From positions 32,365 through 96,364 of the forward strand of contig NZ_PZJU01000012.1 in assembly GCF_003206715.1 (NCBI RefSeq): a stretch of 64,000 nt of DNA. The letters are read 5' to 3'. The position numbers and the translations under genes are program-made. The notes beneath the pieces were generated by a model. The model did not search any database. It worked only from the letters and a program-made list of their open reading frames with translations, and had not been told where the DNA came from. The DNA comes from Salinicola peritrichatus. Lineage in GTDB: Bacteria; Pseudomonadota; Gammaproteobacteria; Pseudomonadales; Halomonadaceae. Shown in pieces: positions 1 through 64,000 of this stretch. Position 1 is the first letter of the stretch, and each line of letters starts with the position of its first letter.

Positions 1-78
1 TGGGCAGCCGGTTTTCTTTTGCTTGCATGTCACGAAAAGGGGCCGGTGGCGTCTGACGGCGCCGATGGCGCCATCGGT

Positions 79-2937
<2,859 letters not shown>

Positions 2938-3129
2938 GACTACCTCGTGATATGGCGCGTAAACGACCATTATAGGTCCCCGGTCAAATCCGCGGCAAAG
3001 GCGGAGAGTGCCGATAAACGACTGCATGCCCCCGTTTGCTTTCACTCATCACAGGCGAGCGGTAAAATATCCCGTTCGTTCCGATCCATCCTCGGCTTCG
3101 CCGAGTTTTCCACCAGTGCGATTGTTACC

Positions 3130-4512
3130 ATGACGTCTCGTTTTCTCGTTACCGAACGACGCGCCATCGTCGGCCTGGCCAGTCTCTATGCCTCGCGCAT
3201 GCTCGGACTGTTCATGGTGCTGCCGGTGCTGGCGCTGTACGCCGACCATCTCGATGGTGCCACGCCGTTTCTCGTCGGCCTTGCCCTGGGGGGCTACGGC
3301 CTGACCCAGGCGATCCTGCAGATTCCCTTCGGCTTGCTCTCCGACCGTATCGGACGCAAGACGGTCATCGGCTTCGGCCTGATCCTGTTCATCATCGGTA
3401 GCCTCATCGCCGCCAATGCCACCTCCATCGTCGGTATCATCGTCGGGCGCTGCCTGCAGGGCAGCGGTGCCGTCGCCGGTGCCATCATGGCGCTGCTGGC
3501 GGACCAGACCCGCGAGGAGATCCGCACCGCCGCGATGGCGACCATCGGCCTGTCGATCGGTGTCGCCTTCGCCGTGGCCATGGTCGTGGGTCCGTTGATC
3601 GCAGACGTCGGCGGGCTCGCCGGCGTGTTCTGGTTCACCGCGGCGCTCTCCGCCTGCGCCTTGCTGATCCTGTGGAAGCTGGTGCCGAAGGCGCCACGGC
3701 GCATGCCCCACCGTGACGTCGGGCTCGATCGTCGGCAGTTGCGCGCGACCCTGGGGCGGGGCGATCTGCTGCGGCTGGATTTCTCGATTTTCGCCCTGCA
3801 TCTGATTCTGACCGCCTGCTTCACCGCCTTGCCGTTTCGACTGGAGGCGCTCGGCTTCGCGCCGGCGCATCATGGCTGGGTCTACCTGCCGGTGATGGCG
3901 CTGGCCTTCATCGGCATGATCCCGCTGGTCGTGGTGGCCGAAAAATACCGCAAGATGAAACCGGTCTTCGTCGGCGCCGTGGCGGCAATGACGCTGATCC
4001 TGCTCGGCTTCAGCGAGCTGGCCACGGACCGCGTGGCCCTGCTGACCCTGCTGTGGGGCTTCTTCGTGGTCTTCAATCTGCTCGAGGCGACACTGCCCTC
4101 GATGATCAGCAAGCTCGCTCCCGCCGGGGCCAAGGGCACGGCGATGGGGATCTACTCGACCAGCCAGTTCCTTGGCGCCTTTCTCGGCGGCACCCTGGGC
4201 GGCGCGCTATCGCAGGCGTTCGGGATCCAGAGCGTGTTCCTCGGCGGCGCGGTGATCGGTGCGATCTGGTTGACGCTGGTGTGGAAGATGCCCGCACCAC
4301 GGCATCTGTCCAGTGAAATCGTCGCCCTCGACGCGCATTCGATGGGCATGCTAGATACACTGCTCGAACGTTTTGCCTCGGTCGCCGGAGTTGAGGACGT
4401 GATAGTCGTACCCGAAGAGCAGGTCGCCTATCTCAAGGTCGACCGTCAGCGCCTGGATGTCGAGGCGCTGGCCCGAATTGCAGGCAACCAATGGCAACGA
4501 ACCGACGCCTGA
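3130..4512 (+). CDS. MFS exporter with C-terminal YAM-like domain (YajR type)
   Basis: Inner-membrane major facilitator of 460 residues. About 12 hydrophobic segments occupy residues 10-390, with the MFS motif A-like stretch ([10 protein letters not shown]) after segment 2. About 70 soluble residues follow (from [10 protein letters not shown] to the end), resembling the ferredoxin-like YAM domain of E. coli YajR. The placement between uvrA and ssb is common in pseudomonads and relatives. The open frame extends back to about 2050, but that part is antisense to uvrA; the ATG at 3130 begins the typical N-terminus ([11 protein letters not shown]). Substrate unknown; drug or solute efflux is inferred from the family. 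Confidence 0.88.
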
Positions 4513-4549
4513 AGACGGCGTCGCAACGCAGGAATGCGAGGAGACAACG

Positions 4550-5131
4550 ATGGCCCGAGGTGTGAACAAAGTCATCCTGATCGGCAACCTGGGACAGGAT
4601 CCGGAAGTCCGCTTCCTGCCGTCGGGTAATCCGGTGTGCAACCTGCGCATCGCAACCACCGACAGCTGGACCGACCGCCAGAGCGGCCAGCGTCAGGAGC
4701 GCACCGAATGGCACAGTGTGGTGCTGTTCAACAAGCTGGCGGAGATCGCCCAGCAGTACGTCAAGAAAGGCTCCCGGATCTACATCGAGGGGCGCCTGCA
4801 GACGCGTAAATGGCAGGGACAGGACGGACAGGACCGCTATTCGACCGAGATCGTCGCCAACGACATGCAGATGCTCGACTCCCGCGGCGGCGGTCAGGGC
4901 GGGGCGGACTACGCCCAGCAGCCGCAGAATCAGTATGGCGGTGCGCCGCAGCCTGGCGGCTACGGTCAGCAGCCGCAGCAGGGCAACTATGGCGGCAATT
5001 CACAGCCCCAGCAGCGCCCTCCGCAGCCCGGTCAACCCCAGCAGCACCCCTCCCAGCCCAATCAGAACCCGAACTACGGCGCGCCGAATCCCGGCAGCTT
5101 CGATGATTTCGACGACGAAATCCCGTTTTAG
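4550..5131 (+). CDS. ssb: Single-stranded DNA-binding protein
   Basis: Coats single-stranded DNA during replication, recombination and repair. The 193-residue protein has the OB fold in residues 1-110 ([17 protein letters not shown], then the [15 protein letters not shown] and [15 protein letters not shown] strands). A Gln/Gly/Pro-rich disordered linker follows, then the acidic tip DDFDDEIPF that binds partner proteins. A GCGAGGAG ribosome site lies 6 bases before the ATG. It is followed by its own intrinsic terminator. Confidence 0.98.
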
Positions 5132-5170
5132 CGGTTACCTAAGAAAAAACGTAAATTTTAATTCACACAG

Positions 5171-5195
5171 ACCCCGCTGATGCGGGGTTTCTTGT
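5171..5195 (+). terminator. Intrinsic terminator of ssb
   Basis: A 7-bp stem, ACCCCGC (5171-5177) with GCGGGGT (5182-5188) around a TGAT loop, is followed by TTCTTGT. The group II intron begins 8 bases after the stem, the site preference known for class IIC introns. Confidence 0.85.
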
Positions 5196-5196
5196 A

Positions 5197-5845
<649 letters not shown>

Positions 5846-6380
5846 TCTGACGTCCTGTAACGGACATGCATGGCGGAGAACCGCGTGAAGCTTTTCAATC
5901 GCTTGAGTGTTTGACCATGCGAAGATTGCTGTGAATCGGCTGTATGCTTTGTCTGCCATCCGTCTGATGTCTTCGACGTTTTGCAGATATTTGGAGATGC
6001 CTTTCTCCGTTTCTGCAGCATTTCTTTACCGTCAAATCATAGTGTTAGTGATTATTTTTGTTGTCAGGTCTGCATTGGTGAATTCTTGAAAACCATGAGA
6101 CACATAAATATATCAATATTTACTAATTTGTAAGATCTCTTTTTAGCCTCTAAGTTGGCCTAGGTTTTTAACACCTCACTCAAAGGATTTGAGTGCTCTC
6201 GCAACAGAGTGTTAACGGAATTAACGGTGATGTTGTTTTCTTATGCGGACTCTTCGCTTTTGCGATCGGGTTATGTGGGCAGTGGGAGATCGTTTTCTCT
6301 CGAGTGTTCCGCGTATCGACCCTGATCGGTTTTCTCTTTCTGCTTGTGCCAGGCTTTCCAGGGCTCCTCTCGTCGGCAGC
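5846..6380. promoter_or_regulatory. AT-rich spacer upstream of pgaA with inverted and direct repeats
   Basis: This stretch, especially 6000-6240, is much richer in A+T than its surroundings. A perfect inverted repeat CACTCAAA-GGA-TTTGAGTG lies at 6177-6195, and a direct repeat TTAACGG occurs twice around 6210-6226. I see no convincing protein-coding gene before pgaA. The repeats are candidate operators or an mRNA hairpin controlling pgaA; no regulator can be assigned from sequence. Confidence 0.5.
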
Positions 6381-8495
6381 ATGACCGGGCGGTTGGCGAT
6401 TGGCCTGATGACGGTATTGCCGCTGACGCTGGTCCATGCGGCGGAGCGCTTCCCGGATGGCCAATTGCCGGCGCCGAATGCGCCGGCAAGCGCTTACGGG
6501 AGTGACATTCGCCCCGGCCCCGCGGGTAACCCCGACGCCGACGACCTCGCAGGCATTGCCGAGCGTCAGCGCCAGCAGGGGCATCCGGCCATCGCGCTGC
6601 AACTGGCGCAGCGGGTGCTGACCTATGCGCCGGACAACGCTCAGGCCCATCAGACCCGAATATCCAGCCTCGCCAACCTGGGGGCTTACCGTCGTGCCGA
6701 GCGGCTGCGGCAGCAGTGGCAGCCAGAATGGCCATCCGCAACGCAGGAGCGCTTCCGCGCCGATGTCGCCACGGCCGAAATTCGTGACGGGGTGCAGGAG
6801 CAATCCCGGCACGAGCAGCGTCAGCGCTATGCAACGCGCGACGTTGCCCTGGCGCGGTCATTGAACACGCTGAATGCCAATCTCGATCGCTTCGCTCCGG
6901 GCAGCGACGCCAGCCAGCGGACTCGGCTAGATCGTCTGATCGTTTTACGACAGATGCATCGCTTCGATGACGTGCTCGCCGCCTATCAGGCGTTGCGGGA
7001 GGACTCGATCGCTGTGTCGGCCTACGCCAAGGGCGCAGTGGCCGATGCCTATCTCGCTCGCCGGCAACCGGAGAAGGCCGCGGCGCTCTATCGCGAAGTG
7101 ATGGATGCGAGTTCGCAGACGCCGCTGACGCTGCGCACCGGCTACTACTACGCGCTGATTGAAAGCGAAGACTACGAGGCGGCGGCCGAGATGCTCGCGC
7201 AGATGGATGCCCAGACACCGGTCTGGCGATCGCGGTCGAATCCCAAGACGCCACCGGTACCCAACTGGGAGCGTAGCGAGGTCGATCGTCTGCAGGTGCT
7301 CGATGCCACCTATCGTAATCATGAAGCGCAGGCGTTGGCTCGTGCAGAGCGTCTTTACCAACAGGCGCCGCGCAATACCGACGTGATCAATAGTCTGGCG
7401 ACCGTGCAGCGCGCCCGCGGTTGGTATCAAGAGGCGCAGTCGACCGCCGAGCTGGCAGCAGCCTATGCGCCCAGCGATCAGGCCACGCGATTGAACATTG
7501 CCGAGAACGCCCAGGATCTGGAGAACTTTCCGCGCTGGCAACACACCATCGAGCCGCTGGCCGAGCAGTTTCCGAGCGACAGCGCGATTCGGCGTAACCA
7601 TCTCGAGTGGCAGGATCGCCAGCACTTCTCCATCGAGGGGCAGGGCGTTGTCGGCCGCTCCGACGGTGGCAATGCCGTCAACGGTAGCCGGGACAGGGAA
7701 TATCAGTTGCGCTTGAACTCGCCCTGGAGCGAGGGAGGCTATCGGGCCTATGTCGAACAGACCTATCAATGGAGCGACTATGAAGAGGGCGCGGAGCGCC
7801 ACGACCGGCAAGGCGTCGGCGTCGAGCGCCAATGGCTGCGCCGGCACTGGTGGGCGGCGCTGAGCGGTGAACGTTTCGGTGATGATGTCGGGCTCGAGCT
7901 CGGTTGGTCGCAGTGGCTCGACGACCACTGGCAGTACCAGCTACGAACCCAGACGCAGTCGCCGGAGACGCCGCTGCGCGCCGAACGTGACGATCTGGAT
8001 GGGAGGCTCTATCAGGGACAAGTGACCTGGCGACAGAACGAGTCCCGTGAGGCGACGCTGACCCTCGCTGCGCTCGATATCAGCGACGGCAACCTGCGCA
8101 GCGACATCGCTGCCGATCTCACCCAGCGTATACAGGCCAGCGCCCACCACCAGACGCGGCTGATCGGCTTGCTCTCCGCCGAGCACAACAGTCGGATCGA
8201 TACCGACTACTACAACCCGGAAGACACTCGCGCCGTGGGGCTGACCTTGGAACACGACTGGCTCACCTGGCGGCGCTACAACCGCGCGTTCACTCAAAAC
8301 GTGTCGCTGGGTGCGGCATCGGAATGGGAGAGCGGCTACGGCAGCGCGCCTGGCTATGACGCGCTCTACGGTCACACCTGGCAACTGACGCGAACCTGGT
8401 CGATCAATTACGGCGTCGGTTGGGGCAGCCACGAGTACGAAGGCGAGCGCGAGAAGCGCTGGTACGGACAGCTGGGTTTCGAGGGAGTGTTGTGA
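6381..8495 (+). CDS. pgaA: PgaA, outer-membrane PNAG export porin
   Basis: Exports poly-beta-1,6-N-acetylglucosamine across the outer membrane. From the ATG at 6381 the product is 704 residues: signal peptide MTGRLAIGLMTVLPLTLVHA, tetratricopeptide-like helices (roughly residues 40-420), then a C-terminal half rich in alternating aromatic strands ending VGWGSHEYEGEREKRWYGQLGFEGVL-like, typical of a beta-barrel. In-frame ATGs at 6243 and 6270 would add a 37-46 residue non-signal leader. I prefer 6381 because a signal peptide begins there, although no good ribosome site precedes any of the three. First gene of pgaABCD; the stop overlaps the pgaB start (TGATG). Confidence 0.85.
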   Translation: MTGRLAIGLMTVLPLTLVHAAERFPDGQLPAPNAPASAYGSDIRPGPAGNPDADDLAGIAERQRQQGHPAIALQLAQRVLTYAPDNAQAHQTRISSLANLGAYRRAERLRQQWQPEWPSATQERFRADVATAEIRDGVQEQSRHEQRQRYATRDVALARSLNTLNANLDRFAPGSDASQRTRLDRLIVLRQMHRFDDVLAAYQALREDSIAVSAYAKGAVADAYLARRQPEKAAALYREVMDASSQTPLTLRTGYYYALIESEDYEAAAEMLAQMDAQTPVWRSRSNPKTPPVPNWERSEVDRLQVLDATYRNHEAQALARAERLYQQAPRNTDVINSLATVQRARGWYQEAQSTAELAAAYAPSDQATRLNIAENAQDLENFPRWQHTIEPLAEQFPSDSAIRRNHLEWQDRQHFSIEGQGVVGRSDGGNAVNGSRDREYQLRLNSPWSEGGYRAYVEQTYQWSDYEEGAERHDRQGVGVERQWLRRHWWAALSGERFGDDVGLELGWSQWLDDHWQYQLRTQTQSPETPLRAERDDLDGRLYQGQVTWRQNESREATLTLAALDISDGNLRSDIAADLTQRIQASAHHQTRLIGLLSAEHNSRIDTDYYNPEDTRAVGLTLEHDWLTWRRYNRAFTQNVSLGAASEWESGYGSAPGYDALYGHTWQLTRTWSINYGVGWGSHEYEGEREKRWYGQLGFEGVL

Positions 8496-10675
8496 TGAGT
8501 GCGCTGGTGAGTCAAACGACGCGAGCGATCGTCATTCGTTGGATGCTGATGGCACTGATGGGGAGTCTGTCCATGTCCGCCTTGGCACAGTCTCAGACAC
8601 AGACGCCGGTCGGCGTGCCCGAGAAGGCGGCGACGTTGCAGATCCCCGCCGGCCATTTCGTGACGCTGGCTTTTCACGATGTTCGCGACGATACGCAGCC
8701 GGCGGTGGATCGCGACCCTTACTCTGTGAGTACCCGGCGACTGGCAGCGCTGTTCGACTGGTTGGCAGCCAACGACTGGCATCCGATCTCGCTGAACGAC
8801 GTTCGGGCCGCTCGCGATGGCGGGCCACCACTACCGCATAACGCTGTCCTGCTGAGTTTCGACGACGGCCTGGCCAGCTTCTATACCCGGGTTTTTCCGC
8901 TGCTCCGGGCGTTCGATTACCCGGCTCTTTTCGCTGTCGAAACTGGCTGGATAGACAAGGTGAACGGCGGCAATACCGTCGACGCGGTCGACACCGATCC
9001 GGTGGCGGCGCAACCGGAAGCGGGGGCGGTCATTCGCGGTGACAGTGCGCCGGATCCCACGAACGAGGTGCGCTACAACGGCCGCGAGCGCGGACGAGCC
9101 GGCTTCGTCAACTGGGCGCAGGTGCGTGAGATGCAGGCATCCGGGCTGGTGGAGGTCGCCTCGCACACTAACGATCTTCATCATGGCATTCTGGCCAACC
9201 CCCAGGGCAACGTCGAGCCGGCCGCCCTGGTGCGAGAATACGACGCTGCCAGCGGTGCATATGAAAGCGATGCCGATTATCGTCAGCGCGTCCGTGACGA
9301 TCTGGAGCGTAGTGCCGATATCATCGAGAACAAGACAGGTATCCGCCCGCGCGTCCTGGTCTGGCCCTATGGGGCGACCAACGCCGAAACGGAATCGATT
9401 GCCAGAGAGGCGGGCTATCGCTTCACCTTCGGCCTCGGCGACCAGCGCCTGTCCACGCCGGCTAGCAGCCCCGTCTTCGGCCGCTTCCTGGTCATGGACG
9501 ACCCGGACCCGGTGACCGTCGAAGCCCAGATCGCGCAGACGGTCGACCCGCCCAAACGCATACAGCGTGCCATCCAGGTCGACCTCGACACTCTCTACGA
9601 TCCGGACCCCGAGCAGGTCAATGCCAATCTCAGCGCCTTGCTGGACCGCCTGCAGGCGATGCAGGTGCGCACGGTCTATCTGCAGGCGTTCGCCGATCCG
9701 GACGGCGATGGCACGGCGTCATCGCTCTATTTTCCCAACGACGTTCTGCCGATGCGGGCCGATCTGTTCAATCGCGTCGCCTGGCAGCTCAAGACGCGCG
9801 CGGGCGTCGATGTCTACGCATGGCTGCCGCTGCTGGCCTTCGATCTGCCGGACCAGGACCGTCAGCAGCGTCTGGCAGTGAAGGTTCAGGGCACGGGTGG
9901 CGAGCTGCGCGTCGCCGAGCGCGACTACCGACGGCTCAGCCCGTTTCGGCCGGCGTCGCTGGATATCGTCCGTGGCATCTATGCCGATCTGGCCCGCAAC
10001 ACGCCGGGCATCAACGGCATGCTGATTCACGATGACGCCTATCTGGCTGCCAATGAAGATGCTCAGGCCTGCGCCCCCGAGGCGCGCTGGCCGGGGAGCC
10101 AGCGAGCGATCACCGACTGCGCTCTTAGCGCTCGCGACAAGACCCGGGCCTTGATCGATTTCAGCCACGGGGCGATCGATGGCGCACGCGAGTACGTCAA
10201 TCTCAGCAACCGCTTCCGGGTGGCGCGAAACCTGTACCCGCGAGTCGTGCTCGACCCTGCCGCGGAGACACGTTTCGCCCAGGCGCTGGGGCCGTTTCTG
10301 GAGAATTACGACGAAGTGGCATTGATGGCGATGCCCTATCTCGACGCCGCCGCTATGACGCGCGACGCCCGGTCGGCAAGTGAATGGCTGGATGGGTTGG
10401 TCGATCGGGTGATGCGCCATCCCCGAGGGCTCAACAAGACGGTGTTCGAGCTGCAGGCGTACGATTGGGCACGGCAGCGTTGGATCGAGCCGCAGCGCTT
10501 CAAGGGCTGGATGCAGCAACTGGTACGGCGCGGCGCGTTGAATCTCGCCTACTACCCGGACGATTTCATTACCGGCAAACCGGCGTTCCAGCCCGCCTTC
10601 GAGGGCATGAGCTTAAACGAATTTCCCCATTCGGCCTCAAACTGGTCGACCTCGCGTCTCCGGAGTCAACCATGA
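8495..10675 (+). CDS. pgaB: PgaB, PNAG N-deacetylase / hydrolase
   Basis: Periplasmic enzyme that partly de-N-acetylates PNAG so it can leave through PgaA. The 726-residue protein has a CE4 deacetylase domain (FHDVRDD, LLSFDDG, VASHTNDLHHG and WPYGATN motifs within residues 60-320) and a C-terminal glycoside-hydrolase-like domain (from QRAIQVDLDTLYDPDP onward). The N-terminus (MALMGSLSMSALAQS) looks like an ordinary signal peptide with no lipobox cysteine, unlike the E. coli lipoprotein. The start overlaps the pgaA stop; GAGGGAG lies upstream. The stop overlaps pgaC by 4 bases, indicating translational coupling. Confidence 0.93.
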   Translation: MSALVSQTTRAIVIRWMLMALMGSLSMSALAQSQTQTPVGVPEKAATLQIPAGHFVTLAFHDVRDDTQPAVDRDPYSVSTRRLAALFDWLAANDWHPISLNDVRAARDGGPPLPHNAVLLSFDDGLASFYTRVFPLLRAFDYPALFAVETGWIDKVNGGNTVDAVDTDPVAAQPEAGAVIRGDSAPDPTNEVRYNGRERGRAGFVNWAQVREMQASGLVEVASHTNDLHHGILANPQGNVEPAALVREYDAASGAYESDADYRQRVRDDLERSADIIENKTGIRPRVLVWPYGATNAETESIAREAGYRFTFGLGDQRLSTPASSPVFGRFLVMDDPDPVTVEAQIAQTVDPPKRIQRAIQVDLDTLYDPDPEQVNANLSALLDRLQAMQVRTVYLQAFADPDGDGTASSLYFPNDVLPMRADLFNRVAWQLKTRAGVDVYAWLPLLAFDLPDQDRQQRLAVKVQGTGGELRVAERDYRRLSPFRPASLDIVRGIYADLARNTPGINGMLIHDDAYLAANEDAQACAPEARWPGSQRAITDCALSARDKTRALIDFSHGAIDGAREYVNLSNRFRVARNLYPRVVLDPAAETRFAQALGPFLENYDEVALMAMPYLDAAAMTRDARSASEWLDGLVDRVMRHPRGLNKTVFELQAYDWARQRWIEPQRFKGWMQQLVRRGALNLAYYPDDFITGKPAFQPAFEGMSLNEFPHSASNWSTSRLRSQP

Positions 10676-11958
10676 ACGTCGATATCGAAGCCTGGTTCGC
10701 GGTCATCGACTGGCGGGACGCGATGTTCGGATTCGCCTTCTACTACCCGATCTTGATGGCGTGGATGTGGATCATCGGCGGGCTCTGGTTCTATCTGCGT
10801 CGCGAGCGCGGCAAGGACATGACGCCACGTCTCGAAACGTTGGGCCCGGACGTGCCACATGCCAGCATCATCATTCCCTGCTTCGACGAGGCGGATCAGG
10901 TCGAGCAGACCATCCGCTACGCGCTGGCGACGCGCTATCCGGATTTCGATGTCATTGCCATCAATGACGGCAGTCATGACGGGACCGGGGCGATTCTCGA
11001 TCGTCTGGCCGAAAAGTACGAGCGACTGCGCGTGATTCATTTCGCTACCAATCAGGGCAAGGCGGTGGCGCTGAGGGCGGGTGCGCTGGCAGCGCCGTCG
11101 GATTATCTGGTGTGCATCGACGGCGACGCGTTGCTTCACCCCTACGCGGTGTACTGGATGATGCAACACCTGACCGGAGGGCCGCGGGTCGGGGCGGTCA
11201 CCGGCAACCCGCGCATCCTCAACCGTTCGACGCTGCTGGGCAAGATCCAGGTCGGCGAGTTCTCCTCGATCATCGGCCTGATCAAGCGCGCCCAGCGGAC
11301 TTACGGCCGGATCTTCACCGTCTCCGGCGTGATCACCGGCTTCAATCGGGCCGCGCTGGACAGCATCGGTTACTGGCGCGCCGACATGGTGACCGAGGAC
11401 ATCGACGTCTCCTGGCGGCTGCAGATCCATCACTGGGACATTCGCTTCGAGCCCGAGGCGCTCTGCTACATCTACATGCCGGAAACGCTCAAGGGGCTGT
11501 GGCAGCAGCGGCTGCGCTGGGCCCAGGGCGGCGTCGAGGTGATGCTGCGCTACGGTCGGCGTCTGCTAGCCTGGCGCCAGCGTCGGTTCTGGGGCGTGGC
11601 GCTGGAGTATCTTACCAGCCTGGTGTGGGCCTACGTCATGCTGACCATCGCCATACTGTTCTGCGTGGGTTGGTTCGTACCGCTGCCGCCGCGCTGGCAG
11701 GTGGCGACGCTGCTGCCGCAGTGGAACGGCTTGCTGCTGGGCGCGACCTGCCTGAGTCAGTTCCTGGTCAGCTTGAGCATCGACCAGCGCTACGAGCGCG
11801 CGGGATTCCTGCGCCACTACTTCTGGGTGATCTGGTATCCGCTGCTCTACTGGACGCTGTCGACGCTGACCGCCGTGGTGGCCGTGCCCAAGACGCTGCT
11901 GGCGTCGCGCCGTCAGCGGGCGCGCTGGAAGAGCCCGGACCGCGGCATTCAATCCTGA
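10672..11958 (+). CDS. pgaC: PgaC, poly-N-acetylglucosamine synthase
   Basis: Family 2 glycosyltransferase that polymerises UDP-GlcNAc into beta-1,6-GlcNAc on the inner membrane. The 428-residue protein has one N-terminal membrane segment, then catalytic motifs INDGSHDGTG, CIDGDALL, TEDIDVSW and QQRLRWAQGG, and further membrane helices after about residue 300. The ATG sits in an ATGA overlap with pgaB. In E. coli PgaC works with PgaD and the pair is activated by c-di-GMP; whether that holds here is inference. Confidence 0.95.
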   Translation: MNVDIEAWFAVIDWRDAMFGFAFYYPILMAWMWIIGGLWFYLRRERGKDMTPRLETLGPDVPHASIIIPCFDEADQVEQTIRYALATRYPDFDVIAINDGSHDGTGAILDRLAEKYERLRVIHFATNQGKAVALRAGALAAPSDYLVCIDGDALLHPYAVYWMMQHLTGGPRVGAVTGNPRILNRSTLLGKIQVGEFSSIIGLIKRAQRTYGRIFTVSGVITGFNRAALDSIGYWRADMVTEDIDVSWRLQIHHWDIRFEPEALCYIYMPETLKGLWQQRLRWAQGGVEVMLRYGRRLLAWRQRRFWGVALEYLTSLVWAYVMLTIAILFCVGWFVPLPPRWQVATLLPQWNGLLLGATCLSQFLVSLSIDQRYERAGFLRHYFWVIWYPLLYWTLSTLTAVVAVPKTLLASRRQRARWKSPDRGIQS

Positions 11959-11971
11959 CAGGAGTTTCGCG

Positions 11972-12448
11972 ATGCAAGACATGAAGCGACAGCGTGGTGC
12001 CGTCAGGCTGCCGCGAATCATCCATCGTCCCGACCTGCAGTCACGAGCGCAGCGCAGCGTGTTCGCACTGCTTTCGGGCGCCGGTTGGATGCTCTGGCTC
12101 TATCTCTTCCTGCCGCTGGCGACGATCGCGAGCTGGACTTTTGGGGTACACCGTTTTGATGCCTACGTTCTCGATAGCCACAGCCATAGCTGGGCGTCGC
12201 TGACGATCTATGTGATCACCATCGCCCTGGCGGGAGCTGCGTTACTGATCTGGGCCTTCTACAACTATCGCCGCTTCCGACACGCCGATCGTCGCCAGCC
12301 GGCCTCGGCGCTGACCTCGGAGCATCTGGCGCTCTCCTTCGGCATGAACGCCGCGCAGGTTGCCGAGTTGCAGCGTCGTCGCCGCGTCACGCTCACCCAC
12401 GACGCCCATGGCAATATCATCGATGTCAAAAATGAATCGACTCGATAG
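11972..12448 (+). CDS. pgaD: PgaD, PNAG synthase accessory subunit
   Basis: Small inner-membrane partner of PgaC, 158 residues. Two hydrophobic segments (about residues 30-55 and 72-95, the second being YVITIALAGAALLIWAFYNY) and a basic C-terminal tail fit the family. It begins 13 bases after pgaC with CAGGAG before the ATG. Sequence conservation in PgaD is low, so the call leans on operon position and topology. Confidence 0.85.
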   Translation: MQDMKRQRGAVRLPRIIHRPDLQSRAQRSVFALLSGAGWMLWLYLFLPLATIASWTFGVHRFDAYVLDSHSHSWASLTIYVITIALAGAALLIWAFYNYRRFRHADRRQPASALTSEHLALSFGMNAAQVAELQRRRRVTLTHDAHGNIIDVKNESTR

Positions 12449-12618
12449 GCAGACATGAGCCTTTCTGATACGAGAAAATTGCTACCCGATCAGCGCTAAA
12501 TTGTCGTTATGCTCAAGCATGTGGAGCAATCATTGGTTATTATTTAGGTTAATAAATTTAAACATTGTGGCTAAATAGGTGTCCTTCTTCTCTTTAACTT
12601 AGATTTATAACGTGGGTC

Positions 12619-13299
12619 ATGTCAGAAGCCGATTCCCAGACAATGCAACGTAAGCCAGGACGCCCGAAGGAAAAGAAAGGGGAAAACCTCCGCAATGTCA
12701 TTCTCGACCAGGCGGAGCTTGCCTTTGCCGAGCACGGCCTCGCGGGGACCCGGGTACGCGACATCGCGGCGGTCGCCGGCGTCAACCAGGCCCTGATCCG
12801 CTACTATTTCGGCTCCAAGCAGGATCTTTTCGACGAGGTGCTGCGGCGCCGCGGCAGCGATATTTCCGGCGCGCGACACGTTCTGCTGGACCGTCTGCTG
12901 GCCCTTCCCGAGCCGCCCACTGTCGCCCAGATCATTCGCGCCTACCTGCAACCGCAATGGGACATGAAGCAGAGCGGACCGAATGGCGCGGCCTTCGTGC
13001 GCCTGCAAGCGCGCCTGCACGCCGAGCCCGAGGAGCATGCGCTGCGTTTGCGCAGCGAAGTCTACGATGCCTCGGCCAAGCGCTACATTCAGGCGCTCGC
13101 CGAGGCACTGCCCGACATTCCCAAGGCTACTCTCAGCGTGCGCATGGCGTTTCTCGTCGGTACCTATCTGTTCATGCTCAATGACCTGGGGCGGTTGAAC
13201 GACCTGACCGATGGCCAGATCGGCGAAATCGGCCAGGACGAGATGCTTGCGCAACTGGTGCGTTTCCTGGCGGCGGGAATGGTGGCGCCGGTTTCCTGA
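12619..13299 (+). CDS. TetR-family regulator at left end of the nic island
   Basis: A 226-residue repressor-type protein. The helix-turn-helix covers residues 25-70 (ILDQAELAFAEHGLAGTRVR, then NQALIRYYFGSKQDLFDEVL), followed by a ligand-binding all-helical domain. It closely resembles the TetR at 24413-25132: the VTQAL/NQAL-I-YYFGSK core and the later FIRLQARLHTEP/FVRLQARLHAEP stretch match. The two paralogues bracket the nic genes. The upstream 170 bases are AT-rich. It probably senses a pathway intermediate and controls the downstream nic genes (inference). Confidence 0.85.
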   Translation: MSEADSQTMQRKPGRPKEKKGENLRNVILDQAELAFAEHGLAGTRVRDIAAVAGVNQALIRYYFGSKQDLFDEVLRRRGSDISGARHVLLDRLLALPEPPTVAQIIRAYLQPQWDMKQSGPNGAAFVRLQARLHAEPEEHALRLRSEVYDASAKRYIQALAEALPDIPKATLSVRMAFLVGTYLFMLNDLGRLNDLTDGQIGEIGQDEMLAQLVRFLAAGMVAPVS

Positions 13300-13342
13300 A
13301 GGCTTGGTTCGATGCCTTGAGCAAATCGCCAATTCGTAGTTG

Positions 13343-13359
13343 TAATTATACAAAATAGT
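13343..13359. promoter_or_regulatory. Candidate operator upstream of nicE
   Basis: TAATTATACAAAATAGT, read on the minus strand as ACTATTTTGTATAATTA, resembles the 19-bp motif upstream of nicC and the ABC importer apart from a one-base length difference. It overlaps an inverted repeat TTGTA-ATTA-TACAA. A likely TetR-type operator, by inference. Confidence 0.4.
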
Positions 13360-13400
13360 AATTTATTCTCGAGTAGGGCTCACCGCTTGAGGATAACAAC

Positions 13401-14150
13401 GTGAAACACTTCCGAGTCGGGCAGATCGTGCCCAGTTCCAACGTCACCATGGAAACCGAGATCCCGGCGCTGCTGCGGGCTCGCGAGGCCGTGGGCGAGG
13501 AACGCTTCACCTTCCACTCTTCGCGCATGCGCATGAAGCACGTCACCAAGGAGGAGCTGGCGGCGATGGACGCTGACAGCGACCGCTGCGCGCTGGAGCT
13601 TTCCGATGCCCGCGTCGATGTCATGGGCTATGCCTGTCTCGTCGCGATCATGTCGATGGGCCACGGCTACCACTGCGTTTCGGGACCGCGCTTGCAGCAG
13701 GTGGCCGCAGACAACGGTGCGCCGACGCCGGTGGTGACATCGGCGGGGGCGCTGATCGAAGGCTTGCGGGCGATGGGCGTCAAAAAGGTGGCGGTGGTCG
13801 CGCCCTACATGAAGCCGCTGACCGAGATGGTCGTCGACTATATTCGTCATGAAGGGGTCGAGGTTTCCGATTACCGCGCGCTGGAGATTCAGGACAACCT
13901 GGCGGTGGCAGCCCACGATCCGATGAACCTGCCGGACATCGTCGCCGGGATGAACACCGACGACGTCGACGCGGTGGTGCTGTCGGCCTGCGTGCAGATG
14001 CCATCGCTACCCGCCGTGTCGATGGTCGAGGCTCGCACCGGCAAACCGGTGGTGACCGCGGCGATCGCCACCACCTGGCAGATGCTCAAGGCACTCGATG
14101 TCGAAACACGGGTGCCCGGCGGCGGTACGTTACTGTCAGGCGCTTACTGA
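13401..14150 (+). CDS. nicE: Maleate cis-trans isomerase
   Basis: Converts maleate to fumarate, the last step of the nicotinate lower pathway. The 249-residue protein belongs to the Asp/Glu racemase superfamily. The two catalytic cysteines are visible as YAC79LVA and SAC197VQMPS, and the N-terminus VGQIVPSSNVTMETE is typical. Translation starts at GTG, with TTGAGGA 9 bases upstream. First gene of the nicE-D-X-F unit. Confidence 0.93.
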   Translation: MKHFRVGQIVPSSNVTMETEIPALLRAREAVGEERFTFHSSRMRMKHVTKEELAAMDADSDRCALELSDARVDVMGYACLVAIMSMGHGYHCVSGPRLQQVAADNGAPTPVVTSAGALIEGLRAMGVKKVAVVAPYMKPLTEMVVDYIRHEGVEVSDYRALEIQDNLAVAAHDPMNLPDIVAGMNTDDVDAVVLSACVQMPSLPAVSMVEARTGKPVVTAAIATTWQMLKALDVETRVPGGGTLLSGAY

Positions 14151-14159
14151 GGACACATC

Positions 14160-14975
14160 ATGACGATAGACAACAACACCAAGGAAACACGGATTCATGG
14201 TTATAACGTGCATGCCAACGGCATCCGCCAGCACCTGATCCACTATCCCGGCCCGGGGCCGCAGATGCTGCTGATTCCCGGCATCACCTCGCCCGCCATC
14301 ACCTGGGGCTTCGTTGCCGAGCGGCTGGCCGAGCGCTTCGACGTGCACGTGCTCGACGTGCGCGGCCGGGGCCTGAGCCAGGCTGGCGATCTGGACTACT
14401 CGCTCGATGCGATGGCCGCCGACGCGCTGGCGGTGATCGCGGCGGCCGGGCTCGAATCACCGATCGTGCTGGGGCATTCGATGGGCGCGCGCACGGCGAT
14501 CCGGGCGGCGCGGATGAATCCGGTGCCGATCGGGCAGCTGGTGCTGGTCGATCCGCCGGTGTCGGGGCCGGGACGGCGTGCCTATCCCTCGGCCTGGAAC
14601 TGGTACGAGGATTCGATCCGGCTGGCCGAGAAAGGCTGTTCGGGCGAGGAGATGCGCCAATTTTGTCCGACCTGGAGCGATGAACAAAACGCGCTGCGCG
14701 CCGAGTGGCTGCACACCTGCCAGCTCGATGCGATTCGTACCGCCTACGACGGCTTCCACAGCGACGACATTCATGCCGATCTGGCCGAGATCACGCTGCC
14801 GATCCGCCTGGTCGTTGCCGGTGGCGCCCCGGTGATCGAAGCCGACGATGTCGCGGAAATCCAGACGCTGGCGCCGCAGACCGAGGTCCGGACCGTCGAA
14901 GGTGCCGGACACATGATTCCGTGGGATGACCTGGAAGGATTTATAAACGCGGTCATGGATCTGGAAACCCTGTGA
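14160..14975 (+). CDS. nicD: N-formylmaleamate deformylase
   Basis: Alpha/beta hydrolase that releases formate from N-formylmaleamate to give maleamate. The 271-residue protein has the nucleophile elbow GHS107MGA, the oxyanion region LLIPGITSPAITWG and the catalytic histidine in GAGH251MIPWDD. It lies 9 bases after nicE with TGAGGA before the ATG. The alpha/beta hydrolase fold alone would be generic; the position between nicE and nicX fixes the role. Confidence 0.9.
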   Translation: MTIDNNTKETRIHGYNVHANGIRQHLIHYPGPGPQMLLIPGITSPAITWGFVAERLAERFDVHVLDVRGRGLSQAGDLDYSLDAMAADALAVIAAAGLESPIVLGHSMGARTAIRAARMNPVPIGQLVLVDPPVSGPGRRAYPSAWNWYEDSIRLAEKGCSGEEMRQFCPTWSDEQNALRAEWLHTCQLDAIRTAYDGFHSDDIHADLAEITLPIRLVVAGGAPVIEADDVAEIQTLAPQTEVRTVEGAGHMIPWDDLEGFINAVMDLETL

Positions 14976-15014
14976 ATTCATTGGCATTTGACCAAAAACA
15001 ACGAGGATCGACCG

Positions 15015-16046
15015 ATGGATCAAGCAAGTTTTACCGAGATCTGCCTGCATCAGTTGAAAATGTCCGGCGTCCACGAGGGCGAGAAGCTCGTGGTGCTGAC
15101 GCAAGGCAACGAACGCCTCGATTACGCCGACGCCTTCATGGCGGCGGGGCAACGCCTGGGCGCCAACATGTACCACATGCGCCTGCCGGCGCCGCTGCCC
15201 ACCGGCGGCTGGAACGTCGGTGTCACCGGGCTGGCGGCGCTGCCCGGAGCGGTCGAGGCGCTGAAGCAGTGCGACATGCTGATCGACTGCATCTTCCTGC
15301 TGTTCTCACCGGAGCAGTTCGCGATCCAGGACGCGGGCACGCGGATTCTGACCGCGGTGGAGCCGCCCGAACTGCTGGCGCGCATGCTGCCGTATCCCGA
15401 GCTGCGCGAAAAGGTCGAGATCGCCGCCGAGATGCTGTCGAAGGCCAAGGTCATGCGGATCACCTCGCCACACGGCACCGACGTGACCTACCAGCTCAAT
15501 ACCTACCCCACCATCGCCGAATACGCCTGCACCGATACTCCCGGACGCTGGGATCACTGGCCTTCGGGCTTCGTGTTCACCGGCGGTGACGACGACGGTG
15601 TGGATGGCCGGATCGTGGTGGCGCCGGGCGATGTGCTGTTGCCGCAGAACATGTATGTGCGCGAGCCAATCACCTATACCATCGAGAAGGGCTGGATCAC
15701 CGACATCCGTGGCGGGCTCGATGCCGAACTGGTGAAATCCTACATGGCGGCCTTCAACGACCCGCGCGGCATGGGCATGAGCCATGTCGGCTGGGGCATG
15801 AACCCACAGGCCAAGTGGCACGGCATGACACCGGGCGCGTTTCCCGGCGGCATGGGTATGGAGCCGCGCAGTTTTTATGGCAATGTGATGTTCTCGACCG
15901 GGCCGAACAACGAACTCGGCGGTCCCAACGACACCGCCTGCCATCTCGATATTCCGATGCGCGGCTGCTCGTTGTTCCTCGACGACGAGCCGGTCGTGAT
16001 CGACGGCGATATCGTCGTCAAAGAGATTCAAATGCAACGTGACTGA
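15015..16046 (+). CDS. nicX: 2,5-dihydroxypyridine 5,6-dioxygenase
   Basis: Fe(II) ring-cleaving dioxygenase that opens 2,5-dihydroxypyridine to N-formylmaleamate. The 343-residue protein shows the metal ligands H257 (MSHVGWGMNP), H310 and D312 (TACHLDIPM). These fall 8 residues before H265, H318 and D320 that I recall for the Pseudomonas putida enzyme, a consistent offset. I chose the ATG at 15015 because GAGGA lies 7 bases upstream; a TTG at 14988 is in frame but poorly placed. A terminator-like hairpin follows at once. Confidence 0.93.
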   Translation: MDQASFTEICLHQLKMSGVHEGEKLVVLTQGNERLDYADAFMAAGQRLGANMYHMRLPAPLPTGGWNVGVTGLAALPGAVEALKQCDMLIDCIFLLFSPEQFAIQDAGTRILTAVEPPELLARMLPYPELREKVEIAAEMLSKAKVMRITSPHGTDVTYQLNTYPTIAEYACTDTPGRWDHWPSGFVFTGGDDDGVDGRIVVAPGDVLLPQNMYVREPITYTIEKGWITDIRGGLDAELVKSYMAAFNDPRGMGMSHVGWGMNPQAKWHGMTPGAFPGGMGMEPRSFYGNVMFSTGPNNELGGPNDTACHLDIPMRGCSLFLDDEPVVIDGDIVVKEIQMQRD

Positions 16047-16049
16047 CAC

Positions 16050-16072
16050 GCGGCCCCACCCGGGCCGCTTTT
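16050..16072 (+). terminator. Terminator-like hairpin inside the nic operon (nicX/nicF)
   Basis: A 7-bp stem GCGGCCC/GGGCCGC with a CACCC loop is followed by TTTT, only 15 bases before nicF. It could lower expression of nicF and the permease relative to nicEDX, or stabilise the upstream mRNA. Confidence 0.6.
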
Positions 16073-16087
16073 ACAGGAACAACAACA

Positions 16088-16741
16088 ATGTCCCAAGAGA
16101 CGGTCTATGATCAGGCGGGCTTTGGCTGTGCAGTGCCGCGCGGCAGCCGCCCGGCCATCGTCGTGGTCGATTTCAGCTATGGCTTCACCGATACGCAATA
16201 TCCCACCGCCGCCGCCATGCACAGCCAGATCGCGGCGACCCGGCGTTTGACCGACACGGCCCGTGCGGCGGGCTTTCCGGTCATCTACACCACCATTGTC
16301 TATCATCGGGGCGAGCTGGATATGCTCCCCTGGCTGAAGAAGGCGAGTGGGATGGCGGCGCTGCTGGAAGGTTCGCGGCTGGTCGAGATCGACGCCGCAA
16401 CCGGTATCCAGCCGCATGACGCTATCGTCACCAAGAAGGGCGCCTCGGCATTCTTCGGCACCTCGCTGGCGGCGATGCTGAGCGGGGCCAAGGTCGATAC
16501 CTTGATCGTGACCGGCGCCACCACGTCGGGCTGCGTGCGCGCCACCGTGGTCGACGCCGTGCAATCCGGCTTCAACGTGCTGGTGCCGCGCGACTGTTGC
16601 GCCGACCGGGCCGCGGCCCCGCATGACGCCAACCTTTACGACATGCACCAGAAGTACGCCGATGTCACGGATGCCGACGATATCCACGCCTGGTTGCGGA
16701 CATTGGCCGAGACACAGGCTGGTGCAGGCCGGGAGAGCTAG
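16088..16741 (+). CDS. nicF: Maleamate amidohydrolase
   Basis: Isochorismatase-like cysteine hydrolase that converts maleamate to maleate plus ammonia. The 217-residue protein has the triad D28 (VVVDFSYGF), K117 (VTKKGASAFFGT) and C149 (TTSGCVRATVVDA). AGGAACAACAACA precedes the ATG. It is two bases upstream of the permease gene. Together with nicX, nicD and nicE it completes the route from 2,5-dihydroxypyridine to fumarate. Confidence 0.92.
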   Translation: MSQETVYDQAGFGCAVPRGSRPAIVVVDFSYGFTDTQYPTAAAMHSQIAATRRLTDTARAAGFPVIYTTIVYHRGELDMLPWLKKASGMAALLEGSRLVEIDAATGIQPHDAIVTKKGASAFFGTSLAAMLSGAKVDTLIVTGATTSGCVRATVVDAVQSGFNVLVPRDCCADRAAAPHDANLYDMHQKYADVTDADDIHAWLRTLAETQAGAGRES

Positions 16742-16743
16742 CC

Positions 16744-18051
16744 ATGAGCTACTTTCCCAGGTGGCCGCTCGCCCGCACGGCGACGGTCGCACCCGACGAG
16801 CGTCTGTCATGGGGCGCCACTCTGCCGATGGGCGTCCAGCATCTGGTGGCAATGTCGGGCTCGACGATCCTCGGCCCGCTGCTGATGGGGTTCGATCCGA
16901 ACCTGGCGATCCTGTTCTCCGGGATCGGTACGCTGATCTTCTTTCTCTGCACCGCGGGTCGACTGCCCAGTTACCTCGGGTCATCGTTCTCCTTCATCGC
17001 CGTGGTCATTGCGGTGACGGGATACGCGGGTACCGGCCCCAACCCGAATATCGGTCCGGCGCTGGGCGGTATCATCGCGGCGGGCGCACTCTACGCGCTG
17101 ATTGGCCTGTTCGTGATCGCCACGGGGACCGGCTGGATCGAGCGGTTGATGCCGCCAGCGGTGACCGGTGCCATCGGTGCCGCGATCGGGCTCAACCTGG
17201 CGCCGGTGGCGGTCCAGGGTAGCCAAGGCAGTGGCCCTCATGTGTTCGTGGCGATGCTGACCCTGCTGGCGGTGGCGCTGATCTCGACCTTCGGGCCATT
17301 GGCCGTGCGCCGGATTTCGATCCTGATCGGCATTGCCGTGGGCTATGTCGCGGTGCTGATTCTCGGCAACGGCCTGGGGTTGTTGCCCGCGATCGATTTT
17401 TCGGAACTCGCCAGCGCGCCCTGGTTCGGCCTGCCGACCTTCCATTGTCCTGAATTCGTCCCTTCGGCCATGGTGATGATCGCACCGGTCGCACTGATCC
17501 TGGTCGCGGAGAACCTGGGCCATATCAAGGCAATCGGGGGGATGACGGGGCAGAACATGGACCGTTTCATAGGCCGCGGCTTCGTCGGCGACGGCCTGGC
17601 GACGATGATCTCTGGGTCGGGCGGCGGCACCGGCGTGACCACCTATGTCGAAAACATGGGCGTCATGGCGGTGACACGCGTGTTCTCGACGCTGGTGTTC
17701 GTGGTGGCGGCGCTGGTGGCGATCGCACTGGGCTTCTCGCCCAAGTTCGGCGCGCTGCTGCGCACCATCCCGGCACCGGTGCTGGGCGGTCTCGCCGTGG
17801 CCGTGTTCGGTCTGATCGCGGCGGCGATGGTGCGTCTCTGGGTCGACAATCGCGTCGACTTCTCGCAGCCGCGCAACCTGTTCACCGTGGGCGTCACGCT
17901 GGTCTTCGGCGCGGGCGATTTCACGCTGCATTTCGGTAGCTTCGCGCTGGGTGGCATCGGTACGGCGACCTTTGCCGCGCTGATTATCTACCAGCTCCTC
18001 AGCATCGGCCAGCCGGCGCCGGGGCGCGACGATAGGCCCGGCACAACCTAG
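16744..18051 (+). CDS. NCS2 (nucleobase:cation symporter-2) family permease
   Basis: Inner-membrane permease of 435 residues with about 12-14 hydrophobic segments. The NCS2 signature is present as ENMGVMAVTR, and the preceding QNMDRFIGRGFVGDGLATMISG resembles the UraA/RutG uracil branch. It is co-transcribed with nicF (2-base gap, GGGAGAG ribosome site). Classical nic clusters use an MFS transporter (NicT) and a porin (NicP), so a nucleobase-type permease suggests uptake of nicotinate, a hydroxynicotinate or another N-heterocycle. The substrate is inferred from position only. Confidence 0.85.
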   Translation: MSYFPRWPLARTATVAPDERLSWGATLPMGVQHLVAMSGSTILGPLLMGFDPNLAILFSGIGTLIFFLCTAGRLPSYLGSSFSFIAVVIAVTGYAGTGPNPNIGPALGGIIAAGALYALIGLFVIATGTGWIERLMPPAVTGAIGAAIGLNLAPVAVQGSQGSGPHVFVAMLTLLAVALISTFGPLAVRRISILIGIAVGYVAVLILGNGLGLLPAIDFSELASAPWFGLPTFHCPEFVPSAMVMIAPVALILVAENLGHIKAIGGMTGQNMDRFIGRGFVGDGLATMISGSGGGTGVTTYVENMGVMAVTRVFSTLVFVVAALVAIALGFSPKFGALLRTIPAPVLGGLAVAVFGLIAAAMVRLWVDNRVDFSQPRNLFTVGVTLVFGAGDFTLHFGSFALGGIGTATFAALIIYQLLSIGQPAPGRDDRPGTT

Positions 18052-18058
18052 CCCATTG

Positions 18059-18084
18059 GCGATCCGGCTCGCGGGCCGGATCGC
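18059..18084 (+). repeat. Perfect hairpin after the permease gene
   Basis: GCGATCCGGC (18059-18068) pairs with GCCGGATCGC (18075-18084) around a 6-base loop. No T-run follows, so this may be an mRNA-stabilising hairpin rather than an intrinsic terminator. Confidence 0.55.
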
Positions 18085-18247
18085 TCGGGGATGACGGCCT
18101 TTCTTGCACCATTCATGGGCTTGGGAAGGCATCTTGCACCCTGGTGGTTCAGAATTTCCCACGCATTTCACGCCGTAAGGCGCGCAGCAACGGCACGTAG
18201 GACATTGGCACGCTTATTGCTGTTCGACTAATGTCGATTCGAAATTT

Positions 18248-18266
18248 ACTAACCGATTAATTAATT
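18248..18266 (+). promoter_or_regulatory. Candidate operator upstream of the ABC importer operon
   Basis: ACTAACCGATTAATTAATT matches 16 of 19 bases of the reverse complement of 23014-23032 upstream of nicC. It lies about 40 bases before the solute-binding-protein start, in a strongly AT-rich stretch of an otherwise GC-rich region. Confidence 0.45.
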
Positions 18267-18305
18267 TATTGGTATACAACAACAAACCCAACCTGGAGAT
18301 ACACC

Positions 18306-19454
18306 ATGCGACCCTTGGCCCTGACCCGGATCATGCTAGCGGCTACTGCGCTGCTCTCGTTGTCGGCACACGCCCAGGACAGCCTGCCCATCGGGCTCAT
18401 CCAGCCGCTTACCGGCTCGGTCGCCTACAACGGCACCGCGGCCGCTCACGGCGCCGAGCTGGCGGTGAAGCAGCGCAATGCCAACGGCGGCGTGCTCGGC
18501 AAGCCGGTGGAAATGATCACCGAGGATGGCCAGTGCAGCCCGGCCGATTCGGTCAATGCCGCCGAGAAACTGATCCAGCGCGATGAAGTGGTGGCGCTCG
18601 TCGGCGCCTTCTGCAGCTCCGCCACCTCGGCGGTGATGCCGGTGGCCCAGAAATACAAGATTCCCTTCCTGACCGGCGTCTCCTCGGAGGCCAGCCTGAC
18701 CGAGGCGGGCAATCCCTATTTCTTCCGTTCCGCGGAAACCGACGCTCTGCTCGGCAGCGCCTTTTCCAAGCTGATCGTCGATAACCTCGGTCTCGAAAAA
18801 GTCGCCTACATCGGCGTCAACGACGACTGGGGACGCGGCAGCGTCAAGGCGTTCGAGCAGGAGCTGTCCGGTCATGGCGTGGAAACCGTGATGACCGAGT
18901 ATTTCAATCACGGCAGCAGTGACTTCTATACGCTGCTGACCAAGCTGCGCAATTCCGGTGCCGATGGCGTATTCGTCGCCGCCGAGACCCAGGACGGTTC
19001 CACCCTGGTGAAACAGCTCAAGCAGTTCGGTATCGACATGGACGTGTTCGGTGTCGGTTCCTGGGCCACCAGCGACTTCATCGATCTGACCGGCGACGCC
19101 GCCGAAGGCATCTACGCCGCGGTGCCTTATGTGTCCAACCTGCCCGGCGAGCGCAACGAACGCTTCGTGAAGGACTATACCGAGGCCTATGGTCAGGCGC
19201 CCGGCAAGTATGGCGCTGCTGGTTACAACGCTCTGAACATCATGATGGCCGCCATCGAGCGGGCCGGCAGCAGCGACGCCGAGGCCATCGTCGACGGGCT
19301 CAAGCAGACCGACTACGAAGCGCCCAACGGCCGCTATCGTTTCACCGCCAAGGGGCAGGGGTATGGCTTCCAGGCCGCACTGGTGCAGATCCAGAACGGT
19401 AAGACCGACGTCGTGGCAACCACCGCCATCGCCGCCCCGGACGCTGGGAACTGA
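18306..19454 (+). CDS. ABC importer periplasmic binding protein (LivJ/UrtA-like)
   Basis: Type I periplasmic solute-binding protein of 382 residues. A signal peptide ends at SAHA-QDS (about residue 24). The mature start LPIGLIQPLTGSVAYNG and the GGVLGKPVEMITEDGQCSPADS region are typical of the branched-chain amino acid/amide-binding (LIV) family. CCTGGAG precedes the ATG. It leads a five-gene operon. The location inside the nic island suggests capture of a pyridine carboxylate or related acid, but LIV-type proteins bind many ligands. Confidence 0.88.
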   Translation: MRPLALTRIMLAATALLSLSAHAQDSLPIGLIQPLTGSVAYNGTAAAHGAELAVKQRNANGGVLGKPVEMITEDGQCSPADSVNAAEKLIQRDEVVALVGAFCSSATSAVMPVAQKYKIPFLTGVSSEASLTEAGNPYFFRSAETDALLGSAFSKLIVDNLGLEKVAYIGVNDDWGRGSVKAFEQELSGHGVETVMTEYFNHGSSDFYTLLTKLRNSGADGVFVAAETQDGSTLVKQLKQFGIDMDVFGVGSWATSDFIDLTGDAAEGIYAAVPYVSNLPGERNERFVKDYTEAYGQAPGKYGAAGYNALNIMMAAIERAGSSDAEAIVDGLKQTDYEAPNGRYRFTAKGQGYGFQAALVQIQNGKTDVVATTAIAAPDAGN

Positions 19455-19457
19455 GCC

Positions 19458-20330
19458 ATGGACATGCTTCTCCAGTTTGTCGCCAATGGCCTCGTCTCGG
19501 GATCGTTCTATGCGTTGTCGGCGCTCGGCCTGACGCTGATCTTTGGGCTGATGCGGGTAGTCAATTTCGCCCACGGCGAGTTCTACATGCTCGGCGGCGT
19601 GCTGGGCTGGTTCGTCACCACCTATCTGGGGCTGAACTTCTTCGTCGGGCTGGTGGTGGTCGTGGTCGCGATGGCGGCCTTCGGCTGGCTGGTGGATCGC
19701 TTCCTGATCGAGCGCGTACGCGATCAGGGCGAGGAACCCAGCATCCTGCTGACCATCGGCTTGTCGATCTTCCTCACCAACTCCGCGCTGCTGGTGGTGG
19801 GGACCGCGCCGCTCAATATCGCCGGCGCGGTGCCCAACGCGCCGGTGTTCTTGGGGCCGGTGGTACTGACCCAGATGCGGCTGTTCGCGGTCGCGGCGTG
19901 CGCGGTGCTGATCCTTGCCGCCTACCTGCTGATCCGCCACACCCGCCTGGGACGGGCCATGCGTGCGACTTTCCAGGATCCGATGGCGGCGCGGCTGGCC
20001 GGGATCAAGACCGCCTACGTCTATGCCAGCACCTTCGCCCTGGGCACGGTGCTGGCCGCCTCCTCGGGCATGCTGCTGGGTTCGATCTACTCCGTCCAGG
20101 TCAGCGGCGGCGGCTTGATCAGCCTCAAGGCGTTCGTGGTGGTCATCCTCGGCGGCATGGGTAGCTTCGCCGGTGCCATCGTCGGCGGGCTGATCCTCGG
20201 TCTGGCGGAAGCGCTCTGGGGCGGTTATGTCTCCTCCGGCACCGTCGATGTGATCGGCTTCTTGATCGTGATCCTGACGCTGATCTTCAAACCCTACGGG
20301 TTGTTCTCGACTCAAGTGGAGCGCGCCTGA
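19458..20330 (+). CDS. livH: LIV-type ABC importer permease 1 (LivH-like)
   Basis: A 290-residue inner-membrane permease with 8 or so hydrophobic segments. The N-terminal LQFVANGLVSGSFYALSALG and the FAHGEFYMLGG stretch are family hallmarks. It starts 3 bases after the binding-protein stop, and its stop overlaps the next start (TGATG). Confidence 0.92.
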   Translation: MDMLLQFVANGLVSGSFYALSALGLTLIFGLMRVVNFAHGEFYMLGGVLGWFVTTYLGLNFFVGLVVVVVAMAAFGWLVDRFLIERVRDQGEEPSILLTIGLSIFLTNSALLVVGTAPLNIAGAVPNAPVFLGPVVLTQMRLFAVAACAVLILAAYLLIRHTRLGRAMRATFQDPMAARLAGIKTAYVYASTFALGTVLAASSGMLLGSIYSVQVSGGGLISLKAFVVVILGGMGSFAGAIVGGLILGLAEALWGGYVSSGTVDVIGFLIVILTLIFKPYGLFSTQVERA

Positions 20331-21325
20331 TGATGATCCTGGAACGCAATACCCTGCTGATCATGGCGGTGTTGGCAGCACTGTTTCCGCTGCTGGTCGG
20401 CAATCAATACGCCCTGCATATCGGCATCATGGTGCTGTTCTACGCCGTGCTGGCGACCAGTCTCAACCTGATCGTGGGCTATGTCGGCGAGTTCTCGCTG
20501 GGGCATACCGCCTTCCTCGGATTGGGCGCCTATGCCGCCGCGCTACTGTCGCTGCGCATGGGCCTGCCGATATGGGCCACGATACCGCTGGCCGGGGTGA
20601 TCTCGGCGCTGTTTGGTGCCGCCATCGGTGCCATCACCCTGCGGCTGCGCGGTCCCTATTTCGTGATCATCACGCTGGCCTTCGCTGAAGTGTTGCGCAT
20701 TATCGCCAACAACTGGATGGGGCTCACCAACGGCCCCATGGGGCTCTCCGGCGTGGTGCAACCGGCACTGCTTGCCGATGCCTCGCCCTTGGCGGCCAAG
20801 CGCTTCTATTTCTACCTGGCGCTGGCGATCGCGGTGGTCGCGCTCTATCTGGCTTACCGTTTCGTCTACTCCAACAACGGGCGGGCCGCGGTGACCGTAC
20901 GTGAGAACCGCTACGTGGCCCAGTCGGTAGGGATTCAGCCGTTCGCCTACGCCATGCGCGCCTTCGTGCTCGGGGCGTTTCTGGCCGGGCTGGCCGGCGG
21001 TTTCTACGCCCACTACATCACCTTCGTCGGCGCCAATGTCTTCGGCTTCGCCTTCATGGTCAGCATGATCATCATGGTGCTGATCGGCGGCAAGGGCACC
21101 CTGGTGGGACCGCTGGTCGGAGCGCTGCTGATCACCGTGCTGAACGAATACCTGCGTGAATTCCAGGAATTGCGCATGTCGCTGTTCGGACTGATCGTGA
21201 TCGGCGTGGTGCTGTTCCTGCCCAACGGCTTGATGGGCTTCCTGAACCTGCGTCGCGAACGCCGCCGTGCCACACCGGCAGCGGCCGCGGAAAGCCACGC
21301 CGAAGCGCCGGGAGGCAGCGCATGA
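20330..21325 (+). CDS. livM: LIV-type ABC importer permease 2 (LivM-like)
   Basis: A 331-residue second permease subunit. SLNLIVGYVGEFSLGHTAFL and the later GGKGTLVGPLVGA motif are typical of LivM. The two are translationally coupled: the ATG at 20330 shares its A with the TGA of the previous gene. The C-terminus extends into a short polar Ala/Arg-rich tail. Confidence 0.92.
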   Translation: MMILERNTLLIMAVLAALFPLLVGNQYALHIGIMVLFYAVLATSLNLIVGYVGEFSLGHTAFLGLGAYAAALLSLRMGLPIWATIPLAGVISALFGAAIGAITLRLRGPYFVIITLAFAEVLRIIANNWMGLTNGPMGLSGVVQPALLADASPLAAKRFYFYLALAIAVVALYLAYRFVYSNNGRAAVTVRENRYVAQSVGIQPFAYAMRAFVLGAFLAGLAGGFYAHYITFVGANVFGFAFMVSMIIMVLIGGKGTLVGPLVGALLITVLNEYLREFQELRMSLFGLIVIGVVLFLPNGLMGFLNLRRERRRATPAAAAESHAEAPGGSA

Positions 21326-22113
21326 GCGAGGTGCAGAATTTTCCCACACCGATGCTCTCCGTACGCGGATTGTGCAAGACATTCGGCGGCCTCAAGGCGG
21401 TGCAGGATATCGATCTCGACGTCAACAGCGGCGAGGTGTTCGGCCTGATCGGCCCCAACGGTGCCGGCAAGACGACCTGCTTCAACCTGATCACCGGCTT
21501 CTATACCCCGACGGCGGGCCGGGTGACCTTCCAGGGCCATGACATCACCGGCCACAGCCCCTACCGGATCGCCCGTCGGGGGCTGGTGCGCAGCTTCCAG
21601 AAAACCAACGTGCTCAAGGCGTTGAGCGTGTTCGAGAACGTGCTCGCCGGTCACTACCTGAGTACGCGGCAAACGTTGTTGGCGACCTTCTTCCCGCATG
21701 CCGGGGTCAGCCGGGCGGAACGCGAGGCACGCGACAGCGCCGCGCGTATCGTCGAGCTGATGGGGCTGGCAGCGCGCATGGATACGCCGGCCTTCCGGCT
21801 CTCCTGCGGCGAGCTGCGGCTGCTGGAAGTCGCGGTGGCGCTGGCGGCCAAGCCGGCGCTGCTGATGCTCGACGAACCGGCGGCGGGGCTCAACAGCCAG
21901 GAAGCGATGCGCTTCGGCAGCATTCTCAAATCGCTGCGCCGCAGCGAGGTGGAGTCGATCGTGCTGGTGGAACACAACATGAGTCTAGTCATGGAGGTCT
22001 GCGACCGGGTGATGGTGATGCACTTCGGCAGCAAGCTGGCCGAGGGCCGCCCGGAGCAGGTCAAGAACGACCCGCAGGTGATCGAAGCCTATCTCGGGAG
22101 GGCCCGCGCATGA
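21322..22113 (+). CDS. livG: LIV-type ABC importer ATPase 1 (LivG-like)
   Basis: A 263-residue ATPase with Walker A GPNGAGKTT, signature LSCGELRLLEVA (a variant of LSGGQ, with Cys-Gly), Walker B LLMLDEPAAG and the switch histidine in LVEHNM. The ATGA overlaps with both neighbours indicate tight coupling. It energises uptake with the LivF-like subunit. Confidence 0.93.
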   Translation: MSEVQNFPTPMLSVRGLCKTFGGLKAVQDIDLDVNSGEVFGLIGPNGAGKTTCFNLITGFYTPTAGRVTFQGHDITGHSPYRIARRGLVRSFQKTNVLKALSVFENVLAGHYLSTRQTLLATFFPHAGVSRAEREARDSAARIVELMGLAARMDTPAFRLSCGELRLLEVAVALAAKPALLMLDEPAAGLNSQEAMRFGSILKSLRRSEVESIVLVEHNMSLVMEVCDRVMVMHFGSKLAEGRPEQVKNDPQVIEAYLGRARA

Positions 22114-22829
22114 GTGCATCCACGCCCTTGTTGCAGGTCAGCGGGCTCCACGTGGCCTACGGCAAGATTGCCGCCCTGCACGGTATCGATATGGAGGTCG
22201 CCGCCGGTGAGATCGTGGCGCTGATCGGGGCCAACGGCGCCGGCAAGAGCACCACGCTGCGCACCATCTCGGGGCTGCTCAAGCCGAGTCGCGGCAGCAT
22301 CACCTGGGATGGCCGGGAGATCGCCGGGATGGACGCCGAGCGCATCGTCGCCGCCGGTATCGCTCACTGCCCGGAGGAGCGCCACATCTGGCCGGCCATG
22401 ACGGTGCGCGAAAACCTGATGCTGGGTGGTTATCTGTGCACGTCTCGCGCCCAGGTGGAGCAGCGCATGGAGCAGGCCTTCCAGCGCTTTCCGCGTCTGC
22501 GCGAACGCGATCGGCAGATGGCCGGCACCCTGAGCGGCGGCGAACAGCAGATGCTCGCCATCGCCCGGGCGTTGATGTCCGAACCCCGGCTGTTGATTCT
22601 CGACGAGCCCAGCCTGGGGCTATCGCCGAAGATGGCCGACGAGGTGTTCGACGTGGTGCGCGAGATCAATGCCCGCGGCGTTACCGTGCTCGTCGTCGAG
22701 CAGAACGTGCACAACGCGCTGGACATCGCTTCGCGCGCTTACGTGGTGGAGACCGGCGTTATCAGCACCCACGCTGACGCCGCCAGTTTGTTGGAGAATC
22801 CGGAAGTGTTGAGCGCCTATCTGGGTTAG
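22110..22829 (+). CDS. livF: LIV-type ABC importer ATPase 2 (LivF-like)
   Basis: A 239-residue ATPase with Walker A GANGAGKST, signature LSGGEQQMLAIARAL and Walker B LLILDEPSLGL. Last gene of the importer operon; a repeat element begins at its stop codon. Confidence 0.93.
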   Translation: MSASTPLLQVSGLHVAYGKIAALHGIDMEVAAGEIVALIGANGAGKSTTLRTISGLLKPSRGSITWDGREIAGMDAERIVAAGIAHCPEERHIWPAMTVRENLMLGGYLCTSRAQVEQRMEQAFQRFPRLRERDRQMAGTLSGGEQQMLAIARALMSEPRLLILDEPSLGLSPKMADEVFDVVREINARGVTVLVVEQNVHNALDIASRAYVVETGVISTHADAASLLENPEVLSAYLG

Positions 22830-22974
22830 GGAAACACTGCATAAATGGCTGCGCAGACGAATCGCTGCGTTGCGCGGTGCTCGGAATCCTCACCTATACC
22901 CCATAGGCTCCGGTTCCTGTGCTCCGTGCGCCTTGCGCTTCATCCCGCTCGCCGATTTATTCAGCGTCCCCTTA
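22830..22974. repeat. Inverted-repeat-bounded noncoding element after livF
   Basis: About 145 bases with imperfect inverted ends: GGAAACACTGCATAAATGGC at the left, and the complement of the right end reading GGGGACGCTGAATAAATCGGC. The interior holds further pairing segments around CGGTGCTCGGAA and TTCCTGTGCTCCG. It has no coding potential I can recognise. It resembles a MITE- or REP-type repeat that inserts after stop codons. Only one copy of this family is in the window. Confidence 0.6.
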
Positions 22975-23013
22975 GGCGCAAAGGGCGTCGGCTGTGACGA
23001 TTCATCGATCGGT

Positions 23014-23032
23014 AATTAATTAAACGAATAGT
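23014..23032 (-). promoter_or_regulatory. Candidate operator upstream of nicC
   Basis: Read on the minus strand this is ACTATTCGTTTAATTAATT, matching 16 of 19 bases of the motif at 18248-18266. It ends 16 bases before the nicC ATG, so a bound repressor would block the promoter or early transcription. Confidence 0.45.
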
Positions 23033-23048
23033 TAATAGGAGTTCTCTC

Positions 23049-24278
23049 ATGTCCAATCAACTTCGTATTGGCATCATCGGGGGCGGGATCGGCGGGGTGG
23101 CGCTCGCTCGTGCCCTGCTGCGCCATGGCATCGACTGCCACCTGTTCGAGCAGGCGTCTGCCTTCGGTGAAGTGGGCGCCGGGGTGCAGATGACCCCCAA
23201 CGCCGTCAAGGTGCTCAAGGCGTTGGGGCTGGGCGAGGAATTGCAGCGCATCGGCTTCCTGCCGGAGGCGATGGTGGGGTTCAACTGGGAGAGCGCCGAG
23301 GAGCTGTTCCGCACGCCGCTCAAGGAGAGTTTTCCGCAGGTCTACGGTGCCGAGTTCTATCATGTCCATCGCGCCGATCTGCACGCCATCCTCAGCGCCG
23401 ACATCCCGGCGGAGAAGGTCACCTTCAACGCGCGCTGCACCGGTGTGACCCTCGATGACGGCTCGGCCACCGCCATCTTCGCCGACGGTAGGCACTTCCA
23501 GGCCGACCTGATCATCGGTGCCGATGGCATTCACTCGCCGGTGCGCGCTGCGCTGTGGGGCAACGACGAGCCGCAGTTCACCGGGCATATGTGCTGGCGC
23601 GCGCTGGTGCCGGTGGAGCAGCATCCGTTGCCTTTCGTGGGGCCCTACGCGGCGTTCTGGATGGGGCCCAAGGCCCACGTGGTGACCTACTACGTGAAAG
23701 GCGGCAAGGCCGTGAATATCGTCGCCGTCACCGAAACCGCCGACTGGGTGGAGGAGTCCTGGACCGAGCCGAGCTCCACCGAGGAGCTGCTGGGCGCCTA
23801 CCAGGGATGGCACGAGAACCTGATCCGCCTGTTCGAGCAGACCGATCCCGAACAGACTTTCAAGTGGGGCCTGTTCGACCACGACCCGATGCCGCAGTGG
23901 TCCAAGGGGCGTGCCACTCTGCTCGGCGATGCCGCGCATCCGATGCTGCCGTTCCTGTCCCAGGGCGCGGCGATGGCGATCGAGGACGGCTATGTACTGG
24001 CCGAGGCCCTGGCCCATGTCGAGGGCGACATCCCGGCGGCGCTGAGTGCCTACGAGAACGAGCGCCGGCCACGTACCTCCGAGGTGCAGTTGCAGGCGCG
24101 TGAGCGGGGTCGCAGCTATCATCTCTCCACGCCGGAGGAGCTGCGCAAGCGCGACGAAGCGTTCCGTGAGGCACAGAAGAAGGACCCCAACGCGGTGGGA
24201 ATCCGTGCCGAGTGGATCTATGCCTACGACGCCACCACCTGCCGCGAGCGTTTCGATACCGTCTCGACACCGGCTTGA
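23049..24278 (+). CDS. nicC: NicC-like FAD monooxygenase (6-hydroxynicotinate 3-monooxygenase family)
   Basis: Class A flavin monooxygenase expected to convert 6-hydroxynicotinate to 2,5-dihydroxypyridine with loss of CO2. The 409-residue protein has the FAD GxGxxG (IIGGGIGGVALA), the GADGIHS motif and the second FAD site LLGDAAHPMLP. H210 and Y214 match the H211/Y215 pair I recall for P. putida NicC, but position 47 is Gln (GAGVQ) where that enzyme has His, and the Cys202 region also differs. The true substrate may therefore be a related hydroxypyridine. It has its own promoter region and AGGAG ribosome site. Confidence 0.75.
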   Translation: MSNQLRIGIIGGGIGGVALARALLRHGIDCHLFEQASAFGEVGAGVQMTPNAVKVLKALGLGEELQRIGFLPEAMVGFNWESAEELFRTPLKESFPQVYGAEFYHVHRADLHAILSADIPAEKVTFNARCTGVTLDDGSATAIFADGRHFQADLIIGADGIHSPVRAALWGNDEPQFTGHMCWRALVPVEQHPLPFVGPYAAFWMGPKAHVVTYYVKGGKAVNIVAVTETADWVEESWTEPSSTEELLGAYQGWHENLIRLFEQTDPEQTFKWGLFDHDPMPQWSKGRATLLGDAAHPMLPFLSQGAAMAIEDGYVLAEALAHVEGDIPAALSAYENERRPRTSEVQLQARERGRSYHLSTPEELRKRDEAFREAQKKDPNAVGIRAEWIYAYDATTCRERFDTVSTPA

Positions 24279-24412
24279 GGTTGGCATTCCCCCCTTGTCC
24301 TGTCGCCGCGGATGGCGGCAGGGCGCATTTCCCGCCAGTGGGCGGCCGTGCGTTTTACCGCGACATGGTGTCTGGCTAGAATGGCGGCAACCCCTTCGAT
24401 CGTCGGAGTCCA

Positions 24413-25132
24413 ATGCACAGCGTCACTATCAAAGGCCGGCGCGGCGTTGCCGCGAGCAAGAAAAGCAAGGCCGTCAACAAGAACAAACCGGGCAGACCGG
24501 GTGGGGCGACGAGCAACGGACGCGAGCAGATCCTCGATGCCGCCGAACTGCTGTTCGCCGAACGTGGCTACGCGGGGACCACGCTGCGCGAGGTGGCCGA
24601 TGCGGCACATGTCACCCAGGCCTTGATCAACTACTACTTCGGTTCCAAATACGGCCTATTCGAAGAAGTCTTCCTGCGCCGGGGCCGCCGAATATCCGAT
24701 CAACGCCTGGCGAACCTGCACGAATTGGAAAGGAATGGCGATTTCCGCGTGGAAACGATCGTTCGCGCCTTCCTGCTGCCCATACTCGAACTGCGCGACG
24801 ACCCTTCGGGACGCGCTTTCATCCGTCTCCAGGCCCGGCTGCACACGGAGCCACCGGAGATTTCCTACAGCCTGCGCAACGAAGCCTACAACGCCTCCAC
24901 CCAGGCCTTCGTCGAGGCCTTTCTCAAGGCGCTTCCGCATATCACGGAGCGCGAGGCCAACTGGCGCGTCACGCTGATGATCGGCGCCTACATGTACGCC
25001 TTCTCCGATACCCATCGACTGGAACAACTGGCCCCCGACAGTTGCAATCCGAATGATTCTGAAGAGGTCATGGAACAGATGACGGCTTTCGTCGCCGCCG
25101 GTATGCAGGCGCCCAGGCCGGGTTCCGGCTGA
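24413..25132 (+). CDS. TetR-family regulator at right end of the nic island
   Basis: A 239-residue protein. A basic N-terminal tail (KKSKAVNKNKPGRPGG) precedes the helix-turn-helix (ILDAAELLFAERGYAGTTLR through TQALINYYFGSKYGLFEEVF). It is a clear paralogue of the TetR at 12619. The start ATG at 24413 has GGAG 5 bases upstream. It is convergent with the GntR gene. Probable autoregulator and controller of nicC and/or the importer (inference). Confidence 0.85.
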   Translation: MHSVTIKGRRGVAASKKSKAVNKNKPGRPGGATSNGREQILDAAELLFAERGYAGTTLREVADAAHVTQALINYYFGSKYGLFEEVFLRRGRRISDQRLANLHELERNGDFRVETIVRAFLLPILELRDDPSGRAFIRLQARLHTEPPEISYSLRNEAYNASTQAFVEAFLKALPHITEREANWRVTLMIGAYMYAFSDTHRLEQLAPDSCNPNDSEEVMEQMTAFVAAGMQAPRPGSG

Positions 25133-25214
25133 AGCAAAGGCGGTATCGTCGGCTTGAACGCGGATTCAAACCATAATGAGTCGATACCGGCCGGCGTAAT
25201 CTGCCTCGCCAGGC

Positions 25215-25970
25215 TTACGGAACTTGCAATTTCGTCGACGGCAGGTCCGGACGAGAGTGTTGAGAAGCATCATCGTTCAGGCGTGAAATAGCCAATTCAC
25301 TGGATTGGCTCACATGTTCGGCCATCAGCTCGGCGGCAGCTTCGGCATCGCCCGCTTCGATGGCCTTGAAAACGGCACGGTGGCGACGATAAACCTGCTT
25401 CGAGTAGGCGGCGTCATAGGCATAGCGCGAGCGCAGCGTAAAGGTCACCGCCAGTACCTGATGCGCGATGGTGAGCAGCATCTGGCTGCCGGCCGCGGCG
25501 GCGATCGCCTCGTGAAAGGCAAGGTCGGCCTGGGCCTGCTCCATTGGCGTGGCGCGGCGGTCGAGCCGGTGGTGGGCGTCCAACGCCCCGGCGATCGCCT
25601 CGAGCTGGGCCTGATTGCGGTTGACGGCGGCGCAGCGCGCGGCGTGGGATTCGAGTACGCGTCGCAGCGCATAGATCTGCTCGATGTCGCTGGAAGTGAA
25701 TGAAGCCACGTAGGCGCCGCGGTTGTGGCTCAGGTTGACCAGTCCTTCGCCCTGGAGGATGAACAATGCCTCACGTACCGGGGTGCGACTGATTTCCAGC
25801 TCGGCGGCGAGGTTGCGTTCGCGGATCGGCTCGCCGGGCGGAAGCTCGCCGGTGAGGATGGCCTTGCGGATGACATGCGCGACCGCTTCGCTGCGACGAG
25901 AGGAGAGCGTGGCGTTACCCACATCCTGAGCGAATTCGATGTACAGCTTTTTCAACCGACTGTATGGCAT
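25215..25970 (-). CDS. GntR-family regulator, FCD subfamily
   Basis: A 251-residue regulator. The winged helix lies at residues 25-95 (AVAHVIRKAILTGELPPGEPIRE, ISRTPVREALFILQGEGLV) and is followed by an all-helical FCD ligand domain with histidine and acidic metal-ligand candidates (FHEAIAAAAGSQ, RRHRAVFKAIEAGD, MAEHV). It starts at ATG; a TTG is directly upstream. It lies downstream of the Amt-like gene on the same strand, and the TGGTATACCA palindromes between the Amt-like gene and the divergent operon fit known GntR operators. Probable local repressor responding to the pathway substrate. Confidence 0.85.
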   Translation of the reverse strand: MPYSRLKKLYIEFAQDVGNATLSSRRSEAVAHVIRKAILTGELPPGEPIRERNLAAELEISRTPVREALFILQGEGLVNLSHNRGAYVASFTSSDIEQIYALRRVLESHAARCAAVNRNQAQLEAIAGALDAHHRLDRRATPMEQAQADLAFHEAIAAAAGSQMLLTIAHQVLAVTFTLRSRYAYDAAYSKQVYRRHRAVFKAIEAGDAEAAAELMAEHVSQSSELAISRLNDDASQHSRPDLPSTKLQVP

Positions 25971-26112
25971 CAATATAGCGCTGGCTTAACGTATCAATAT
26001 GAGGTCGCTCCCGGTCGCGAAGATCTCGATGCAACGATTCTGATACGACGAACCCCGGCAGCGATACGCTGGCGGGGCCCGTCGAGATACGGCAATGCTT
26101 GGGAGCATGGGC

Positions 26113-27531
26113 CTAGCTTACTACACCCGAGCGCACGCCGTCGCCTCCGATGACGGGCTCGGGGGTGGTGCCCGTCTGTGCGCCGTTCGTTGGCAGGTCG
26201 TCGCCGCAGTTCGCTACGCCCCAATGGGCGGCATCGAGGCCGATCATCTCCGTCTCGGGCGAGACCCGTAGCTGCCCCAGCTTCTCGAGGATAAGACAGA
26301 GCACCAGCGCCGGGATCCCCGATACCGCCATGGTGGTCACGACGCCGACCAACTGCCACCACGGCGTGATCTGGGCATGCCCCAGCGCATACTCGCCTTC
26401 GAGACCGGGGTAGCCGCCCGTCGCGGTTCCCCAATGCACGAAACCGACCAGGATCGCGCCGATGGCACCGGGGCCGAGCGCCAACGGCACGACTTTCTGC
26501 TCGTCGATACCGAGACGATACATCAGCCTGGCGGTGGCGAGCGCGACCAGCGGGCCGAGCGCACCGAACAGCATCGACTGCAATGGCGTGCCGATGTCGA
26601 ACAGGGTGCCACTCATTATTGCGCCGGCAATCGGACCGAGAAAGACCCAGCGCGGTTCACGCTGCAGGTAGCCGACGATCGCGCCGACAATGCCGCCGCT
26701 GAGCAGCGCGGCGAACAGGTTGATGAGAATCAGGCCGAGTCCGGTCTGGGTGAAGGAGATGCCATAGACTCCTTCGCCGGGGATGATGAAGGTCGAACCG
26801 ATCGCGATGAACGGCAGCGCGAACAGAATGAACATCACGCCGGCGGCAACGAAGCCGTAATTGCTGGGAACGGGGCCGAGTCCGGCGGGATCCCGGCCGA
26901 ACGCGCCGCGGCGCGGTCCCAGGCGCCAGGCCAGCACCAGCGACCAGGTACCGGCGAAGATATAGAGCGGGAAGACGCCTTCGAAATCGTGCACGCCGCG
27001 ATTGGTCAGCGGCGACAGTGGCCCCCAGCACAGATAGCCGACCAGCGGCGAGAGCACGACGCCGACGACGAACGCCATGATATAGAGCGCCTTGGCCTTG
27101 ATGCGCTCGATCGCACTGCTGTGAATCAGCGCCATGGTCGCCATCGCGAAGGTCACGAAGAAGACGAGAAAGACCTGCAGGACATCCGCCTCGGGCACCA
27201 CCGCTGGATCGAGAAACATCGCCGGCGTGCTCGCCGCAGGACCGCCGATCCACCACGCCTGGAGCGCCGCGTAGAGCGCGTTGGGCACATCGAAGGCCTG
27301 ATTGAACTGCCACTCCCACAGCCCGTAGCCGAACAGCATGGTACCGAAGCCACCGACCATCGCCGCCGTCAGCTTCTGCGCCCAGGTATCGAGTACGTTG
27401 CGCGCCCGCACCAGCCCCATGTCGATGAAACCGAGCCCCAGCACCACCAGCAGCACGCTGAGCGCACCGACCATGTAGATGAATGTCAGCAGGATATATT
27501 CGGTCGAGACTTGTTGTTGGAATATTTCCAT
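26113..27531 (-). CDS. Amt-like membrane protein lacking the twin histidines
   Basis: A 472-residue protein with 11-12 hydrophobic segments. It keeps the Amt-like C-terminal tail (LRVSPETEMIGLDAAHWG) and the HSSAIERIKAKA helix boundary. The Amt DFAGG-x3-H motif reads DFEGVFPLY, so the first pore histidine is Tyr. The region of the second (FDIGTPLQSMLFGAL) has no histidine. It may therefore not conduct ammonia in the usual way and could carry another small solute or sense one. The start MEIFQQQVS is preceded by GGAGGAGGAG. It is divergent from the phosphotransferase operon and shares its palindromic operators. Confidence 0.78.
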   Translation of the reverse strand: MEIFQQQVSTEYILLTFIYMVGALSVLLVVLGLGFIDMGLVRARNVLDTWAQKLTAAMVGGFGTMLFGYGLWEWQFNQAFDVPNALYAALQAWWIGGPAASTPAMFLDPAVVPEADVLQVFLVFFVTFAMATMALIHSSAIERIKAKALYIMAFVVGVVLSPLVGYLCWGPLSPLTNRGVHDFEGVFPLYIFAGTWSLVLAWRLGPRRGAFGRDPAGLGPVPSNYGFVAAGVMFILFALPFIAIGSTFIIPGEGVYGISFTQTGLGLILINLFAALLSGGIVGAIVGYLQREPRWVFLGPIAGAIMSGTLFDIGTPLQSMLFGALGPLVALATARLMYRLGIDEQKVVPLALGPGAIGAILVGFVHWGTATGGYPGLEGEYALGHAQITPWWQLVGVVTTMAVSGIPALVLCLILEKLGQLRVSPETEMIGLDAAHWGVANCGDDLPTNGAQTGTTPEPVIGGDGVRSGVVS

Positions 27532-27667
27532 CTTCGCTCCTCCTCCAGAGCGCACCGTGCTGCGTCCGCCAGGGATCGAAGCGCGGCAAACCGGGTTGTT
27601 GTTGTTGATGCCTTACGCTCTTGCGCTGTCACGCAACCGGCCCGGTAAGCGTGGCCAAGCCAATGAG

Positions 27668-27695
27668 CGCAATGAATGGTATACCATTCATTGCG
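27668..27695. promoter_or_regulatory. 28-bp perfect palindrome, probable GntR operator 1
   Basis: A perfect palindrome centred between 27681 and 27682, with core AATGGTATACCATT and symmetrical flanks out to CGC...GCG. It lies about 137 bases upstream of the Amt-like start and 233 upstream of the divergent gene. TGGTATACCA is the type of site recognised by GntR/FCD regulators. Confidence 0.75.
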
Positions 27696-27733
27696 GACTA
27701 TGCGCCACAGAGCTAGTATTGAGCAACCAATAA

Positions 27734-27747
27734 AATGGTATACCATT
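27734..27747. promoter_or_regulatory. Second palindrome, probable GntR operator 2
   Basis: AATGGTATACCATT repeats the core of operator 1, centre to centre 59 bases. A further half-site GAATGGTA follows at 27754-27761. The pair could allow looping or graded repression of both divergent promoters. Confidence 0.72.
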
Positions 27748-27928
27748 AAAACCGAATGGTAGATGCCAAGGGGTCTCTGTAGCGCCGGCTCGAAACCTAT
27801 CCAGAACGAGTCAGAGAGCGTCCGGATCAGAACCCATCGAGGTCGGTACAACGGCTTCGGAGCAAGATAACCACAACAGCTATCGACAACCTGAGCAGTC
27901 AAAATCACAACGAACAAGAGGAAAGACC

Positions 27929-29794
27929 ATGCAACAGACCGCAACGCCGCAGGCGGCCGCGTCGTCTTCGGCCAAGGCCCGCTTCACGAGCCCATTCGAC
28001 ATCACCACGCCCGAAGGCGCCGAAGGCTGGCAGGAGCTCTATCCCTACTACGCGTTGATCAGCCCCGAGCGGCGTGAGATGGAAGACGAGAAACTGTGGT
28101 TCTTCGACGGCATGCACAGCCCGGCGCCGCTCTACCCCTTCGACACCATCATGACCGAGAACTGGTGGGTGGCGGCCAGCCAGATGTCCAACCGCGTCTG
28201 GCCGATCCCGCTGGCGCTCGGCATCGACCACCGCATCATCAACGGCTATCTCTACATCAGCCCCAACGCCGTCACCGACCCGGACGAGGTGGCCAAGCGC
28301 GCCGAGCACTTCAACGCCCGCGCTGGCCACTACTACGAGAACTGGGACACCATCTATGACGAGTGGGTGACCAAGGCGCGGGACTGCATCGAGCGCCTCA
28401 AGGTGATCGAGTTCAAGCCGCTGCCGGAGCTGGTGCCCGACGAGCAGGTGTTCGGCCATCGCGGCCTCTACTCCTCCCACGACCTGCTCACCGCCTACAA
28501 CACCCTGATCCAGAACATGCTGGAGATGGGCTCCTACCACTTCGAGATGCTCAATCTCGGCTACGGCGCCTACCTCACCTTCCGCGAGTTCTGCCAGGAG
28601 GCCTTCCCCGGCATCAGCGACCAGACCATCACCCACATGGTCTCCGGCATCGACATCCTGCTGTTCCGCCCCGACGACGAGGTGCGCGGCCTGGCCGAGT
28701 TGGCGGTGGAGCTGGGCCTCGACGAGGTGGTGCTCGCCAACGAGTCGCCCGAGGTGATGCTCGCGGCCATCGGGGCCGCGCCCAACGGCGACAAGTGGCT
28801 GGCTGCCTATGAAGAGGCCCGCGAGCCCTGGTTCTGGTTCTCCACCGGCGTCGGCTACACCCACGAGGACCCGGTATGGATGAACGACCCGCGGCTGCCG
28901 TTCACGGCACTGCGTGGTTATATCAAGGCGTTGAAGAGCGGCGATGACATCCGCCGCCCGCTGGACGAGATTCTCGACAAGCGCACCCAGGTCACGGCGG
29001 AATATCGCGAGCTGCTGCCCACCGAGGATGATCGCGAAGCCTTCGACGGCCTGGTCGAACTGGCGCGCAAGGTCTACCCCTTCGTCGAGGATCACAACTT
29101 CTACGTCGAGCACTGGCACCACTCGCTGTTCTGGGAGAAGGTCCGCGAGCTGGGCGACCTGTTCGTTGCCCACAACTTCTTCGACGACCGCGAGGATGTC
29201 TTCTATCTCCATCGTCACGAGATCTACGACGCTCTCTACGACGTATTGATCGGCTGGGCGGTGGGCACGCCGCCGCGCGGCGAAGTCTACTGGCGGCCGC
29301 TGATTGCCCGCCGCAAGCAGATTCGCGACACCCTCTGCCGCTGGTCGCCGCCGCCCGCCCTGGGCGTGCCGCCGGAGACCATCACCGAACCGCTGACCAT
29401 CATGCTGTGGGGCATCACGCCAGAGACGATCGATGAGTGGCTGGGGGTCGATGCGACGGCGGACGGCGAGTTGCGTGGTGTGGCCGCCTCGCCGGGCAAG
29501 GTCACCGGCCGCGCCCGGGTGATCACCGACTTCGCCCAGCTCTACGACATCGAAGACGGCGAGATCCTGGTCTGCCGCATCACCGCACCGAGCTGGGCAC
29601 CGGTATTCCAGCGCGTGGCCGCGGCGGTCTCCGATGTCGGCGGCATGATGGCCCACACCGCGATCATCTCCCGCGAGTATGGCCTGCCCGCGGTGGTCGG
29701 CACCGGCTTCGCCACCACCAGCATCACCAACGGCGACCTGATCGAGGTCGATGGCAACGAAGGTATCGTGCGCGTACTCGACAAGGAGGCATAA
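27929..29794 (+). CDS. PEP-synthase-like phosphotransferase, phosphohistidine/substrate subunit
   Basis: A 621-residue protein. The C-terminal 100 residues form the mobile phosphohistidine domain of PEP-utilising enzymes (GVAASPGKVTGRARVITD, then GGMMAHTAIISREYGLPAVVGT with the active His). The N-terminal 500 residues, rich in Trp, Tyr and His, have no PEP-synthase barrel and probably bind the acceptor. With the 365-aa ATP-binding subunit next door, the arrangement matches phenylphosphate synthase of Thauera (70 + 40 kDa), which phosphorylates phenol with ATP. The acceptor here is unknown. GAGGA precedes the ATG. Confidence 0.75.
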   Translation: MQQTATPQAAASSSAKARFTSPFDITTPEGAEGWQELYPYYALISPERREMEDEKLWFFDGMHSPAPLYPFDTIMTENWWVAASQMSNRVWPIPLALGIDHRIINGYLYISPNAVTDPDEVAKRAEHFNARAGHYYENWDTIYDEWVTKARDCIERLKVIEFKPLPELVPDEQVFGHRGLYSSHDLLTAYNTLIQNMLEMGSYHFEMLNLGYGAYLTFREFCQEAFPGISDQTITHMVSGIDILLFRPDDEVRGLAELAVELGLDEVVLANESPEVMLAAIGAAPNGDKWLAAYEEAREPWFWFSTGVGYTHEDPVWMNDPRLPFTALRGYIKALKSGDDIRRPLDEILDKRTQVTAEYRELLPTEDDREAFDGLVELARKVYPFVEDHNFYVEHWHHSLFWEKVRELGDLFVAHNFFDDREDVFYLHRHEIYDALYDVLIGWAVGTPPRGEVYWRPLIARRKQIRDTLCRWSPPPALGVPPETITEPLTIMLWGITPETIDEWLGVDATADGELRGVAASPGKVTGRARVITDFAQLYDIEDGEILVCRITAPSWAPVFQRVAAAVSDVGGMMAHTAIISREYGLPAVVGTGFATTSITNGDLIEVDGNEGIVRVLDKEA

Positions 29795-29796
29795 CA

Positions 29797-30894
29797 ATGA
29801 CTCAGGCTCCCTACATTCTGTGGCTCGACGACGCCTCGGCTCCCGGCAACGCGCTGCTCGGCGGCAAGTTCGCCAGCCTGGCGCACTCCACCGCCGCCGG
29901 CCTGGCGGTGCCGCCGGGCTTCGGCGTCACCACCGCCGCCTATCGTCACTTCATGACCGCCACCGGGCTGGCCGAAGAGGCGGCGCGCATCCGCGCGCGG
30001 GCGCCGCACATGGCGCTCAACGAGATCAAGGGCGAGACCGCCAGGCTGGTCGAAGGCATCAAGACGGCCCCGCTGCCGCCCGAACTCGATACGAAGATCC
30101 GCGAGAGCTACGCGGTGCTCGAGCGGCGCACCGGCGTCAGCGAGACGCCGGTGGCGGTGCGCTCCAGCGGTGAATCGGAGGATCTGGAAGGCGCCAGCTT
30201 CGCCGGCCAGTACGAGACCTACCTGTGGATCTGCGGCGTCGATGCCGTGATTCGCCATATCCGCGCCTGCTGGGCCGGAATGTTCGGCGACGCCGTGCTC
30301 TCCTACCGGGTGGATGGCGAGAACGCTGTGGCGGCGGGGGACTTCGGCATGTGCGTCGGCATCCAGCAGATGGTTCAGGCCCGCGCCGCCGGGGTGATGT
30401 TCACCCTCAACCCACTCAACGGCGACCGCTCCAAGGTGGTGATGGAAGCCTGCTGGGGGCTCGGCGAGGGCGTGGTCAAGGGCGACATCACCCCCGCCCA
30501 GTTCACCGTCGACAAGGTGACCCTGGAGATCCTCGACCGCAAGACGGTGGAGCAGACCGAGACCTACTGCTTCGACCCCGCGGCGGGCGAGGTGACGCTG
30601 ATGCCGATGGCGGACGAGCGCTGCCGGAAGCCCTGCCTCGACGATGAGCAGGTGCTCGAGCTGGCGAAGCTCGCCAAGCAGATCGAGCGCCAGCGCGGCG
30701 CGCCCCAGGACATCGAGTGGGCGATCGGCGAGCGCGGCGAGCTGCGCGTGCTTCAGGTGCGCCCCGAGACGGTGTGGAGCCACCGCGAGACCAAGAGCCT
30801 GGTGGAAAAGGGCCAGTCGCCGGTCAACCGCGTGCTGGCCCGCTTCGCCGGGGTGAAGGTCGCGGCGAAAGCGGCCCAGGGAGAGTCACGGTGA
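29797..30894 (+). CDS. PEP-synthase-like phosphotransferase, ATP-binding subunit
   Basis: A 365-residue ATP-grasp protein equal to the N-terminal domain of PEP synthase (LGGKFASLAHSTAAGLAVPPGF, VRSSGESEDLEGASFAGQYET, GVMFTLNPLNGDRSKVV, DIEWAI...VLQVRPETVW). It would phosphorylate the histidine of the preceding 621-residue partner. GGAGG lies in the end of that gene, two bases separate the pair, and the stop overlaps the next GTG start. A truncated single-domain protein of this kind can only work with a partner, supporting a split enzyme. Confidence 0.82.
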   Translation: MTQAPYILWLDDASAPGNALLGGKFASLAHSTAAGLAVPPGFGVTTAAYRHFMTATGLAEEAARIRARAPHMALNEIKGETARLVEGIKTAPLPPELDTKIRESYAVLERRTGVSETPVAVRSSGESEDLEGASFAGQYETYLWICGVDAVIRHIRACWAGMFGDAVLSYRVDGENAVAAGDFGMCVGIQQMVQARAAGVMFTLNPLNGDRSKVVMEACWGLGEGVVKGDITPAQFTVDKVTLEILDRKTVEQTETYCFDPAAGEVTLMPMADERCRKPCLDDEQVLELAKLAKQIERQRGAPQDIEWAIGERGELRVLQVRPETVWSHRETKSLVEKGQSPVNRVLARFAGVKVAAKAAQGESR

Positions 30895-31778
30895 AGGCGG
30901 CGGACTTTCTCTACCACCGCGCCGGTTCGGTGGCCGAGGCGGTGACGCTGCTCGACGAATACGCCGGCGAGGCGCGCCTGCTCGCCGGCGGCCAGAGCCT
31001 GATGCCGATGCTCAACATGCGGCTGTGGCGGCTGGGCGCGCTGATCGACGTCAACCAGGTGCCGGGGCTCGACGGCATCGAGGTCGAAGGCCAGGGCGAT
31101 CTTGAAGCAACCCGGGTCGGCGCGCTGACCCGCTACGCCAGCCTGGAGCGCTCGCCGCTGGCGGCGAGCCGCCTGCCGCTGCTGGTCGAGATGGTGCGCC
31201 ATATCGGCGATCGCCAGGTGCGCAATCGCGGCACCCTCGGCGGCAGCCTGGTGCAGGGGGACCCCACCGCCGAGATGCCGCTGGCCTGTCTGGTGCTCGA
31301 CGCGCGGGTACGGGTGGAGAGCGGCCGGGGTGGCCGCGAGATCGCCATGGGCGAGTTCTATCACGGCTCCTACGCCGCCGCGTTGGAATTCGACGAGATG
31401 GTCACCGAGATCCGCTTTCCGCGCCATCCGCAACATTTCGCCTTCAGCGAGCTGACCCGCCGTCACGGCGACTTCTGCGTGCTCTCGGTGGCGGTCACCG
31501 GCGAATGCGACAGCGACGGCCGCTGGCACGATGTTCGCATCGGCCTTGGCGGCGTCAACGACATGCCGGTGCTGGCGGAGGCGGCGAGCGCGCGGCTGGC
31601 CGGCACTCGGCTGGCGGATGACGACATCCGCGAGGCCGCCGCGCTGACGCAAGAGGCCATCGACCCGCCCAGCGACATGCGCGCCACGGCGGAGTACCGG
31701 GCGCACCTCGTCCCCGTCCACGTACGGCGGGCCTTGCAGCAACTGTGCAGCAAAAACCGAGCAGCCGACCGGCGTTGA
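30891..31778 (+). CDS. Molybdenum hydroxylase FAD-binding subunit (CoxM-like)
   Basis: A 295-residue medium subunit of xanthine-oxidase-family hydroxylases. The FAD motifs ARLLAGGQSLMPMLNMR and the RNRGTLGGSLVQGDPTAEMP stretch are present. It passes electrons from the iron-sulfur subunit to an acceptor. Translation starts at GTG in a GTGA overlap with the previous gene, GGGAG upstream. The order FAD, CoxG, Fe-S, Mo is tightly packed. Confidence 0.9.
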   Translation: MKAADFLYHRAGSVAEAVTLLDEYAGEARLLAGGQSLMPMLNMRLWRLGALIDVNQVPGLDGIEVEGQGDLEATRVGALTRYASLERSPLAASRLPLLVEMVRHIGDRQVRNRGTLGGSLVQGDPTAEMPLACLVLDARVRVESGRGGREIAMGEFYHGSYAAALEFDEMVTEIRFPRHPQHFAFSELTRRHGDFCVLSVAVTGECDSDGRWHDVRIGLGGVNDMPVLAEAASARLAGTRLADDDIREAAALTQEAIDPPSDMRATAEYRAHLVPVHVRRALQQLCSKNRAADRR

Positions 31779-31793
31779 AGCGAGAGGACACAG

Positions 31794-32429
31794 ATGAAAT
31801 TCGAACAACACTTCCAGATCGCCGAGCCCATCGGCAAGGTCTGGGCGTTCTTCGAGCAGTTCGAGCAGGTGGCGAAGTGCATTCCCGGCGTCAAGCAGGC
31901 CGAACAGCTCGACGACGACAACGTGGCGGTCACCGTCACCCAGAAGCTGGGGCCGATGTCCGCCACCTTTGAGGCGCGGGTACACATCGTCGAGCGCGTG
32001 GCCGGCGAGCGCCTTGGCTTCACTTCCACCGGCAAGGCGGTGAAGGGCGCCATCGGCAACTTCCGCGCCTCCAACAGCGTGGAGCTGCACGAAGAGGGCG
32101 GCCGCACCCACGTCAGCGTCAGCGGCGAGGTGGCGTTGGCCGGGGCACTCGGCAGCGTGGGCCAGAAGGTGATCACCCGGCAAGCCGAGAAGGTCACCGC
32201 GGAGTTCACCCGCAATCTCGAACGGGCGCTCTCCGGCGAGGATATCGAGACGACCACGGCACCTGCCGCGCAGGCCCGCCGCCCGGCGGCCAGGACGCCA
32301 GCCACGGCGGCAGGAGGCGTGAGCGCCACGCCAGCGGCGGCGTCCGGCGAATTCTGGCCCAAGCTTTCGGCGGGGCTCAGCGCGGCGGCTTTAGTGGTTA
32401 GCCTGCTGGTGCTGTGGCAGGTGAGTTGA
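31794..32429 (+). CDS. CoxG-like SRPBCC protein with C-terminal membrane anchor
   Basis: A 211-residue protein. Residues 1-145 form a CoxG/SRPBCC domain (FEQHFQIAEPIGKVWAFFEQ, CIPGVKQAEQL). An Ala/Thr/Pro-rich linker follows, then a C-terminal hydrophobic helix (LSAGLSAAALVVSLLVLWQVS). CoxG proteins tether molybdenum hydroxylases to the membrane and link them to the quinone pool. It lies between the FAD and Fe-S subunit genes. Confidence 0.87.
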   Translation: MKFEQHFQIAEPIGKVWAFFEQFEQVAKCIPGVKQAEQLDDDNVAVTVTQKLGPMSATFEARVHIVERVAGERLGFTSTGKAVKGAIGNFRASNSVELHEEGGRTHVSVSGEVALAGALGSVGQKVITRQAEKVTAEFTRNLERALSGEDIETTTAPAAQARRPAARTPATAAGGVSATPAAASGEFWPKLSAGLSAAALVVSLLVLWQVS

Positions 32430-32439
32430 GGAGGCGGCA

Positions 32440-33009
32440 ATGAGTTTCGAACGAACCCTGAACGAACAGGAAATCAGCCTGACCCTCAACGGCGAGCGCG
32501 TGCGCGCCTGGGCGCCGAGCCGCATGCACGCGGCGGATTTCCTGCGCCAGCGGCTGGGGCGCACCGGCACCCATGTCGGCTGCGAGCAGGGCGTGTGCGG
32601 CATGTGTACCGTGATGGTCGACGGCCAGGCGGTGAAATCCTGCCTGATGCTCGCCGCCCAGCTCGACGGTGCCGAGGTATGCACCGTGGAATCGCTGGCC
32701 GAGGAGAACGGCAACCTGAACGCTTTGCAGCAGGCGTTCAAGAAACACCACGGCTTGCAGTGCGGTTTCTGCACGCCGGGCTTTCTGATGCTGGCGACCA
32801 GCCTGGCGGCGCGGGGCGAGGCGATGAGTCGCGAGCAGATCCGCGACGAGGTCAGCGGGGTGCTGTGCCGCTGCACCGGCTACGAGGGCATCGTCCGCGC
32901 CGTCGAGGAGTATCTGAGCGTTCAACAAGCTGAAGGCTCTCGTTTTCGACAAGCTGAAGGCTCTCGACACGCCGAAGGCGCTCAACAGGCGATGGAGGCA
33001 CAGTCATGA
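32440..33009 (+). CDS. Molybdenum hydroxylase 2Fe-2S subunit (CoxS-like)
   Basis: A 189-residue small subunit with two [2Fe-2S] sites: the plant-type cluster (GCEQGVCGMC plus a later Cys) and the C-terminal helical cluster (CGFC...CRC). The last 30 residues (QQAEGSRFRQAEGSRHAEG) come from a duplicated 17-base DNA unit and lie beyond the family's usual end. An ATGA overlap couples it to the large subunit. Confidence 0.92.
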   Translation: MSFERTLNEQEISLTLNGERVRAWAPSRMHAADFLRQRLGRTGTHVGCEQGVCGMCTVMVDGQAVKSCLMLAAQLDGAEVCTVESLAEENGNLNALQQAFKKHHGLQCGFCTPGFLMLATSLAARGEAMSREQIRDEVSGVLCRCTGYEGIVRAVEEYLSVQQAEGSRFRQAEGSRHAEGAQQAMEAQS

Positions 33010-35426
33010 ACGAGTTCGTGGAAGCCCCGGCCGCACCGAAGGAGGAGACCTGGCAGGAGGAGGGACTCAAGCGCCGCCTGATCGGCACCAGCGTGCCGCG
33101 CACCGAGGATGAGCGACTGCTGCGCGGCGACGGCCGCTTCACCGACGACGTGCAGTTCGCCCATCAGCTCGAAATGGCGGTGGGGCGCTGCCCCTTCCCC
33201 CACGCCCGCATCCTCTCCATCGATTTCTCCAAGGCGACGGCACTGGAAGGGGTCAAGCACATCCTCACCGGCGCGCAGGTGCGCGAGCTGAGCGATCCGC
33301 TCACCGTGCTGCGTCCGGTGCCCGGTGCGCCGCAGCTACCCTACTACGCGCTGGCCCAGGATAGGGCGACCTACGAGGGCCAGCCGGTGGTGAGCGTCGT
33401 CGCCACCAGTCGGGCGCTGGCCGAGGACGCGATCGAGCTGGTCGAGATCGAGTACGAGCCGCTGCCCCACGTCAGCGATGCCATCGAGGCGCTGGAGGAG
33501 GGCGCGCCGCTGCTGCATCCGCAGTCGCTGGATTCCAACCTGCTGGCGAGCAACAGCGACCGCGCCGGCGAGCCGGAGGCGCGCATCGAGGAGGCCGACG
33601 TGGTGATTCGCAGCCGAATGCGCATTGGCCGGGTCACGCCGCTGCCGATGGAGCCGCGCGGCGTGGTGGCGGTGTGGCGCCCCGGCGCACGGGAGCTCTC
33701 GATCCATACCTCCACCCAGGTGCCGCATCTGGTGCGCAAGCAGCTCGCCGAGTCGCTGCGCCTCGGCGAGGAGTGCATCCGCGTCTCGGCCTCGGACGTC
33801 GGCGGCGGCTTCGGCATGAAGCTCGGCGTCTATCCCGAGGACGTGCTGGCGAGCCTGCACGCCATGGCGCTGCGTCGCCCGGTGAAGTGGATCGAGGATC
33901 GCATGGAGCACTTCCGCGCCAGCACCCACGGGCGCGAGTCGATCCACGACTACTGCCTGGCGGCGGACGCCGAGGGGCGCTTCGTGGCGATGACCAACAC
34001 CTACACCACCGACATCGGCGGCTGGAACTCGCCGTTCGGCTCGTCGCAGCTCTCCAGCGTGGTCTTCACCGGCCCCTACCGGGTGGCGGACGCCGCCGTG
34101 GAGCGCCGCGTGGCGATGACCAACAAGACCCCGGTGGGCGCCTACCGCGGCTACGGCCAGCCGGAGGTCAACTTCGCCCTCGAAGTGCTGGTCGACCGCC
34201 TGGCGCGCAGGCTCGGCAAGGACCCGCTGGCGCTGCGCGAGATGAACATGCTGCGCCCGGAGGACCTGCCCTGGACGGTACCCAGCGGCGCGGTCTACGA
34301 CAGCGGCGACTACGTGAAGACGCTGCACATGGCCGCCGAGGCGGTGGACTACGCCGCGCACCGTGGCCGCCCGCGCACGCCGCGGGCCGACGGGCGCATC
34401 CTCGGCATCGGGCTCTCCGCCTTCGTCGAGCGCACCGGCTACGCCAGCGCGCGCTTCCTGGCCAATCGCGGCTCGAAGTTCGGCGCCCACGAGAGCGTCA
34501 CCCTGCGCGCCAACCGCTCCGGCACCATCGACCTCTACACCGGCGTCTCCTCCATCGGCCAGAGCAGCGAGACCGCCTTCGCGCAGATCTGCGCCGAGGT
34601 GCTGGGGGTGGAGTTCGATGCCGTGCGGGTGCATAGCGGCGACACCGCCACTTCGCCGCTCAATACCGGCGCCTTCGCCTCGCGCACCCTGATCGCCGCG
34701 GCCGGCGCCCTGCGCGAGGCGGCGCTGCCGTTTCGCGACAAGACCCTGCGCCTCGGCGCCTGGGCGCTGGGCATCGAGCCTGGCGACGCGGTGATCGAGG
34801 GGCGCGAGGTGCGCCATCGCAGTGATGCCGACAAGCGCGTGGCGCTCGCCGACGTCTTCAGCCGCGCGATCCTCGGCCAGGGCATTCCCCACGACGAGAC
34901 GCCGGGGCTGGAGACCTCCGCCCACTTCGAGCCGCCCAGCGCCGCCTTCTCTTTCGGCACCGCCGCCGCCGTGGTAGCGGTGGACCCGGAGACCGGCGAG
35001 TTCGAGGTCGAGCGCTTCGTGATGGTCCACGACTGCGGCGTGGCGGTGAATCCGATGATCGTCGAGGGGCAGGTGCGCGGCGCCCTGGTGCAGGGGCTGG
35101 GCGCGGCGCTGGGCGAGGAGCTGCGCTACGACGCCGTCACCGGGCAACTGCTCAGCGGCTCGATGCTCGACTACGCCGTGCCCCGCGCCGCCGACGTGCC
35201 GCCCATCGAGCTTTTGCACACCGAGGTGCCCTCGCCGGTGACCACCTTCGGCGTGCGCGGCGTCGGCGAGGTCGGCACCATTCCGCCCGGCGCGGCCATC
35301 GCCAATGCGATCTGCGATGCGCTGGCCGATCATGGCGTGGAACTGTCCGCATTGCCGGTGACGCCGGAGAGCGTGTGGCGCGCCCTGGAGGCGGCCAAGG
35401 CTGCGAAAAAGGGAGAAGCGGCATGA
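33006..35426 (+). CDS. Molybdenum hydroxylase catalytic subunit (CoxL family, not CO-type)
   Basis: An 806-residue molybdopterin cytosine dinucleotide subunit. It has VGGGFGMK for cofactor binding, the active-site loop GAYRGYGQPE and the catalytic glutamate in VRGVGEVGTIPPG. True CO dehydrogenase has AYRCSFR with the copper-binding Cys; here Gly-Tyr replaces Cys-Ser, so CO oxidation is very unlikely. The enzyme probably hydroxylates an aromatic or N-heterocyclic carbon using water. Operon partners suggest the substrate is also phosphorylated by the split phosphotransferase. Confidence 0.9.
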   Translation: MNEFVEAPAAPKEETWQEEGLKRRLIGTSVPRTEDERLLRGDGRFTDDVQFAHQLEMAVGRCPFPHARILSIDFSKATALEGVKHILTGAQVRELSDPLTVLRPVPGAPQLPYYALAQDRATYEGQPVVSVVATSRALAEDAIELVEIEYEPLPHVSDAIEALEEGAPLLHPQSLDSNLLASNSDRAGEPEARIEEADVVIRSRMRIGRVTPLPMEPRGVVAVWRPGARELSIHTSTQVPHLVRKQLAESLRLGEECIRVSASDVGGGFGMKLGVYPEDVLASLHAMALRRPVKWIEDRMEHFRASTHGRESIHDYCLAADAEGRFVAMTNTYTTDIGGWNSPFGSSQLSSVVFTGPYRVADAAVERRVAMTNKTPVGAYRGYGQPEVNFALEVLVDRLARRLGKDPLALREMNMLRPEDLPWTVPSGAVYDSGDYVKTLHMAAEAVDYAAHRGRPRTPRADGRILGIGLSAFVERTGYASARFLANRGSKFGAHESVTLRANRSGTIDLYTGVSSIGQSSETAFAQICAEVLGVEFDAVRVHSGDTATSPLNTGAFASRTLIAAAGALREAALPFRDKTLRLGAWALGIEPGDAVIEGREVRHRSDADKRVALADVFSRAILGQGIPHDETPGLETSAHFEPPSAAFSFGTAAAVVAVDPETGEFEVERFVMVHDCGVAVNPMIVEGQVRGALVQGLGAALGEELRYDAVTGQLLSGSMLDYAVPRAADVPPIELLHTEVPSPVTTFGVRGVGEVGTIPPGAAIANAICDALADHGVELSALPVTPESVWRALEAAKAAKKGEAA

Positions 35427-36109
35427 ACCCGAGTATTCCCGGTCGTTATGCCGACCCAAGTTTCACCGCGCTGGAAGCGGGCGTTTTGGAGTGGCTCGAC
35501 GGCTTCTATCAGCTCGAACACCTGCTCAATACCCGCGCCTGGGTGATCGAGCTGTGCCAGGGCAACGCCAGCGAGGCGCTCAGGTTCGCGGCGCTGAGCC
35601 ACGACGCCGAGCGCTTCTTCCCCGGTGGGCCCTCCGATACTCCGGCCAACGGCTTCGACGATCCCGACTATCTGTTCGCTCACTCTACCCGCTCCGCCGA
35701 CATCGTCGAGGCGTGGATGGCGGAGCAGGGGGCGGACGCGGCATTTCGCCGCCAGGTGCGGCGGCTGATTCTGCGTCACGAGATCGGCGGCGGCTGGGAG
35801 GCCGATATCCTCCAGGCCGCCGATGCGCTCTCCTTCCTGGAGGTGTTCGACTGGCTGGCGGTCGATTGGGTACGGCGCGGTGCCTACACCATCGAAAGCG
35901 CCAAGGAGAAGCTGTGCTGGAGCATGCAGCGCATCCGCCCGCCGCTGGCGCTGCACCGGGCGCTGCCGCTGTTCGAGGCGGCCACTCGCACCCTCGACGC
36001 CGCCTTCGATATCGAGATCGATCTCAAGGCGCGCCGGCAACAGGCCAGCAGCCGGTGTTTCCTGCTCGGGGAATCCAGCCATGGCATTGAGCAGGGCGGT
36101 GCCGCTTAG
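35423..36109 (+). CDS. HD-like hypothetical protein ending the operon
   Basis: A 228-residue protein with no confident family. Spaced residues resemble an HD-domain metal site: His in YQLEHLLNTR, His-Asp in AALSHDAERFF, His-Glu in ILRHEIGGGWEAD, and Asp in LQAADALSF. The protein is helical, and a signal peptide or membrane segment is absent. The ATGA overlap with the Mo subunit, and GGGAG before it, show it belongs to the operon. A hydrolase or phosphatase acting on the phosphorylated intermediate is one idea, not demonstrated. Confidence 0.65.
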   Translation: MNPSIPGRYADPSFTALEAGVLEWLDGFYQLEHLLNTRAWVIELCQGNASEALRFAALSHDAERFFPGGPSDTPANGFDDPDYLFAHSTRSADIVEAWMAEQGADAAFRRQVRRLILRHEIGGGWEADILQAADALSFLEVFDWLAVDWVRRGAYTIESAKEKLCWSMQRIRPPLALHRALPLFEAATRTLDAAFDIEIDLKARRQQASSRCFLLGESSHGIEQGGAA

Positions 36110-36304
36110 CAAGCGGTACCGGCGAGTTCCTGTATCGATACGATGCCGGGGGATCAGGTCATGAAGGAGAACGGGAAGAACCGGTGAATCGGCCGACCGG
36201 CCGCTGACAACGACTCGACGCTCGGCGCTGCAGATTCTAGAATAGCGTCATCGATAGCCATCTAACGATTCCGAGTGCATCGTCATGTTCGATGTACCGC
36301 CATC

Positions 36305-36332
36305 GCGCCTTCACCGGCAACGGTGAAGGCGC
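36305..36332 (+). terminator. Strong hairpin after the phosphotransferase/hydroxylase operon
   Basis: A 12-bp perfect stem (GCGCCTTCACCG with its complement) and a GCAA loop, followed a few bases later by TTTT. It lies 196 bases after the HD-like gene and 44 before the transporter start. Confidence 0.65.
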
Positions 36333-36375
36333 GGTGCTTTTACGCCGCCATCTCTCATCTCAAGAGTGTCCCTGC

Positions 36376-38433
36376 ATGTCCCAACGTATCCCCGACGAGG
36401 CTCGACTGCCCGAACTGACGCTGCGTGGCGTCATTCTGGGTGCCGTCATCACGCTGCTGTTCACCGCCTCCAACGTTTATCTGGGCCTCAAGGTCGGGCT
36501 GACCTTCGCCTCGGCGATTCCCGCTGCGGTGATCTCGATGGCGGTGCTGCGCCGCGTGGCCGGCGCCAACAAGCTCGAGAACAACATGGTCCAGACCCAG
36601 GCGTCCGCCGCCGGTACGCTGTCGGCGATCATCTTCGTGCTGCCGGGGTTGTTGATGATCGGCTACTGGCAGGGCTTCCCGTTCTGGCAGACCACTGCGA
36701 TCTGTGCCATCGGCGGCATTCTCGGCGTGCTCTATACCATTCCGCTGCGCCGGGTGATGGTGGTGCAGAGCGACCTGCCCTATCCGGAAGGCATCGCGGC
36801 GGCGGAAATCCTCGATGTCGGCAGCCGCGCGGCCGACGAGCCGGGGACGAGGGACTCACAACGGGGCAGCGAGCCCGGCGCCAGGGAGATCGCGCTCGGC
36901 GGTATCGTCGCCGCGGCCTTCTCGATCGCCAGCGGTGGCCTGCGCGTACTGGCGGACAGCATCAGCGTCTGGTTTTCGGCCGGGCGTGCCGCCTTCCAGC
37001 TCGCTACCGGATTCTCGCTGGCACTGGTCGGCGCGGGCTATCTGGTCGGTATCGTCGGCGGCCTGGCGATACTGATCGGTACATTGATCGCCTGGGGCGT
37101 GGCGGTGCCCTGGCTGACCAGCATCACGCCGCTGGAGGCGGGCCAGTCGCTGGCCGATGCCGGCATGGCGCTGTGGTCGGAGAAGGTGCGTTTCATCGGC
37201 GCCGGCACCATCGGTATCGCCGCCGTGTGGACCTTGGCGACGCTGTTCAAGCCGATGCTGATCGGCATTCGCACGTCGATCGGGGCCATGCGCGGCGAGC
37301 AGGGTGCCTTTCGTGACCAGGTGCGTACCGAACGCGACCTGCCGGCCGCCATTATCCTGGCGCTGACCGGCGTGTTGCTGGTACTGCTGACGCTGGTTTT
37401 CGCCGTGTTTCTGCACGGTGCGGCGCCGCAGCTGGCGGGAGCGGCGTTCTGGACGCTGACGCTGGGCAGCGTGCTGTTCGCGGGCATATTCGGCTTCTTG
37501 ATCGCGGCCGCCTGCGGTTACATGGCTGGCCTGGTGGGCTCGTCGAGCAGCCCGATCTCGGGTATCGGCATCGTCGGGGTGATTCTGGTGTCGCTGCTGC
37601 TGCTCGGGTTCACCGCGCTCAGCGACGCCTTCGAGGCGTTGGATCCCGAGGTCGCGCGCATGCTGCCCACGGCCCTGGCGCTGTTCGTGACCTCGGTGAT
37701 CCTGGCGGTGGCGGCGATCTCCAACGACAATCTGCAGGATCTCAAGACCGGCTACCTGGTCGGGGCGACGCCGTGGCGTCAGCAGGTGGCGCTGATCATC
37801 GGCTGTCTGGTCGGGGCGATGGTGATTCCGCCGGTGTTGTCGCTGCTCTACAACGCCTACGGTTTTGCCGGGGCGATGCCGCGCGAAGGCATGGACCCGG
37901 GGCAGGCGCTGGGGGCACCGCAGGCTTCGTTGATGACCGCCATCGTGCGCGGTGTGTTCGCCCATGATCTCGAGTGGGCCATGATCCTGATCGGCCTGGG
38001 CATCGGTGCTGCGCTGATCGTCGTCGACGAGCTGCTGCGCAAGCGCGGCGGCACGGCGCGGCTGCCGGTACTGGCCGTGGGCATCGGGATCTATCTGCCG
38101 CCGAGCATCAACATGCCGCTGGTGATCGGCGCGCTGCTCGGCTGGCTGATCGAACGCCGCTTGCGGGCTCGCGCTCGTGCTCGCGGAGAGGCGCTCGAGC
38201 GGGTTGCGGAACGTCCGCGTCGGCGCGGCGTGCTGCTCGCCTCCGGATTGATCGTCGGCGAGAGCCTGGTGGGAGTGCTGCTGGCGGGCATTATCGGCCT
38301 CAGCGGCGCACCCGCGCCACTGGCACTGGTCGGCGCCGGTTTCGCCGATGTGGCGAAGTGGCTGGGGCTGGTCGTGTTCGTGCTCGTCTGCGTCGGCTTC
38401 TACCGCCGGGTGCTGGGCTCTTCCGCGAACTGA
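36376..38433 (+). CDS. OPT-family oligopeptide transporter
   Basis: A 685-residue inner-membrane protein with about 14-16 hydrophobic segments. The start region LTLRGVILGAVITLLFTASN and VYLGLKVGLTFASAIPAAVI are typical of bacterial OPT proteins, as are SNDNLQDLKTGYLVGATPW and LAVGIGIYLPPSINMPLVIG. Function in the family is uptake of peptides or metal chelates. Upstream in-frame ATG at 36292 lies across the hairpin, so the start at 36376 (MSQRIPDEARLPE) is preferred. Monocistronic by spacing. Confidence 0.88.
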   Translation: MSQRIPDEARLPELTLRGVILGAVITLLFTASNVYLGLKVGLTFASAIPAAVISMAVLRRVAGANKLENNMVQTQASAAGTLSAIIFVLPGLLMIGYWQGFPFWQTTAICAIGGILGVLYTIPLRRVMVVQSDLPYPEGIAAAEILDVGSRAADEPGTRDSQRGSEPGAREIALGGIVAAAFSIASGGLRVLADSISVWFSAGRAAFQLATGFSLALVGAGYLVGIVGGLAILIGTLIAWGVAVPWLTSITPLEAGQSLADAGMALWSEKVRFIGAGTIGIAAVWTLATLFKPMLIGIRTSIGAMRGEQGAFRDQVRTERDLPAAIILALTGVLLVLLTLVFAVFLHGAAPQLAGAAFWTLTLGSVLFAGIFGFLIAAACGYMAGLVGSSSSPISGIGIVGVILVSLLLLGFTALSDAFEALDPEVARMLPTALALFVTSVILAVAAISNDNLQDLKTGYLVGATPWRQQVALIIGCLVGAMVIPPVLSLLYNAYGFAGAMPREGMDPGQALGAPQASLMTAIVRGVFAHDLEWAMILIGLGIGAALIVVDELLRKRGGTARLPVLAVGIGIYLPPSINMPLVIGALLGWLIERRLRARARARGEALERVAERPRRRGVLLASGLIVGESLVGVLLAGIIGLSGAPAPLALVGAGFADVAKWLGLVVFVLVCVGFYRRVLGSSAN

Positions 38434-38451
38434 GCGTACGACATGAGCGCA

Positions 38452-39336
38452 CTACAACAGCGGTGACGAGTTGGGCAGTGCCGCGGGTGTGGTGGCGAAA
38501 CCGCCGATGGCGACCTCGACTTCGAACAGGGCGCCGGCCTGGGGTTCGTCTTCACGCCCCACGGCCGCCGAAGTGACGAACAGGCGATCGAGATCGTCGC
38601 CGCCGAAGGCGCAGGAGGTGGGGCGCGACACCGGTAACGCCACCTCGCGGTCGAGCGAGCCGTCGGGATGGAAACGGGCGACCCGGGCGCCGTCCCATAG
38701 CGCGACCCACAGCCCGCCTTCGCGGTCGCAGGTCATGCCGTCGGGATGGCCGGCGCCGGGGGCGAGACGAATGTGCTCGCGCTTGTTGGAGAGTTCGCCG
38801 TCGTCGTCGAGGTCGAAGGCGAACACAGTCTGGCGCGCGCTGTCGTTATGGTAGAGTGTGCGACCGTCGGGAGAGATCGCGGGGCCGTTGGTGACGTGAT
38901 ACTCGCTGTCCATCTCGACCAGGCCGCGGCTGTCCAGGCGATAAAGGTAGCCTCGACCGTGGGACTCGGCGGCGTCCATCGAGCCGAACCAGAGGCGCCC
39001 CTGGGCATCGCTCTTGCCGTCGTTGAGCCGGTCGCCGTCGGGTAGCCAGGCGATCGGCGTGAGGCGCTTGCCGGGCCTTGGCCCGTGCTCGTCGAGGGAG
39101 AGTTCGACCACGCCCGAGCGCAGGCCGGCGACGAAGCCGCCGCCTTCGCGGGGCAGCAACCAGCAGCACGCTTCGTCGAGATCCCAGCTCCGGCGGTCGT
39201 CGTCCTGCGGACGCCAGGCGTGCAGCCTGGCCTGCAGGATATCGACGAACAGCAGTGCCTGGTGCTGCTCCGACCAGATGGGGCCCTCGCCGAGCGTGGC
39301 GCGAACCTCCCAGATGGCAACGGCTTCCTTGGACAT
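38452..39336 (-). CDS. SMP-30/gluconolactonase family lactonase
   Basis: A 294-residue six-bladed propeller protein. The metal-site residues are seen in LGEGPIW (Glu), NDGKSDAQGRLWFGSMD and TNGPAISPDGRTLYHNDS (Asn, Asp), together with GHPDGMTCDREGGLWVALW. Family members hydrolyse sugar lactones such as gluconolactone or L-arabinonolactone. AGGAG lies 6 bases before the ATG. It converges with the OPT gene and has no sugar-pathway neighbours, so the substrate is unclear. Confidence 0.87.
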   Translation of the reverse strand: MSKEAVAIWEVRATLGEGPIWSEQHQALLFVDILQARLHAWRPQDDDRRSWDLDEACCWLLPREGGGFVAGLRSGVVELSLDEHGPRPGKRLTPIAWLPDGDRLNDGKSDAQGRLWFGSMDAAESHGRGYLYRLDSRGLVEMDSEYHVTNGPAISPDGRTLYHNDSARQTVFAFDLDDDGELSNKREHIRLAPGAGHPDGMTCDREGGLWVALWDGARVARFHPDGSLDREVALPVSRPTSCAFGGDDLDRLFVTSAAVGREDEPQAGALFEVEVAIGGFATTPAALPNSSPLL

Positions 39337-39462
39337 GGTTATCTCCTGATGACTGGCGACAAGCAAAGCGGGGTCGACATCATCATAGCGTCGCCAGCGA
39401 TGAGGTGAATGGATTATCCGCAGTAAGGATCAAACAGCGATGAAGCGTATCGAGGTGTCCGC

Positions 39463-40365
39463 GTGAAGTGTGTCGTGTCGCAGCCGAACCACTGCCTGAG
39501 CCTGGCGCTGGCGCAGATCGCGGCGTCGCGCGGCGACATCGTCCATGCGCTTGCCGCGACGCCATTGGATCGGGAAACCCTGGCGGCACAGGCGCCGGAT
39601 GCGGTGATCGTGCCGCCGCTGTCGGATCCGGCCCGGGTCGAGCCGGCGGTGGTCTACGCCCACTGCGATCAGGTCGAGGCGCTGCTGGAAATCTGTCAGG
39701 CGCAGCGGGTTCCGCTGATCTGGTGCGTCTCGGACACGCTGTTCGAGGATGGCGCGGACGGGCCGATCGACGAGGACGTGATGCCGGCGCCACGCGACGA
39801 GACGCTGCGGCGCCTGGTCGCCGCCGGCGAACGGGTGCGTCGCCATCCGTCCCATCTGGTGCTGCGGCTCGGTCCGCTGTTCGGGATCGAAGGCGAAGAT
39901 GCCTGGCTGGGGCCGTTGATCGACGCCCTGATGCGCGGCGAAACGGTGCGCGCGGCACAGGATCTGGTGCTGTGTCCGACCTCGGTGATGGCCGTGGCCC
40001 GGGCGCTGACGGGGATGCTGCTGCAACTCGATAGCGGCGCCGAGGCCTGGGGCACCTATCATCTCTCCGGCATCGAGCCGGTCAGCGCCTACACCTTCAC
40101 CTCGGTCGTGCGTACCCAGCTGGCGACGCGCCTGGAAGGCGCCGGCCAGAGGTGCGAACTGGGCGAGCTGCAGGCGCTCAATCAGCATCACGACACGCCG
40201 TTGCGGCGGGTACTCAACTGCCGCCGCTTGCTGGATGTGTTCGGTATCCATCAGAAATCGTGGCGGATAGAGCTGGGGCTGATGCTGGATACCTGGTGTC
40301 AGCAGCACTATCCCGGTCATGACGATATGAACAGCGGCAGTAATGAGGAAGCGGCCGACGCATGA
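39463..40365 (+). CDS. RmlD-like/atypical SDR protein
   Basis: A 300-residue protein with a weak Rossmann pattern: no N-terminal GxxGxxG is visible (it begins KCVVSQPNHCLSLALAQIA), but VVYAHCDQVEALLEICQ, CVSDTLFEDG and the VLRLGPLFG region follow the dTDP-4-dehydrorhamnose reductase layout. The GTG start has GAGGT 6 bases upstream. A nine-codon open frame (39440-39466) overlaps the start. The ATGA overlap with plsC suggests co-expression. Catalysis is doubtful without the nucleotide motif; a sugar- or lipid-related role is unproven. Confidence 0.6.
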   Translation: MKCVVSQPNHCLSLALAQIAASRGDIVHALAATPLDRETLAAQAPDAVIVPPLSDPARVEPAVVYAHCDQVEALLEICQAQRVPLIWCVSDTLFEDGADGPIDEDVMPAPRDETLRRLVAAGERVRRHPSHLVLRLGPLFGIEGEDAWLGPLIDALMRGETVRAAQDLVLCPTSVMAVARALTGMLLQLDSGAEAWGTYHLSGIEPVSAYTFTSVVRTQLATRLEGAGQRCELGELQALNQHHDTPLRRVLNCRRLLDVFGIHQKSWRIELGLMLDTWCQQHYPGHDDMNSGSNEEAADA

Positions 40366-41120
40366 AAGTCCTTCGCAGTCTGATCTTCTATGTCGGTTAT
40401 TTCCTGGCGATTCTGGTTTCCGGTGTGCTGATGCTGCCACTGGGGATGGCGATGCCGTTGCGCTCGCGCTTTCGTCTGTTCAATTGCCATAACCGCTTCA
40501 TCATGTGCTGGCTGTCGCTGACCTGCGGGATCCGGTACCGCGTGCAGGGACGCGAGCGCGTTCCTCCTGGGCCCTGCGTGGTGCTGGCCAACCACCAGAG
40601 CGAGTGGGAGACGATCTACCTGCAACTGCTCAAGACGCCGATCTGCACCGTGCTCAAGAAGGAGCTGCTCAGCATTCCGCTGTTCGGCTGGGGCGTACGC
40701 CTGTTGAAGCCGATCCCGCTGGACCGTTCGAGACCCACCAACGCCATGCGTCAGGTATTGTCCCATGGCAAGCAGCGTCTGGACGAGGGACTGTCGGTGC
40801 TGATCTTTCCCGAAGGGACGCGGGTGCCGCCCGGTCAGCGCCGCCGTTTCAACAAGAGCGGGGTGGTGATCGCCTGCCGTGCGGGCGTGCCCGTGCTGCC
40901 GGTGGCGCACAATGCCGGGGAGCGCTGGGGGCGTCACTGGGTCAAGCAGCCCGGCGTGCTCAACGTGGTGGTCGGCGAGCCGGTCGCGACGCTCGGTCGC
41001 AAGCCGGAAGAGGTGCTGGCGGAGATCGAACAGTGGATCGAACATACCCTCGGCGAGATCTCCGAAGTGCCACGGCCGCCCTTGCCGGAGAAGGCGACGC
41101 CCGCCGAACTACCGTCCTAG
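40362..41120 (+). CDS. plsC: 1-acyl-sn-glycerol-3-phosphate acyltransferase
   Basis: Acylates lysophosphatidic acid to phosphatidic acid at the inner membrane. The 252-residue protein has an N-terminal hydrophobic segment, the HX4E variant of the acyltransferase box (NHQSEWETIYLQ) and FPEGTRVPPG for glycerol-phosphate binding. Several proteobacterial PlsC proteins share the Glu form. It is coupled to the upstream RmlD-like gene by a 4-base overlap. Confidence 0.9.
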   Translation: MKVLRSLIFYVGYFLAILVSGVLMLPLGMAMPLRSRFRLFNCHNRFIMCWLSLTCGIRYRVQGRERVPPGPCVVLANHQSEWETIYLQLLKTPICTVLKKELLSIPLFGWGVRLLKPIPLDRSRPTNAMRQVLSHGKQRLDEGLSVLIFPEGTRVPPGQRRRFNKSGVVIACRAGVPVLPVAHNAGERWGRHWVKQPGVLNVVVGEPVATLGRKPEEVLAEIEQWIEHTLGEISEVPRPPLPEKATPAELPS

Positions 41121-41142
41121 GGAAACTTCCAGGCGATTTTTC

Positions 41143-41178
41143 AACGCAACAGGCGCCCCGCGGGGCGCCTGTTGCGTT
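41143..41178. terminator. Bidirectional terminator between plsC and fabB
   Basis: A fully perfect 36-base palindrome (AACGCAACAGGCGCCCCG plus its complement) with T-runs on both outer sides (TTTC on plus; TTGAAAAA on minus). It serves the convergent plsC and fabB genes. Confidence 0.85.
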
Positions 41179-41199
41179 TCGGTGCGACGGCTTCAGCGC

Positions 41200-42417
41200 T
41201 CAGTCATCGAAGCGGTCGAGCACCAGACAGGCGTTGGTACCGCCGAAGCCGAAGCTGTTCGACAGCACGCGCTTGACGTCGACGTCGTCGCGACGCTGGC
41301 GGACGATGTCGAAGCCGCTGGCCTGCTCATCGAGATTATCGATGTTGGCCGAAGCACACAGGAAGCGATGCTGAATCATCAGCAGCGAGTAGATCGCCTC
41401 CTGCACGCCGGTGGCGCCCAGCGAGTGACCGGTCAGCGACTTGGTCGAACTCATCGCCGGCGTGCTGTCACCGAAGACCTCACGGATCGCCTTGAGCTCG
41501 GCGACGTCGCCTACCGGCGTCGAGGTGCCGTGGGTATTGATATAGTCGACATTGCCTTCCAGGCCCTGCAATGCCTGACGCATGCAGCGCGCCGCGCCCT
41601 CGCCGGACGGTGCGACCATGTCGTAACCGTCGGAGGTGGCGCCGTAGCCGGTGATCTCGGCGTAGATCTTGGCACCGCGTGCCTTGGCGTGTTCGAGCTC
41701 CTCGATCACCAGCATGCCGCCGCCACCGGCGATGATGAAGCCGTCACGATCCACGTCGTAGGGGCGCGAGGCCTTTTCCGGCGTATCGTTGTAGCGGGTG
41801 GTCAGGGCGCCCATGGCATCGAACAGGCAGGAGAGCGTCCAGTGCTCTTCCTCGCCGCCGCCGGCAAACACCACATCCTGCTTGCCAAGCTGAATCTGCT
41901 CGATGGCGCTGCCGATGCAGTGGGCCGAGGTGGCGCAGGCGGAGGAGATGGAGTAGTTGACGCCCTTTATCTGGAACGGCGTCGCCAGACACGCGGAGAC
42001 CGTACTGCCCATGGTGCGGGTCACGCGATAGGGGCCGACGCGGCGCAGGCCTTTTTCGCGCATCACATCGGCGGCCTCGACCTGGTTGGCGCTGGAGGCG
42101 CCGCCGGAGCCGGCGATCAGGCCGGTGCGCGGATTGGAGATATCGCTGGCCTCGAGCCCGGCATCGTCGATCGCCTGCTGCATGGCGATGTAGGCATAGG
42201 CTGCCGCATCGCCCATGAAGCGCAGCTGCTTGCGATCGACCAGGGATTCGATATCGATATCGACAACACCGGCGACCTGGCTGCGGAAACCGAGCTCGGC
42301 GTATTCCGGCTTGTAGCGAATGCCAGAGCGTCCCTGGCGCAGAGAGTCGAGCACCTGTTGGGCATCGTTGCCCAGGCACGAAACGATACCCAGGCCGGTG
42401 ACTACCACTCGTTTCAT
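41200..42417 (-). CDS. fabB: 3-oxoacyl-ACP synthase I
   Basis: Beta-ketoacyl-ACP synthase needed for elongating unsaturated fatty acids. The 405-residue protein has the nucleophile C161 in [11 protein letters not shown] and the two active-site histidines in [11 protein letters not shown] and [17 protein letters not shown] precedes the ATG at 42417. It follows fabA by 13 bases, the standard fabAB operon. Confidence 0.96.
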
Positions 42418-42430
42418 GGAAGCCTCCCGC

Positions 42431-42946
42431 TCAGAAGTTCTCAGTATTGGTGAACAGGCCGACACGCAAGTCCTTGGCCTGATAGATGTCATGGCCATCG
42501 ACCGACAGCGTGCCGTCGGCGATACCCAGGATTAGCCGCCGGGTGATCACGCGCTTGATTTCGATATGGTACGAAACCCGGCCAGCGTCCGGCAGAATCT
42601 GGCCGGAGAACTTGACCTCGCCGCAACCCAGCGCGCGACCGCGACCGGGATTTCCCAGCCAGCCGAGATGGAAACCGACCAGTTGCCACATGGCGTCCAG
42701 GCCGAGGCAGCCGGGCATCACCGGGTCGCCAGGGAAATGACACTGGAAGAACCACAGGTCCGGATGGATATCCAGCTCGGCGATGATTTCGCCCTTGTTG
42801 TATTTGCCGCCGTCCTCGTTGATTTGCGTGATGCGATCGAGCATCAGCATGTTGGGAGCGGGGAGTTGAGCGTTACCGGGGCCGAACAGTTCCCCCCGGC
42901 TGCATTTCAGCAGATCGTCGTGGCTGAAAGAGTGCTGTCTGGTCAC
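42431..42946 (-). CDS. fabA: 3-hydroxydecanoyl-ACP dehydratase/isomerase
   Basis: Introduces the double bond in anaerobic-type unsaturated fatty acid synthesis. The 171-residue protein has H70 ([12 protein letters not shown]) and D84 (GLDAMWQ). Translation begins at GTG ([21 protein letters not shown]), which matches the N-terminus of Pseudomonas FabA; the ribosome site is weak. It leads the fabAB operon. Confidence 0.96.
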
Positions 42947-43222
42947 TAGATCGTTCCGAGAATCGAAAAAGAGTGTGCCTCATGGACTGCAAGGCGCGGC
43001 CAGTCTAATGGCTGCGGGCAGCGAATGCACGTGGGCTCAAGCCTAGTCGTGCGTCATCGGGGGTGCAATCACCGCGGCAGGGCGTGCCATCAACGGCTTA
43101 CCGCACTGCGGGTCGACCCCCCAGGCTTGCCCTGGAGAATGTCGACGGGGCATGATGCGAGATGGGAACGAGGTGAACTCGACCTCCGGTCGAACCAACA
43201 TAATGACGATAAACGACAATCT

Positions 43223-45058
43223 ATGTGGCCTTCTTTTTCGCTGAATCGACCGCTGATCTGGTTGGGGCTGGCAGCGCTTGCCGCTGCAAGCCTGTTGCCG
43301 CTGCTGACTCTGCGGCTGGTGGCACTGGTCATCGTGGCGATCGGTATGATCGACGGCTGGCGCCAGATACGGCTCGAACACCAGCGACGACGGCTGAGCG
43401 AACAGGCGCTCGAGCTTTCCCAGGATGGCATGATGATCACCGACGCCGGCAATCGCATCCTCACCGTCAATCCCGCTTTTACCCAGATCACCGGCTATAC
43501 CCTGGACGAGATCGCGGGGCTCGATCCCTCGGCGTTCTCCGCGGGCCGCCATGACAAGGCATTCTACGATCGCTACTGGCAGACGCTGCAGGCCACCGGC
43601 CGCTGGGAAGGCGAGATCTGGAATCAGCGCAAGCACGGCGATCAATATCCCGAATGGCTTCGGGTCCAGGCTTGCCATGACGACAAGGGGCGCGTCTCCC
43701 ACTATGTCGGCCTGTTCACCGACATCAGCCGCCACAAGGCGCGTGAGCGGGACCTGCGCCGTATCGGCTTCGAGGATCCGCTGACCGGCCTGCCCAATCG
43801 CCGCCGTTTGCATGATCTGCTGGCCTCGCGCCTGCGTCATCTGCGCGCGGGAGAAGGGCTCGATCTGGCGCTGATCGATATCGACGGCTTCAAGGCGATC
43901 AACGACGGCCTCGGCGTCGACAGCGGCGATCGGCTGCTGGCCCGCTTCGGGCAACGCCTGGCGGCGCAGGTCGCCGGGGGGATCGTCGGTCGCCTGGGCG
44001 GCGACGAATTCATGGTGATTCGTACCACCACGTTCGACGATCACGAGAAATGGGTCGCCAGCCTGCGCCAGCACCTGAGCGAGCCGTTCGAGATCGACGG
44101 CAACTCGCTGCGCCTGGGACTCACCATCGGCAGTTGCCGCGCCCCCGAGGACGGCAACGATTCCGGCGTGCTGTTCCAGCGCCTGGAGTCCGCGCTCTAC
44201 AGTGCCAAGCGCCACGGGCGCAATCACGATCGGCGTTTCCGGCCCTCGCTCGAGGTCGAGAATGATCGCCAGCTGGCGGTTATCAACGAGCTGCGACAGG
44301 CTCTGGCTCAAGGCTCGCAGCTCGAAGTCTACTATCAGACCCAGCATCGCCTCGACGACGGCGAGTTGATCGGCATGGAAGCGTTGCTGCGCTGGCACCA
44401 TCCCGAGCAGGGCCTGATTCTACCCAACGAGTTCATTCCCCTGGCGGAGCGCCATGGGTTGATGCCGGCGCTCGGTAACTGGGTGATCGGTCAGGTCGTG
44501 GCGCAAATCTCGATCTGGCGGGCTCAGGGGCTGACGGCCGTACCGGTCTGGGTCAATATCTCGGCATTGCAACTGATCCAGGGCGACCTCGAAGCGAGCC
44601 TGCTTTCGACATTGAGACAATATCGGGTGCCGGCCCAGTTTCTCGGCCTGGAATTGACCGAGTCGGTGCTGCTCGACGAGCGCGCCGGCGATATCTCGCC
44701 ACGCCTCGAAGCGCTGCGCCGCGAGGGGCTACAGATCGCGATCGACGACTTCGGCACCGGTTACTCGTCGATGGCCTACTTGAAACGCCTGCCGATCGAT
44801 AAGCTCAAGCTCGACCGTGAATTCATCCGCGCCTTGCCCCATGACCACGCCGATGCCGCCATCACCTCCGCGGTGCTGGCGATGGCCCAGGGTTTGCATC
44901 TGGACGTCATTGCCGAGGGCGTGGAAACCGCCGAGCAGCGTGATTTCCTGTTGGCCAGAGGTTGTCGCCACGTCCAGGGCTATCTCTACGCGAGGCCACA
45001 GCCGGCCAGCGCGGTGGAATCCCGCCTGCGCCAGGCGACGGCTACCGTTTACCCCTGA
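43223..45058 (+). CDS. Membrane PAS-GGDEF-EAL c-di-GMP enzyme
   Basis: A 611-residue bifunctional protein. Two hydrophobic segments lie at the N-terminus (residues 10-40). A PAS domain follows (ALELSQDGMMITDAGNRILT through DISRHKARERDL, residues 60-175), then a GGDEF cyclase domain with intact GGDEF near residue 260, and an EAL phosphodiesterase with EAL near 385, VNISALQL, ELTES, DDFGTGYSS, KLDREF, AEGVET and QGYLYARP. No RxxD inhibitory site is visible before GGDEF. All EAL catalytic residues are present, so degradation of c-di-GMP is plausible. It converges on the MerR gene. The open frame runs 66 codons upstream, without plausible coding. Confidence 0.93.
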   Translation: MWPSFSLNRPLIWLGLAALAAASLLPLLTLRLVALVIVAIGMIDGWRQIRLEHQRRRLSEQALELSQDGMMITDAGNRILTVNPAFTQITGYTLDEIAGLDPSAFSAGRHDKAFYDRYWQTLQATGRWEGEIWNQRKHGDQYPEWLRVQACHDDKGRVSHYVGLFTDISRHKARERDLRRIGFEDPLTGLPNRRRLHDLLASRLRHLRAGEGLDLALIDIDGFKAINDGLGVDSGDRLLARFGQRLAAQVAGGIVGRLGGDEFMVIRTTTFDDHEKWVASLRQHLSEPFEIDGNSLRLGLTIGSCRAPEDGNDSGVLFQRLESALYSAKRHGRNHDRRFRPSLEVENDRQLAVINELRQALAQGSQLEVYYQTQHRLDDGELIGMEALLRWHHPEQGLILPNEFIPLAERHGLMPALGNWVIGQVVAQISIWRAQGLTAVPVWVNISALQLIQGDLEASLLSTLRQYRVPAQFLGLELTESVLLDERAGDISPRLEALRREGLQIAIDDFGTGYSSMAYLKRLPIDKLKLDREFIRALPHDHADAAITSAVLAMAQGLHLDVIAEGVETAEQRDFLLARGCRHVQGYLYARPQPASAVESRLRQATATVYP

Positions 45059-45094
45059 TCCGCGGCGTGCTTTCCGCGTCGCCGGGATGCCGTG

Positions 45095-46009
45095 TCAGCC
45101 CCCGTCGACGATCGAACGCAGGCGACCCACCGCCTGCCCCAGGTCCTCTCCCAGCAGGACAACGCTCGTGTTCTCGAAGTCGCCGGCGCGAATCCGCGCA
45201 ATCGGCCCCGCCAGACAGACCGGTACCTCGGCCTGCTCGGCGAGCCGCGGCAGTTGGCGCCGAACGACCTCGCCCCGCTCGGCCTGACCGCTGGCCAGCA
45301 ACAGTGCCTTCGCGCCGAGGCAGTCGATGGCCATGGGAAATTCACCCAGTGGCAACTCACCATCGATCAGTTGAACGCGATAACCCGCTGCGGAAGCCGC
45401 CAAGCCCATCAATAGCGCCCAGAAACCGCTCGAGTCCTCGGGCAGCCGCGCCACCACAAGTTCGCGGGCGTTGCTCGATTGATTGGCATGGTAAATGCGG
45501 GTGCCGATGCGCGTGCGCAGAAAGGTTTCGAGCAGTCGCCGCTGCAGTGTGGCTCCGAACTGGTCGCTCCAACGCTCCTCGAGCTGTTCGATCGCCGGTT
45601 GCCACAGTTCTGCAATGCACAGGCTCACCGGATAGAGTGCCAGGCTCTGATTGAACAGCGCTTCGAGACGCCCCATGTCGAGCGAATCGACGGCGTGAAC
45701 CAGGTGTTGACGTTGACTATCCCAATCGCCTACCTGGGGGGGCGATGTCTCGGCGGCTTGCGGCTGATCGAGCAGCTCGCGCACCTGGCTGACCGGCACG
45801 CCCCGATTCAGCCACTGCAGGATGCGCTCGACGCGCTCGATGTCATCGCGGGCATAGAGTCGGTGCCCCTTGGGAGTACGCTGTGGCCTGATCAGCCCAT
45901 AGCGGCGCTCCCAGGCGCGCAGCGTGACGGAATTGACCCCGGTCAGGCGCGAGACCTCGCGGATCGGGTAGAGCGGCGCGGCACTCGAATCCAACACCTT
46001 GTAAGTCAT
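45095..46009 (-). CDS. MerR regulator with degenerate cobalamin-type domain
   Basis: A 304-residue protein. The MerR helix-turn-helix is at residues 14-80 (LYPIREVSRLTGVNSVTLRA, ERRYGLIRPQRTPKGHRLY), then a four-helix bundle and a Rossmann-like domain as in CarH/LitR/MlrA. The cobalamin ligands of CarH are missing: the Glu-His pair after the Trp of the helical bundle reads Gln-Arg, and the histidine of the PPGExH turn is replaced in PEDSSGFWAL. It is more like E. coli MlrA/BluR, which do not bind B12. AGGAGG precedes the ATG at 46009. It sits tail-to-tail with the GGDEF-EAL gene. Confidence 0.85.
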   Translation of the reverse strand: MTYKVLDSSAAPLYPIREVSRLTGVNSVTLRAWERRYGLIRPQRTPKGHRLYARDDIERVERILQWLNRGVPVSQVRELLDQPQAAETSPPQVGDWDSQRQHLVHAVDSLDMGRLEALFNQSLALYPVSLCIAELWQPAIEQLEERWSDQFGATLQRRLLETFLRTRIGTRIYHANQSSNARELVVARLPEDSSGFWALLMGLAASAAGYRVQLIDGELPLGEFPMAIDCLGAKALLLASGQAERGEVVRRQLPRLAEQAEVPVCLAGPIARIRAGDFENTSVVLLGEDLGQAVGRLRSIVDGG

Positions 46010-46247
46010 GCATCCTCCTGCAACGCCTTTGCGCCGTCCCGCCGAAGCGGAGAGATAACGACGGCAATCACCCCAGCCGACAATCCATGGCGCTTCGGCA
46101 TCGCGTGACGGCTCGGCGATGTTGCCTTCGTTTCGTGGCGTCACCGTTTCTGGCATCAATTTCGAGGGGCGCTGTCTCGTGGCCGTGTATGGCCGATCGT
46201 CGTGGACGAAACGCCTGTGATCTCATGAGACAAAATGGTTGGACATC

Positions 46248-46273
46248 TTGTACGTATCAAGCGTTTTGTACAA
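46248..46273. promoter_or_regulatory. TTGTAC/TTGTACAA boxes upstream of the MerR gene
   Basis: TTGTAC at 46248 and TTGTACAA at 46266, 18 bases apart, resemble the TGTACA half-sites bound by LitR-type MerR proteins. A second pair of TGTATAA/GTATAA boxes lies at 46759-46776 before the TIGR01777 gene. Autoregulation is inferred. Confidence 0.4.
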
Positions 46274-46297
46274 CTTGAATGTAATACGAGAGCGTCG

Positions 46298-46669
46298 TCA
46301 ATCATCGTGAACGCGAGATTCGATAATGCCGGCCAAGGCGTCGACAAAGGCCGGGTGCTGGCCTACAGGATCGAGCAAGCGAAGCGTTACCGGCTGCGCC
46401 CGCGCGATAGCGTCGAGCTGTCCCGGTACGTCTTCGCGCAGATGGCGTCCGGCGGCGAAGAACAACGGGAGCACCTCGATTTCGCTGATACCCTGGGCGA
46501 GCAGTTCAGCGACGCGGGTTTCTAGCGATGGCTCGCTGAGTTCCATGAAGGCGAGGACGACGGGTTTGTCGACGCGCGGTGCCAAGTCACGTTCCAGGGC
46601 TTCGAACGGCGCGCGCCAGCGCGCATCGCTGGAGCCGTGAGCCAGCAGAATCATGGCGGACTGTGTCAT
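46298..46669 (-). CDS. CbiX/SirB-like chelatase family protein
   Basis: A 123-residue short-form CbiX protein. The two metal-site histidines are visible in LLAHGSSDARW and FFAAGRHLREDVP. Family members insert Co or Fe into sirohydrochlorin. No cobalamin or siroheme genes are nearby, so the physiological role here is uncertain. AGGAGG precedes the ATG; divergent from the TIGR01777 gene. Confidence 0.85.
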   Translation of the reverse strand: MTQSAMILLAHGSSDARWRAPFEALERDLAPRVDKPVVLAFMELSEPSLETRVAELLAQGISEIEVLPLFFAAGRHLREDVPGQLDAIARAQPVTLRLLDPVGQHPAFVDALAGIIESRVHDD

Positions 46670-46792
46670 GCTGCCTCCTGAGGGAGTTGGTGTCAGCGGG
46701 TGGCGTCGGAACGGTAAGCTGGCGGAAGATTTGCCTGGTGCCTGCTATATTAGGTCATTGTATAACATCCGTATAATTGAGGGGCAGCGAAC

Positions 46793-47698
46793 ATGCGCCT
46801 ATTGGTCACAGGAGGCACGGGGTTCGTGGGGAGCCGCCTGGTCGAGCGGGCATTGGCAGCCGGGCATCAGGTTATGGTGGTATCACGTGACCCCGAGCGT
46901 GCGGAGAGCAGGCTGCCGGCCGGGATAACGATCCGCGATTCGGTGGCCGAGTTCGCCGGCGACAAGCCCCAGGCGATCGTCAATCTGGCCGGCGAGCCGA
47001 TCGCCGATCGCCGCTGGAGCGATTCGCAGAAGACGCGGCTGATGGAATCCCGCCGCCATACCACCCGCGAGGTGGTCGCGCTGTGCGAGCAACTGGCGCA
47101 GGCGAACGCGGCGCCACGGGCGTTGGTGTCGGGCTCCGCGATGGGCTATTACGGCGAACAGGGCGAGCGCGAGGTGACCGAGCAGACGCCGCCGCACGAC
47201 GAATTCGCCCATCGACTCTGCGAGATGTGGGAGCGCGAGGCCAAGAAGGCCGAGCCTTTTGGCACGCGGGTGGCCTGCCTGCGTACCGGCCTGGTGCTGG
47301 ACGCCGGCGGTGGCATGCTGGCCAAGATGCTGCCGGCATTCAAGCTGGGGCTGGGCGGCCGTATCGGCGACGGCCGCCAGTGCATGCCCTGGGTTCATCG
47401 CGAGGATCTGGTTGGCGCGATCGAGTTCCTGCTCGATAACGACGCCTTGAACGGCCCGTTCAACGCCTGCGCGCCGCAGCCGGTGACCAATGCCGAATTC
47501 ACCCGCACGTTGGGGCGGCACCTGCATCGTCCCGCCAGGCTCTGCGTGCCGGCGCCACTGTTGAAGTTCGGTCTGGGCGAGATGTCGCGTCTATTGCTGA
47601 CCGGCGCCTGCATGCGGCCGCGGCGCCTGCTCGAGGCGGGCTTCACCTTCCGCTATGAAACCCTCGACGAAGCCCTGGCGGCCATCCTGTCACGTTAG
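46793..47698 (+). CDS. TIGR01777 family epimerase-like protein
   Basis: A 301-residue atypical SDR. It has the NAD(P) motif VTGGTGFVGSRLVERAL, VNLAGEPIADRRWSD and VSGSAMGYYGEQGE with the Tyr-containing active region, plus the C-terminal DUF1731-like segment (LKFGLGEMSRLLLTGACMRP). Function of the family (E. coli YfcH) is not established. In other bacteria such genes accompany LitR/MerR light-response genes, which fits the neighbour set here. GAGGGG precedes the ATG. Confidence 0.88.
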   Translation: MRLLVTGGTGFVGSRLVERALAAGHQVMVVSRDPERAESRLPAGITIRDSVAEFAGDKPQAIVNLAGEPIADRRWSDSQKTRLMESRRHTTREVVALCEQLAQANAAPRALVSGSAMGYYGEQGEREVTEQTPPHDEFAHRLCEMWEREAKKAEPFGTRVACLRTGLVLDAGGGMLAKMLPAFKLGLGGRIGDGRQCMPWVHREDLVGAIEFLLDNDALNGPFNACAPQPVTNAEFTRTLGRHLHRPARLCVPAPLLKFGLGEMSRLLLTGACMRPRRLLEAGFTFRYETLDEALAAILSR

Positions 47699-47717
47699 TT
47701 CTTCCACGTTAGCCGGC

Positions 47718-47924
47718 TCAGAATCTGTTTACGATCTCGCGAGCTAGAGCCAAACGAGGCGAAAACACTTGAGAAAGCAGAGTTTACGTGGGGTTAAATG
47801 AGCATTCCGAAAGTGTTTGACTCGCTTCGCTCGCCCTACGGGCCAGCCTTCGGCTGTTGTCTCCGCTGCGCTCCGGCTCAACAAAGTTTGGCCGACGCGC
47901 AGCAGATCGTGAGCAGGTTCTCAG
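47718..47924. repeat. Inverted-repeat-bounded element between the TIGR01777 gene and rapA
   Basis: The left arm CTCAGAATCTGTTTACGATCT pairs with a right arm whose complement is CTGAGAACCTGCTCACGATCT (17 of 21 bases). The right end overlaps the rapA stop codon. The 207-base interior has no recognisable gene and resembles a dispersed noncoding repeat. Confidence 0.6.
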
Positions 47925-50887
47925 CGCTGCTCGTTATCGACGGTCACTATCACCCGCACGGCATCCAGACGCAGCGTCGCCCCCTCGATCGCCGCATCCA
48001 GCGCACGGCGCTCCGAGCGCAGTGCCTCCAGCTCGTCGTCGCGGATAGCGCCGTTGTGCTGTGCCAGTGCCTTGAGCCGGGCCAGCTCCACATCCAGGGT
48101 ATCGCGCATCTGGCACTGGGCCCGTTCCACCAGGGTCGGTAGCTCCCGTTCCGCTTCGCTTTCGCCACGCTTGAGCAGTGATCGCAACTGGTCGTGTCGG
48201 GACTTCAGCAATTCCCGGGCCACGCCTTTCTTGACGCGCTGCAGATTGCGCGACAGGCCGCTGAAGGTCACCTTGTCGGAGAGATTGGCGCCGCTTTCGT
48301 CGAGCAGTACGCGAATTCCGCTATCCGGCAGGAAGCGGCCCACATGCAGCCGTTTGGGGGCCGGGCAGTGGGTACGGAAGATCAGCTCCAGCATCAGCCG
48401 CCCACCGGGAATGCTGGGGTGTTTCAGCAGGGCGAGTGCGGTGTTGCCGAGGCTCGAGTCGAGCACGCGCTCGAGCAGCGCACCCACCAGCGGGTGCTCC
48501 CAGGAGAGCCGCTGAATGTCGTCCCGCGCCAGCGCGCGCGAGCGGGAGTAGGTGGCGGTGAAGCCTTCGTCGCCCTGGGCCAGTCCCGGCAGGCTATCGA
48601 GCATGTGCGAGCCGGGGGCGAGGTGCATTAGGCCGTTGCCGAGATCGCGGCTGTCGACGCCGAAAATGTCGAGCGCCTGATCGACATAGCGCGGCAGCGC
48701 GGGGTCGTTGTCCTGCTCCACCACCGCGCTGACCACGGCATCGGCGCGCTCCGGGCGGCAGGCATTCCATTCCAGCAGGCGATTGCGCCCGGCCTCGCGC
48801 TCCGCCAGGCGCGCGTCGTTGAAGGTGCGGGTCTCCTCGATCAGGGTGTCGAGGCCGCCGTTTCTATCAAAACAGTCGTCGTCGAGGCTCTCCAGCAGGG
48901 CGTCGCTGAACGCCGTGAGCACGTCGCCGCCGGCGGCATGCGGCGTGGTGAAGGCGTCGAGGCCGTCACGGTACCAGCGCAACAGCGTGGCGCCGGGGCT
49001 CCGATCGATCACCGGCACATGGATATCGATAGGGTGCAGTTGGCCAATGCGATCGAGACGGCCGATGCGCTGTTCGAGCAGGTCCGGATGCCACGGCAGG
49101 TCGAACATCACCAAGTGATGGCAGAACTGGAAGTTACGTCCCTCGGAGCCGATCTCGGAGCAGATCAGCACCTGGCAGCCGCCCTCGTCATCGGCGAAGG
49201 CGGCAGCGGCACGATCGCGCTCGACCAGGCTCATCTCCTCATGGAACACCGGTGCCTGAATGCCGGCCCGCACGCGTAGCGCTTCGGCCAGATCGATGGC
49301 GGTCTGGCGCCAGTGAGCGATCACCAGCACCTTGGTCTGGCGGCCGAGCGTCTCGAGCCGTTCGAGCAACCACTCGACGCGAGGATCGATCCGCCACCAG
49401 GGCGTCTCGCTCTGCAAGGCGTCGTCGTGAACGGCGCGATAGGCGGCCTCGGGGTAAAGGCGGGCGTCGCGGGTGCCGAGCTCGGCGGCGGTGAGGCGGG
49501 CGGCGAAGTGGTCGTTGCCGTCGCGCAGCTCATCGAACTGGCTCCGATAAGTCTCCGGCATCGGCAGGGAGTCGACGTGTAGATGCCGCTCCGGAAAACC
49601 GCCGACATGACGCCGGCTGTTGCGGAACATCACGCGTCCGGTGCCGTGGCGATCGAGCAGCTGTTCGCGTAGCTGACGACGAGCGCTCTCCCGCTGCGAG
49701 TCGTTGCTTTCCGGGTCGAGCAGGGTCTCCAGCAGCGCGCGGCTGTCGCTGTCGTCGACCACCGTGCCGAGGCGGTCACGATCCGCAGCGTCACCCGGCA
49801 GGCGCTCGAGCGCATCGATGGCCTCGGCCACCGCCGCATAGCCGGCCTCTTCTTCGCGAAAGCGCTCGAGGTCCTGGTAGCGGTCCGGGTCGAGCAGACG
49901 CAGGCGGGCGAAGTGGCTCTCCAGTCCCATCTGCTCGGGGGTGGCGGTCAGCAGCAGCAGTCCGTCGATGCGCCGGGCCAGTCGCTCGACACAGCTATAA
50001 CCGGGTCCTTGCGCCTGCGGCGTCCAGTCGAGGTGGTGCGCTTCGTCGACGATCAGCAGGTCCCATTGGCAGGATTCGGCCTGGCGCTGGCGGTGCGGGT
50101 TGGCAAACAGCCACTGCTGGCTGGCGAGGATGCACTGGCCACTGTCGAAGGGATTGTCGTCGTCACTGTTTCCACCCCAGGCCTCGCTCTGGGCTTCGTC
50201 CAGCAGCGTTACCGACAGCGAGAAGCGGCGCAGCAGCTCGATCAGCCACTGGTGCGTGAGGCTGGCGGGAACCAGGATCAGCGCGCGGCTGGCGCGACCG
50301 GTGAGCAGCAGGCGATGGAGGATCAGCCCGGCCTCGATGGTCTTGCCGAGTCCCACTTCGTCGGCGAGCAATACACGAGGCGCATGGCGGCGCGAGACCT
50401 CGTCGGCGATATAGAGCTGATGCGGGATGAGGTCGATGCGCGGCCCCGCGAGACCGAGTGCCGGGCTGCGGGCGATACGCTGGTGATGATGCAGTGAGCG
50501 GAAACGCAGCTCGAACCAGTCGTTGCGATCGACCTGGCCGGTGAGCAGGCGATCCTGGGCCTGGTGGAAGCGCATGCTGTCGGAGAGCTTGGCCTCGTCG
50601 AGAACCACCGGCTCGCCATCGTCGGTTTCACCGTGATAGATCACGCATCCGTCGCGTTCCTCGACCCGCCGCACCGTCAGTTGCTGACCGTCGGCAGCAT
50701 CGATGCGATCACCCTCGGCGAAGACCACGCGGGTCAGCGGGGCCTGGCGTACGCTATAGATGCGGGTTTCCTGGCTGGCGGTGAAGAGCACGGTAACGCT
50801 GCGGGGGTCGACGCTGAGGATGGTGCCAAGTCCCAGCTCGGTTTCGCCGTCGCTGATCCAACGCTGGCCGGGAGTGAAATCGCTCAT
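47921..50887 (-). CDS. rapA: RapA, RNA polymerase recycling ATPase
   Basis: SNF2-family ATPase that binds RNA polymerase and promotes its recycling. The 988-residue protein has the N-terminal Tudor-like region (FTPGQRWISDGETELGLGTI), Walker A ADEVGLGKTIEAG near residue 175, DEAH box VDEAHHLDW near 280, and helicase C motifs CSEIGSEGRNFQFCHHLV and QRIGRLDRIGQ. GAGG precedes the ATG. Length fits E. coli RapA (968). Confidence 0.95.
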   Translation of the reverse strand: MSDFTPGQRWISDGETELGLGTILSVDPRSVTVLFTASQETRIYSVRQAPLTRVVFAEGDRIDAADGQQLTVRRVEERDGCVIYHGETDDGEPVVLDEAKLSDSMRFHQAQDRLLTGQVDRNDWFELRFRSLHHHQRIARSPALGLAGPRIDLIPHQLYIADEVSRRHAPRVLLADEVGLGKTIEAGLILHRLLLTGRASRALILVPASLTHQWLIELLRRFSLSVTLLDEAQSEAWGGNSDDDNPFDSGQCILASQQWLFANPHRQRQAESCQWDLLIVDEAHHLDWTPQAQGPGYSCVERLARRIDGLLLLTATPEQMGLESHFARLRLLDPDRYQDLERFREEEAGYAAVAEAIDALERLPGDAADRDRLGTVVDDSDSRALLETLLDPESNDSQRESARRQLREQLLDRHGTGRVMFRNSRRHVGGFPERHLHVDSLPMPETYRSQFDELRDGNDHFAARLTAAELGTRDARLYPEAAYRAVHDDALQSETPWWRIDPRVEWLLERLETLGRQTKVLVIAHWRQTAIDLAEALRVRAGIQAPVFHEEMSLVERDRAAAAFADDEGGCQVLICSEIGSEGRNFQFCHHLVMFDLPWHPDLLEQRIGRLDRIGQLHPIDIHVPVIDRSPGATLLRWYRDGLDAFTTPHAAGGDVLTAFSDALLESLDDDCFDRNGGLDTLIEETRTFNDARLAEREAGRNRLLEWNACRPERADAVVSAVVEQDNDPALPRYVDQALDIFGVDSRDLGNGLMHLAPGSHMLDSLPGLAQGDEGFTATYSRSRALARDDIQRLSWEHPLVGALLERVLDSSLGNTALALLKHPSIPGGRLMLELIFRTHCPAPKRLHVGRFLPDSGIRVLLDESGANLSDKVTFSGLSRNLQRVKKGVARELLKSRHDQLRSLLKRGESEAERELPTLVERAQCQMRDTLDVELARLKALAQHNGAIRDDELEALRSERRALDAAIEGATLRLDAVRVIVTVDNEQR

Positions 50888-50989
50888 GATGCCTCGGTGA
50901 TGTTGTCGCTGCGGGAACGGATGGGCGTGGCATTCTAGCGTAAAGGGAAGATCGCCTTAAGCGTCGAACGGTTCGGTGTCATTAGAGTC

Positions 50990-51244
50990 TGTTGCCGTTT
51001 CAGCGCGAACCGCGTTGCTGCGCCAAATGGCGCCAGGCCAGGCGCGGGATGCCGAGAAGGGTGGTTCCCTTTTCCAATCCCGCAACGCCGCATGGCGCCA
51101 TTTGCCGCGCAACCCGAAGGGCCGGGCCAGTTTTTGCACGGTGCTGCGTTATTCGTCGTTCATTTGGAACGACCAAATCACGCTCCTCTCGCCTTGCCCC
51201 GCACAAAAACTGGCTCCGGCGCGGCCGTGCACGAAACGGCAACA
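50990..51244. repeat. Nested-palindrome noncoding element upstream of rapA
   Basis: Outer arms TGTTGCCGTTTC (50990-51001) and GAAACGGCAACA (51233-51244) are perfect complements. Inside lie two further perfect inverted repeats, CAAATGGCGCCA/TGGCGCCATTTG (51024-51035 with 51093-51104) and GCCAGTTTTTG/CAAAAACTGGC (51126-51136 with 51204-51214), the latter enclosing a GTCGTTC/GAACGAC hairpin. No coding sequence is evident. A MITE-like or structured RNA element. Confidence 0.65.
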
Positions 51245-51300
51245 TACCCTATGAATCAGCGTTACACTGCCGGCTCGGCGGGGGAACGAGGGAGGCGTGA

Positions 51301-51534
51301 ATGGCAGCACTGGGCAGCAACGGCGACGGCTTGCGGCGGCTGGCGATTGCCAGTCAGGCGACGGGATTCATCTTGATCATCGTCCTGGAAACCTGGCTGG
51401 GCGATAGCGCGAGACCCTGGCAGGGCGTGACTCTGGCGTTGATGTTGACGGCAGCCGCCTGGCTGGCGCTGGTACGCCGCTACCGGCGCAACAAGCAGCG
51501 CCGGCGAGAGATCGAGTCCGCCGACGATACGTGA
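51301..51534 (+). CDS. Small membrane protein, unknown function
   Basis: A 77-residue protein with two hydrophobic segments (SQATGFILIIVLETWLG and GVTLALMLTAAAWLALV) and a basic C-terminal tail (RRYRRNKQRRREIE). GGGAGG lies 6 bases before the ATG, which supports translation. I do not recognise a family. It ends 14 bases before the convergent secreted-protein gene. Confidence 0.6.
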   Translation: MAALGSNGDGLRRLAIASQATGFILIIVLETWLGDSARPWQGVTLALMLTAAAWLALVRRYRRNKQRRREIESADDT

Positions 51535-51547
51535 TCGAGTCCGCCGA

Positions 51548-51919
51548 CTATTGGGACTCGAGGACCGGCGAGCACTGCTCGAGTGTCTTGGCCAGTTTGG
51601 GCGGGCGGCTGTCCTCGCTTTCGCCGGGGTCGTGCTCGCGCTGCATCTTGCGTACCTCGGCGGCACTGAATCGCGCCTGGAGCGCCTTGGTGGCGCATTC
51701 GCAGTAACGCTCGACCTTGGGGCCTTCGATACCGGTGGCGGTGATATTGGCGCGACACTGTGCCTGGGAGGTCTCGATCTCCTTGGCGGACCATGGGATC
51801 GGTTGCTCCTCGGCTTGCTGTTTCTCGGTTTCCTGGGCTTGCGCGGAGAATGCCACGAGAGAAAGCGCCGCGAGAGAGAAGGCGAGGCTGAGCGTGGTCA
51901 AGCGGGGTGACAAGAACAT
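51548..51919 (-). CDS. Small secreted protein, unknown function
   Basis: A 123-residue protein with a clear signal peptide (MFLSPRLTTLSLAFSLAALS, cleavage near SAQA-QET). The mature part is polar and has three cysteines placed as C-x(16)-C-x-C (QAQCRANI...RYCECATKAL) and a fourth near the end (LEQCSP), suggesting disulfides. GGGAG precedes the ATG by 7 bases. No family recognised. Confidence 0.7.
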   Translation of the reverse strand: MFLSPRLTTLSLAFSLAALSLVAFSAQAQETEKQQAEEQPIPWSAKEIETSQAQCRANITATGIEGPKVERYCECATKALQARFSAAEVRKMQREHDPGESEDSRPPKLAKTLEQCSPVLESQ

Positions 51920-52098
51920 GGTGATTCTCCCTGAGGGCCGATCTCCGGTGAGGCGCTCATGGAGAACGCGGGTGCCGGAGGGCGATGCGTGACTCTCTTC
52001 TACTCTAGAGGCCCCTCGCTCGGCTGCCCATTGAACCTAAGGTGTCATGGTTCCATGGCCGGGATCGATGGGCTCAATGCAACGCGAATCAGCATGAA

Positions 52099-52133
52099 AA
52101 ACGCCCGTTAGGCCGGAGCCTGAACGGGCGTTT
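52099..52133 (-). terminator. Intrinsic terminator of tRNA-Pro
   Basis: An 11-bp stem AAACGCCCGTT/AACGGGCGTTT with a 13-base loop, followed on the minus strand by TTTT. It lies 9 bases downstream of the tRNA 3' end. Confidence 0.82.
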
Positions 52134-52142
52134 CGAATACGG

Positions 52143-52219
52143 TGGTCGGAGTGACAGGATTCGAACCTACGACCTCTGCCTCCCGAAGGCAGCGCTCTAC
52201 CAAGCTGAGCTACACTCCG
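52143..52219 (-). tRNA. tRNA-Pro(CGG)
   Basis: On the minus strand the cloverleaf is complete: acceptor CGGAGTG/CACTCCG, anticodon stem CTGCC/GGCAG around the loop TTCGGGA (anticodon CGG, decoding CCG), T arm with GTTCGAATC, discriminator A and an encoded CCA. 77 nt. Confidence 0.96.
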
Positions 52220-52301
52220 ATTTCTCTGCTGCCGAGGGCGACTCGACGGAGCTGCATTATACTCATCCCAAGACGCGGCGCAACCTTGATCGCAAAGCCT
52301 T

Positions 52302-53276
52302 TTAGACGTCACGTTCGACGGCGATGCGTGTCAGTGTCTCCATGCTCTCGCGGTAAGGGCTCGGTGGCAGAAGTTCGAGTTGCTGTCTGGCCTTTTCGGC
52401 CATCTCCTCGGCGCGTCGACGGGTATATTCGAGCGCGCCGGTATCGCGCACGATCGCAAGCACGTCGTCGAGTCGCGCGAGGCCGCCATCGGTGATCGCC
52501 TGGCGAATCAGTGCAGCCTGCTCCGGGCTGCCATGACGCATGGCGTGGATCAACGGCAGGGTCGGTTTGCCTTCGGCCAGATCATCGCCGACGTTCTTGC
52601 CCATGGTCTCGGCGTCGCCCTGGTAGTCGAGCAGGTCGTCGATCAGTTGGAAGGCCAGCCCCAGATAGCGGCCGTAGAGCTTGAGTGCGCGCTCCTGCTC
52701 GCTGTCGGCCTCGGCCAGGATCGCACCGCTGTGGGAGGCGGCCTCGAACAGCATCGCGGTCTTGCCCTGGATGGTGTCGAAGTAGTCCGACTCCTCGATG
52801 TCGGCGTTGCCGATATTGGTCAGTTGCTGGACTTCGCCCTCGGCGATCACGCAGGTGGCGCTGGAAAGCACCTGCATGATACGCATCGAGCCCACCTCGA
52901 CCATCATCTGGAACGAGCGTGAATAGAGGAAATCGCCGACCAGCACCGAAGGTGCGTTGCCCCAGGTGTCGTTGGCGGTCGGTTTGCCACGGCGCCGGTT
53001 CGACTCGTCGACCACGTCGTCGTGCAACAGCGTCGAGGTGTGCATGAACTCGATCAGCGTGGCCAGCGTGACATGCTTGTCGCCACGATAATCGAGCGCG
53101 CGCGCGGCGAGCAGCACGAGTAGCGGACGCAGGCGTTTGCCACCGCTTTCGATGATGTACTGGCCGATGGTCTCGACCAGAGGGATTCGCGACGCCAATT
53201 GATTGAGGATCGTGCGATTGACGGCGGCGAAGTCCTCAGCCACCGATGCATGGATGGATGCAGCGTTGGATTGCAT
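52302..53276 (-). CDS. ispB: Octaprenyl diphosphate synthase
   Basis: Makes the polyprenyl side chain of ubiquinone by chain elongation with IPP. The 324-residue trans-prenyltransferase has the first Asp-rich motif LLHDDVVDESNRRRG, the second LIDDLLDYQGD, and GGKRLRPLLVLLAARA. The start MQSNAASIHASVAED at 53276 fits E. coli IspB (323 aa). It is divergent from rplU, the usual gammaproteobacterial arrangement. Confidence 0.95.
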   Translation of the reverse strand: MQSNAASIHASVAEDFAAVNRTILNQLASRIPLVETIGQYIIESGGKRLRPLLVLLAARALDYRGDKHVTLATLIEFMHTSTLLHDDVVDESNRRRGKPTANDTWGNAPSVLVGDFLYSRSFQMMVEVGSMRIMQVLSSATCVIAEGEVQQLTNIGNADIEESDYFDTIQGKTAMLFEAASHSGAILAEADSEQERALKLYGRYLGLAFQLIDDLLDYQGDAETMGKNVGDDLAEGKPTLPLIHAMRHGSPEQAALIRQAITDGGLARLDDVLAIVRDTGALEYTRRRAEEMAEKARQQLELLPPSPYRESMETLTRIAVERDV

Positions 53277-53582
53277 GGTCGGCTTGTCAGTGAATCGGAT
53301 GGGGCTTGAGTAGGGCCGCTCGAAGCCGGCCATGGCTGTAGACCGAGACCGAGAGAGGCGGTGTGAGTCGCTATGCTAGGTGGCGCCCCCGGGTGCGTCA
53401 AGCAACGCCAGGCCCGGCATGCCGCGTTTGGCTTGCCTCGCGCAGGCGCAGTCGCTATAATCCGCGACCCAACTCGTCATGCTCCCTGTCAGATGGTTGC
53501 CGGAAGGGGCACCACTCGCCGCAGGTCGACAAAGAGCGCCGATCCCCGATGAGTTGGCCCAGATGAGTGCCCGGAGAGTATT
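53277..53582. other. Divergent ispB/rplU intergenic region
   Basis: 306 bases without a recognisable gene, holding the rplU promoter (separate entry) and presumably that of ispB. Nothing else stood out. Confidence 0.6.
53433..53461 (+). promoter_or_regulatory. Sigma-70 promoter for rplU-rpmA
   Basis: -35 TTGCCT (53433-53438) and a consensus -10 TATAAT (53456-53461) are separated by 17 bases, 122 bases before the rplU start. Confidence 0.7.
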
Positions 53583-53894
53583 ATGTACGCTGTAATCAAG
53601 AGCGGCGGTAAGCAATACCGCGTGCAGGAAGGTCAGACACTCAAGCTGGAGAAGCTTGAGATCGCGACCGGTGAAACCCTGGAGTTCGACCAGGTTCTGC
53701 TGGTTGCCGACGGCGACGACATCAAGGTCGGCGCGCCGTTGGTCGACGGTGCCAAGGTGGCTGCGGAAATCGTCTCCCACGGTCGTGGCGACAAGGTGCA
53801 GATCATCAAGTTCCGTCGCCGCAAGCACCACATGAAGCGTCAGGGCCACCGTCAGTGGTTCACTGAAGTCAAGATCACTGGGATTTCCGCCTAA
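53583..53894 (+). CDS. rplU: Ribosomal protein bL21
   Basis: A 103-residue large-subunit protein. [20 protein letters not shown] and [19 protein letters not shown]-like C-terminal segments (here [18 protein letters not shown]) are typical. CCGGAGAG precedes the ATG. Followed by rpmA 36 bases later. Confidence 0.98.
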
Positions 53895-53930
53895 GCGCGG
53901 GATATTCCTCCCCAGAGAGAGGTATTAACC

Positions 53931-54188
53931 ATGGCTCACAAGAAGGCCGCCGGTAGTACGCGTAACGGTCGCGATTCCGAATCCAAACGCCTGGGTGTCA
54001 AGCTGTTCGGTGGACAGAAGGCTACGGCCGGTAACATCATCGTTCGTCAGCGTGGCACCAAGTTCCATCCGGGAACCGGCGTGGGTATCGGCAAGGACCA
54101 CACGCTGTTTGCGCTCAACGACGGCGTGATCAAGTTCGAGCAGAAAGGCCCAAAGAACCGCAAGTTCGTGAGCGTGGTCTCCGCCTGA
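53931..54188 (+). CDS. rpmA: Ribosomal protein bL27
   Basis: An 85-residue protein beginning [20 protein letters not shown], the flexible N-terminal tail that reaches the peptidyl transferase centre; [15 protein letters not shown] follows. AGAGAGG lies upstream of the ATG. A strong terminator follows. Confidence 0.98.
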
Positions 54189-54208
54189 GACTTCACGAAC
54201 ACTGGTTG

Positions 54209-54236
54209 AAAAAGCCCCGCCCAGGCGGGGCTTTTT
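54209..54236 (+). terminator. Intrinsic terminator after rpmA
   Basis: A 13-bp stem AAAAAGCCCCGCC/GGCGGGGCTTTTT with a CA loop and a T-tail, 21 bases after rpmA. Confidence 0.93.
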
Positions 54237-54297
54237 CGTTTTTGCGGCATTATCTTGCAGCATCCATGCGCGCGGCGCCCGCCGCCGGGAGAGTGAC

Positions 54298-55491
54298 ATG
54301 CAGTTCGTCGACGAAACCTCGATTACCGTCGAAGCCGGCAAGGGCGGCAATGGCTGTCTCAGCTTCCGGCGTGAAAAGTTCGTGCCCAGGGGCGGCCCCG
54401 ATGGCGGTGATGGCGGCCATGGCGGCAGCGTCTACCTGATCGGCGATGAATCGCTGAACACCTTGATCGACTTCAAGTATCAGCGCTTCTACAAGGCGCA
54501 GAACGGTCAGCCCGGCCAGGGCCGCCAGATGAGCGGCAAGGCCGGCGACGATCTTCACGTCAAGGTGCCGGTCGGCACCACGGTGATCGACGAGGATACG
54601 CTCGAAGTGATCGCCGACGTCACTGCGGAAGGGCAAGTGGTGCTGGTCGCCCAGGGCGGGCGGCGCGGGCTCGGCAACATCCATTTCAAGTCCTCGACCA
54701 ATCGCGCGCCGCGGCGGACCACGCCGGGCACCGAGGGCGAGCGGCGCAAGCTACGCCTGGAGATGAAGGTGATGGCCGATGTCGGCCTGCTGGGCATGCC
54801 CAATGCCGGCAAGTCGACGCTGATCCGTGCGGTCTCGGCGGCCAAGCCCAAGGTCGCCGACTATCCCTTCACCACGCTGGTGCCCAACCTCGGGGTGGTC
54901 AAGCTCGGCACCCATGAGCACTTCGTCATGGCCGACGTGCCCGGGTTGATCGAAGGCGCTTCCGATGGCGCCGGTCTCGGCCTGCGCTTTCTCAAGCACC
55001 TGACCCGCACGCGACTGTTGCTGCACGTGGTCGATGCCGCGCCGTTCGACGAGTCCGACCCGGTCGAAGCCGTGCGGGCGATCGCCGGCGAGCTGGAACG
55101 CTTCTCGCCGACATTGGCCGAGCTGCCGCGCTGGCTGGTGATCAACAAGCTGGACCTGCTGCCGGAAGACGAGCGCGAGGCGCGCGTCGCCGACATCGTT
55201 TCACGGCTCGGCTGGGGCGGTCCGGTGTTCCGGATCGCGGCCATCGCCGGCGAGGGTACCGATGAGCTCGTCCAGGCGGCCTATCGGTGGCTCACCGAGC
55301 AGCGTCGGCTCGAACACGAGGACGAGGAGGCGGCCGAGCGCGAGCGTGAGATGCGGGCCCGCATGGAGGCCGAATCGGTGGCGCGGGTCGAAGCGCACCA
55401 GGCGCGTTTGCGAGTCAAGCGCGGCGAAGTGAACGACGATGACGACTTCGATGATGACGACTATGACGTCGAGGTCGAATACACCCGCTGA
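54298..55491 (+). CDS. obgE: Obg GTPase
   Basis: GTPase for 50S ribosome assembly and stress control. The 397-residue protein has an N-terminal Obg fold with Gly-rich loops ([29 protein letters not shown]), the G domain (GMPNAGKST near residue 168, [20 protein letters not shown]) and an acidic C-terminal tail with Asp repeats. GGGAGAG precedes the ATG. Confidence 0.97.
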
Positions 55492-55572
55492 AGGCAACGT
55501 GAACGGCAGAGCCGCCCGAACCCGGTCGGGGTCCAGGAGTGGTCAGGTGGCGGTGAGCGAGGGAGAGTGGAA

Positions 55573-56709
55573 ATGACGGCGGATCGGCAATCGGGGCGTC
55601 AGGTGCTGAAAGACGCGCGGCGGGTCGTGGTCAAGATCGGCAGTGCGCTCTTGACCAACGACGGTCGCGGGCTCGACGAGGCGGCGATCGGTGGCTGGGT
55701 CGACCAGATGGCCGAGCTGCACCGCCGTGGCATCGAAGTGGTGCTGGTCTCCTCGGGCTCGATTGCCGAAGGCATGGTGCGACTCGGCTGGCACACCCGC
55801 CCGAGCGCCGTGCATGAACTGCAGGCCGCCGCCGCGGTAGGGCAGAGCGGGCTTTCGCAGTGTTACGAAACCCATTTTGCCCGCCATGGCCTGCGCAGCG
55901 CCCAGGTGCTGCTGACTCACGATGACCTCTCCAACCGCAAGCGCTATCTCAACGCGCGTTCGGCGCTGCGCACGCTGGTCCAGCTCGGTGTGGTCCCGGT
56001 GATCAACGAGAACGATACCGTGGTCACCGACGAGATCCGCTTCGGCGACAACGACACCCTGGGCGCGCTGGTCGCCAACCTGCTCGAGGCCGATGCGCTG
56101 TTGATCCTGACCGATCAGGAGGGGCTTTTCGATGCCGATCCACGCCAGCATCCCGCAGCCAAACTGATCGGCGAGGGCAAAGCCGACGACCCGGCCCTGG
56201 ATGCGGTGGCCGGTGGTGGTGGCGTGTTGGGGCGCGGCGGCATGGCGACCAAGCTGCGGGCGGCGCGGCTGGCCGCGCGTTCGGGAGCCGTGACGGCGAT
56301 CGCCAGTGGGCGCCAGCCGCAGGTGCTGATCCGGTTGCTCGAGGGCGAGTCGCTGGGAACATTGCTGCGTCCCGATCACGCGCCGTTGGCGGCGCGCAAG
56401 CGCTGGCTTGCCGGCCAGTTGCAAGTCCGTGGCACGCTGACGCTGGACCCCGGCGCGGTGAGGGTGTTGCGCTCGCAGGGGTCGAGCCTGCTGCCGGTCG
56501 GCGTCAAGCAGGTGCAGGGCGCGTTCAAGCGTGGCGACATGGTGGTCTGCGTCGACGAGCAGGGCGCGCGCGTGGCCAAGGGGCTGATCAACTATTCGAG
56601 TGTCGATGCCGCCCGGCTCGTGGGGCAGCCGAGCCAGCGGATCGCCGAAATCCTGGGTTACATGGAAGCGCCGGAACTGATTCATCGCGACAACCTCGTG
56701 GTGCTGTGA
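55573..56709 (+). CDS. proB: Glutamate 5-kinase
   Basis: First step of proline synthesis: phosphorylates glutamate. The 378-residue protein has the amino-acid kinase domain ([35 protein letters not shown]-like, [36 protein letters not shown]) and a C-terminal PUA domain ([20 protein letters not shown]). I chose the ATG at 55573 with GGGAG 7 bases upstream, over an in-frame GTG at 55567 that is too close to it. Follows obgE by 81 bases. Confidence 0.96.
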
Positions 56710-57001
56710 GAATGCATTGGCCCGAGGCCCGCGCATGGCGGTTTGTGTCGTCTTTCCGGGGAGAAATGGATCAACCGGTCGCTAGTATCGGCTGCAAAGG
56801 CTGTGATAGAATCCCGCATCCTCTCAGACATGGCCCGTGAAGACTGTCCTTGAACGGCAGTCGTTGCGACCCGAGGCGCGTGCGGTTCGGGCGTGACTTG
56901 AACATTTGGCCGAATCATTCAGGGCTGGCCTGAAGCGGTTTCGAGTGGCCCTGGTGATTTAACTTACAGAATTGACTGTCAACATCTCCAAGGAGTCGAC
57001 G

Positions 57002-57268
57002 GTGGCGAATACCAAGCAGGCGCGCAAGCGCGCACGTCAGGCGGAAGACCGCCGCAAGCACAACGCAAGTCAGCGTTCCATGGTGCGTACCTACATCAAG
57101 CGCGTGATCAAGGCCATTCAGGCTGGCGATCAGACTCAGGCGAACGCCGAGTTCAAGGCGGCTCAGCCGGTCATCGACCGCATCGCCGACAAGGACACCC
57201 TCTCCAAGAAGAAGGCGGCGCGTATCAAGAGTCGCTTGAACAAGCGAATTAAGGCGCTGGCTGCCTAA
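57002..57268 (+). CDS. rpsT: Ribosomal protein bS20
   Basis: An 88-residue small-subunit protein (ANTKQARKRARQAEDRRKHN). It starts at GTG (57002) with AAGGAG 6 bases upstream; a weak start of this type is typical of S20, whose synthesis is autoregulated in E. coli. A TAGAAT hexamer at 56807 could be the -10 of its promoter. Confidence 0.97.
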   Translation: MANTKQARKRARQAEDRRKHNASQRSMVRTYIKRVIKAIQAGDQTQANAEFKAAQPVIDRIADKDTLSKKKAARIKSRLNKRIKALAA

Positions 57269-57285
57269 GCCGGACGCGCTTGACG

Positions 57286-57311
57286 AAAAACCGGCTTCGG
57301 CCGGTTTTTTT
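57286..57311 (+). terminator. Intrinsic terminator of rpsT
   Basis: AAAAA then CCGGC-TTCG-GCCGG and seven T's. The first unit of a tandem repeat begins at its last T. Confidence 0.93.
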
Positions 57312-57533
57312 GTGGCCGCCTTCCCTGGCGGCCATCCTGCGGACCATCACTGGCGTGATGTCCAAAATCCCTCCTGGGGATTTAGTGTGGCCGCCTTCCC
57401 TGGCGGCCATCCTGCGGACCATCACTGCGTGATGTCCAAAATCCCTCCTGGGGATTTAGTGTGGTCGCCTTCCCTGGCGGCCATCCTGCGGACCGCAGTC
57501 GGCACGATGACCAAAATCCCTACCGGGTTTGGT
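57311..57533. repeat. Three tandem copies of a 75-bp hairpin-rich unit
   Basis: Units run 57311-57385 (75 bp), 57386-57459 (74 bp, nearly identical to the first) and 57460-57533 (diverged second half). Each unit contains three potential hairpins: GGCCGCC/GGCGGCC, CATCAC/GTGATG and AAATCCC/GGGATTT. The copies are directly abutting with no spacers. Confidence 0.88.
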
Positions 57534-57590
57534 TGCAGCCGGCATTTCGATAGAAGAGCCTGACGGATCAGCAGCGTGAGCGACGGAAGC

Positions 57591-59204
57591 ATGAGCGACC
57601 AACCAACCTCATCGGCGAACGAGCCGGGCGCGCAAGCGACTGCGGCCGAGCCGGCGACGCTGCCATCGCGTGGCGGACTGTTGCGCTCGGGGCTGGTGGT
57701 CAGCACGATGACCTTGCTGTCGCGTGTCCTGGGCCTGCTGCGGGACGTGGTGATCGCCGCACTGCTCGGCGCCGGTAGCGGTGCGGACGCCTTCTTCGTC
57801 GCCTTCAAGATTCCCAACTTCATGCGCCGGCTGTTCGCCGAGGGGGCGTTCAACCAGGCCTTCGTGCCGGTGTTGTCGGAATACGCCACCCAGCGCACCC
57901 GCGCCGAAGTGCGCGAGCTGCTCGATGCGGTCTCCGGCGGCCTGAGTGTCGTGCTGGCGCTGATCACGGCACTGGCGATCGTCGCCGCACCCTGGCTGGC
58001 ATGGCTGTTCGCGCCCGGTTTCAAGGCCGATCCCGGTAAGCTGGCGCTGACTGCCGAGATGCTGCGGCTGACGTTCCCCTACCTGCTGCTGATCTCGTTG
58101 ACGGCGTTCGCTGGCAGCGTGCTCAATACCTGGGAGCGCTTCGCGATTCCGGCATTCACGCCGGTACTGCTCAATCTCTGCCTGATCGGCTCGGCACTGT
58201 GGCTGACCCCGCTGATGAGCGATCCGGCGTTGGGCCTCGCCTGGGGTGTACTGATTGCCGGCGCCGCCCAGTTGCTGTTCCAGTTGCCGTTTCTGGCCCG
58301 GCTGGGGCTGACGCCACGGCCGTGGCCGCGCTTCCGGCATCCCGGTGTGAGACGCATCCTGCGCCTGATGGTGCCGGCGCTGTTCGGCGTCTCGGTGTCG
58401 CAGATCAATCTGCTGCTGGATACCGTGCTGGCGTCGTTCCTGGTCTCCGGCAGCGTCTCCTGGCTCTACTATTCCGACCGCCTGGTGGAGTTGCCGCTGG
58501 GCGTGTTCGGGATCGCCATCGCCACGGTGATCTTGCCGGCGCTCTCCAAGCGCCACGCGGAACAGTCGAGCGAGCATTTCGCACGCATGCTCGACTGGGC
58601 GTTGCGCATGGTGCTGCTGATCGGCCTGCCGGCGGCACTGGCGTTGATCCTGCTGGCCGAGCCGCTGCTGGTCAGCCTGTTTCACTACGGCGCGATGACC
58701 GACCACGACGTGGTGATGGCCGCGCGAAGCCTGCGTGCCTATGCTTTGGGCCTTTTGGCCTTCATGCTGATCAAGGTGCTGGCGCCGGGCTATTTCGCCC
58801 GCCAGGACACCAAGACGCCGGTCAAGATCGGCATCGTGGCGATGTTCGCCAACATGGCGCTGAATCTGGCGCTGATCGTGCCCTTGGCCCACGCCGGCCT
58901 GGCGCTGGCCACGGCACTGTCGGCGTTCCTCAACGCCGGCCTGCTTGGCTTCGGTCTGCGCAGGCAGGGCGTGCTGCGGTTTCAGCCGGGCTGGGGACGC
59001 TATGCGGTCCAGGTGGTGGGCGGTTGTCTGCTGATGGGGGCGGGACTATGGTGGCTCACCCCCGATTGGCATCTCTGGGTCGCCTGGGGAGCGCCGCGGC
59101 GAGTCGCTATATTGCTGGCGCTGGTGATCGGCGGAGCGGCAGCTTATTTCATTTGGCTGGCCTTGAGTGGCGTGCGCTTGAGACACTTCCGCTTGCGTGG
59201 CTGA
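57591..59204 (+). CDS. murJ: MurJ lipid II flippase
   Basis: Moves lipid II across the inner membrane for peptidoglycan synthesis. The 537-residue protein has about 14 hydrophobic segments and the MOP-family N-terminus MTLLSRVLGLLRDVVIAALLG with the GADAFFVAFKIPNFMRRLFAEGAF stretch carrying conserved charged residues. The start is either ATG 57591 or GTG 57576 (five codons longer); neither has a strong ribosome site. The rpsT-murJ-ribF-ileS-lspA order is standard. Confidence 0.95.
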   Translation: MSDQPTSSANEPGAQATAAEPATLPSRGGLLRSGLVVSTMTLLSRVLGLLRDVVIAALLGAGSGADAFFVAFKIPNFMRRLFAEGAFNQAFVPVLSEYATQRTRAEVRELLDAVSGGLSVVLALITALAIVAAPWLAWLFAPGFKADPGKLALTAEMLRLTFPYLLLISLTAFAGSVLNTWERFAIPAFTPVLLNLCLIGSALWLTPLMSDPALGLAWGVLIAGAAQLLFQLPFLARLGLTPRPWPRFRHPGVRRILRLMVPALFGVSVSQINLLLDTVLASFLVSGSVSWLYYSDRLVELPLGVFGIAIATVILPALSKRHAEQSSEHFARMLDWALRMVLLIGLPAALALILLAEPLLVSLFHYGAMTDHDVVMAARSLRAYALGLLAFMLIKVLAPGYFARQDTKTPVKIGIVAMFANMALNLALIVPLAHAGLALATALSAFLNAGLLGFGLRRQGVLRFQPGWGRYAVQVVGGCLLMGAGLWWLTPDWHLWVAWGAPRRVAILLALVIGGAAAYFIWLALSGVRLRHFRLRG

Positions 59205-59210
59205 GCACGG

Positions 59211-59239
59211 CTGATAGGGGAAAGTCCCTTGGTTATAAT
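59211..59239 (+). promoter_or_regulatory. Sigma-70 promoter for ribF
   Basis: -35 CTGATA (59211-59216), 17-base spacer, consensus -10 TATAAT (59234-59239), 51 bases before the ribF start. Confidence 0.65.
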
Positions 59240-59290
59240 GAGACCCTTTGCCATGGCAGCGTGGCTTGCGCTGAAACGGGAACAGACCCT

Positions 59291-60418
59291 ATGGAACTGA
59301 TCCGAGGCCTGCACAATCTGCCCCCCCAGGGTGCTTCGCGTGGGTGCGTGGCCACCATCGGCAACTTCGACGGCGTGCACCTCGGCCATCAGGCGATTCT
59401 GGAGCAGCTGAAGGCGCTCTCGCAGGCGCTGGCGTTGCCGCTGACGGTGGTGATCTTCGAGCCTCAGCCGCGGGAATACTTCGCCGGCGATCAAGCGCCG
59501 CCGAGATTGACGCGTCTGCGCGACAAGGTCGCGTTGCTGGCTGCCTACGGCGCCGATCGGATCCTCTGCCTGCCGTTCAACGACGCCTTGCGCAGCTTGA
59601 CCGCCCGGCAGTTCATCGAGCGCGTGCTGATCGATGGGCTGCGGGTACGCCATCTGGTGGTCGGCGACGATTTCCGCTTCGGCTGCGACCGTGCCGGTGA
59701 CTTCACGCTGCTGCAGGCGGTCGGTCGCGAGCGGGGTTTCGCCGTCGAGCACACGCGCACGTTCACCCTCGACGACGAGCGGGTCTCGAGCACTCGCGTA
59801 CGCACGCTGCTGGCCAGCGGCAACTTCTTCCAGGCCGCGCGGATGCTCGGGCGGCCCTACGCCTACAAGGGTCGCGTGGTGCGTGATCGTCAGTTGGGCC
59901 GTACCATCGGCGTGCCCACTGCCAACATTCCGTTGACGCGGCGGCCGCTGGCGTTGCGCGGTGTGTTCGCCTGTGCCGTGCGATTGCCCGATAGTAAGCG
60001 GGATAAGGGCGAGTGGAACCCGGGCGAGTGGGCCCGTGGCGTGGCCAACATCGGTTGGCGGCCCACCGTCGGCGCCGAGCGGCCGATGCTTGAAGTGCAC
60101 CTGCTCGATCGCGAGCTCGATCTCTACGGCCAGTCGTTGACGGTGGTGCCCTGCGCGCGGCTGCGCGGCGAGATCAAGTTCGACGATTTCAACGCCCTGG
60201 TGGCCCAGATTCATCGCGATCTCGACAATGCCCGGCGCTATTTCCCCCGGGCGGCGGAGACCGCGGCCAGCGGCCGTGTCGCTTGCGAGGCCATCGGTCT
60301 CGATGCCGTGACGCTGCCGCAGGCGGAGTTTCCCCTGGCATCGGCGCCGCTGCCGCCCGAAACCTCGAATGCCGGCGCCCACGCGGGCCCGGCGTCCAGC
60401 GATACCCAAGATGACTGA
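59291..60418 (+). CDS. ribF: Riboflavin kinase / FAD synthetase
   Basis: Bifunctional: phosphorylates riboflavin to FMN and adenylates FMN to FAD. The 375-residue protein has the N-terminal nucleotidyl transferase motifs (IGNFDGVHLGHQAIL, DDFRFGCDRAGDF, SSTRVRTLLASGNF) and the C-terminal kinase (GRTIGVPTANIPL, ANIGWRPTVGAERPMLEVHL). About 55 residues beyond the usual end form an Ala/Pro-rich tail. The start at 59291 (MELIRGLHNLPP) is the family N-terminus; the open frame extends far upstream across murJ without meaning. Confidence 0.95.
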   Translation: MELIRGLHNLPPQGASRGCVATIGNFDGVHLGHQAILEQLKALSQALALPLTVVIFEPQPREYFAGDQAPPRLTRLRDKVALLAAYGADRILCLPFNDALRSLTARQFIERVLIDGLRVRHLVVGDDFRFGCDRAGDFTLLQAVGRERGFAVEHTRTFTLDDERVSSTRVRTLLASGNFFQAARMLGRPYAYKGRVVRDRQLGRTIGVPTANIPLTRRPLALRGVFACAVRLPDSKRDKGEWNPGEWARGVANIGWRPTVGAERPMLEVHLLDRELDLYGQSLTVVPCARLRGEIKFDDFNALVAQIHRDLDNARRYFPRAAETAASGRVACEAIGLDAVTLPQAEFPLASAPLPPETSNAGAHAGPASSDTQDD

Positions 60419-60419
60419 A

Positions 60420-60503
60420 ACAGCCTTGAGCGCCCTGAATACAGCCCTGAGCGATCTGATAATAGCCCTGAGCGCCCTGAATACAGCCCTGAGCGGACCG
60501 AAA
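60420..60503. repeat. Four 21-bp tandem repeats between ribF and ileS
   Basis: Units at 60420, 60441, 60462 and 60483 follow ACAGCCCTGAGCGCCCTGAAT with a few changes. A degenerate fifth unit (AAGCCATGAGCG) supplies the ileS ATG. The repeats contain no stop in the shared ribF/ileS frame and would encode seven-residue units such as NSPERPE and YSPERSD. Confidence 0.85.
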
Positions 60504-60508
60504 AAGCC

Positions 60509-63358
60509 ATGAGCGACTACAAGCACACTCTGAACCTGCCATCGACCGACTTCCCCATGCGCGGCAACCTGCCGTCGCGGGAGCCGGCGCGAATTGCGCA
60601 GTGGAATGACATGAACCTCTACGCCAAGTTGCGCGAGGCGCGTCGTGGCCGTGAGCGGTTCGTGCTGCATGACGGCCCGCCATACGCCAATGGCAGCATT
60701 CATATCGGGCATGCGGTCAACAAGCTGCTCAAGGACTTCATCGTCAAGTCGAAGAGCCTGGCCGGCTTCGACGCGCCCTACGTGCCGGGCTGGGACTGCC
60801 ATGGCCTGCCGATCGAGCACAAGGTCGAGACCACCCACGGCAAGCATCTGCTGGCCGACGAAGCCCGCGCGCTGTGTCGTGAATATGCAGCGGCCCAGGT
60901 CGAGGTGCAGAAGGAAGGTTTCGTACGCCTCGGTGTCCAGGGCGATTGGGACAATCCCTACCTGACCATGAACTTCGTCAACGAGGCGGGCGAGATTCGC
61001 GCGCTGGCCGAAATGGTCAAGGGCGGCTATGTGTTCAAGGGCCTGAAGCCGGTCAACTGGTGCTTCGATTGTGGCTCGGCCCTGGCCGAGGCGGAAGTCG
61101 AATATCAGGACAAGCAATCCGACGCCATCGATGTCGCTTTCCCCAGCGTCGACGAGGCCAGGCTGGCCGCGGCCTTCGGCCTCGATGCGCTACCCAAGCC
61201 GGCGGCGGCGGTGATCTGGACCACCACGCCCTGGACCATTCCCGCCAACCAGGCGCTGAACGTCCATCCCGACTTTACCTATGCGCTGGTCGATACCGGC
61301 GAACGTTTGCTGCTGCTGGCCGAGGAGCTGGTCGAATCGAGCCTCGCGCGCTTCGGCCTGGAAGGCGAGATCATCGCCACCGCGCCCGGCGCGGCGCTGG
61401 AGCTTCTCGAATTCCGCCATCCGCTGGCCGAGCTCGATGCCGGTTACGACCGGCGCGCTCCGCTGTACATCGCCGATTACGTCGAGCTGGGGGCAGGCAC
61501 GGGGATTGTTCATTCGGCGCCGGCCTATGGCGAGGACGACTTCGTCTCCTGTCGTCGCTATGGCATGAGCTTCGACGAGATTCTCAACCCGGTGCAGAGC
61601 AACGGCGTCTACGCCGACGACCTGCCGCTGTTTGGTGGCCAGATGATCTGGAAGGCCAACCCTCGGATCGTCGCCAGGCTGGAAGAGGCCGGGGCGCTGA
61701 TGGCGCACGAGAAGATCAGCCACAGTTATATGCACTGCTGGCGCCACAAGACGCCGGTGATCTACCGCGCCACGGCGCAGTGGTTCGTCGGCATGGATAT
61801 CGAAGGTGCCGACGGCAGGACGCTGCGCGACAAGGCGCTGGCCGGTGTCGAGGCCACCGACTTCATTCCCGCCTGGGGCAAGGCGCGGCTGCATTCGATG
61901 ATCGCCAACCGTCCCGACTGGTGCATCTCGCGCCAGCGCAACTGGGGCGTGCCGATTCCGTTCTTCCTGCACAAGGCCAGCGGCGAGCTGCATCCGCGTA
62001 CCGTCGAGTTGATGGAGGATGTGGCCAAGCGCGTCGAGCAGGAAGGTATCGAGGCCTGGTTCCGGCTCGACCCGAGCGAACTGCTGGGCGACGAGGCGGC
62101 GGATTACGAAAAAGTCACCGATACCCTCGATGTCTGGTTCGACTCCGGCACCACCCACTGGCACGTGCTGCGCGGCTCGCATCCGCTCGGCCACGACCAG
62201 GGCCCGCGTGCGGACATCTACCTCGAAGGCTCCGATCAGCATCGCGGCTGGTTCCACTCGTCGCTGCTGACCGGCTGCGCGATCGACGGCCACGCGCCCT
62301 ACAAGGCGCTGCTGACCCACGGTTTCACCGTCGACGAGAAGGGCCGCAAGATGTCCAAGTCGCTGGGCAACGTGGTCGCGCCGCAGCAGGTGATGGACAA
62401 GCTCGGCGCCGACATCCTGCGCCTGTGGGTGGCCTCCACCGACTACTCCGGCGAGATGGCGGTCTCCGACGAGATCCTCAAGCGCACCGCCGACGTCTAC
62501 CGGCGCATCCGTAACACCTCGCGTTTTCTGCTCGCCAACCTGAGCGGCTTCGATCCGGCCAGCCATGCCGTCGCGTTCGACGACATGCTGGCGCTGGACC
62601 GCTGGGCGGTGGATCGCGCCGCGTTGCTGCAGGAGCGTATCCGGCAAGCCTATGCCGACTACCGCTTCCGCGATGTCTATCAGCAGGTCCACGACTTCTG
62701 CGCGCGGGACATGGGCGGCTTCTACCTCGACATCATCAAGGATCGCCAGTACACCACCCAGGCCGACTCGCTGGCGCGGCGCAGCTGCCAGACCGCGCTC
62801 TATCACATCGTCGAGGCGCTTGCGCGCTGGGTGGCGCCGATCCTGTCGTTCACCGGCGAGGAAATCTACGAGAACATCCCCGGTCAACGAGCCGAGAGCG
62901 TGCTGCTCGAGACCTATTACCAAGGGCTCGCCACGCTGCCGGAAGATGCGCCGATGGGGCGCCAGTTCTGGGAGCGGGTGATGGCGGTCAAGCAGGCGGT
63001 CAACAAGCAGCTGGAAGACGCACGCAACGCCGGCGTCATCAAGGGTTCGCTGGACAGCGAAATCATGCTCTACGTCGACGGGGAACTGCACGCGCTGTTG
63101 GCGCAGCTCGAAGATGAGCTGCGCTTCGTGCTGATCACCTCGGAAGCGACATTGGCGCCGCTCAGCGAAGGTATCGACGCCAACGCCACCGAACTCGACG
63201 GCCTCATGGTCACCGTGCGCATGAGCCCTCACGAGAAAGACGAACGCAGTTGGGAACGCCGCCCCGACGTGGGAACGCATCCCGATCATCCGACGTTGTC
63301 GGCGCGCTCGATCGCTAATCTGCCGGATGGCCCGGGAGAGGTACGCCGCTTTGCCTGA
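60509..63358 (+). CDS. ileS: Isoleucyl-tRNA synthetase
   Basis: Charges tRNA-Ile and edits valine. The 949-residue protein has the HIGH motif as GSIHIGHA (residues 62-69), the editing domain ([14 protein letters not shown]), and KMSKS in [10 protein letters not shown] near residue 615. The C-terminal zinc-finger region keeps its framework ([14 protein letters not shown]...GEVRRFA), but the four expected cysteines are replaced by Asp and Ser (KDERSW; LSARS). Start [20 protein letters not shown] is typical. Same frame as ribF. Confidence 0.96.
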
Positions 63359-63386
63359 TGCTCCTTCGTCCCGAGCGGCGGTGCGC

Positions 63387-63914
63387 ATGCATCGCCCGTT
63401 GCGCTGGCTGTGGCTGTCGCTGGCGGTGGTTGTGCTCGATCTCGGCGTCAAGGCGCTGGCTTCGGCGCATCTCGAATACGGGCGTCCGCTCGAAGTGCTG
63501 CCGGTCTTCAATCTGACGCTGCTGCACAATACCGGCGCGGCGTTCAGCTTCCTGGCCGAGCACGCCGGCTGGCAGCGCTGGCTGTTCGCGCTCATCGCGA
63601 TCGGCGCCAGCATCGGCCTGACGCTGTGGCTGTCGCGATTGAAGCGCGGCGAAACGTTGACCGCGATCTCGCTGACGCTGGTGATCGGCGGCGCCATCGG
63701 CAATCTCTACGACCGTCTGGCACACGGCTATGTGGTCGACTACCTGTCGTTCCATTGGGGACCCTACTATTATCCAGCATTCAATCTGGCCGATACCGCG
63801 ATCACGCTGGGAGCCATCGGGCTGATCCTGTCGTCGCTGTTCGATTCGCGCCGGACCAGGGCGTCCCGCGCTTCCAGCGAGAACAAATCTTCTTCAACCA
63901 GGGGTGACTCATGA
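63387..63914 (+). CDS. lspA: Lipoprotein signal peptidase II
   Basis: Aspartic protease that cleaves prolipoprotein signal peptides in the inner membrane. From the ATG at 63387 the product has 175 residues with four membrane segments; catalytic Asp residues are seen in GNLYDRLAHGYVVDYLSFHWG and FNLADTAI. Earlier in-frame starts, TTG 63351 (with GGGAGAGG about 9 bases upstream) and ATG 63327, overlap or abut ileS and cannot be excluded. The stop overlaps the fkpB start (ATGA). Confidence 0.93.
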   Translation: MHRPLRWLWLSLAVVVLDLGVKALASAHLEYGRPLEVLPVFNLTLLHNTGAAFSFLAEHAGWQRWLFALIAIGASIGLTLWLSRLKRGETLTAISLTLVIGGAIGNLYDRLAHGYVVDYLSFHWGPYYYPAFNLADTAITLGAIGLILSSLFDSRRTRASRASSENKSSSTRGDS

Positions 63915-64000
63915 ACGAGAGCGACCATCGCGGCGGGAACGACTACCGTATCGACGACGGCATGGAAGTCACGCTGCACTTCACGGTGAAGCTGGAAGAC
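63911..64000 (+). CDS. fkpB: FKBP-type peptidyl-prolyl isomerase, partial
   Basis: The first 30 codons of an SlpA/FkpB-type isomerase, cut by the window end. MEVTLHFTVKLED near the end of the visible part matches the family's first strand. It is coupled to lspA by an ATGA overlap, the usual ileS-lspA-fkpB order. Confidence 0.85.
   Translation, partial: MNESDHRGGNDYRIDDGMEVTLHFTVKLED

Follow-up and report, generated by a model that had tools for sequence, protein, structure and literature searches.

A candidate 3-hydroxypyridine operon of Salinicola peritrichatus joins a two-component dikinase to a molybdenum hydroxylase and an HD-type protein

Analysis of a 64,000-nucleotide stretch of Salinicola peritrichatus DNA (hereafter the window) revealed a seven-gene operon that, in our estimate, probably supports the inducible aerobic breakdown of 3-hydroxypyridine by phosphorylation, molybdenum (Mo)-dependent hydroxylation and dephosphorylation, followed by a nic lower pathway. 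The seven genes lie head to tail on the (+) strand (27929-36109) in the order KinH, KinI, FAD, CoxG-like, 2Fe-2S, Mo and HD-type, and a GntR regulator and an Amt-family gene, both on the (-) strand, run divergently from them (Table 1). Neighboring genes either are separated by 2 bases (KinH/KinI), 15 bases (FAD/CoxG-like) or 10 bases (CoxG-like/2Fe-2S), or overlap by 4 bases (KinI/FAD, 2Fe-2S/Mo and Mo/HD). Open reading frames and Pfam/NCBIfam profile matches recovered every gene named in the original prediction. A locus comparison and tree show that the arrangement is kept across both Pseudomonadota and Actinomycetota, and hence does not reflect chance.

In the proposed scheme, KinI would use ATP to phosphorylate His576 of KinH, whose swivel domain would then swing and hand this group on to 3-hydroxypyridine at its hydroxyl; the resulting 3-pyridyl phosphate would be retained in the cell and have an electron-poorer ring. 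A four-component Mo enzyme (FAD, 2Fe-2S, Mo and CoxG-like subunits), for which the CoxG-like protein would act as membrane anchor, would hydroxylate C6, adjoining the ring nitrogen, and the HD protein would strip off the phosphate. The 2,5-dihydroxypyridine so released would be converted to fumarate by NicX, NicD, NicF and NicE. Control of the divergent promoter would fall to GntR, with the Amt-family protein as a possible importer of the pyridine. Linking KinH/KinI to HpeHI/CreHI, together with the conserved HD protein, yields a complete scheme that is cheap to test. If true, a strategy of 'phosphorylate, transform, dephosphorylate' would reach from phenols to N-heterocycles, and the enzyme would be the first case of its type, as we know of no other Mo hydroxylase that acts on a phosphate ester.

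Table 1. Coordinates of the operon, its flanking genes and sites, and the nic genes within the window.
Feature	Position	Strand	Basis
NicE-like maleate isomerase	13401..14150	+	PDB 4fq7, 440 bits
NicD-like alpha/beta hydrolase	14160..14975	+	sequence; orthologs within kinase operons
NicX, 2,5-dihydroxypyridine 5,6-dioxygenase	14988..16046	+	PDB 7cn3, 320 bits; sole genome match
NicF-like isochorismatase-family amidase	16088..16741	+	4l07 321 bits; 3ot4/3uao 136 bits
GntR/FCD regulator	25215..25973	-	PF00392, PF07729
Amt-family membrane protein (472-aa numbering)	26113..27531	-	PF00909 (Ammonium_transp) 128 bits
Palindrome ATGGTATACCAT, putative GntR operator 1	27676..27687	.	repeated palindrome
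Palindrome ATGGTATACCAT, putative GntR operator 2	27735..27746	.	repeated palindrome
KinH, 621 aa, acceptor-binding and swivel (phospho-His576) subunit	27929..29794	+	NF006153 (PRK08296.1-5) 809 bits, cut-off 578
KinI, ATP-grasp subunit, 365 aa	29797..30894	+	PF01326 (PPDK_N) 308 bits
Mo hydroxylase FAD subunit, GTG start	30891..31778	+	PF00941 (FAD_binding_5), PF03450
CoxG/SRPBCC-like subunit, hydrophobic C-terminal tail	31794..32429	+	PF06240 (COXG); tail read in sequence
2Fe-2S subunit	32440..33009	+	PF01799 (Fer2_2), PF00111
Mo subunit, ring hydroxylase, 806 aa, AYRGYGQ	33006..35426	+	PF02738, PF20256 (MoCoBD_1/2)
HD-superfamily protein, proposed phosphohydrolase	35423..36109	+	sub-threshold DUF4202 match; conserved ligands

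Judged by sequence, KinH and KinI most likely form a candidate two-component aromatic dikinase of the HpeHI/CreHI/PpsAB kind, which would phosphorylate an aromatic hydroxyl as ATP goes to AMP. KinH contains a PEP-utilizers domain (78 bits, Pfam) and a swivel motif, SDVGGMMAH, which fits the T/SxxGGxxxH pattern of two-component dikinases and ends at His576, a residue invariant in 33 sequences; the separate ATP-grasp subunit of such dikinases is present as KinI, which matches PEP synthase 9dae (231 bits) and the 387-aa chain of 9goj (207 bits) in the PDB. A fold search with the AlphaFold model of KinH (pLDDT 90.1) placed six rifampin phosphotransferase (RPH) entries on top. Superposition on RPH 5fbu extends over 611 columns (E 1.4e-18, TM 0.60, rmsd 7.9), whereas PPDK and enzyme I folds gave a query TM of at most 0.16, and those of their matches that reach 470-509 columns have an rmsd over 26. 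The KinH model thus follows the RPH fold over its whole length, and its acceptor domain resembles that of RPH and not PEP synthase.

The idea of a PEP-synthase-like two-component phosphotransferase laid out like phenylphosphate synthase (PpsAB) is borne out by the profile matches, the subunit layout and a 45% identity between KinH and an Azoarcus protein encoded beside ppc genes. PpsAB differs, however, in being anaerobic, and the Azoarcus cluster includes genes for a CBS-domain protein and phenylphosphate carboxylase; a Pfam scan of the seven genes of the operon found neither. HpeHI of Rhodococcus rhodochrous GD02 likewise is a two-component dikinase with a swivel histidine and an RPH-like acceptor domain (PMC12167813; for KinH, by model), but a biotin-dependent carboxylase and a NagD-like phosphatase act after it. 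In a tree of 87 KinH rows, a 45-row clade (SH-aLRT 99) that holds the window protein includes all 28 rows labelled with this Mo gene; rows of Pps, Hpe and Cre type, labelled from their neighboring genes, fall outside it.

ATP-dependent phosphorylation of a hydroxyl group, followed or preceded by hydroxylation, had been presented as unfamiliar from aerobic halophiles, yet phosphorylation of aromatic hydroxyls is known in aerobes: CreHI acts on 4-cresol and HpeHI on hydroxyacetophenones (PMC12167813; PMC9618137). In Corynebacterium glutamicum, the Cre pathway comprises CreHI, CreJEF and CreD, and the operon parallels it in its kinase pair, proposed oxidation and putative phosphohydrolase; Cre relies on P450 oxidation of 4-cresol, whereas the window would employ Mo-dependent ring hydroxylation of a pyridine. 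Methyl oxidation follows phosphorylation in the Cre pathway, and because of this order a carboxylase is not needed. The original prediction pointed to the absence of a phenol-pathway carboxylase, but the Cre pathway, with its P450 subunits, provides a precedent in which none is required.

Comparison of related loci ties the operon to pyridine catabolism. In all 19 long clade loci (KinH identity of at least about 64% and at least 8 kb of downstream sequence), the KinI, FAD, CoxG, 2Fe-2S, Mo and HD genes are present; the kinase genes are thus regularly found beside those for the hydroxylase and HD protein, rather than elsewhere. At the thresholds set, NicX was detected in 14 of these loci and NicD, NicF and NicE in 15 each; 12 of the 19 have NicD and NicX placed between hydroxylase genes, which supports a functional link between operon and nic genes and, with it, the anticipated hydroxylated N-heterocycle as substrate. 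The nic genes directly follow HD in the nearest relative (L043). Of 37 loci whose KinH is more distant and which lack a close Mo gene, none had nic genes and one had HD; a NicC-type monooxygenase was found in 0 of 79 loci. Eight genomes were searched whole for NicX relatives, and six contained one, including four of the 19 without NicX at the locus (42-43% identical), while L076 and L085 had none. As nic genes occur both in the window and inside related operons, the product would be 2,5-dihydroxypyridine, and the substrate is most likely 3-hydroxypyridine.

The nic genes of the window span 13401-16741, and about 11 kb with other genes separates their end from KinH. On the basis of position, we take the NicD-like gene, whose protein has no NCBIfam match at 1e-20, to encode N-formylmaleamate deformylase, and the NicF-like gene to encode maleamate amidase; the structures matched by the latter (4l07 and 3ot4/3uao) are both deposited as isochorismatase-family.

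A 3-hydroxypyridine dehydrogenase (HpdA) cluster is known from Ensifer adhaerens HP1 (Wang et al. 2020, AEM 86:e01313-20). The lower pathway from 2,5-dihydroxypyridine, a hallmark of an HP1-type system, is present in the window as NicX, NicE, NicF and NicD. The HP1 cluster reportedly encodes a Mo hydroxylase of four components, one of them a separate SRPBCC/CoxG protein, along with PEP-utilizing and dikinase genes, and its describers reportedly left the role of the PEP-synthase-like pair open. The window likewise has a Mo hydroxylase with an SRPBCC component and a kinase pair beside it, such that, going by reported gene content, it matches an assigned pathway and cannot be called an undescribed system. 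In the window, the nic genes are about 11 kb away from KinH, and an Amt-like gene and palindromes accompany the operon.

We propose that the HD protein acts as the phosphatase of the pathway. The H...HD...H...H...D metal-ligand pattern of HD-superfamily phosphohydrolases is present, with H33, H60, D61, H87, H119 and D134 invariant in 33 of 33 sequences; the DUF4202 match falls below threshold (26.1 bits versus a cut-off of 35.1). HD proteins top the fold list of the AlphaFold model (pLDDT 93), several with probability 1.00 though with weak E values (best 7.6e-3, none under 0.001), and the sequence has no PDB match at E<=1. HD folds include oxygenases too. Two Rhodococcus plasmids carry the order P450, KinI, KinH, SDR, 2Fe-2S, FAD, HD and aldehyde dehydrogenase. 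This order parallels the creJ-to-creC stretch of C. glutamicum, whose creD gene is listed as a phosphohydrolase; the window and plasmid HD proteins have no BLAST similarity, and hhalign gives a probability of only 17 (E 0.0014).

The Mo subunit has quinoline 2-oxidoreductase (1t3q, 511 bits) as its best PDB match, an enzyme for which we know of no kinase. The substrate loop of that enzyme differs from the FVERTGYASARFLA.RGS found in most of the window clade, and arginine also occurs in its equivalent of the proposed phosphate-reading loop. Aerobic CO dehydrogenase has a Cys in the CoxL active-site loop, as opposed to AYRGYGQ here, in keeping with the non-CO hydroxylase originally proposed. Anchoring by CoxG is cited in PMC11962113.

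The Amt-like protein does belong to the Amt family by profile, but Tyr190 and Ala351 replace its twin conducting histidines. Both ammonium-conducting histidines are missing in 22 of 22 aligned Amt sequences, window included; canonical Amts of the same genome retain both. The gene (at least 50% identity) occurs in only 11 of the 19 long clade loci. Because the twin histidines are lost, the protein may carry pyridine, and this candidate porter would, if true, represent a new transport role in a very well studied family. A bolder proposal, in which 3-pyridyl phosphate is the true Mo-hydroxylase substrate by way of the clade-typical basic loop and forms, with a histidine-less Amt importer, a single uptake and trapping device for scavenging, is tentative, and we lean against it.

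Many Mo hydroxylases of free N-heterocycles work without a kinase, and loci L076 and L085, each covered for 10 kb to either side, combine kinase and Mo genes but lack HD and NicX, which also weighs against the scheme proposed above. Both observations would suit a Mo enzyme that uses free 3-hydroxypyridine, with the kinase acting on the product, on an analogue or in indirect hydroxylase activation, and HD serving housekeeping or repair; we nevertheless regard this arrangement as unlikely, given that kinase, Mo and HD genes occur together throughout the 19 long clade loci and that the Cre and Hpe kinases act first on their small-molecule substrate. Phosphorylation before hydroxylation could also apply to a different natural substrate, another 3-hydroxylated pyridine whose breakdown would join the route at 2,5-dihydroxypyridine or close to it. 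The nic genes, NicX included, define the product alone, and branches differ (L074 and L075 have two KinH genes each, and L076 and L085 are NicX-free genomes), but the NicX name refers to unsubstituted 2,5-dihydroxypyridine and, more weakly, no recurring side-chain enzyme appears among the window genes traced in 79 loci, leaving this option quite improbable.

The ligand set of HD-type oxygenases is also H, HD, H, H, D, which fits hydrolase or oxygenase, and PhnZ (4mln) and TmpB (6npa), which share the fold, come 38th and 44th in the fold list. That the HD protein works oxidatively, as a binuclear-iron oxygenase of their sort, instead of hydrolytically strikes us as very improbable, however, because the hydrolase-type HD proteins 4r8z and YpgQ (5dqw) rank higher and the creD position of HD in cre-like clusters points to hydrolysis. 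A phenolic substrate, also considered originally, would agree with the use of phenols by characterised kinase relatives; it has hardly any chance in our view, as the window KinH clade stands apart from the Pps, Hpe and Cre types and is tied to nic genes, and the closest match of the Mo subunit is a hydroxylase of N-heterocycles.

GntR/FCD orthologs at 40% identity or more accompany 15 of the 19 long clade loci. Of 60 loci examined, only 5 (L043, L045, L049, L060 and L068) have the core TGGTATACCA in the 0.8 kb upstream of KinH. The full palindrome ATGGTATACCAT has two copies in the window versus 0 in 100 shuffles, and these are its only two sites in the 4.6-Mb genome; they are probable GntR operators.

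The seven genes headed by the kinase pair are co-directional, lying no more than 15 bases apart or overlapping by 4 bases, and face the genes for a GntR/FCD-type regulator and a member of the Amt family, which have the opposite orientation; the gene set named in the original prediction is thereby confirmed. Two copies of a perfect palindrome, ATGGTATACCAT, lie in the interval between the Amt-family gene and KinH, are the only such sites in the 4.6-Mb genome, and are probably operators for the GntR protein. The palindrome core, TGGTATACCA, occurs no more than 0.8 kb upstream of KinH in five of the 60 loci examined (L043, L045, L049, L060 and L068; L-numbers denote KinH-bearing loci of other genomes), so that most relatives must rely on another site.

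Features of the kinase operon and its surroundings (window positions)
Feature	Position	Strand	Length	Remark
TetR regulator	12619-13299	+		flanks nic and ABC-transporter block
NicE, NicD, NicX, NicF	13401-16741	+
NCS2-family nucleobase permease	16744-18051	+		directly after NicF
Branched-chain-amino-acid-type ABC transporter genes, including binding protein	18306-22829	+		between nic genes and kinase operon
Flavin monooxygenase	23049-24278	+
TetR regulator	24413-25132	+		flanks nic and ABC-transporter block
GntR/FCD regulator	25215-25973	-
Amt-family protein	26113-27531	-
KinH, PEP-utilizing-domain protein	27929-29794	+	621 aa	first of the seven operon genes
KinI, ATP-grasp protein	29797-30894	+	365 aa	operon gene
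FAD, CoxG-like, 2Fe-2S and Mo subunits	within 30891-36109	+		operon genes
HD-type protein	within 30891-36109	+	228 aa	operon gene

Against the NCBIfam model PRK08296.1-5, whose cut-off is 578 bits, KinH reaches 809 bits. This model was matched in one of 14 control genomes, that of Corynebacterium glutamicum, by a gene that we infer to be creH. A JBC 2025 paper on HpeHI (PMC12167813) presents HpeHI, CreHI and PpsAB as two-component small-molecule dikinases that carry a T/SxxGGxxxH motif and whose acceptor domain resembles that of RPH. The swivel motif of KinH reads SDVGGMMAH at His576, and structure prediction, earlier proposed as a check, yielded an AlphaFold model (pLDDT 90.1) that matches rifampin phosphotransferase with an E of 1.4e-18 across 611 alignment columns (query TM 0.60, rmsd 7.9); against PPDK and enzyme I the query TM is at most 0.16, and the few alignments that reach 470-509 columns have an rmsd above 26. 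With both the dikinase motif and the RPH-like fold found, the layout previously read for the two subunits is right. Aerobic phosphorylation, which had been taken for an unfamiliar chemistry, is established for aromatic hydroxyls through HpeHI and CreHI (PMC12167813).

The window NicX scores 320 bits against 7cn3, a structure of 2,5-dihydroxypyridine 5,6-dioxygenase, and is the sole match in its own genome; NicE scores 440 bits against the maleate isomerase 4fq7, and NicF matches the isochorismatase-family chains 4l07 and 3ot4/3uao. Judged by these matches, the operon product is most likely 2,5-dihydroxypyridine. Mo hydroxylases of the quinoline 2-oxidoreductase type place a hydroxyl beside the ring nitrogen, and the Mo subunit is of this kind (511 bits), so the precursor bearing the other hydroxyl would, by family chemistry, be 3-hydroxypyridine. 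In the 3-hydroxypyridine dehydrogenase cluster of Ensifer adhaerens HP1, 2,5-dihydroxypyridine is reportedly the product, a PEP-utilizing protein and a pyruvate-phosphate dikinase are said to be involved in the activity, and the SRPBCC component is said to be a separate subunit. To our knowledge, the part of the kinase pair in 3-hydroxypyridine breakdown has so far been unexplained. The reaction proposed here for the window operon is that of the HP1 cluster (Wang et al., 2020, AEM 86:e01313-20), and the idea of an undescribed catabolic system built from a split phosphotransferase, a Mo hydroxylase and an Amt-like protein gives way to a described cluster type, which gains a member with a testable account of its kinase pair and an unusual transporter. 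According to papers citing the HP1 work, its CoxG homologue has been proposed as a membrane anchor (PMC11962113), and PMC10117386 describes the cluster as widespread among Actinobacteria, Rubrobacteria, Thermoleophila and Proteobacteria; Agrobacterium sp. DW-1 is another 3-hydroxypyridine degrader (PMC6525221). A search of the open-licence literature found no report of phosphorylation in 3-hydroxypyridine breakdown, which does not prove its absence.

A parallel for the kinase pair comes from the Cre pathway, in which CreHI phosphorylates 4-cresol (PMC12167813), CreJEF forms a P450 system and a phosphohydrolase is listed under CreD; two Rhodococcus plasmids have the Cre gene order with an HD-domain protein occupying the creD position. 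In the window HD protein every ligand of the H, HD, H, H, D set is present, and none of them varies across 33 sequences; HD-superfamily proteins top the fold list of its AlphaFold model (pLDDT 93), with weak E-values. Comparison with the Rhodococcus HD protein gave no BLAST similarity and an hhalign E of 0.0014 (probability 17), and PDB sequences gave no match at E<=1. The Cre parallel, together with the ligand set, model and fold list, suggests a scheme in which the substrate would be phosphorylated, then hydroxylated at C6 and finally dephosphorylated. A search of the Mo subunit for a phosphate-binding site found nothing beyond a clade-typical loop at residues 473-490 (window numbering), FVERTGYASARFLA.RGS in most sequences. 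Among the 80 top-ranked of 523 or more relatives, residue 483 of this loop is Arg or Lys in 27 of 27 sequences and residue 488 is Arg in 24 of 27, the others (L075, L076 and L085) having His. Among four distant Mo proteins, the basic residue at 483 is missing from three and present in L113, and the RGS stretch is missing from all four; the quinoline oxidoreductase loop also has an Arg. Going by xanthine oxidase structures, the loop presumably sits near the substrate funnel, and our guess is that it may therefore bind phosphate.

The KinH family is a patchy and probably mobile trait, found in four of 369 genomes of the class, that of the window included; of 57 further genomes from its genus, family and order, one has a full-length KinH (G025, which shares contig coordinates with L043, from Phytohalomonas tamaricis). 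The genome scan used five aligned KinH proteins as its query and, out of 523 or more relatives, retained the 80 best, giving 79 loci; the locus frequencies given here are valid for these alone. L005 and L043 have identical contig coordinates and are one locus. Many contigs end within the operon, and ORF calling also caught antisense frames. Thirty-four loci carry a KinH at least about 64% identical, of which 19 have at least 8 kb downstream and were retained, the 15 shorter ones being dropped. The same gene set, sought in other genomes as had been proposed, recurs: KinI, FAD, CoxG, 2Fe-2S, Mo and HD genes all accompany KinH in 19 of these 19 long loci (from the 80 top-ranked of 523 or more relatives). 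Within the same selection, NicX is present in 14 of 19 (at a threshold of 44%, with L044 narrowly below it and scored as a miss), NicD, NicF, NicE and GntR are each present in 15, and Amt in 11. In 12 of the 19 (L046, L050, L051, L054, L057, L058, L059, L062, L064, L066, L068 and L094) the hydroxylase genes are interrupted by NicD and NicX. The nic genes follow HD in L043 and L044, and are nearby on the opposite strand in L060. Six of eight genomes searched whole have a NicX relative; L052, L053, L061 and L063 have none at the locus and one elsewhere, 42-43% identical to the window NicX, and none was found in the whole genomes of L076 and L085 (Acidimicrobiia).

Loci with a close Mo gene include HD in 24 of 27 cases (80 top-ranked of 523 or more relatives); the L072 contig ends inside the Mo gene, and HD is truly missing from L076 and L085 across 10 kb on each side. 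In the 37 loci of that selection where KinH is more distant and a close Mo gene is lacking, nic genes are absent throughout and HD occurs once, in L088, which falls inside the window-type clade of the tree. In this quick maximum-likelihood tree, which has 87 rows and carried long-branch warnings, all 28 Mo-labelled rows fall within one 45-row clade (SH-aLRT 99); Pps-, Hpe- and Cre-type rows, labelled from neighbouring genes, and the haloarchaeal rows lie outside it, several on long branches. The Mo label needs 12 changes on the tree, partly because truncated contigs are unlabelled. L095, with an internal stop, was omitted from the tree and from the structure alignments, which held 33 rows from chosen loci.

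Three other readings of the operon were weighed and rejected. Nicotinate as the substrate was rejected because none of the 79 loci (80 top-ranked of 523 or more relatives) has a NicC-like monooxygenase, although the window itself encodes a flavin monooxygenase (23049-24278) with similarity to NicC. The anaerobic phenol pathway was set aside on the gene content of the operon, comparison with the Azoarcus cluster and the position of the Pps-type rows outside the clade, and a CO dehydrogenase was dismissed on the Mo subunit alignment.

The Amt-family protein matches PF00909 with 128 bits. The first of its twin histidines is replaced by Tyr and the second by Ala in all 22 aligned sequences (the window and 21 orthologs; two truncated genes, L056 and L102, were left out, and the L057 start is misplaced), which makes ammonium conduction in the known way unlikely; two further Amt proteins of the same genome are canonical and keep both histidines. 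Its place within the cluster suggests that it takes up pyridine; a literature search found no paper on Amt proteins without twin histidines and pyridines.

Elsewhere in the window, the flavin monooxygenase is similarly close to NicC (8uiq, 225 bits) and to tropone 2-monooxygenase (8rqh, 242 bits), and has no counterpart in the 79 loci (80 top-ranked of 523 or more relatives). The NCS2-family permease scores 565 bits with the RutG model, below cut-off, and is possibly a pyridine or pyrimidine porter; PsrA is the best model for the two TetR regulators, also below cut-off.

Several loci depart from the window arrangement. L074 (9986-14785) and L075 (9995-15810) have two clade KinH genes per cluster, 56-61% identical to the window KinH. 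The L076 and L085 clusters combine the kinase pair and a close Mo hydroxylase with a second, distant Mo hydroxylase set, and perhaps act on a different substrate. In L041, on a Thermomicrobium roseum plasmid, and L118, the pair stands beside another kind of Mo hydroxylase, which shares 38% identity with that of the window; L041 has a biotin carboxylase gene in between, followed by sugar-type ABC transporter genes. On the haloarchaeal plasmids of L042 and L138, the pair lies near Rieske dioxygenase, aldehyde dehydrogenase and metallophosphoesterase genes, with an additional HAD phosphatase in L138, possibly another variant of phosphorylation and dephosphorylation.
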